Below, one piece after another: positions 1 through 34,915 of a DNA stretch of 34,915 nucleotides. The stretch is from Actinomycetota bacterium (lineage in GTDB: Bacteria; Actinomycetota; Actinomycetes; S36-B12): NCBI GenBank assembly GCA_009699315.1, contig WLOK01000008.1, positions 1 through 34,915 of the forward strand. Direction: 5' to 3'. Position 1 is the stretch's first letter, and each line of letters starts with the position of its first letter. Both the position numbers and the translations under genes were made by a program. Under the pieces are notes generated by a model. The model was not told where the DNA came from. It saw nothing but the letters and a program-made list of their open reading frames with translations, and made no database searches.

Positions 1-2
1 CC

Positions 3-101
3 TGTTCTGGTTGCGGCAAGACCACGTGGTCGGGTTGCGGAGATCATGCCGATGAGGTTATGGCCAACGTTCCGCTGGAGAAGCGCTGCACGTGCCACTA
101 G
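3..101 (+). CDS. C-terminal end of a small zinc-ribbon-like protein (5' truncated by window edge)
   Basis: Frame 3 reads CSGCGKTTWSGCGDHADEVMANVPLEKRCTCH*; CxxC..CxC/H pattern typical of small zinc-ribbon proteins; stop at 99-101. Confidence 0.55.
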   Translation, partial: CSGCGKTTWSGCGDHADEVMANVPLEKRCTCH

Positions 102-120
102 GCCCGGTATCGTCGCGTAG

Positions 121-1431
121 GTGACTATCGATCCCGGAGCGGCGCTGTACGACGCCATGCCCGCGGGAGTTCCATGGCGTATTCCTTCGATCGCGCCACT
201 CGAATCTTGCATCGCCAATCGCGGACTACACGTGTTGCACTGGTCTCGCCCCGACACGTCAAATGGCTACGCGGTTCGCGCACACGGGCTGCTCACGTCG
301 CTCCGACGAGCGGGCTGGGATCCCATCGGCGTTACGCGGCCTGGGTATGACCAGCCTGCCGCGGAAGTAGACGGCATTTCCTATCTGCGGTTGGGTGGCC
401 AAGACTCTGCTGATCGCACCACGATCGCCCACCTTGACATTTATCGCGATCGGCTGATCGAGTTGGCTCGAGAATTGCGCCCGTCCGTCATCCACGCTGC
501 ATCTGAGGCCTCCAACGCAGTCGCGACGATTGAAGCAGCGCGCGCGCTTGATCTCCCGTCCATTTATGAACTTCGTGGACTGTGGCCGCTTACCCGTCTG
601 GGCCGCGTGCCGGCATCAGTAGGCGAGCCTGACTTCGGCACATCCCTACGACTCGAAGTGGAAGCCGCAAAGGCGGCGGACGGAGTTGTCGCCATCAGCG
701 ATCAATTGGCGAGCTGGCTCGTTCGACGTGGTGTGTCGAAAGACAAGATCATCGTCGTGCCCAACGGGGTTGACACGGAACGATTCACCCCACAACCACG
801 AGACGAAGCACTTGCCGCCGAGCTCGGTGTTACTGACAAGGTCGTTATCGGATACGCGGGGTCGATCGTGGAGTACGAAGGCCTCGAAAATCTCTTGCTC
901 GCCACGGCGCGATTGCGACACCTGAAGTCCCACATGCACGTGCTCATCATCGGACATGGCTACCAACTCGATGATCTTCGCCGAATGTCTGCTGGCTTAG
1001 GACTCGCTGACCTGGTCACCTTCACCGGTCGCGTGCCACACGAGGACATTGAGCGCTACTACTCCTGCATCGATATCGCGCCCTTCCCGCGCCTGAACCG
1101 CCCGCTCACCGACTTGGTGAGTCCGCTTAAACCACTCGAAGTTATGGCGCAGCGCAAGGCGGTCGTCGTGTCCTCGTGCAAGGGGCTAAAGGACATCGCG
1201 TCGGCTGGTGTCGCACGGTCTTTCCCCGGGACGAGCTATGTGGAACTCGCCAAAGTTCTTGAGGAGTTGGTCACTGACGACTCTGCTCGCGATGCCCTCG
1301 CCCAAGCAGGTTACGAATGGGTGCGGGCAACTCGCCGGTGGGACGATGTGACTGTCCCTCTCTATGCCATGCTCACCACATTGTCGGGACAGCAGAAGTC
1401 GTCCGCACCGAGCCGAGGAGAAGTCGCGTGA
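121..1431 (+). CDS. GT4-type glycosyltransferase
   Basis: 436 aa ORF with GTG start; VVPNGVDTERF, GYAGSIVEYEGLENLL, VSPLKPLEVMAQRKAVV motifs of GT-B family 1/4 glycosyltransferases. Confidence 0.85.
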   Translation: MTIDPGAALYDAMPAGVPWRIPSIAPLESCIANRGLHVLHWSRPDTSNGYAVRAHGLLTSLRRAGWDPIGVTRPGYDQPAAEVDGISYLRLGGQDSADRTTIAHLDIYRDRLIELARELRPSVIHAASEASNAVATIEAARALDLPSIYELRGLWPLTRLGRVPASVGEPDFGTSLRLEVEAAKAADGVVAISDQLASWLVRRGVSKDKIIVVPNGVDTERFTPQPRDEALAAELGVTDKVVIGYAGSIVEYEGLENLLLATARLRHLKSHMHVLIIGHGYQLDDLRRMSAGLGLADLVTFTGRVPHEDIERYYSCIDIAPFPRLNRPLTDLVSPLKPLEVMAQRKAVVVSSCKGLKDIASAGVARSFPGTSYVELAKVLEELVTDDSARDALAQAGYEWVRATRRWDDVTVPLYAMLTTLSGQQKSSAPSRGEVA

Positions 1432-1700
1432 CGCAAGACAGCGAAGCTCTGGAGATATTGGCGCGTGAAATCGACGTGCTCACCAGAATGCTGCGCAAAC
1501 GTGAAGAGCAGGTCAACGAATACGCCCAATCCGCCCTACGCGTTGCTGAGGCCAATGCCGACCTAGCAGCGCGCACGGCGCGTGCGGAAGACGAGCTGAA
1601 GAATGCCAAAGAACAACTCGGCAAGGCCAACTCTCGGGTGAAGTCCATGGAACGCAGTAGATCGTGGCGTTGGACTCGTTTCCTCCGCCGCGGGAAATAG
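1428..1700 (+). CDS. small coiled-coil protein with basic C-terminus
   Basis: GTG start at 1428 overlaps the TGA of the upstream glycosyltransferase (GTGA); heptad-like MTQDSEALEILAREIDVLTRMLRKREEQVNEYAQ..., ends RSRSWRWTRFLRRGK. Confidence 0.6.
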   Translation: MTQDSEALEILAREIDVLTRMLRKREEQVNEYAQSALRVAEANADLAARTARAEDELKNAKEQLGKANSRVKSMERSRSWRWTRFLRRGK

Positions 1701-1705
1701 TCACC

Positions 1706-2377
1706 GTGACTGATTCGCGTCATGCCGCTTTTGCTTCGACCACCCGGAGTTTCTATCCCCTCCTCGTCGGCCTATTCGTCGGCCTTCTCCTCATCTCTAA
1801 TGTGGGTGCGGTCAAGCTCATCACCTTTGGGCCGATCATTGTCGACGGAGGCGCGTTCCTCTTTCCGCTGGTCTACATCGTGGGTGACGTACTCAGTGAG
1901 GTCTACGGATTCAAGGCGACCCGACGCGCGATCGTGCTGGGTTTCGCCGTATCAATTCTCGCGGCGTTGGTCTTCTGGCTGGTCCAGATCTCACCTGCAG
2001 CAGACGGATGGGAGAACCAAGCCGCATTCGAGTCGATTCTTGGCTTCGTACCTCGAATTGTGCTTGCCAGTGTCTGCGGATTCCTTGTCGGCCAACTACT
2101 TAATTCGTACGTGCTCGTCAAGATCAAGGAGCGCACGCAAGAAAAGGCCCTGTGGCTTCGACTCCTTGGATCAACTGTTGTGGGGGAGTTCGCTGACACG
2201 GTTGTCTTCTGCACGATCGCATTCCTCGGCGTGATCACCGGCACCGAGTTCTTGCTGTACGTAGTGATCGGCTATTTCTATAAGACGCTCGTTGAGGTCA
2301 TCCTCCTGCCGGTGTCCTACCGGGTGATTGCTTACGTCAAGCGCAAGGAACCGACCTATGAAGTCATCGCGGCGTAG
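1706..2377 (+). CDS. yhhQ: queuosine precursor transporter, YhhQ/VUT family
   Basis: Polytopic protein with LISNVGAVKLI, GGAFLFPLVYIVGDVLSEVYGFKATRRAI motif characteristic of YhhQ; GTG start at 1706 chosen inside the longer ORF. Confidence 0.88.
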   Translation: MTDSRHAAFASTTRSFYPLLVGLFVGLLLISNVGAVKLITFGPIIVDGGAFLFPLVYIVGDVLSEVYGFKATRRAIVLGFAVSILAALVFWLVQISPAADGWENQAAFESILGFVPRIVLASVCGFLVGQLLNSYVLVKIKERTQEKALWLRLLGSTVVGEFADTVVFCTIAFLGVITGTEFLLYVVIGYFYKTLVEVILLPVSYRVIAYVKRKEPTYEVIAA

Positions 2378-3570
2378 TATCGGCCTTCGAACTCGGTGCG
2401 ATACGCATCGAAGTCCCCGTTCTCGATGCTTGCGCGAATTCGGTCGACCAGAGTCACGATGAAGTGCTCGTTGTGAATTGTCGCCAGCGTCGAGGCGATC
2501 ATTTCTTTGGCTTTAAATCCGTGATGGAGATACGCACGGGTGTAGTGAGTGCATGTGTAGCACGTGCACTCAGCATCTATGGGCTCAAAGCGCCGACGAT
2601 TGGCACTGGTCAATAGGTTGTATCGGCCCGCTGTCGAATACACCGCGCTATTGCGGGCGACCCGTGATGGAGAGACGCAATCGAAGGTGTCTGCCCCCTG
2701 CTCAATCGCAGCGAAGAGGTCATCGGGTTCGCCGATGCCCAGCAGGTGGCGTGGTTTGTTCTCGGGCAGTTCCTCAGTCACCCAGCCCACGATCGTGCCC
2801 AGCTGGCTCTTCTCCAGCGCGCCGCCGATGCCGAAGCCATCAAACTCCAACGCCCCGAGGTCGCCAGCCGCCTTGCGCCGCAAGTCTTCGTACTGAGCGC
2901 CCTGAACGACGCCGAAGAGTGCTTGATATGGCCGATGTGCGCGCGCCAGTGTGAGTCGTTGGTGTTCGGCGATACACCGCAACGCCCACTCGTAGGTGCG
3001 ATCAAGGGAACGCTCCTGATAGCCGCGGGTGTTCAGCAAGGTCGTGCATTCGTCGAAGGCGAACATAATGTCGGCGCCGATCTGATGTTGCACCTGCATG
3101 GACACCTCGGGGGTGAATCGATGCGACGAGCCATCGAGATGCGATTTGAATGTCACGCCATCGTCGTCCACGTGCGCGAGTCGATCCTTGCCCTCCGCCA
3201 TCACATCGTCGTTTTGGTGTCCCGTCACATCCATAGCGAGAACCTTCTTGAACCCGATGCCCAAAGAGAGCACTTGGAAACCGCCGCTGTCGGTGAAGGT
3301 GGGGCCGGGCCAGTTCATGAAGGCGCCCAAGCCGCCGGCCTCGTCAAGAATGTCCGGGCCGGGTTGCAGATATAAGTGGTAGGCATTCGAGAGCAGCGCT
3401 TGCGCACCCAAGTCGGCCATCGACTCTGGCAGCACGGACTTCACGGTGGCTTTAGTGCCCACGGGGATGAATGCCGGAGTGCGGATTACGCCATGTGGGG
3501 TCGTGATCGTGCCTGTGCGACCGAGGCGACCCTCGAGTCGATGATCGACCTCGTACGCGAATCCAGACAC
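2356..3570 (-). CDS. tgt: tRNA-guanine transglycosylase (queuine tRNA-ribosyltransferase)
   Basis: TPAFIPVGTKATVKSVLPE, LLSNAYHLYLQPG, FTDSGGFQVLSLG, DTFDCVSPSRVARN, zinc site CTCYTCTHYTRAYLHH; GTG at 3570 preferred over 3621. Confidence 0.95.
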   Translation of the reverse strand: MSGFAYEVDHRLEGRLGRTGTITTPHGVIRTPAFIPVGTKATVKSVLPESMADLGAQALLSNAYHLYLQPGPDILDEAGGLGAFMNWPGPTFTDSGGFQVLSLGIGFKKVLAMDVTGHQNDDVMAEGKDRLAHVDDDGVTFKSHLDGSSHRFTPEVSMQVQHQIGADIMFAFDECTTLLNTRGYQERSLDRTYEWALRCIAEHQRLTLARAHRPYQALFGVVQGAQYEDLRRKAAGDLGALEFDGFGIGGALEKSQLGTIVGWVTEELPENKPRHLLGIGEPDDLFAAIEQGADTFDCVSPSRVARNSAVYSTAGRYNLLTSANRRRFEPIDAECTCYTCTHYTRAYLHHGFKAKEMIASTLATIHNEHFIVTLVDRIRASIENGDFDAYRTEFEGRYYAAMTS

Positions 3571-3623
3571 CACGCCATCCAAGCAGACGGGCGTCACCGC
3601 CCGAGTCGACCTACACTTCACGG

Positions 3624-4382
3624 GTGACCGACTGGCCAGAGGCTGATGAAGAGACCCCGTGGCGCTCCGATGAGCGCCGCTTTAGTCGCCGTTCGCTCCT
3701 AGGCGTAGGCCTCAGCGTTGTCGCAGCGGGTGGCCTTGGCGCAGTGGTGTGGCAGGCCACCAAGTCTCAATCGCCGAAAGCGACCCCACAGCCGTTGGGC
3801 ACTGCGTGGAATGACCTCAACATTCCGCCGCCCGGGCCTGCCGATGAATTCCAGTACTACACCGTGGTCGAACCCGTGCCCGTCGTTGCAGCAGCCGACT
3901 GGACGATGACGGTGGGTGGCCTCGTCGGATCGGCCAGCACGTTGTCGATGAAGGACCTGCGACAACTGCCGCAAACAGGACTCACGCGCGATTTCCAGTG
4001 CGTCACCGGATGGCGAGTGTCGCAAGTGCCATGGTCGGGTGTTCTGGTGCGCGATTTGCTGCGCGAGGTCAAGGCCGACTCCGCAGCGGGCGCACTGCGC
4101 ATCACGTCCTTCGATGGCGTCTACGACGAATCTCTTACGATCGATCAGGCCAAGCGCGACGACGTCCTCATCGCAACTTCGATGTACGGCAAACCGGTGT
4201 CTCACGAGCGCGGAGGTCCCGTGCGACTCATTGTCGCGCCGATGTACGGCTACAAGTCGTTGAAGTGGCTAGGCGGCGTAGAAGTGCAAGCCGAAGTCAC
4301 GCCCGGCTATTGGGAGAAGCGTGGCTACGACGTGGATGCATGGGTAGGGCAGAGCAATGGTCGAACGGATGAACCTACTTAG
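3624..4382 (+). CDS. Tat-exported molybdopterin-dependent oxidoreductase (YedY/sulfite oxidase-like)
   Basis: Twin-arginine leader SRRSLLGVGLSVVAAGG; DFQCVTGWRVSQVPWSGV (Mo-ligand Cys), RLIVAPMYGYKSLKWLGGVEV. Confidence 0.85.
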   Translation: MTDWPEADEETPWRSDERRFSRRSLLGVGLSVVAAGGLGAVVWQATKSQSPKATPQPLGTAWNDLNIPPPGPADEFQYYTVVEPVPVVAAADWTMTVGGLVGSASTLSMKDLRQLPQTGLTRDFQCVTGWRVSQVPWSGVLVRDLLREVKADSAAGALRITSFDGVYDESLTIDQAKRDDVLIATSMYGKPVSHERGGPVRLIVAPMYGYKSLKWLGGVEVQAEVTPGYWEKRGYDVDAWVGQSNGRTDEPT

Positions 4383-5734
4383 ACCGCGTAGGAGTCGACC
4401 ACTGCCAATGCCTCGTCGAGGATCGTGATGGCATCCTTGACTTCGGTCTCGCCGACATTGCAGGGCGGAACAATATGTAGGCGGTTGCCGGTGGCGAAGA
4501 CCAGAAGTCCACGCTTCTTGCACTCTGCCGCTGCCTTGCCGACCGCGTTGTCGCCGCCGCTGTAACTTGGCGCGGCGCCGTAGGGCACAGCGGGCTCGCG
4601 GGTCTCACGATTGGTGACGAGCTCCAGCGCCCAGAAGACACCAAGCCCACGAACGTCACCCACGATCGGATGTCGCGTCGCCAACTCGCGCAAGGCCGGT
4701 CCGAGATGGTTCGCGCCGATGTTTGTGGCATTCTCCATCGTCCCCTCTTCGTGCATGGCGTCGATCGCTGCACAAATGGAGGCCATGGCGACGGGGTGTC
4801 CGGAGTAGGTAAGACCGCCCGGAAACACTCGGTCCTGGAATGTCGCCACGATCTTCTCGGAGATGATGACGCCGCCCACAGGGATGTATCCGGAGTTGAC
4901 GCCCTTCGCGAACGTCACCAGATCAGGGGCGAAGTTGTAGTTCTGGTAGGCGAACCACTTGCCTGTGCGCCCAAAACCGGCCATAACTTCGTCACAGATC
5001 ATGATGATGCCGTGCTTGTCGCAGAGCGCTCGCACACCTTCGAGGTATCCGGGCGGCGGCGGGATAATGCCTGCAGTGCCCACTACGGTTTCCATCATGA
5101 TTGCCGCGATGGTCGGACCTTCGAACATGATGACCTGCTCGAGATGCTCGAGCGCGCGTTCGCACTCTTCTTGCTCCGTCGTTGCATGGAACGGGGAGCG
5201 GTAGAGGAATGGGCCGAAGAAGTGCACGTGATCGGCCGTGTACTCGTTGGGCCAACGGCGCTGATCGCCGGTTGCGGCGATGGCGGTGGTCGTGTTTCCG
5301 TGGTAGCTGCGGTAGTAAGTCAGTACCTTGCGGCGCCCGGTGTGAAGTCGAGCCATCCGAATCGCGTTCTCCACTGCGTCCGCACCACCATTGGTGAAGA
5401 ACACCTGCGAGAAGTTATCGGCAGAGACATCGATGATCTTCTTTGCTGCCTCACCTCGTACGTCGATCGCGTGCTGTGGGGCGATGGTCGCCATTCGACC
5501 AGCCTGCTTTTGGATTGCCGCCACGATCTTTGGATGCTGGTGGCCCATGTTTGTGTAGACCAACTGCCCTGAGAAGTCTAGGAAGCGATTGCCGTCGTAG
5601 TCCCAGACGTAGTTTCCTTCGGCGCCCGCAATGACCATCGGATTGAGGGTTGCCTGCGCACTCCACGAGTGGAAGACGTACTTGCGGTCAAGGTCGTATA
5701 CGCGCTTGCCCTCTTCGGGATTGGCAGCAGACAT
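4379..5734 (-). CDS. class III PLP aminotransferase, probable taurine:2-oxoglutarate (Toa) or taurine:pyruvate (Tpa) aminotransferase
   Basis: DRKYVFHSWSAQATLNPMVIAGAEGNYVWDYDGNRFLDFSGQLV, FAKGVNSGYIPVGGVIIS, ICDEVMAGFGRTGKW; linkage to xsc/pta/tauABC; ATG at 5734 (MSAANPEEGKR) preferred over GTG 5761 because a promoter lies at 5767-5795. Confidence 0.82.
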   Translation of the reverse strand: MSAANPEEGKRVYDLDRKYVFHSWSAQATLNPMVIAGAEGNYVWDYDGNRFLDFSGQLVYTNMGHQHPKIVAAIQKQAGRMATIAPQHAIDVRGEAAKKIIDVSADNFSQVFFTNGGADAVENAIRMARLHTGRRKVLTYYRSYHGNTTTAIAATGDQRRWPNEYTADHVHFFGPFLYRSPFHATTEQEECERALEHLEQVIMFEGPTIAAIMMETVVGTAGIIPPPPGYLEGVRALCDKHGIIMICDEVMAGFGRTGKWFAYQNYNFAPDLVTFAKGVNSGYIPVGGVIISEKIVATFQDRVFPGGLTYSGHPVAMASICAAIDAMHEEGTMENATNIGANHLGPALRELATRHPIVGDVRGLGVFWALELVTNRETREPAVPYGAAPSYSGGDNAVGKAAAECKKRGLLVFATGNRLHIVPPCNVGETEVKDAITILDEALAVVDSYAV

Positions 5735-5766
5735 GTCAACTCGCTCTCTGATCGACGTCACTTACG

Positions 5767-5795
5767 AGTGTAGGCGTGGAACCTTCAGTAGACAA
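5767..5795 (-). promoter_or_regulatory. candidate sigma70-type promoter of the taurine aminotransferase
   Basis: On minus strand TTGTCT - 17 bp - TACACT, about 33 bp upstream of ATG at 5734. Confidence 0.45.
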
Positions 5796-5865
5796 CCATG
5801 CAACATCTCGAAATCCTGAAAATCCATGTGTTACGGGGATTCTCGAGGCAACTCGGCGATTCCTT

Positions 5866-5890
5866 TGCGCGAGGCTCGCTCCATCGCGCA
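5866..5890. promoter_or_regulatory. inverted repeat TGCGCGA-N11-TCGCGCA in the divergent aminotransferase/gdh intergenic region
   Basis: Perfect 7-bp arms read directly from sequence. Confidence 0.4.
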
Positions 5891-5944
5891 TGCTGGTAGT
5901 ACCCGATTTACGACAATTGAAGCCACGGAATACGAGGTGCTCGG

Positions 5945-8900
5945 GTGAATGATCGCGTGACCGCAAGATTTACTGCCCTGGTAGATCCCGCTGACATTGC
6001 CAACTTCTCGACTGACGAGCTGGCGGATCTCATCGGTGGTCTGCGATCTACTGCAGGCAATCGTATTCCTGGCTCTCCCAATGTGAAGGAACTGCGGACT
6101 CAGTTGGGTTTCGATGTCCTTCACATAACCACAGATGACATGCCGTTCCTTGTGGACTCCATTGTCACGGCTCTCGAACGCATGGGTAGATCGATCGTCG
6201 TTCTCTTTCATCCCCAGTTCGTTGTGCGTCGAGGCAACGACGGCGAACTGGTCGAAATCTGCTCAGAAGATGCCGACGATCCGTTGCCCAGCGGTGCGCT
6301 GACCGAATCGTGGATAACTGTCGTGCTAGAACGCGACTATTCCGATCACCCAGCAAACGTCGTCGATGCAATCCACGCAGTGCTCGTGTCGGTACGTCAG
6401 ACCGTAGTCGATTGGCCGGCGATGCGTGGGCGTGCGCATGTCATTGCATCCGATCTGCGTGCGGCACCGCCGACCGGCGTATCTCTCGATGATGCAAGCG
6501 AAGCGGCTGACTTACTTGATTGGCTGTTAGATGATCACCTTACGTTCCTCGGTTACCGCCAATACGAGCTCCGTGGTGTCGACGGGGAAGACGTGCTTGA
6601 CCCGGTCCCGGGCAGCGGCCTCGGGCTTCTCCATCAATATGAACCAGCGCCGTCGACTTCTTTTTCCTCTTTGCCGCCGGTGGTTCGTGCAAAGGCACGC
6701 GAGACCGAACTGCTTGTGCTCACTAAGTCCAATGCGAGGTCTCCCGTACATCGCTCCACACACATGGACTACTTCGGGATCAAAATATTCGATTCCGCTG
6801 GTGCCGTGGCTGGGGAGCATCGCTTTCTGGGATTGCTCACGTCCTCAGCCAATGCCGCCAGTATTCGAGAAACACCAGTCATTAGACGACGTGCCGAAGC
6901 TGTTGCGAATGCACTCAATGTGACCGCAGCATCGCATTACGGGCGCGACCTTGAAAACTTTCTGGAGACTTATCCCCGAGATGAACTCTTCGCTACTAGC
7001 GACGACGAGCTCGTGGTGATTGCATCGGGCGTCTTGCAAATGCAGAACCGGCGCCAGACGCGTCTCTTCACTCGTAGTGATGCGTACGGCCGATTCGTCA
7101 CTTGCCTCGTCTATTTGCCTCGCGACCGCTACACCACGCAAGTTCGGATGAAGATTTCCGATGTTCTTCAGGGCGAAATAGGTGGAGTGTCAGTAGATTT
7201 CACCGCTCGGGTGACGGAGTCACCTACCGCACGCCTCGATTACGTCGTTCGCTTGCCGCAGGGTTCGACCGTTCCCACTATCAAGTACTCAGAGCTCGAG
7301 TCGAAGGTGGCCGCAGTCACCCGCAGTTGGTGGGACGACTTCTGCGCTATCGCAGTCCGTGATATTCCCGAGGGTGAAGTGGGTGAGTTTCTCCGAGCGT
7401 TTGAGGGGGCCTTCCCCGAGTCATACAAAGAGGACTATTCCCCGGCCGCCGGAGTCCGTGATGCGCGGACGATTTTCGGACTCGTAGATGGGCGACTCGA
7501 TCTAGAACTCGCCGACTCGGGCGGCGCACAAGACCGGACAAGTCACTTTCGTATCATCGCGCTGGGACGACCTATGTCGTTGACGCGTGTCCTGCCCATG
7601 CTGCAGCACCTCGGCGTGGAAGTGCGCGATGAGCACCCATACGAGATTGAATGCAATGACGATCGGTTGGCCGCAATTTTGAACTTTGGGCTTGAGGCAT
7701 TGCCGACACCGTTTCCTAAGGCGGAAACCCTGCCTGCTCGTTTCCGAGCTGCCTTCCGAGCCGCCTGGGATGGGCGAAGTGACAGCGATGCTCTCAATGG
7801 CCTCATCATCAAGGGAGGTCTTGAGTGGAGAGAAGTTGTCGTGCTCCGCGCCTACGTACGCCATCTGCGCCAGGGTTCCCTGCCGTTCGGGCTTGACTAC
7901 CTTGAGCGAGCATTGCTGCAGCATCCCGCTATTTGTGCTCTGCTCATCGAACTCTTCCACGCCAGAATGCGCCCAAGCGGTGGGGATACACGGGAGACAC
8001 ATGCGGTCCTCAAAGACATAGCCTCGGCACTTGATGCAGTCCAGAGTCTCGACGATGACCGGATTCTGCGCTGCGTCCTCGAACAGATCCAAGCGACACT
8101 ACGTACGAATTTCTATTCCCAGGACTTTGGGGGAAGAGCCCGTGTCGCTTTTGGCTTGAAGATGAATCCCCGCGATCTTGCACACTTGCCTGCGCCGCGA
8201 CCGATGTTCGAGATGTGGGTCTACTCGCCGCGGGTGGAGGGAGTGCACCTGCGCTTCGGTCTGGTAGCCCGTGGGGGCTTGCGCTGGAGTGATCGTCCAG
8301 AGGATTTCCGTACTGAGGTTCTCGGTCTCGTGAAGGCTCAGGAAGTCAAGAACGCCATTATCGTTCCGGTTGGTGCGAAAGGCGGATTCCTCGCCAAAAG
8401 ATTGCCAGACCCACTTGTCGATCGTGACGCGTGGATGGAGGAAGGGCGCGCTGCCTATCGAGAATTCGTAAGCGCGCTGTTATCTATGACTGACAACCTT
8501 GTCGATGGCGAAGTAGTGCCCCCAGCGGATGTCCTGCGTCATGATGGCGACGATCCATATCTCGTGGTCGCTGCCGACAAGGGCACCGCGACCTTCTCGG
8601 ATCTGGCTAATTCGATTGCGGCCGAATACGGGTTCTGGCTTGGGGACGCTTTCGCGTCTGGCGGATCGCACGGCTATGACCACAAGCGCATGGGCATCAC
8701 CGCCCGCGGCGCTTGGGAGTCTGTCAAGCGGCACTTCCGTGAGATGGAAGTCAATACTCAGACTCAGGATTTCACCGTTGTGGGCATTGGCGACATGAGC
8801 GGCGACGTCTTCGGCAACGGAATGCTGCTTAGTCCGCACATCAGGCTGGTCGCGGCATTCGACCACCGCGACATATTCATCGATCCGAAGCCTGACCCGA

Positions 8901-10693
8901 TCGCGAGCATCGCAGAACGCCAACGGCTATTTGAGCTTCCTCGCTCGACGTGGCAGGACTACGACTCAACCGTGATCTCCGAAGGCGGTGGCGTGTATTC
9001 ACGCTCGGCAAAGTCAATCGACTTGAGTGTCGAAGCTCGGCAGATTCTCGGGATCGAGCACAGCGATCCAATGGTTCCCACGGACGTTATTCGTGCAATT
9101 CTCGCCGCGCCCGTAGATTTGCTGTGGAATGGTGGCGTTGGCACGTACGTGCGTTCTCGGCTGGAGTCCGACGCTGATGTGGGGGATAAGTCCAACGACT
9201 CGATTCGCATCTGTGGTCATGAATTGCGCTGCCGAGTGGTTGCTGAAGGGGGAAATCTGGGCTTTACCCAACTGGGCCGAATAGAAGCTGCTCGTGCGGG
9301 TGTTCGTCTCAACACTGATGCGATCGACAATTCGGCGGGCGTGGATACCTCCGACCATGAGGTAAATCTCAAGATCCTGCTTGATGGTGAGGTCCGGGCG
9401 GGACGACTAGACCAAGAGGAGCGAAACGTCCTCCTGCAACTCATGACCGCTGACGTAGCTGAACTCGTCCTAGATGACAACTACCGGCAGAACCTGACGC
9501 TAGGAAACGCTCGGGCGCAGGCGCCTGGACTTCTCGCGGTCCACCAGAGATTCATCCGGCAACTTGAACGTGAGCAGGTACTCAATCGGAGGTTGGAGCG
9601 GCTGCCGGATGACGAGCAAATTGCCGCGCTGCGTGCAGGCGGACTCGGCCTCAGCGGACCCGAACTCGCTGTGCTCCTCGCCTATTCCAAGATTTCGTTA
9701 ACTGCGGCACTTAACGCTTCTGCCATAGCGGACGACCCGTGGTTTGGCTCTGTTCTCGAGAGATATTTCCCCTCGTTGTGTGTGGAGAAATTCGGTCCTC
9801 GACTCGTAGAACACCCACTACGCCGCTCAATTATCTCCACTGTCGCCTGCAACGATCTACTCAACCTCGGCGGCATCAGTTTCGTATTTTTGGTGATGGA
9901 GGAGTCTGGAGCCACTGCCGAAGAGGCTGTTCGAGCCGCGTCGGTGGCAATGTCGGTGTTCGAGATCCCGCAACTGCGCACGGCTATCAACGAACTCGAC
10001 AACCTCGTCCCCACCGCCACTCAGGTGGCGTTGCACCTGGAATTGCGTCGAATGCTGGAGCGATCTACTCGCTGGTTCCTGCAGACACGTGGGGGATCCC
10101 TCAACGTAGGGCAACAGATTAGCGACTTCGCTCCACTCGTACAAACCTATCGAGACCGCGTAGTCGCTGCCTTGCGTGGAAATGAGGCGCTGCGGCTTCA
10201 AGGCAATATCGATGCCTTTATGGACGGGGGTGCACCTGAACCGCTTTCCCGTCGAATTGCATCGCTCCTTGATGTATATACCTTGCTAGATATTCGTGAT
10301 CTGTGCGTGCGTACCGGCGAGACGCCTGACTCCGCGATAGAGCTGTATTTTGCTTTGAGTGAGAGATTTGTCGTGGATCGGATGCTGCTCATGATCACGG
10401 CGCTTCCCCGAGATGACCATTGGAGTTCTCAGGCGCGTCAGGCACTGCGAGTTGACTTGTACGGAGTCCTCGCGGCACTCACCGAATCGGTGAGCCGCTC
10501 CACGAGTACGCAGTTCACATGCGATGAGCGCATTGACTTGTGGGAGGCCGAGCATGCGTCGGGCATCGCACGTACGAGATTGACTCTGGATCAGGTCGTC
10601 GATCAGGGTCCGGATATTGCGACGTTGTCGGTGGCCCTTCGTGTCCTGCGAAATCTTGTGTCTCAGACTGCGACGTCTAACGCACCGAGGTAG
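5945..10693 (+). CDS. gdh: large NAD-specific glutamate dehydrogenase (180-kDa class)
   Basis: 1582 aa; [122 protein letters not shown]; upstream GAGGTG Shine-Dalgarno. Confidence 0.97.
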   Translation: [1582 protein letters not shown]

Positions 10694-12395
10694 ACATTGA
10701 CGCTTCTGCGAGGAAGCCGATGAGCGTCTTTGCTACACCGGGCGTCAGGATCTGCTGCGGATCTACGATGCGTGAGCGACGTACGTAAGAACTCATGTCG
10801 TGGCCGAGGCCAAGTCCGTACAAAAGCACCTGGCCCGAAGACTCGATTGCAGCGGCTACATCAGTGAGGTGCCGGTCAAGGAACTCCTCGCCATTTGTCA
10901 GTGACGTGGCCCCATCCATCGGGCTACCATCGGAGATCAGGATCAACGCACGGTGTGGGACGTCAATGCCCAGCAGTCGTGTGTACGCCCACTCCAACGA
11001 CTCACCGTCGATCCCTTCTCGGAACATGGGGGTCCATAAGAGAGCCGAGATTGATCTACGGGCCCTGCGCCAACTTGTTGTTGCGCTCTTGAAGATGATT
11101 TGGCAAACCTCGTTCAGGCGTCCGGGGTGTGGTGCTCGTCCAGACGTGAGCCAATCCTTGTGCGCGCGCCCGCCGTTCCATGAGCCGGTCGTGAAGCCGA
11201 GCACCTCGGTCACGACGTCTACTTGATCAAGGGCGCGCGTCATTAGGTCGACGAGCGCGGCAACCTGCGGAATATTGGCCTTCATCGAGCCGGAGCAGTC
11301 AATGAGGAAGGTCACGGCCGCTTGCGGACGGAATGCATCGACCTCCATGCGGAAGATCAGATCGTCGCCGGGCGAGGTCACAACTCGCGAAAGAAGTCGC
11401 GGGTCGATGCGGCCCTGCTGCTGCTCGGATACCCATTCGGAGTCAAGGGGCGCAGGGAAGAGCGTGAGGACGCTCCGCGCTAGATAGCTCGCGATGCTCC
11501 CTTGCTCGGCGATCAGGGCATCAAGCTCCAACCGGGTTGCGCTTTGCCCGTGCGGGAGCACCAAATCGCCCACGTCAACGGTGCGGTCGTATTCAACGGT
11601 GAAAACGGCGTAGTCCTCGCTGTGCAATGTCCGACTAGCGCCGGCAGCGGCAGGAAGGATCGAGATGTCGTCCATGATGTCTGAACTATCGAACTGCAGC
11701 ATTGCCAGAATCGTTGAAGTGAGTCGCCCAGTGGTGCTTGTGGTGGTAACCGACGATGCGAGCTCGCCGATCGCCTTCGCTATAGCCGCAGCAATGGTGG
11801 CGAAAGCCCCTTGATCGCGGATGTTCGGTCGCAGGTCAACTAGGTGAGGGCCAAGAACCTGATAGATCCCCGCACGAGTCGCCTCAGTGTGGTCATTAGC
11901 GCGTTCCTCGATTGGTTCGCCGAGTATCCGCGATCGACACACATGCATCACTGTGAAGAGCAATAGGCCCAGATCGTTCTCCAGCAGTCCCTCGGCGATG
12001 AACCCATCCGACCAGTCGGCAAACCTATGGTGGAGATTGGACTTCGTACCAGTCTGTGATGCAGGGGCGAGCGCTTCGACGCGAAACTGCTCCAACATTT
12101 CGTAAAGAAGCTCTTCGAAAGCATCCTGCGGTAGGTGTTCTCGATAGACAATAGAGTCAGAATGCATAATCCGTAGCGCGATTCCGTCGCCAGACCCACG
12201 CAGATCTTCCATGTCAGCTGTTGCTGAATCCGGATGAACATGTGGCGCGCGAACTGCGACGGCGCGTCTCCCGGCATGAAGAAGATGCCTACGATAGCGA
12301 ATATCGGACTCCCCGGTCATGGCTCGAACGACAGCGGCCGTGACATCTTCGGCGATCTCCATGTCGAATGGAGATGTCAGATCATGGCCGCTCAC
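10677..12395 (-). CDS. cobT: CobT-like VWA-domain protein (aerobic cobaltochelatase subunit family)
   Basis: VTFLIDCSGSMKANI (MIDAS DxSxS), EVLGFTTGSWNGGRAHKDWL, GRLNEVCQIIFKSATTSWRRARRSI, LISDGSPMDGATSLTNGEEFLDRHL, GLGLGHDMSSYVRRS. Confidence 0.88.
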   Translation of the reverse strand: MSGHDLTSPFDMEIAEDVTAAVVRAMTGESDIRYRRHLLHAGRRAVAVRAPHVHPDSATADMEDLRGSGDGIALRIMHSDSIVYREHLPQDAFEELLYEMLEQFRVEALAPASQTGTKSNLHHRFADWSDGFIAEGLLENDLGLLLFTVMHVCRSRILGEPIEERANDHTEATRAGIYQVLGPHLVDLRPNIRDQGAFATIAAAIAKAIGELASSVTTTSTTGRLTSTILAMLQFDSSDIMDDISILPAAAGASRTLHSEDYAVFTVEYDRTVDVGDLVLPHGQSATRLELDALIAEQGSIASYLARSVLTLFPAPLDSEWVSEQQQGRIDPRLLSRVVTSPGDDLIFRMEVDAFRPQAAVTFLIDCSGSMKANIPQVAALVDLMTRALDQVDVVTEVLGFTTGSWNGGRAHKDWLTSGRAPHPGRLNEVCQIIFKSATTSWRRARRSISALLWTPMFREGIDGESLEWAYTRLLGIDVPHRALILISDGSPMDGATSLTNGEEFLDRHLTDVAAAIESSGQVLLYGLGLGHDMSSYVRRSRIVDPQQILTPGVAKTLIGFLAEASMSTSVR

Positions 12396-12401
12396 AGTGA
12401 C

Positions 12402-13361
12402 CTACGGGAGAAGTTCGGCGTCGAAACAGCGTTGGAAATACTCGGCAACGATGGGCCATTCAGCTTCGTCACACTTATTGACGAACGTCAAACGCAGCGC
12501 AAGGGCGAGATCGCGGAAGATCTCGATGTTCTCCGCCCAGGTGATCACTGTGCGAGGAGACATCAACGTCGATATGTCGCCGACTCGAAATCCTTCGCGG
12601 GTGAGATTGGCGAAGGCGACCATGGATGCCACTCGAGCAAGTCCGGCATCGCTGGCAAGGCTTGGTACTTTCGCCACGACAATCGCTTGCTCATCCTCGG
12701 CCGACAGATAGTTCAACGAGGCCACGATGTCCCAGCGATCGATTTGAGCATGGTTGAGGCGTTGTGTGCCGTGGTAGATCCCCGAGAGATTGCCTAGCCC
12801 TACCGTGTTGGCGGTGGCAAAGAGCCGGAAGTGGGGGTGGGGAGTGATCACTCGGTTCTGATCGAGGAGCGTGAGTTTGCCATCGCGTTCGAGTACGCGC
12901 TGGATCACAAACATAACGTCTGGACGACCTGCGTCGTATTCGTCGAGGACGAGTGCGACTGGGCGCTGAAGAGCCCACGGCAGGATGCCTTCGGCGAATT
13001 CGGTGACCTGCTGGCCATCGCGTACGACGATCGCGTCCTTGCCGATGAAATCGAAACGACTGATCTGGCCGTCGAGGTTTACGCGAATGCAGGGCCAATT
13101 GAGTCGAGCAGCAACCTGTTCGATGTGAGTGGACTTGCCGGTGCCATGTAGACCCTGCACCAACACCCGCCGATTGCGTTGAAAGCCGGCCAAGATGGCC
13201 ATCGTGGTATCTGAGTTGAACTGATAGGTGTCGTCAATCTCAGGCACGTGTGCTTCCCGCACGCTGAAGGCCGGGACGTGCAGATCGGAGTCAATGCCGA
13301 ATACGCGTGCTGAGACCGTGGTGTCTGGTCCGTCAAGAGTCGGTGGGGGAACGGCGCTCAC
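12402..13361 (-). CDS. cobS: CobS-like MoxR-class AAA+ ATPase
   Basis: GLHGTGKSTHIEQVAARLNWPCIRVNLDGQISRFDFIGKDAIV, EGILPWALQRPVALVLDEYDAGRPDVMFVIQRVLERDGKLTLLDQNRVITPHPHFRLFATANTVGLGNLSGIYHGTQ; GTG start at 13361 overlapping the IclR stop (GTGA). Confidence 0.92.
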   Translation of the reverse strand: MSAVPPPTLDGPDTTVSARVFGIDSDLHVPAFSVREAHVPEIDDTYQFNSDTTMAILAGFQRNRRVLVQGLHGTGKSTHIEQVAARLNWPCIRVNLDGQISRFDFIGKDAIVVRDGQQVTEFAEGILPWALQRPVALVLDEYDAGRPDVMFVIQRVLERDGKLTLLDQNRVITPHPHFRLFATANTVGLGNLSGIYHGTQRLNHAQIDRWDIVASLNYLSAEDEQAIVVAKVPSLASDAGLARVASMVAFANLTREGFRVGDISTLMSPRTVITWAENIEIFRDLALALRLTFVNKCDEAEWPIVAEYFQRCFDAELLP

Positions 13362-14188
13362 GCAGTAACCCTCCTGCCTCGGTAGGACGCCTCGCGGCTC
13401 TCCAGTTCGATATCGCGAAGAGCCTCTGCAGCGCGTCGGAGCGCGGGGAGGATGCGATCTGGATCGGAAGCGGAAATTCGCAGAGAAGGCCCTTGAATTG
13501 CGACGCATTGGCTCGAACGGCCCTTGGGTCCGGGTACCAAGACGGCGAAGCAGACGAGGCCGTGAATGAACTCCTCGTTGTCTATTGCCCATCCACGTTT
13601 AACGCTGAGCGTCACCTCATTCTCAAGTTCATCGAAGTCGGTGATTGTTGAATCCGTGAATCGCTCAAGCGGTGCATGTGTGAGGAGTTTGCGTCGCGTT
13701 GTAATAGCGAGTTGGCCGAGCAGAAGTTTTCCGCTTGCCGAACAGTGAATAGGCACTCGCGAACCTGGTCCCAAGTGGAAACGCAGCGGTTCCTGCGTTT
13801 CGACACGGTCGAGGTAGAGAACTTCATCTCCGGAAAGCGTGGTGATGTTGCAGGTCTCCCCGATTTCTTGGACAAGTGAGCGAAGGACGTTGTGCCGTGC
13901 GCCGTGCTGAGTTGCGTTCATCAGCAACGTTTCGGCAAAGGCCCGCAGACGCGGCCCTGTTCCGTAAAGGCGCTTGTCGGTCTGCCGGACAAGCATTCCT
14001 TCGGCGACGAAATTGGTGAGCATGCGATGAAGAGTGGGCTTCGGCAACCCCGTCTCGGACGCGAGCATTTGCAACGAGACGAAGTTGTCCTTGCTCGCGA
14101 TGAGCTCGAGCAAAGAGAACATTCGTAGGACCGGACTCGAGCCGGTAATGGGAGATTCGCGATCTTTGTCCCAAACAGCATCAGCCAT
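13358..14188 (-). CDS. IclR-family transcriptional regulator
   Basis: N-terminal wHTH (LRMFSLLELIASKDNFVSLQMLASETGLPKPTLHRMLTNFVAEGML) and IclR effector domain (VPIHCSASGKLLLGQL, RGWAIDNEEFIHGLVCFAVLV); ATG 14188 preceded by GGAGGA. Confidence 0.93.
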   Translation of the reverse strand: MADAVWDKDRESPITGSSPVLRMFSLLELIASKDNFVSLQMLASETGLPKPTLHRMLTNFVAEGMLVRQTDKRLYGTGPRLRAFAETLLMNATQHGARHNVLRSLVQEIGETCNITTLSGDEVLYLDRVETQEPLRFHLGPGSRVPIHCSASGKLLLGQLAITTRRKLLTHAPLERFTDSTITDFDELENEVTLSVKRGWAIDNEEFIHGLVCFAVLVPGPKGRSSQCVAIQGPSLRISASDPDRILPALRRAAEALRDIELESREASYRGRRVTA

Positions 14189-14232
14189 GGTTCCTCCGTA
14201 ATTCCATTTTGTGGACCTTATCATCTCTTTTT

Positions 14233-14261
14233 TTTATACAAAGTCGTTGACCAGAAGTCAA
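14233..14261 (-). promoter_or_regulatory. near-consensus sigma70-type promoter driving iclR-cobS-cobT
   Basis: Minus strand TTGACT - exactly 17 bp - TATAAA. Confidence 0.65.
14247..14261. promoter_or_regulatory. candidate operator palindrome TTGAC-cagaa-GTCAA overlapping the iclR -35
   Basis: Perfect 5-bp inverted arms with 5-nt spacer, in the iclR/xsc divergent region. Confidence 0.5.
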
Positions 14262-14301
14262 TGTGGCCGTACGTTGTGTTTCGCATCACAGGCCAGCGAG
14301 T

Positions 14302-14330
14302 GTGACGTTGTGCCTGGATATTTATCTAAT
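14302..14330 (+). promoter_or_regulatory. candidate xsc promoter
   Basis: GTGACG - 17 bp - TCTAAT; fits the ATG at 14364 with GGGAG Shine-Dalgarno. Confidence 0.45.
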
Positions 14331-14363
14331 AGTCTACAGGAAATGTGTGGAATGGGAGCAAAG

Positions 14364-16157
14364 ATGTCAGATAGCAGGACGGTCGCGCAGGGTGTCACGA
14401 AAATGACGCCGTCAGAGGCATTCGTCGAGACTCTGGTGTCCTTCGGGGTCACCGACATGTTCGGCATCATGGGATCGGCGTTCATGGACGCCATGGACAT
14501 CTTCGCTCCCGCTGGCATCCGTCTGATCCCAGTTGTCCACGAGCAGGGTGGAGCACACATGGCCGATGGCTACTCGCGCGCCAGTGGTCGGCACGGTGTG
14601 GTCATCGCCCAGAACGGTCCCGGAATCAGCAACTGTGTGACTGCGATCGCTGCAGCCTTTTGGGCGCACTCGCCCGTCGTGATGATCACTCCTGAGTCAG
14701 GCACCATGGGCACTGGCCTTGGTGGATTCCAAGAAGCGCTGCAACTTCCGATGTTCCAGGAGTTCGTGAAGTACGCCGGTCACGTCAATAACAACAAGCG
14801 CATTGCGGAGTTCACCGCTCGTTGTTTCGACCGGGCAATCCGCGACATCGGCCCGACCCAGCTAAATATCCCGCGCGATTTGTTCTACGGCGAAATTGAG
14901 GTGGAGATCCCCAAGCCGCTGCCGGTTGAGCGTGGCGCTGGCGGATCTCATGCTCTCGATGAGGCGGCCAAGATGCTCGCCGAAGCGACCTTCCCCGTCA
15001 TAGTGTCTGGCGGCGGTGTTGTCATGGGTGACGCGGTCGAAGAGTGCAAGGCGCTCGCGGAGCGACTCGGCGCGCCGGTCGTCAACAGCTATCTGCACAA
15101 CGACTCATTCCCCGCCAGCCATCCGCTATGGACCGGGCCGTTGGGCTACCAGGGTTCGAAGGCCGCAATGAAACTCATCGCACAAGCCGACGTCGTTCTC
15201 GCGCTTGGAACCCGTCTTGGGCCGTTCGGCACGCTGCCCCAGCACGGGCTTGATTACTGGCCCAAGAACGCCAAGATCATTCAGGTCGACGCTGACTCCG
15301 ATCAACTTGGCCTAGTCAAGAAGGTCACTCTCGGCATCTGCGGCGATGCCAAAGAGGTCGCGGTCGCACTGACTGAGCGTCTCGCGAACACGACGTTGAA
15401 GTGCGACGCCACTAAGGCCGATCGCGCGACGACCATTAAGGCCGAAAAGGACGCGTGGGAGAAAGAACTCACTGAGTGGATTCACGAGAAGGACCAGTTC
15501 AGCCTCGACATGATCGCCGAGGCGGAGTCGGAGGAAGGTAACTGGCTGCATCCGCGTCAGGTACTGCGCGAGCTCGAAAAAGCCATGCCGCCACGAGTCA
15601 TGGTGTCCACGGACATTGGCAACATCAACGCTGTAGCTAATTCGTACCTGCGCTTCGAAGAGCCACGATCATTCTTCGCGCCGATGAGTTGGGGCAACTG
15701 TGGTTACTCGTTGCCCACGATGATCGGAGCGAAGGCAGCGGCCCAGGACCGTCCTGCAGTTGCCTTTGCAGGTGACGGCGCGTGGGCAATGAGCATGGTG
15801 GAGATTCTCACCGCTGTACGCCACGACATTCCGGTGACGGCGGTAGTGTTCCATAACCGTCAGTGGGGCGCAGAGAAAAAGAATCAGGTCGACTTCTACT
15901 CACGACGTTTCGTTGCTGACGAGTTGATCAACCCTTCCTTCGCAGAGGTTGCTCGCTCAATGGGAGCCGAAGGCATCACCGTGGATCGACTTGAGGATGT
16001 CGGCCCGGCACTGAAGAAGGCGATCGATGCTCAGATGAACGATCGCAAGACGACGGTGATTGAAATTATGTGCACCCGCGAGCTCGGTGATCCATTCCGG
16101 CGCGATGCGCTCAACAAGCCCATCCGGATGCTTGATAAGTACAAGGATTACGTCTGA
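14364..16157 (+). CDS. xsc: sulfoacetaldehyde acetyltransferase
   Basis: ThDP-enzyme with Xsc-specific text: GIMGSAFMDAMDIFAPAGIRLIPVVHEQGGAHMADGYSRASG, NIPRDLFYGEIEVEIP, VFHNRQWGAEKKNQVDFY, IMCTRELGDPFRRDAL; start chosen by SD, alternatives at 14343/14352. Confidence 0.95.
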   Translation: MSDSRTVAQGVTKMTPSEAFVETLVSFGVTDMFGIMGSAFMDAMDIFAPAGIRLIPVVHEQGGAHMADGYSRASGRHGVVIAQNGPGISNCVTAIAAAFWAHSPVVMITPESGTMGTGLGGFQEALQLPMFQEFVKYAGHVNNNKRIAEFTARCFDRAIRDIGPTQLNIPRDLFYGEIEVEIPKPLPVERGAGGSHALDEAAKMLAEATFPVIVSGGGVVMGDAVEECKALAERLGAPVVNSYLHNDSFPASHPLWTGPLGYQGSKAAMKLIAQADVVLALGTRLGPFGTLPQHGLDYWPKNAKIIQVDADSDQLGLVKKVTLGICGDAKEVAVALTERLANTTLKCDATKADRATTIKAEKDAWEKELTEWIHEKDQFSLDMIAEAESEEGNWLHPRQVLRELEKAMPPRVMVSTDIGNINAVANSYLRFEEPRSFFAPMSWGNCGYSLPTMIGAKAAAQDRPAVAFAGDGAWAMSMVEILTAVRHDIPVTAVVFHNRQWGAEKKNQVDFYSRRFVADELINPSFAEVARSMGAEGITVDRLEDVGPALKKAIDAQMNDRKTTVIEIMCTRELGDPFRRDALNKPIRMLDKYKDYV

Positions 16158-16160
16158 GCC

Positions 16161-17165
16161 ATGATGACCACAGCATCGACACATCGTCTGCAGGCGCATT
16201 GGCGTCTGCAGACGATGACGGCTGGGCTGCGAGTCGTTCTCGCTGACGGCGATGATCCGCGTGTACGAGAGGCGGCACCGCACCTTGTCGAATGGGGTAT
16301 CACTCCGCTGCTGGTGACGAGCGATCCGGTTTTCTCTGACGGCGTGCAATCGCTAGATCCACGCGATGTTGCCCCTGGGATTACGCAGGTGCTCGAAGCG
16401 CTGGCTGACACACTTGCGCAGAAGCATGACCTGAGCGCAGCCGAGCGCTCTGCGCTGCTTTGCGACCCACTTAACATTGCTGTGGCCGCGGTCAAAGTTG
16501 GGCTCGTCGACGGCTGTGTCGCTGGTGCATCTCGCCCAAGTGCCGACGTAGCCCGTGCTGCGCTTCGATTAGTGGGCACGGCGCCCGGTGTCAGCACGCT
16601 CAGTAGTTCGTTCATCATGCTCTTGCCGGATGGTCGCGCGCTTGCCTACGGGGACTGTGCCGTAGTGCCCGAGCCAGATGCCGAGCAACTCGCCGAGATT
16701 GCTATCGCGACCGCGGGCACTTTTTCTGACGTGGTGGGCGAGGAGCCCGTCGTTGCGATGTTGTCGTTTAGCACGAAGGGGAGCGCTGAACATCGCAGCA
16801 TCGAGGTTGTTCGTGAGGCTACCCGCATTGTGCGCAAACAGTGTCCGGAGCTTGCCATCGACGGTGAACTGCAGTTTGACGCAGCGTTTGTGCCCGGTGT
16901 CGCGGCGGCTAAGGCGCCAGGGTCACCAGCGGCTGGGCGCGCCAATGTTTTCATTTTTCCGAATTTGGCAGCGGGAAACATCGCCTACAAGATCACCGAG
17001 CGACTCGCAGGCGCAGATGCGTTTGGTCCCCTCTTTCAGGGGTTGGCGGGTGCTGTTAATGATTTATCTCGTGGTTGCAGCGCCGAGGACATTCTTAACA
17101 TTTCGGTAATAACGAGTGTGCAGGCTGCACAACACGTGGATCATGCCACAGCAGGAGGTGCATGA
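16161..17165 (+). CDS. pta: phosphate acetyltransferase
   Basis: LADGDDPRVREAAPHLVEWGI, DGCVAGASRPSADVARAALRLVG, SAEDILNISVITSVQA; directly downstream of xsc; alternative ATG at 16215. Confidence 0.92.
   Translation: MMTTASTHRLQAHWRLQTMTAGLRVVLADGDDPRVREAAPHLVEWGITPLLVTSDPVFSDGVQSLDPRDVAPGITQVLEALADTLAQKHDLSAAERSALLCDPLNIAVAAVKVGLVDGCVAGASRPSADVARAALRLVGTAPGVSTLSSSFIMLLPDGRALAYGDCAVVPEPDAEQLAEIAIATAGTFSDVVGEEPVVAMLSFSTKGSAEHRSIEVVREATRIVRKQCPELAIDGELQFDAAFVPGVAAAKAPGSPAAGRANVFIFPNLAAGNIAYKITERLAGADAFGPLFQGLAGAVNDLSRGCSAEDILNISVITSVQAAQHVDHATAGGA
16182..16217 (+). repeat. near-perfect 16-bp hairpin with AUUG loop at the 5' end of pta
   Basis: CATCGTCTGCAG-gCGC-ATTG-GCGt-CTGCAGACGATG; 12-bp perfect arms, one G-U, then 3 further G-C pairs. 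Confidence 0.85.
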
Positions 17166-18089
17166 ATGTCGATCAACAGCACGGCCATTGATCCGACGGC
17201 TGCTGGCGATAATCCAGACGAGATCGCCGGCATCACGCCGCCGCCGCCGGCTCGTTGGCTTCGTGTCGGTAAGAGCCCTTGGATCACACGGCTCTTGGCT
17301 CTCGTCGCATTCGTCATCGTGTGGTGGTTCTTGACCACACCATGGAGTTGGCATGAGGGCAAGCCGATCATGTTGCCGCTGTACCTCCCCTCCATTCCGG
17401 ATGTGTGGGCCGCATTTGTGCGATCTATGACGATCCATCCGATCGCAGCGGGCGTCGATCGCATGGTCGTCGGCGAGCAGGGGTACTACTTATGGCAGCA
17501 CTTGTTGGCCACCCTTCAGCGCATCGGCTTCGGTTTGTTATTCGCCATCATCGTGGGTATTCCCGTCGGACTTTTTATGGCAAGTTTCCGATTCTTCAAT
17601 ACCGCGGCCGAGCCATACATCAACTTCCTTCGCGCGCTTCCGCCGCTGGGATATATCGGTCTGCTGATCGTGTGGTTCGGCATCGGAAACACGTCCAAGA
17701 TCTGGCTGCTCTTCCTTGCCGCATTCCCGCCGATCACAATCGCAACTATCGCCGGTGTTCGAGGGATTCGCGAAGATCAGATTCACGCCGCGCAGACTCT
17801 TGGCGCAAAGCGCTATCAGATACTTTCCAAGGTGATGATTCCGGCAACTGCGCCGGATCTCATTACTGGCATTCGAGTGGCAGTTGGCTTCGCGTGGACA
17901 ACCGTCGTCGCGGCCGAACTCAATAACGGTATTCCCGGCATTGGTGGTCTCGCCTACGCCTCGGGTACCGAACTACAGACCCCGCTAACCATTGTGTGCA
18001 TCATCGTGATTGGAATCACGGCGATCATTCTGGATAGCGGTATTAAGGCCCTGGAGAAGGTCATTGTCCCCTGGCGGGGCAAGGCATGA
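17166..18089 (+). CDS. tauC: taurine-type ABC transporter permease
   Basis: BPD permease signature GVRGIREDQIHAAQTLGAKRYQILSKVMIPATAPDLITGIRVAVGFAWTTVVAAEL. Confidence 0.9.
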   Translation: MSINSTAIDPTAAGDNPDEIAGITPPPPARWLRVGKSPWITRLLALVAFVIVWWFLTTPWSWHEGKPIMLPLYLPSIPDVWAAFVRSMTIHPIAAGVDRMVVGEQGYYLWQHLLATLQRIGFGLLFAIIVGIPVGLFMASFRFFNTAAEPYINFLRALPPLGYIGLLIVWFGIGNTSKIWLLFLAAFPPITIATIAGVRGIREDQIHAAQTLGAKRYQILSKVMIPATAPDLITGIRVAVGFAWTTVVAAELNNGIPGIGGLAYASGTELQTPLTIVCIIVIGITAIILDSGIKALEKVIVPWRGKA

Positions 18090-18150
18090 GTTCCATCCAG
18101 GGAATCGGCATGGCCGGATCACCAGGGAAACCACAAGGAGGAATATCCAT

Positions 18151-19212
18151 ATGAAGTTGTCCAAGAGCATCTTCGCTGTGGCAGGGGCGGCAGTAGTCGC
18201 GGTTGCCATCGCAGCATGCGGAAGCAGCTCGGGAGGCGGATCCTCATCCGCTGCATCCGACTGCCCGCTCGGCGCAGCAGATACGTCAATCACGACAGTG
18301 GCACGCATCGCGTACCAGAAGATCCCCAACGGCGATCTGATCGTCAAGGATCAGCAGATTCTCGAGAAGTGCATGCCCAACGCCAAGATCAGCTGGAGCG
18401 TCTTTGCTTCAGGTGGCGATGTACTTCAGGCATACGGTGCCAAAGCTGTCGACATGGGCCTAACTGGCTCGAACCCGAACGTCAAGGCTCTTTCGGCGCC
18501 GCTCAACACGACGCTGCCGGCCATCCAGACTGTCTGGATTCACGATGTCATCGGTGCGGGCGAGTCCCTCATCGTGCATCCGGAGATCAAGTCCGCAGCG
18601 GATCTAAAGGGCAAGAAGATTGCCACCCCGTTCGGCTCGACCTCGCACTACTCGCTGCTCAACTGGCTAAGCGCCAATGGCCTGACGACCACAGACGTCG
18701 AGGTCATCAACCTTGAGCCCGAGAAGATGCTCGCCGCATGGGGCGAGATTGCTGGTGCATGGGTATGGGATCCGACGTTGTCGGAGCTCGTCAAGGGTGG
18801 CGGTGTCGCACTTGCTTCCAGCGCTGACACAGCTGCTGCCGGCAAGCCGACCTACGACCTTGGTAACGCCACCAAGGAGTTCGTGGATGCCAATGGTCCG
18901 TTCATGACCATGTGGGCCAAGGCAGAGAACTATGCCGTAAGCATGATTCTCGACAAGCCAGCCGACGCTGCAGCATCCATGGCAGCAGAACTTGCTCTCC
19001 CCGCAGCCGACGTGCAGAAGATGTTCGCCGGATACACGTACCTCCCGGCGGCAGAGCAGGCATCGGATAAGTGGCTCGGTGGCGCCCTCGGGACGCAGTT
19101 CCTCGATACCGCCAAGTTCCTTTTGGAGCAGGGCTCGATCGAGGGTGTCAGTGCACCCGAGGTGTACTCGGCCGGCATCAACAAGGGCCCGGCAGAGTCC
19201 GCAGCAAAGTAA
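18151..19212 (+). CDS. tauA: taurine-type ABC transporter substrate-binding lipoprotein
   Basis: Lipobox AIAAC after signal peptide; AADLKGKKIATPFGSTSHYSLLNWLSANGL, MLAAWGEIAGAWVWDPTLSEL; AAGGAGGA Shine-Dalgarno at 18135-18142. Confidence 0.9.
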   Translation: MKLSKSIFAVAGAAVVAVAIAACGSSSGGGSSSAASDCPLGAADTSITTVARIAYQKIPNGDLIVKDQQILEKCMPNAKISWSVFASGGDVLQAYGAKAVDMGLTGSNPNVKALSAPLNTTLPAIQTVWIHDVIGAGESLIVHPEIKSAADLKGKKIATPFGSTSHYSLLNWLSANGLTTTDVEVINLEPEKMLAAWGEIAGAWVWDPTLSELVKGGGVALASSADTAAAGKPTYDLGNATKEFVDANGPFMTMWAKAENYAVSMILDKPADAAASMAAELALPAADVQKMFAGYTYLPAAEQASDKWLGGALGTQFLDTAKFLLEQGSIEGVSAPEVYSAGINKGPAESAAK

Positions 19213-19238
19213 TCGCAACACATCGATAGGAGCGCGAC

Positions 19239-20060
19239 ATGACTGTGGCTATGGACAAGAGCGGCGGAGCGGCGAGCAATGCCAAGCACGAAAAGAGCTT
19301 GGTAGTTGACGGCGTTCGGCAGTTCTTCGGCACTAAAGGTGCCAAAGTCCATGCCTTGTCGCGTATTGATCTGGTGATCGAGCCGGGGCAGTTCGTGTGT
19401 CTTGCCGGCCCCTCGGGGTGCGGCAAGACCACGCTGCTCCGGCTCATCGCCGGATTCATGCGACCCACAGAAGGCCAGATCACTGTCGACGGTCGCGTAG
19501 TCAGCAAGCCTGGATCCGATCGAGGCATGGTGTTTCAGGCGCCGACGCTTTATCCGTGGATGGACGTTCGACAAAACATCGAACTTGGGTTGAAATTCCA
19601 AGGCGTCCACAAGGCCGCGCGTGGCATCGAGTCAGAGCGCTATATGAAGATGGTCGGTCTGAGCGACTTTGCTGAGCGCAAGCCCTATGAATTGTCCGGT
19701 GGCATGCAGCAGCGCTGTCAGATCGCGCGCGTACTCGCCAGCGACCCCGATTTCGTGCTCATGGACGAGCCATTTGGAGCGCTAGATGCGCTCACGCGTG
19801 AGCGCCTCCAAGAGGAACTTCTCACCATTTGGCGCGAGACTGGCAAGACGATCCTTTTCATCACGCATAGCGTCGAAGAAGCAGTATTCCTCGGCTCGCG
19901 TGTCCTTGTGATGAGCCGTCGCCCAGGCAAGATTGTGCTCGATGAGCCAGTTGACTTGGCAGTCGATGGTCAACGTCTCCCCGTCGCCGAACTGCGATCC
20001 GCACCGGCTTTCGTTGCCTTGCGCGACAAGGTGCGCGACGCGATTCAGGCCAGTATGTAA
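19239..20060 (+). CDS. tauB: taurine-type ABC transporter ATP-binding protein
   Basis: Walker A GPSGCGKTT, ABC signature LSGGMQQRCQIARVL, Walker B VLMDEPFGALD. Confidence 0.92.
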   Translation: MTVAMDKSGGAASNAKHEKSLVVDGVRQFFGTKGAKVHALSRIDLVIEPGQFVCLAGPSGCGKTTLLRLIAGFMRPTEGQITVDGRVVSKPGSDRGMVFQAPTLYPWMDVRQNIELGLKFQGVHKAARGIESERYMKMVGLSDFAERKPYELSGGMQQRCQIARVLASDPDFVLMDEPFGALDALTRERLQEELLTIWRETGKTILFITHSVEEAVFLGSRVLVMSRRPGKIVLDEPVDLAVDGQRLPVAELRSAPAFVALRDKVRDAIQASM

Positions 20061-20072
20061 CCCATGGACGCT

Positions 20073-20086
20073 GCGCCGAGAGGCGC
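20073..20086. terminator. possible short bidirectional stem-loop GCGCC-GAGA-GGCGC in the tauB/ALDH convergent gap
   Basis: Perfect 5-bp G+C stem with GAGA tetraloop, no U-tract. Confidence 0.25.
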
Positions 20087-20091
20087 GCGGT

Positions 20092-21513
20092 TCATGGTCG
20101 GCCGATGGACTTCAAGGACAGGTACTCATCCATGCCGGCGACACCTAGTTCGCGACCGTAACCAGACTTCTTGTAGCCGCCAAAGGGAGCGACGGGGTTA
20201 TAGGCCGCGCCATTGATGTCGACCGAGCCGGTGCGCATCCGCCGCGCAACCGACATCGCGCGATCGGTGTCGGCCGACCAGACTCCGCCGTGCAAGCCAT
20301 AGTCGGAGTTGTTCGCGATTGACACGGCCTCATCGTCACCGTCGTAGGCCATGACGGCGAGCACCGGACCGAAGACTTCGGTGTGGGCGATCGTTGAGTC
20401 GGGACGCACATCGGCGAGAACGGTGGGCCGTACGTAGTAGCCGACGGGCAAATCATCTGGAGCTGCTGATCCGCCGGTCACGACTCGTGCGCCTTCGCGT
20501 ACGGCCGTATCAATCAACCCGCGCACCTTGTCGCGCTGAGCCTTGCTCGCGAGGGGCCCTAGTTTGGTAGTCGTCAACGTGGGATCGCCCATGATGTAGG
20601 AATCGGCAAATCCTGCGGCGAATTCCAGTGCCTCTTCGTACATGTGAGACGGCACGAGCATGCGCGTCCACGCGGTACAGGTTTGACCACAGTTGAGGAA
20701 CGCTTTGGCGATGCCGATTTTGACTGCGAGTTTGAGGTCGGCATCGTCGAGAATCACGTTGGCGGATTTGCCGCCAAGTTCGAGTGTGACACGGGTGATA
20801 TTGGGCGCTGCGGCTTCTGCCACCTTGGCGCCCGAGGCCACCGACCCGGTGAATGACACGACATCAAGCCCGGGGTGTCCAGCGAGCGCGGCACCGACTT
20901 CGGATCCATATCCGGGCACGAGGTTGACGACGCCCGGCGGTAGTCCAAGTTCGTGCAGCACATCGAAAAGCAGATAAGCAGACAGTGGCGTCAACTCGCT
21001 GGGTTTGAGCACAAACGTGCAGCCCGCTGCGAGCGCAGGGCCGAGTTTGCAGATGATCTGATGAAGCGGGTAGTTCCAGGGCGTGATAGCACCGACCACT
21101 CCCGCTGCCTCGCGTGCCACGAGTGTGTTGCCGACTTCGTAGGACCACTCGAAGTTTTCGAGAATGTCGACGTAGGAGCGCACGATGGTTTGGGGGAGCG
21201 GAGCTTGAATCGCTGCGGCGATGCCGGCGGGAGCGCCCATCTCTGCCGTGATGGTCTCGGCAAACTCCTGCGTGCGAGCGGCCATGCCGTCGGCAAGAGC
21301 CTGTAGGACATCACGCCGATAGGCGGGGCTCGTCTGCGACCACGCAGGGAATGCGTCTTGAGCAGCGGCTACGGCTCTGTCGACATCCGCCGCGGTTCCC
21401 TCAGGCACGAAAGCGAAGGTCTGCTCCGTCGCGGGGTTCTCCACTGCAATGCGTCCATTGCCGGCAGGGGCGGTCCACTGCCCATTGATGTAGACGCTCG
21501 TACGGTCGCTCAT
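20092..21513 (-). CDS. NAD(P)-dependent aldehyde dehydrogenase
   Basis: VTLELGGKSANVILDDADL, FLNCGQTCTAWTRML (catalytic Cys), ITPWNYPLHQIICKLGPALAAG; ATG 21513 (MSDRTSVYINGQW). Confidence 0.92.
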   Translation of the reverse strand: MSDRTSVYINGQWTAPAGNGRIAVENPATEQTFAFVPEGTAADVDRAVAAAQDAFPAWSQTSPAYRRDVLQALADGMAARTQEFAETITAEMGAPAGIAAAIQAPLPQTIVRSYVDILENFEWSYEVGNTLVAREAAGVVGAITPWNYPLHQIICKLGPALAAGCTFVLKPSELTPLSAYLLFDVLHELGLPPGVVNLVPGYGSEVGAALAGHPGLDVVSFTGSVASGAKVAEAAAPNITRVTLELGGKSANVILDDADLKLAVKIGIAKAFLNCGQTCTAWTRMLVPSHMYEEALEFAAGFADSYIMGDPTLTTTKLGPLASKAQRDKVRGLIDTAVREGARVVTGGSAAPDDLPVGYYVRPTVLADVRPDSTIAHTEVFGPVLAVMAYDGDDEAVSIANNSDYGLHGGVWSADTDRAMSVARRMRTGSVDINGAAYNPVAPFGGYKKSGYGRELGVAGMDEYLSLKSIGRP

Positions 21514-21571
21514 GGTGATCCCGACTTCTGGGGGTAGATTTCGGCTCAGTCTAGTGAGCGGGCGGTGTGCG

Positions 21572-22723
21572 ATGGGGGACTTGAGTCCCGAAGAGGCCGA
21601 GATGGTCGCCACGGTTGCGCGGTTTGTCGACGACGAGGTCCGGCCCCGGGTCCGCGAGGTTGAGCACGCGAATGAATACCCAGCCGCATGGATCGAGACC
21701 ATGAAGGCGCTCGGTGTGTACGGGTTAGTAATCCCAGAGTCCTTCGGCGGCAGTGCGGTCTCCACATCGTGCTTCGCGATGATCACCGAGGAACTCGCGC
21801 GCGGATGGATGTCGTTGGCAGGGGCGATGGGTGGGCATTCCGTCGTTGCACAGTTGATCGTCGCTTACGGCACGCCCGCGCAACAGGACCGCTATCTGCG
21901 ACGCCTAGCCACCGGCGAGATTCGCGCGACCATGGCACTTACCGAGCCTGGTGGTGGGTCCGACCTTCAAGCGATGACCACTGTGGCTCGCCGGTCAGAG
22001 GACGTCTATGTCGTCAATGGCACCAAGACGTGGATCACCAATGCGCGACGCGCGGGGCTCATTGCGTTGTTGTGCAAGACCGATCCGGCGGCTGAGCCGG
22101 CGCACTCGGGCATGAGCATCCTGCTCATTGAACCCGGTGCGGGGATGAGCGTCTCGGATGACCTACCCAAACTCGGCTATAAGGGCGTGGAGAGTTGCGA
22201 GGTTGTCTTTGCTGACTATCGCGCGCCACTCGACAGTGTCTTGGGAGGAGCCGAAGGTGCGGGCTTCGCACACATGATGCGGGGTCTCGAGATTGGGCGC
22301 ATCCAGGTGGCTGCTCGAGCCACGGGAGTTGCGCGGGCCGCGTTTGACGATGCGCTCGCCTACTCCCAGCAACGTGAAGCGTTCGGCAAACAAATTTGGG
22401 AGCATCAATCCATCGGCAACTACCTAGCGGATATGGCCACAAAGATCACTGCAGCACGGCAACTCCTACTACACGCTGCGCGGGTCTACGACTCAGGTGC
22501 TCGCGCCGACGTCGAGGCCGGCATGGCCAAACTCTTCTGCTCCGAGGTAGCGATGGAAGTTGCTCTCACGAACATTCGGGTGCACGGCGGTTATGGCTAT
22601 TCGACTGAGTTTGATGCCGAACGTTTCTTTCGGGATGCGCCGCTCATGATCGTGGGTGAGGGCACCAACGAAATTCAGCGCTCAGTGATCGCGAGTCGGC
22701 TTATCGCGCGTGGTGGCCTTTAA
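21572..22723 (+). CDS. acyl-CoA dehydrogenase
   Basis: MALTEPGGGSDLQAMTT, WITNARRAGL, QQREAFGKQIWEHQSIGNYLADM, VHGGYGYSTEFDAERFFRDAPLMIVGEGTNEIQRSVIA. Confidence 0.95.
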   Translation: MGDLSPEEAEMVATVARFVDDEVRPRVREVEHANEYPAAWIETMKALGVYGLVIPESFGGSAVSTSCFAMITEELARGWMSLAGAMGGHSVVAQLIVAYGTPAQQDRYLRRLATGEIRATMALTEPGGGSDLQAMTTVARRSEDVYVVNGTKTWITNARRAGLIALLCKTDPAAEPAHSGMSILLIEPGAGMSVSDDLPKLGYKGVESCEVVFADYRAPLDSVLGGAEGAGFAHMMRGLEIGRIQVAARATGVARAAFDDALAYSQQREAFGKQIWEHQSIGNYLADMATKITAARQLLLHAARVYDSGARADVEAGMAKLFCSEVAMEVALTNIRVHGGYGYSTEFDAERFFRDAPLMIVGEGTNEIQRSVIASRLIARGGL

Positions 22724-22905
22724 CTTCCAAGTGACCGGTATGTGTCGATTTATACCCTGACTTTGGGAGACCAATGTCACGGCAATCTCCGTTTTGCCCC
22801 GTGGTTATGGATTTTTGCTGTGATTTCGGGTTTTGGTGGGTCAGGCGGCGCGGGTGATGGTGGTGAGTCACATGCATCATCACATCCACCGCAAGGGGTT
22901 AGCCC

Positions 22906-23445
22906 ATGTCAGGTATGTCCAGATTTCGCGCCAGTATTCTTGGCGGTATCGCACTAGTGATTGTGTGCGGCCTTGGCGCCTTGCCAGCGGAAGCGACAGC
23001 AGCGCCTATCTGGGTAAGTTCGCAGTCATGCACCAACTCCCTCCGTGACACGCTGTTTGAGGCGGGTTTCCGGGGCGTCAACCTGCACGAGGCATGGGCC
23101 ATTGCTATGCGAGAGAGCAATGGTGAGGCGAATCTCGGTCCAGGTTCTCCGGGATTTAACGGCCATGACTGGGGGCTGTTCCAGTGGAACAAGCCGAGTT
23201 GGGGCAGTCAAAGCTGGTGGAACGATTCGAAGATGGTCAATGGTCTCTATAACGCGCGCCTTGCATATCGCATGTCGTCGGGTGGTCGGGATTGGAGCCT
23301 GTGGGGTCTCGATGGTCGAGGACGCACGAAGGCAGATCTCTACGCGAACTATGGTTGGAGTTCGCAGCAAATCTATTCGTGGATTACTCAGCCGTACGAG
23401 CGCTACTTCCGAGCATTCTCCGCGACATTGGGCCGTTGCAGGTAG
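22906..23445 (+). CDS. secreted lysozyme/transglycosylase-like cell-wall hydrolase
   Basis: Signal peptide; AWAIAMRESNGEANLGPGSPGFNGHDWGLFQWN (lysozyme-fold Glu and GLFQ-type motif). Confidence 0.65.
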   Translation: MSGMSRFRASILGGIALVIVCGLGALPAEATAAPIWVSSQSCTNSLRDTLFEAGFRGVNLHEAWAIAMRESNGEANLGPGSPGFNGHDWGLFQWNKPSWGSQSWWNDSKMVNGLYNARLAYRMSSGGRDWSLWGLDGRGRTKADLYANYGWSSQQIYSWITQPYERYFRAFSATLGRCR

Positions 23446-24152
23446 TCGGCAAGATTCGCAGGCTTGAGACCTGACCACTTGCCGCGTTCGACGAGTGCAG
23501 AGAGCTGATCACGAAGACCCGACACAAAATGCAGAAGCACGATGTCTCCGGCTTGAATGCGGTCGGTGCCGTTCTGGCTGGCGAACTTTCCTTCGTTGCT
23601 GACAAGGGCAGTCCAGTTGACGACGAACTTGATTCCGCATGGGCCTACGACCGAAGAGATGCGCCGGTGCTCGGACGTTGCTGAACCGGGCCACCCACCG
23701 TTGCCATACGGCGGACGCAGCATCCACGGCCGCTCGTCATAACGTTTTGCGTAGGTGCTTTGGATGCCGCACACCTCGTCGTTGACATCAGTGCTCGGGG
23801 ACGTGAGATACGAATGTGTGCGCGTGTGATTCTGGACGCTGCCGTATCGCGACACTCTTCGGAAGAAGTCTGACGTGTCCTCCGGATTGGCGGCGGCGGT
23901 CAGAAACACGGTGATGGGGGTGCGTGTCTGTCGCACCCAAGTTGCGACTGCTGGGTCCTTGGTCCATCCGTCATCAATAGTGATGAAGAAGACCTTGTCG
24001 GTGGTGTCGATCTGCGAGATGAAGCGCACCTTGTTCGGCTGGATCTCGCGCCACTGTTGCACCTGCAGCGGCATTGCCTCGGCAGGAGAGCCGACTCCTA
24101 GAGCTGAGGAAGCAAACAGCGCTCCACAAGCAAGGGCGAGGAGGGCTTTCAT
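23403..24152 (-). CDS. secreted polysaccharide deacetylase (NodB fold)
   Basis: Signal peptide MKALLALACGALFASSALG; VFFITIDDGW, NHTRTHSYL, RPPYGNGG motifs. Confidence 0.88.
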   Translation of the reverse strand: MKALLALACGALFASSALGVGSPAEAMPLQVQQWREIQPNKVRFISQIDTTDKVFFITIDDGWTKDPAVATWVRQTRTPITVFLTAAANPEDTSDFFRRVSRYGSVQNHTRTHSYLTSPSTDVNDEVCGIQSTYAKRYDERPWMLRPPYGNGGWPGSATSEHRRISSVVGPCGIKFVVNWTALVSNEGKFASQNGTDRIQAGDIVLLHFVSGLRDQLSALVERGKWSGLKPANLADYLQRPNVAENARK

Positions 24153-24246
24153 GACCGGACCATCGTATCTATTGGGCGCGTTGGCTTGACGGTTGCCGTT
24201 TGCGGGCGACACTTGGAGGACACAGGGGATCATAAGGAGCGCAGGC

Positions 24247-25038
24247 ATGAGCCAAGACATCGACGTCAAGGCAGCAATTGCGGCAGATCCACGTCTGGGT
24301 CGGCTTCGCGCGTGGAATATCGGTGCGGGGATCTTCCACCTGGTGCAGTTGATCCTCGTGCTCATGCTCGCCAACGACTTCTCGATTCCGATCTTGGCCT
24401 CCTATATGGAAGGCCCGCCCGGCACCGCGCCGAGCGCGCCGGTCACGCTTCTTGACGTGCCGCTCGCGGTGGGCGTCGCGCTCTTCTTCGGGCTCTCAGC
24501 GCTGTTCCACTTCGTGGTGAGCATCCCGCCGTTCTACGCGCGCTATATCGGTGGTCTCGCGCAGGGCCGCAACTACTTCCGCTGGGTTGAATACTCGATC
24601 TCCAGCTCGATCATGATCGTGCTCATCGTGCAAATCTGCGGAGTCTCTGACGCAGCTGCGTTGATTGCGATCTTTGGTGTCAATGCCTCGATGATCCTCT
24701 TTGGTTGGTTGCAGGAGAAGTACGAGAAGCCGGGCGAAGGCAAGATGCTGCCGTTCATCTTCGGCTGCATGACCGGAGTAGTGCCGTGGCTCATCATCGT
24801 GCTCTACGTCGTCTCGCCCAATAGTGGCGTTGACGTCTCGCCACCGGGGTTTGTCTACGGCATCATCGTGAGCTTGTTCTTGTTCTTCAACTGCTTTGCG
24901 ATCGTGCAGTGGTTGCAGTACAAGAAGAACCCGATCAGCTACCTCTCCGGCGAGAAGGCATACATCATCTTGAGCCTGGTCGCGAAGTCTGCACTCGCGT
25001 GGCAGATCTTCTCCGGGACGCTCATTCCCACAAACTAA
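24247..25038 (+). CDS. heliorhodopsin
   Basis: FRWVEYSISSSIMIVLIVQICG, AIFGVNASMILFGWLQEKYEKP, LSLVAKSALAWQIFSGTLIP (TM7 Schiff-base Lys); AAGGAG upstream. Confidence 0.97.
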   Translation: MSQDIDVKAAIAADPRLGRLRAWNIGAGIFHLVQLILVLMLANDFSIPILASYMEGPPGTAPSAPVTLLDVPLAVGVALFFGLSALFHFVVSIPPFYARYIGGLAQGRNYFRWVEYSISSSIMIVLIVQICGVSDAAALIAIFGVNASMILFGWLQEKYEKPGEGKMLPFIFGCMTGVVPWLIIVLYVVSPNSGVDVSPPGFVYGIIVSLFLFFNCFAIVQWLQYKKNPISYLSGEKAYIILSLVAKSALAWQIFSGTLIPTN

Positions 25039-25080
25039 AGCTGGGACTTGTCGGCGACCCCAGTCGATCGATCACACGCG

Positions 25081-25599
25081 CTACGGCTTGAGCACCATCA
25101 CGCTGGGCAGTGGTTCGATCGGCGGTGACGGCACATCAGCGGTGGCAGGATGCCATTGGGTCTGCCAGAACCAACTGCCACCACCTACGCAGAACTGGCG
25201 CGTGGGCATGCCATATTCGCCGGCCTTAGTGGGCCACGTGATGCGCAAGGGCAGGTAGAGTGGATTCGGGAATGGCTGCGGCGCGGTGGTGGTCTGCCAG
25301 ATGACGTACTTGCGACCATTCGGGCGCACACCCGTTGTTGAGGTCCAGCCCTTGACCTTGAGCGGCACGATGTCGCCGAAACTTGCTTTGAAGAATGTGA
25401 CGACCTTGTTGGTGGGCTGCGATGGCATGCAGCCGTGTTGAATCTCCATGGTCATCGTGCTGGTCTTACCGGCGTATGCGGTCTCGCCAGTGAGATCGAT
25501 GATCGAGTGCGCTGAGGCGGGGAGGGATGCGGCGATGCCCCCTGCAACCAAAGCGGTGGTCGTGCCGGCGATTACGAGTGCGCGCTGGAGAGTCTTCAT
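25081..25599 (-). CDS. YcnI/DUF1775-like secreted protein
   Basis: Signal peptide ending SASA|HSIIDLTGETAYAGKTSTMTMEIQHGC, mature N-terminal His typical of YcnI-type copper proteins. Confidence 0.65.
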   Translation of the reverse strand: MKTLQRALVIAGTTTALVAGGIAASLPASAHSIIDLTGETAYAGKTSTMTMEIQHGCMPSQPTNKVVTFFKASFGDIVPLKVKGWTSTTGVRPNGRKYVIWQTTTAPQPFPNPLYLPLRITWPTKAGEYGMPTRQFCVGGGSWFWQTQWHPATADVPSPPIEPLPSVMVLKP

Positions 25600-25651
25600 C
25601 GTGTGAGCATAACTGCATCCCTAGACTGAGTCTCACTACCAAGGGAGTCCC

Positions 25652-26203
25652 GTGGCTGAAGACCTATCCGCACTGTGGAATGAAGTCGTCGTGGTGCCCG
25701 ACTTCCCGACGCCAGGCATCTCGTTCAAGGATTTGCTCGGCATTCTCGCCAATCCCGTCACTCTTGGTTTGGCCGTGCGAGCCTGGGCTGAGGCAGTGCG
25801 GCCCGAAAAGCCCACGATGATCGTCGGCATTGAGGCTCGTGGATTCCCGTTGGGTGCTGCCCTCGCGTATGAGTTGGGCTGCGGATTCGTGCTTCTTCGC
25901 AAGCCCGGCAAGCTTCCACGCGATGTGCATCGGCGCGAATACGAACTTGAGTACGGCACCAGTGCGCTGGAGATTCATCAGGATGCGCTGACCTCTGCCG
26001 ATCGTGTGGTCATCGTCGACGACGTGCTGGCCACGGGTGGCACTGCTGCGGCTGCGGTCGAGCTGGTCCGCGAGACGGGCGCGCACGTCATCAGCCTGGC
26101 TGTCCTAATGGAGTTGACGTTTTTGCCGGGGCGTAGCGCCGTGTCATGCCACGACGTACGCATTCATGCGCTCATCGATGACGAAGGTCGGCCGCTGCCC
26201 TAA
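25652..26203 (+). CDS. apt: adenine phosphoribosyltransferase
   Basis: VPDFPTPGISFKDLLGIL, IVGIEARGFPLGAALAYELGCGFVLLRKPGKLP, PRPP motif VVIVDDVLATGGTA. Confidence 0.95.
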   Translation: MAEDLSALWNEVVVVPDFPTPGISFKDLLGILANPVTLGLAVRAWAEAVRPEKPTMIVGIEARGFPLGAALAYELGCGFVLLRKPGKLPRDVHRREYELEYGTSALEIHQDALTSADRVVIVDDVLATGGTAAAAVELVRETGAHVISLAVLMELTFLPGRSAVSCHDVRIHALIDDEGRPLP

Positions 26204-26307
26204 AGCCGCCTCCACGCGGAAATACTCCACAACGCTGTTCGGAGCCATTTCTCGTGTTAGCCTCGCGCGAGTCCCCCCTTTGGGTGGCAATACGTAGGGA
26301 GCCTTCC

Positions 26308-29300
26308 ATGTCGTCACCTCGCAAGCGCGGTCTCATTGTCGCGGCACTTGGCGCCTCGGCTATCGCAGGAGCCGCGCTCACCGCTGCGCCCGTGAATGCA
26401 GTGGGGGCAGAGGACGTAGTGCCCGTAGTTGCCACTGACGAGACGGACGACGACAGCTCCGTTATCGATGATGCTCCCGTGCTCGCGATGTACAACGCGC
26501 GTGGGCTTTCACCCGCGCAACAGCAGTGCGTCGATGATGCGCTAGCGAAGTCGCAGGATCTTCTGCAGACCATCGACACAAAGGGCTCGGCCAATCATCG
26601 CGGCGTTCCCAAGGTGATCGCGCGCATCAAGGAGACCTCGGCTGCCTGCCTGCGAATCCTCTTCCATGACGGTACTGCAGCCAAACCGGATGCTGGTCTT
26701 CTTGGCGGCGACGGCTTTAGTTACTCGCACGCAACGTGTCGTGGCACTGCGGCCTGCAATGGTGGCGATGGTGGCCAACTCACGGGCAGTGGTGGCAATG
26801 GCTACAACGGTGGCGATGGCGGCAACGCGGGTTGGTACTTCGGTGTTGCGGGTAATGGCGGCGACGCAGCGGTTGCGTGCACAAATGCGGCGTGCCTCGG
26901 CGGCGAAGGCGGTCGAGCAGGTCGTTTCGGCAAGGGTGGCCGGGGTGGCGATTCCGCTAAGGGTCGTGTCGGCGGCGACGGCGGCGACGGCGGACTCCTT
27001 CGAGGTGCGGGCGGCGCCGGTGGCGATGGCGGCAACGGTGTCCCCGGAGCAGGCAAGGGGGGACGCGGTGGCAATGGTGGTTCGGGCGGCACTCTGGCCG
27101 GCAACGGCGGCGCTGGCGGCACCGGCGGCAAAGGTGGCATAGGTGTTGCGGGGGCGAATGGAACAACCCCGGCATCAACCGGTTCGACGGGCACTTCTGG
27201 CAGCAATGGAGGCGCTGGCGGTGTCGGCGGCGCTGGCGGCAATGGCGGTGAATCGCCCGGCAAGGGTGACGTGGGTGTGCGTGGTCGTGGCGGTGAAGGT
27301 GGTCGCGGAGGGGTCGGCGGCAATGGTGGCGCAGGCGGGGACGGCAAAGACGCACCGAGTGGTTCGTTTGCAGGATTTGGTGGAGGTATGGGTGGGGCCG
27401 GAGGTGCTGGCGGTGTAGGTGGCTTGGGCGGCGCATCTGGTCAGGGAAGCGGCAAGGCCGCAAGTGGCAATGGCGGTATTGGCGGTGCTGGAGGTCGCGG
27501 TGGCCACGGCGGTCATGGCGGCGATGGGTTTGACGGCGCCACGGGCGCCAACGGCGGCAACGCAGGAACGAATGGCGGCGGCGGAGGCTGGGGTAGCGAC
27601 GGCGGAGCCGCGGGCGTCGGCGGAGCCGCGGGTGGCGCGGGCGGTGTGCAAGGCAAGTCCGGCAACGGGGGCAATGGCGGCAACGCAGGTTCTGGCGGCA
27701 ACGCAGGTGACGGATCCCAAGGTACTTACAACCAATCAGGAGCTGCTGGCGGTGATGGCGGCAACGCCGGTCGGCCGGGCGTTGGTGGCGCGGGCGCGGT
27801 CGCAGGTGCGCTCGGTGGTGGTGGTACTGGTGGTGCAGGCGGCGCTGGGGGCAGGGGCGGCTATGGAGCTACTGGCACCACCGGGCCTGCGGGTGGTGCT
27901 GGTGGCGCAGGCGGCTCTGGCTCGACGTACGGCAACGGCGGATTCGGTGGCACTGGCGGAGCGGGTGGCACCGGTGGCATGGGGTTCCTCGGTTTCACTG
28001 GGGCTGCTTCGGGCGGCACGGGCGGCACCGGCGGTGCAGGTGGCGCAGGCGGCACCGTCTCGGGCAACGGCGGCGACGGCGGCAACGGCGGCCTGAGTGG
28101 CGATGGCGGCAGCGGGTTTAATGGCGCGAGAGGTGTCGACAGTTCTGTAGAAGGCGCTGATGGAACGAATGGTGGCGCAGGTGGCGTCGGTGGTGACAGC
28201 GGTGTAGGCGGCGCAGGTGGCGTCGGTGGCGCTGCACTGGGTAGCGGCTCTGCTGGTGCGGGCGGCGCAGGTGGCAACAGCGGTAAAGGTGGCACGGGCG
28301 GCGCGGGCGGTGCTGGTGGCGCTGGATTCAACGCGACATCACCGGGTGTGGATGGCTCTGACGGCGGCAGCGGCGGTGCGGGCGGCACAGGCGGCTCGGC
28401 CGGCAAGGCCGGCGTAGGCGCCGGAACTGCCCCAGATGGGGTTCAAGGATCCGGGGGTCAAGGCGGCAATGCCGGAGCAGGTGGCGCGGCTGGCAACGGT
28501 GCCTCCGGGTTGGGAAGTAACAGCGGCGCAGGCGGCGCTGGTGGCGATGGCGGTTCTGCAGGTTTGCCGGGGGTCGGGGGCAACGGGTCCTTGTACGGAA
28601 ACGCCGGAGCCTGGGCAAGTGGCGGCGCGGGTGGCAACGGCGGCGATGGGGCCAACGTGAGCACAGCAGGTCAGACCGGCGGCAGCGGCGGCAAGGGTGG
28701 GACCGGCGGATTCTCTTCCGGCGGCACCGGCGGTACGGGCGGCAACGGCGGCAACGGCGGTTTCGCCGGGGCCGGCGAGGATGCCGCCACGTTCATTATC
28801 GGAAGTGTGGGCGGAGTCGGTGGCGCGGCCGGTGACGGTGGTGCGGGTGGCTTGAGTAATAGCGGCACCGGCGGCGCGGGAGGCGCTGGAGGAGAAGGCG
28901 GCACCGGTGGCAACGGCGGCAGAGGCTTCTCTGCGACAGATCTAGGAAGTGCTGGCAGTGGCGGAGGCGGCGGCGGTAAGGGCGGGGCCGGCGGCCGCGG
29001 CGGCGCGGGCGGCAACTCCTCGGGCGGCACAAACGGCGACGGCGGCACGGGCGGCAAGGGTGGCACGTCTGGTGCCGGCGGCAATGGCGGCAACGGCGCA
29101 ACGGGCGGAAGCTTCTTCAGAGTGGGCGGTGCCGGTGGTAGGGGTGGTGATCCCGGCATGGGTGGAGCCGCGGGTTCGGGTGGTGCCAAGGGGACCGGCG
29201 GCACCTTAGGGAAGAACGGTGCTAACGGCACGGCCGGAGCTTCTGCAACGAGTGGCGGCAACGGCGGCAACGGCGGCGATGGTTACACCGCGACGGCGAC

Positions 29301-29625
29301 AGGCACGACAGGCTCCACCGGCGGCGCTGGCGGCGCTGGCGGCGCAGTAGGCAACGGCGGCCAAGGTGGCAACGGCGGCAACGGTGCGGAGGGCACGTAC
29401 GACTCGATTTCTGGAGGCAATGGGGGTCCGGGTGGTGTTGGCGGCGCGGGCGGATCTAGCGCGGGCAACGGCGGCAACGGCGGCAACGGCGGCGATGGCG
29501 GCATGGCTAATGGTGGGCCAGGGCCTGGTAAGGGAGGCGTTGGTGGTGCGGGCGGCGCTGGTGGTCCAGGTGGAGCGAGTGGCGGCCCAGGCCAAACCGG
29601 GGCCGCAGGCGACGCCTCAGCCTAA
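26308..29625 (+). CDS. secreted PGRS-like glycine-rich repeat protein
   Basis: ATG 26308 with signal peptide (RKRGLIVAALGASAIAGAALTAAPVNA), short unique Cys-containing N-domain, then roughly 950 residues of GGxGGxGG repeats. Confidence 0.85.
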   Translation: MSSPRKRGLIVAALGASAIAGAALTAAPVNAVGAEDVVPVVATDETDDDSSVIDDAPVLAMYNARGLSPAQQQCVDDALAKSQDLLQTIDTKGSANHRGVPKVIARIKETSAACLRILFHDGTAAKPDAGLLGGDGFSYSHATCRGTAACNGGDGGQLTGSGGNGYNGGDGGNAGWYFGVAGNGGDAAVACTNAACLGGEGGRAGRFGKGGRGGDSAKGRVGGDGGDGGLLRGAGGAGGDGGNGVPGAGKGGRGGNGGSGGTLAGNGGAGGTGGKGGIGVAGANGTTPASTGSTGTSGSNGGAGGVGGAGGNGGESPGKGDVGVRGRGGEGGRGGVGGNGGAGGDGKDAPSGSFAGFGGGMGGAGGAGGVGGLGGASGQGSGKAASGNGGIGGAGGRGGHGGHGGDGFDGATGANGGNAGTNGGGGGWGSDGGAAGVGGAAGGAGGVQGKSGNGGNGGNAGSGGNAGDGSQGTYNQSGAAGGDGGNAGRPGVGGAGAVAGALGGGGTGGAGGAGGRGGYGATGTTGPAGGAGGAGGSGSTYGNGGFGGTGGAGGTGGMGFLGFTGAASGGTGGTGGAGGAGGTVSGNGGDGGNGGLSGDGGSGFNGARGVDSSVEGADGTNGGAGGVGGDSGVGGAGGVGGAALGSGSAGAGGAGGNSGKGGTGGAGGAGGAGFNATSPGVDGSDGGSGGAGGTGGSAGKAGVGAGTAPDGVQGSGGQGGNAGAGGAAGNGASGLGSNSGAGGAGGDGGSAGLPGVGGNGSLYGNAGAWASGGAGGNGGDGANVSTAGQTGGSGGKGGTGGFSSGGTGGTGGNGGNGGFAGAGEDAATFIIGSVGGVGGAAGDGGAGGLSNSGTGGAGGAGGEGGTGGNGGRGFSATDLGSAGSGGGGGGKGGAGGRGGAGGNSSGGTNGDGGTGGKGGTSGAGGNGGNGATGGSFFRVGGAGGRGGDPGMGGAAGSGGAKGTGGTLGKNGANGTAGASATSGGNGGNGGDGYTATATGTTGSTGGAGGAGGAVGNGGQGGNGGNGAEGTYDSISGGNGGPGGVGGAGGSSAGNGGNGGNGGDGGMANGGPGPGKGGVGGAGGAGGPGGASGGPGQTGAAGDASA

Positions 29626-29649
29626 AGTCCACTCTCATGCTCCGCGAAT

Positions 29650-29845
29650 GCGTTTCGTCGGGATTCGGTTCTTACGTCTCGTCGCGTCGGAATTATCCGG
29701 GGTTGTCCTTCTTCCCGACATCTCCCACGCTGTCTCGCCTTCGACCACGGCAGTCGCAACCGTTAGTGGATTGAATGGTCCCCGCGGCATTGCCATGAGT
29801 CCGCACGGATCGAGTGTGTGGGTGGCGAACATTCGCGCGGGCCGT
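29650..29845 (+). pseudogene. remnant of a YVTN/NHL-type beta-propeller repeat
   Basis: Read-through frame contains TTAVATVSGLNGPRGIAMSPHGSSVWVANIRAG, a single propeller-blade-like motif without own start or domain context. Confidence 0.4.
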
Positions 29846-29991
29846 GGAAGACGATTTCTCAGATCTTGTTTCCACCACGAGCTCTTAGATGTGTGCAGTC
29901 TAGGTCACGGAACACGCAGGCAAGAATGCTGCCGGTACATCGAGCCCCAAAGTTGTTTCAGTAACGCCCACCGCGCACAACAGAGGCTGAC

Positions 29992-31689
29992 CTACGCGCG
30001 CGAAATCACCGGCAGTAATAGATGTGATGCGTGCTCTGAATTGTGATGCACCGTGTGCGTCACGGTCCGCGCACTCGGCAGGTGATGGAAGATCGTGTTC
30101 CAGCCTCCCTCGAGTGAGTGATCGATGCTCTTGACGATCAACTCGATTCGGTGACCCGCAAGGAACACATTGCTGGTGTCGTGAATCTGGATTGCGTAGA
30201 GATTCACTTCGCCCGGTACGACCGGGATTTCCACATCGAAGGGGTGTTCGGGGCGGTACGGCGTGGACTTCCCTTCGTCCATCGCTCTGAAGGACGACTT
30301 GAGCCAGCCCTTCGACACGATGCGGCTCGCACCATCGGCATCGACGTCTCTGAGTTCGACGATCCAGTTGCCGTCAGAGTCCGAAAGTGATGCATGCAGA
30401 TTCAAACGAATCGGGCCGGTGATCTCGAGATCTTTCTCGAGTGGTTCGGTGCGATAGGAAAGATGCGGGATTCCGGCGATCGCGGCGTCCAACGTGACGT
30501 AGGAGACGTTGTCGAAACTGTCGGCGGCCTCTGTGCTCGCCGGCATCAATGTCGAGAGCGCGGAGTCGCTGCGCAAGTAGAACGGCGTCCACTCGGTTCT
30601 CTCCAACGGCCAGTCAACTTCATCGCGCCACTCGCGCGCTCCCTGAACCCAGACCGAGATGGGGGGCTCGTCCATCATGCCCGTGTCATTGCCCTTCAAC
30701 CAATGGTCGAACCACCGCACGAGCAGGTCATGGTGCTCTGCGAATGGGCGTAAATGGAAGCTCTCGTAGACCAAGAACTTCTTCGGCACATGGTTGATCT
30801 CGCGCCACGCGCGGAAACCGCCAGCGAGATGCAGGTCCCAGAAATCCAGCGGAGCGCCACAAAACACGGCGCACTCAATCTTGTCGAAGTGCTTGTAGCC
30901 AGAACGCTCGTGATACCACTCACTGTCTGTCGGATGCATCAGTGCGTCAAACAACACGGGGTTTTTCTTCGGCGCAGAAAGCAACTGATAGACGCTGTAG
31001 AGGTGTCGAATGTCGCCGTTCTCCGCCTTGACCTTTTCGATTTGCGCCTTGAGTTCCGCCGGAGACATTTCGCGCTCACTGCGACTCGTTGTGTCGCGAT
31101 CACTGAGCTCGGTGTTCCAGTAACCGAGGAATCCGTGGCTAAGAATTCCGCCGCGATAACACACGTCTCGGTAGTAGTCGTTGGCTCCCTCAAGCGGCGA
31201 GATCGCCTTCAGGCTCGGCGGTGCTTGCGATGCGACGAGGTACTGAATCCAGGAGAAGTAGGAGACGCCGATCATGCCGACGTTGCCATTGCACCAGGGC
31301 TGCGCTGCGAGCCATTCGATCAAGTCGTAGCCGTCGGTCTGCTCCACGAGGCCCATGAGTTGGTATTCGCCTTCTGACTCCCCAGTGCCGCGCACATTCG
31401 CGACGACATGGACGAAGCCCCGAGTGGCGAAGTACTCACTGTTGCCGGCTTCGATCGCATAGTTACCGAGTCCTGCGGTCGGGTGCGGGTTCGACGACGG
31501 TACGGGCAGATACTGCCCTTCGTTCCAGTACGGGCTGTAGGAGAGCAGGGCGGGGAATGGGCCGTCGCCGTCAGGAGCGAATAGATCGATGCTCAAGTGC
31601 ACGCCGTCTCGCATCGGAACCAAAACTCGTTTGGTCACCTTCATGCTGTAGGTCGGCTGCGAAACGTGCTCCTGCCAATCCACGCTCAT
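29992..31689 (-). CDS. CocE/NonD-family (X-Pro dipeptidyl-peptidase S15-like) hydrolase
   Basis: RVLVPMRDGVHLSIDLFAPDGDGPFPALLSYSPYW, WLAAQPWCNGNVGMIGVSYFSWIQYLVAS (nucleophile GxSY), C-terminal jelly-roll domain. Confidence 0.92.
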   Translation of the reverse strand: MSVDWQEHVSQPTYSMKVTKRVLVPMRDGVHLSIDLFAPDGDGPFPALLSYSPYWNEGQYLPVPSSNPHPTAGLGNYAIEAGNSEYFATRGFVHVVANVRGTGESEGEYQLMGLVEQTDGYDLIEWLAAQPWCNGNVGMIGVSYFSWIQYLVASQAPPSLKAISPLEGANDYYRDVCYRGGILSHGFLGYWNTELSDRDTTSRSEREMSPAELKAQIEKVKAENGDIRHLYSVYQLLSAPKKNPVLFDALMHPTDSEWYHERSGYKHFDKIECAVFCGAPLDFWDLHLAGGFRAWREINHVPKKFLVYESFHLRPFAEHHDLLVRWFDHWLKGNDTGMMDEPPISVWVQGAREWRDEVDWPLERTEWTPFYLRSDSALSTLMPASTEAADSFDNVSYVTLDAAIAGIPHLSYRTEPLEKDLEITGPIRLNLHASLSDSDGNWIVELRDVDADGASRIVSKGWLKSSFRAMDEGKSTPYRPEHPFDVEIPVVPGEVNLYAIQIHDTSNVFLAGHRIELIVKSIDHSLEGGWNTIFHHLPSARTVTHTVHHNSEHASHLLLPVISRA

Positions 31690-31781
31690 CTGATCTCCAG
31701 AAGTTGGGGCAGCCAACTAGTGCGGCGCCGATGCTCGCCACGATACAAGTCGGCAATGCACTATGTATGACATTTATCGAC

Positions 31782-32729
31782 TCAGGCCGAATGGAGACGC
31801 AGGGCATCTACGGTCTGGGCGACCCGGATCGAGTCCTGCGGCGGCAAGAGCCAGCCGTCACCGCCGCGAATCAGCGCGCTCATCTCCTCGAACATGATCT
31901 GGTAGGCGTCGACGGTAGGGAACTCCTCCACGTGGTCGCCGACACGCAGCGTGGAGGCCGCTCGCCAGGTAGTGAAAGCCTGATTGTCGGTGACCGTCAC
32001 TTCGCCTGCGCTGCCACGAATAGTCAGACGCTGCGACTCGGGCATGACGAAGGAGCCGGCGATGCTGGCGCGACTATCTCCTCCCCACGTGAGGGTGGCG
32101 GTCGTCGTGACATCCACGCCGTGATCGCTCATCACGCGATCCACTTGCATGATGTCGAAGCTCGTGACGTCCGGTAGGCATGCGATGAGTGCATGCAAGG
32201 GATAGATCCCGACGTCGTACAACGCGCCGCCACCGTGATCAGGCGAGAGCCGGTAGTTGCCTTCCGTCATGCTGTCGAAGGTGAAAGTGCCGAGGTAGTT
32301 CGAGATTTCACCAAGTGCGCCTGATGTCGCGAGTTCGACGATGCGGCGCATACGGGGATGCCACCGTGACCACGTCGCTTCGACCAGATGTACGCCAGCG
32401 TTGTCCGCGAGCGCAAAGGCGCGCTCGGCCTGCTCGGCGGTGAGGACGAGGGGCTTTTCGCACAGGACATGCTTTCCCGCTGCAATCGACGCCTCGATCC
32501 ACGGCAGGTGCGCGTCGTTGCTTAAGCAGATGTAGACCGCGTCGACATGGGGATCATCAAGCACCGCCGCATATGAGTCGTACGCAATCTGCGGCTGTGT
32601 CGCGCGCGCCCGATCAATGTCGCGTGCTGCGGTGGCATACAAGACTGCACCGTCTGCGTTGTGAATGGCGGCGGCGGTTGCCTGATTGACGAGCCAGCCG
32701 GCACCGAGCACCCCCCAGCGCACGCTCAT
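31782..32729 (-). CDS. Gfo/Idh/MocA-family oxidoreductase
   Basis: GVLGAGWLVNQATAAAI Rossmann motif, VYICLSNDAHLPWIEASIAAGKHVLCEKPL. Confidence 0.94.
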   Translation of the reverse strand: MSVRWGVLGAGWLVNQATAAAIHNADGAVLYATAARDIDRARATQPQIAYDSYAAVLDDPHVDAVYICLSNDAHLPWIEASIAAGKHVLCEKPLVLTAEQAERAFALADNAGVHLVEATWSRWHPRMRRIVELATSGALGEISNYLGTFTFDSMTEGNYRLSPDHGGGALYDVGIYPLHALIACLPDVTSFDIMQVDRVMSDHGVDVTTTATLTWGGDSRASIAGSFVMPESQRLTIRGSAGEVTVTDNQAFTTWRAASTLRVGDHVEEFPTVDAYQIMFEEMSALIRGGDGWLLPPQDSIRVAQTVDALRLHSA

Positions 32730-33736
32730 CAGATGATGGACGGAGTCACAGGTGTGCTGCCCGATCGCGCCGACTCCTCGGCTGCCTCCATCACGGAGAC
32801 AACATTGCGCGACTGCTGCGGCATGACCTCCATCGGGTCACCATTCGCGAGGAAGGCCCCCAACTGCTGGTGGAATGCATACGGCGTGGGGGAGTCGAGG
32901 GCAATCTCCTGCGGCGCGGCACCCGGCACATGGAGGGTCAGACGCGCCGGAAGGTCGGCCACAGCAGGCTCGGCGGCCGGATCCCAATCTCCGACAATGG
33001 CGCCAGCGGTGCCGAGGGCATAGAACTTTGGCCGGCGAGCAGCGGACAAGTCAGAGTTGATGAAGCGGGCTTGGCGGCCGTCTCGGTAGGTCAGAGTTAC
33101 TTCAGCATGGTCGGCGTTGGTCACGTGATGCCAGTGGCGCTTGTGGTTAACGCCCGTGACGTGCGAAATATCGGGGCCGAGCAGATCGAGCATCTGATCG
33201 AGGTAGTGCGAACCCCAATCGAAAATCGCACCGCCCGAGACATCGGCATCGGAGTGCCAGTAGTCGCAAGGGCGTGAATAACCCCCGACGAAACCTTCGA
33301 AACTGAAGAGTTCGCCGATGGCGCCCTCGCGGATCAGGCGGCGCATGGTGATGTAGTCCGCGTCGAAACGACGGTTCTGGTAGACGACAAGGGTGAGGCC
33401 CTGCGCCTGAGCAAGAGCGAGCACGTCATCGCACTGCGTTGCGGTCAGTGCCATGGGCTTTTCGAGGACAACATGGATGCCACGCTCTAGGGCCGCACGC
33501 GCCCAGTCATAGTGCGTGTTGGGCGGCGTGGACACGACGACGAGGTCGACGAGCCCCGAATCCAGCATCTCAGTGGCGTCGCTGAATCCCTGCGCGGTGG
33601 GTGCAAGCTCCTGCGCGGCGGCGATCCGCTCGGGGTTCACGTCGCACACTGCGGTGAGTTCCCAACCGGGGACGCTACGGACCGCTTGGCTGTGCTCGTG
33701 CCCGATAGCGCCGTATGCCAGGAATCCAACTCTCAC
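32729..33736 (-). CDS. Gfo/Idh/MocA-family oxidoreductase
   Basis: GFLAYGAIGHEHSQAV, VVVSTPPNTHYDWARAALERGIHVVLEKPMALT; stop/start overlap TGATG with the downstream paralogue. Confidence 0.94.
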   Translation of the reverse strand: MRVGFLAYGAIGHEHSQAVRSVPGWELTAVCDVNPERIAAAQELAPTAQGFSDATEMLDSGLVDLVVVSTPPNTHYDWARAALERGIHVVLEKPMALTATQCDDVLALAQAQGLTLVVYQNRRFDADYITMRRLIREGAIGELFSFEGFVGGYSRPCDYWHSDADVSGGAIFDWGSHYLDQMLDLLGPDISHVTGVNHKRHWHHVTNADHAEVTLTYRDGRQARFINSDLSAARRPKFYALGTAGAIVGDWDPAAEPAVADLPARLTLHVPGAAPQEIALDSPTPYAFHQQLGAFLANGDPMEVMPQQSRNVVSVMEAAEESARSGSTPVTPSII

Positions 33737-33893
33737 ACATAGAGGTTAGCGAAGATTGAGAAACCTGCCGCAGGAGCATCCCACGCCGTACGCTGTCAAA
33801 GGCTGCTCCAGTCACGAAACCAACTGCGGAGTGCAGGTGGCGTGCAGATCTCATCTGTCGTTAGTGCCCCTCACCACCCAAAGGAAGTGTCCT

Positions 33894-34301
33894 ATGACCG
33901 CTGTTTCACCCGAATCTGGGATCAATGGCTCGGATAGTTCTGGCGGTTCGCGGGCGTCTCGCCGGTCTCGCCGAATCTGGATTATCAGTGCACTAGTGCT
34001 GGTAGTTATTGGTGGCGCACTTGTAGTTGGTGCCAAAGTGGCAGGTTCTCGAGGTGGTTATCTGACGACCACCTTGACTTGTGTCAAAGGCGGAACCACC
34101 TCGTGGACGACTCTCGGCAATGATGTGACAGATGTTCAGTACACGTTTTACGACTCAAGCGGCGGGAAAGTCAAGGGACCCGTCCAGGCTGTGTACTACC
34201 ACTCCTTTCCCTATAACACCCCCGTGGGCGCCGCGAGAGTAGTAAGTGCGATCGGCGTTCCAAACTTCCACCCGGCGGTTGGGTCTGCTGACTGCAAATA
34301 G
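33894..34301 (+). CDS. small single-pass membrane/secreted protein of unknown function
   Basis: AAAGGAAG Shine-Dalgarno; one TM helix IWIISALVLVVIGGALVVGAKVAG; C-terminal extracellular domain with two Cys. Confidence 0.65.
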   Translation: MTAVSPESGINGSDSSGGSRASRRSRRIWIISALVLVVIGGALVVGAKVAGSRGGYLTTTLTCVKGGTTSWTTLGNDVTDVQYTFYDSSGGKVKGPVQAVYYHSFPYNTPVGAARVVSAIGVPNFHPAVGSADCK

Positions 34302-34344
34302 CAGCGCTGGGTTTGCGCCTGCCGCAGCCAGGCTGTCTCGTGAG

Positions 34345-34417
34345 TGCGCCCGAAGGGACTCGAACCCCCAACCGACCGGGTAGAAACCGGTAGCTCTATC
34401 CGTTGAGCTACGAGCGC
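34345..34417 (-). tRNA. tRNA-Arg (anticodon TCT)
   Basis: Minus strand folds as cloverleaf: GCGCTCG/CGGGCGC acceptor, ACCGG-TTTCTAC-CCGGT anticodon arm, GTTCGAGTC T-loop. Confidence 0.93.
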
Positions 34418-34505
34418 AAGACGTCCATTATCGCGGGTAACCGAGGAGTCGTGCGTTTCCCATGCAGACCAGCCATCCAGATACGGGTGGGGGTATGCTC
34501 GAGAC

Positions 34506-34913
34506 ATGACTACCTACGGCATCACCAAGTCCCTTGCCCAGTCTTTCGACGAGGTCGTCCCGGCGGTTAAAGAGGCGCTGAAGGCCCAAGGTTTCGGCGT
34601 ACTTACCGAGATCGACGTGCAAGCCACGATGAAGGCCAAGCTCGATGAGGACATCGCGCCCTACCTGATCCTCGGAGCCTGCAATCCACCGCTCGCGTTT
34701 CGGGCGCTGAGCGCGGAGACCTCGATCGGCTTGCTGCTGCCGTGCAATGTGGTCGTACGTGTCGATGGCGACCGAACTGTCGTCGAGGCAATCGATCCGA
34801 TGACCATGGTGAACTTCACCGACAACCCCAAACTTCAAGGTGTCGCCGACGAAGCAACTGCTCGGTTGACCGCGGCTTTGGAGTCATTGTCAGACCCCTC
34901 CACTAAAGTTTGA
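34506..34913 (+). CDS. DUF302-family protein
   Basis: Y.ITKSLAQSFDEVVPAVKEALKAQGFGVLTEIDVQATMKAKL, YLILGACNPPLAFRALSAETSIGLLLPCNVVV. Confidence 0.88.
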   Translation: MTTYGITKSLAQSFDEVVPAVKEALKAQGFGVLTEIDVQATMKAKLDEDIAPYLILGACNPPLAFRALSAETSIGLLLPCNVVVRVDGDRTVVEAIDPMTMVNFTDNPKLQGVADEATARLTAALESLSDPSTKV

Positions 34914-34915
34914 TC

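Follow-up and report, generated by a model that had tools for sequence, protein, structure and literature searches.

A solitary 48C12-like heliorhodopsin gene with a short ICL3 in an actinobacterial genome

The heliorhodopsin locus

The analysed window, i.e. positions 1 to 34,915 (34,915 nucleotides) of contig WLOK01000008.1 of an actinobacterial assembly (GCA_009699315.1), contains a complete heliorhodopsin (HeR) gene, the ORF of which opens with ATG at 24247, ends with TAA at 25036-25038 and is preceded by a Shine-Dalgarno sequence (Table 1). A comparison with the copy of a congener (88% amino acid identity, dN/dS about 0.04-0.1) revealed that this gene is under purifying selection. It is an ordinary, intact and constrained gene of a known family, whose members are frequent in this actinobacterial group and have been described there in detail before (e.g. 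PMC8612252).

Table 1 Features of the heliorhodopsin gene, its product and its immediate surroundings (positions in the window).
Feature	Position	Strand	Basis
Polysaccharide deacetylase with signal peptide, divergent neighbour of HeR, shared intergenic region	23403..24152	-	PF01522 (3.9e-13); same arrangement in congener
49-bp block between HeR and deacetylase genes, candidate promoter/regulatory region	24166..24214	.	48/49 identical to congener
Shine-Dalgarno AAGGAG, 7 nt 5' of HeR ATG	24234..24239	+	sequence; kept in congener
HeR gene, complete, 263 aa	24247..25038	+	PF18761; NF038020 equivalog; 48C12 structure match (values in text)
VEYSISSS motif, TM3, residues 114-121	24586..24609	+	sequence
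E115 codon, Schiff-base counterion (48C12 E107)	24589..24591	+	invariant in 55 HeRs
ICL3, residues 224-238, QYKKNPISYLSGEKA, between TM6 and TM7	24916..24960	+	alignment of 55 HeRs
AKSALAWQ motif, TM7, residues 246-253	24982..25005	+	
K247 codon, retinal Schiff-base lysine (48C12 K241), within AKSALAWQ	24985..24987	+	invariant in 55 HeRs
Convergent gene, product probably secreted and weakly similar to DUF1775, 3' bound of HeR transcription unit	25081..25599	-	sub-threshold PF07987 (20.4 bits vs 25)

The block at 24166-24214 is a candidate promoter region. Only 52% of the 4-fold sites of the HeR gene are identical to those of the congener, compared with nearly all positions of this block, and an equally well-conserved stretch is also found within the HeR coding region. 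A sigma-70 consensus sought in the block gave no match. Pieces of the block, sought genome-wide with up to 3 mismatches (including the vicinity of the rhodopsin, crt and blh genes), were found only before the HeR gene; they are thus unique in the genome at this stringency, the idea of a shared light-regulon motif was rejected, and no shared light regulon is seen.

The upstream side of the locus is kept in the congener (deacetylase, acyl-CoA dehydrogenase and aldehyde dehydrogenase genes), whose contig ends just past the HeR gene, and the gene order is common to no other relative examined. When 85 loci, with HeR-bearing ORFs obtained by crude ORF calling, were compared for the genes surrounding HeR, the commonest recurring set (clusters c3, c4 and c5, in up to 13 loci) turned out to be absent from this locus, and a conserved operon partner was rejected. 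The HeR gene stands alone and looks monocistronic, with neighbours that are not conserved.

Several other genes of the window deserve a mention. A taurine-degradation cluster (14211-20060, plus strand) encodes Xsc (sulfoacetaldehyde acetyltransferase, 1029 bits against a cut-off of 676), a phosphate acetyltransferase and a taurine-type ABC permease, binding protein and ATPase; with it go two minus-strand genes (4379-5761 and 13358-14224), for a divergent IclR-like regulator (recognized by eye) and a class-III aminotransferase upstream. A CobT-like and CobS-like pair (10677-13592, minus strand), which may be a cobaltochelatase-type or a MoxR/VWA pair, adjoins a gene for an NAD-glutamate dehydrogenase. 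At 26254-29625 (plus strand) there is a gene for a 1123-aa glycine-rich protein, made up mostly of GGxGG-type repeats after a signal-like start, which gave no match in a Pfam search and by its look is a PGRS-like surface protein.

Family, fold and functional residues

A preliminary description of this DNA had proposed a HeR gene, together with a family HMM search as a check; this search was run with a positive outcome, and the proposal is borne out by profile HMMs, a sequence match to HeR 48C12, the fold and a residue-by-residue inspection of the functional sites. The product covers the whole of the Pfam Heliorhodopsin profile PF18761 (positions 1-242 of 242, E 7e-94, 314 bits against a cut-off of 26.7) and of the NCBIfam HeR equivalog profile NF038020 (positions 1-244 of 244, 317 bits against a cut-off of 100), and a phmmer search of the sequences of solved structures (PDB) returned HeRs only, with 48C12 entries at the top (E 2.6e-102). 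An AlphaFold model built from 55 aligned relatives (mean pLDDT 85, pTM 0.83) has seven transmembrane helices with the HeR fold, its nearest solved chains being 48C12 (TM 0.89, E 1.4e-23) and the Thermoplasmatales HeR (TM 0.81-0.83). Because the scores exceed the curated HMM cut-offs, and the solved-structure sequence match, the fold match and the functional sites agree, the family assignment is settled: the protein is a bona fide HeR of the actinobacterial 48C12-like kind. HeR 48C12 itself (actinobacterial; PDB 6su3, 6su4 and 6uh3) is about 62% identical over about 250 columns and shares every functional residue, but the protein studied here has an N-terminus longer by 8 residues and an ICL3 shorter by two, and 48C12 is placed in a different part of the tree.

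Both motifs quoted earlier, VEYSxSSS (here VEYSISSS) and AKSALAWQ, are present. The numbering of 48C12 was mapped through the phmmer alignment (offset 8, then 6 past ICL3), and His23, His80, Asn101, Arg104, Trp105, Glu107, Met115, Asn138, Gln148, Gln213, Ser237, Ala240 and Lys241 of 48C12 all have identical counterparts (in own numbering, among others, H31, H88, R112, W113, E115, M123, N146, S243, A246 and K247), each invariant in the 55 aligned HeRs. These include the SxxxK retinal lysine motif in TM7 (S243 and K247) and the TM3 glutamate counterion (E115) with H31, H88 and R112. Gln213 and Ala240 are the two colour-setting positions of natural HeRs, associated with absorption above 550 nm (PMC7807009), and correspond to Q221 and A246.

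With helix limits taken from a model, all 13 lysines and arginines besides K247 fall in the N-terminus and the TM2-3, TM4-5 and TM6-7 loops and 0 in the other loops and the C-terminus; by the positive-inside rule, this count would give the protein an inverted topology, with the N-terminus inside and the C-terminus outside.

Retinal supply and distribution of HeRs within the order

No retinal or carotenoid biosynthesis genes had been noticed in the window, in agreement with its list of ORFs and with domain scans that covered most of its genes. The search for blh, crt and other rhodopsin genes elsewhere in the genome, proposed on the same occasion, was performed and was positive: it revealed a single gene each for a phytoene synthase, a beta-carotene dioxygenase of the Blh type and a type-1 rhodopsin, as well as a lycopene cyclase split into two parts. 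On the contig of the phytoene synthase gene (crtB), genes for a polyprenyl synthase (crtE) and a CrtI-like oxidase (crtI) lie just upstream, and the two lycopene cyclase parts are located on the opposite strand. The HeR is thus accompanied in this genome by a complete route to retinal and by a type-1 rhodopsin encoded separately, so that HeR photochemistry could plausibly take place in vivo.

HeRs, a family known mostly from monoderm microbes, are common in the actinobacterial order to which this genome belongs, being present in 118 of its 166 genomes. Among the 85 near-complete genomes (at least 90% complete), 64 carry a HeR, 55 a type-1 rhodopsin, 15 Blh and 13 all three. Blh tracks the type-1 rhodopsin, which is found in all 15 Blh genomes, and the co-occurrence of HeR and Blh in the 85 genomes was not significant (Fisher p 0.34; such p-values are optimistic, as the genomes are related). 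A recognized Blh is absent from 51 of the 64 near-complete HeR-bearing genomes, 16 of which also lack a type-1 rhodopsin, and this sharpens the question of the retinal source of HeRs. Retinal uptake or an unrecognized enzyme would explain such genomes. RPE65-type oxygenases, considered as alternative retinal-forming enzymes, were sought in 39 genomes and do not make up for the missing Blh: RPE65-family genes are absent from the genome studied here and from most of its relatives.

A few records of this survey are unusual. One genome (G007:C16:3286-3733 and 10719-11462, locus L117) has a second, broken HeR copy about 7 kb from the intact one. Contig PBTV01000036.1 (L061), titled Rubrivirga sp. 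(a diderm genus), encodes a 66%-identical HeR with the same neighbours as in Nanopelagicales records (clusters c28, c29, c21 and c41) and is probably an actinobacterial contig that was binned or titled wrongly. Moreover, eight loci (L040, L048, L049, L050, L053, L099, L109 and L111) with freshwater-actinobacterial HeRs come from environmental MAGs titled Bifidobacterium breve, and these titles look wrong.

A clade with a short ICL3

The ICL3 of the HeR studied here is two residues shorter than in 52 of the 55 aligned HeRs, which carry a conserved G-K/R-W core. Of the 91 sequences in the tree, five have the short form, namely this HeR, that of the congener and those of three genomes of another genus, and they constitute one clade (support 98/85). 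The latter three (genomes G087, G088 and G093; loci L148, L135 and L132, respectively) share the short ICL3 (KK[NK]PI), but belong to another genus of the same family and are 66-67% identical to the HeR studied here.

Proposed function and alternative explanations

The function of HeRs had been called poorly defined in the preliminary description, which is out of date: three prokaryotic HeRs have been reported as partner regulators, AbHeR acting on glutamine synthetase (PMC9529153), TfHeR on a photolyase (PMC9769723) and OcHeR on an ABC transporter (PMC11109279), and proton transport has been reported for viral HeRs (PMC9448325). For the HeR studied here, the most likely role, with a probability of roughly 75%, is that of a non-transporting, 48C12-like light sensor (about 550 nm) regulating an unlinked partner. 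This proposal builds on what was observed of the protein (family, fold, signature residues and charge distribution), of the gene (solitary arrangement and selective constraint) and of the genome (a native retinal pathway). The protein should fold as a seven-helix retinal protein with a cytoplasmic N-terminus. By analogy with characterized relatives, from which we infer retinal binding, colour, photocycle, absence of pumping and regulatory output, K247 would bind all-trans retinal and E115 would be the counterion, with absorption near 550 nm. Light would isomerize the retinal, and a slow photocycle would then alter the cytoplasmic face (N-terminus and ICL1-3) without ion movement. The output would be modulation of a cytoplasmic or membrane partner, predicted to be encoded elsewhere in the genome in view of the apparently monocistronic HeR gene and its non-conserved neighbours. 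No signalling, kinase or oxidative-stress gene was recognized beside it, and the regulatory output therefore rests on analogy. OcHeR and TfHeR (PMC11109279, PMC9769723) are members of the same family, for which a regulatory role has been proposed, but neither an ABC-transporter nor a photolyase gene adjoins the HeR gene here; the taurine-type ABC genes at 17166-20060 lie 4 kb away, as a part of the taurine cluster.

A functionally characterized HeR for comparison is AbHeR of the freshwater Actinobacteria bacterium IMCC26103, which shares its key residues with the protein studied here. The ICL3 of AbHeR binds glutamine synthetase: K216, K217 and K220 matter, K216 is the critical one of the first two, and the K220Q substitution abolished measurable binding (PMC9529153). 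That the HeR studied here would likewise bind and light-activate glutamine synthetase through a basic ICL3 patch is improbable. K216 and K217 are matched by K226 and K227, and the recurring three-gene set c3, c4 and c5, found around HeR in 13 related loci, fits the NAD-synthetase/glutamine synthetase/HeR operon of AbHeR (cluster identity read by eye). The neighbourhood here is a different one, though, in which a divergent deacetylase gene and a convergent DUF1775-like gene, rather than one for glutamine synthetase, adjoin HeR. In addition, the equivalents of K220 (through the two-residue deletion) and R226 are lost from the shorter ICL3. From the loop and the neighbourhood together, we read this as evidence that the HeR is not an AbHeR-type glutamine synthetase regulator. 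A tentative and rather doubtful extension is that the whole short-ICL3 clade moved to a new partner, the AbHeR-type target-holding loop having been rebuilt and the gene standing outside any target operon. As a variant provided by nature, the clade could be used to test whether the choice of partner depends on ICL3.

A role as a retinal store or a passive photoprotective pigment, without any signalling output, is also unlikely. Such a role would agree with the lack of conserved neighbours and with the lack of association between HeR and Blh in the order, but the cytoplasmic-side positions, e.g. Q, Y, G, E and Y of ICL3, are strongly conserved in the alignment of 55 HeRs, and, according to the literature, relatives have a slow photocycle, as would suit a sensor.

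A light-driven or light-gated proton transporter, similar to V2HeR3 of Emiliania huxleyi virus 202 (PMC9448325), is very improbable. Membership of the family, the counterion glutamate and the Schiff-base lysine are shared, as in all HeRs, whereas E191, described as a hallmark of transporting HeRs, and W195 (both TM6) are replaced here by L210 and F214, and the nearest solved relative, 48C12, is without transport in the literature cited by PMC9448325.

Finally, the possibility that a type-1 rhodopsin or another seven-helix protein was assigned to the wrong family is already ruled out by the HMM and fold results, since type-1 rhodopsins have the seven-helix fold in common with the model (TM about 0.5-0.67), but at 10-15% identity and E above 0.006, Pfam yields Heliorhodopsin only and no Bac_rhodopsin, and the type-1 rhodopsin of the genome is a separate gene. 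The product of that gene contains the D-x3-T-x6-E pattern of proton pumps (RYVDWLLTVPLLLFE); it may be a pump driven by green light, in which a glycine might leave room for a carotenoid antenna. In locus L113 (3424-5830), a response regulator gene and a histidine-kinase-like gene are situated about 2 kb upstream of the type-1 rhodopsin gene, with a UbiA prenyltransferase gene in between.
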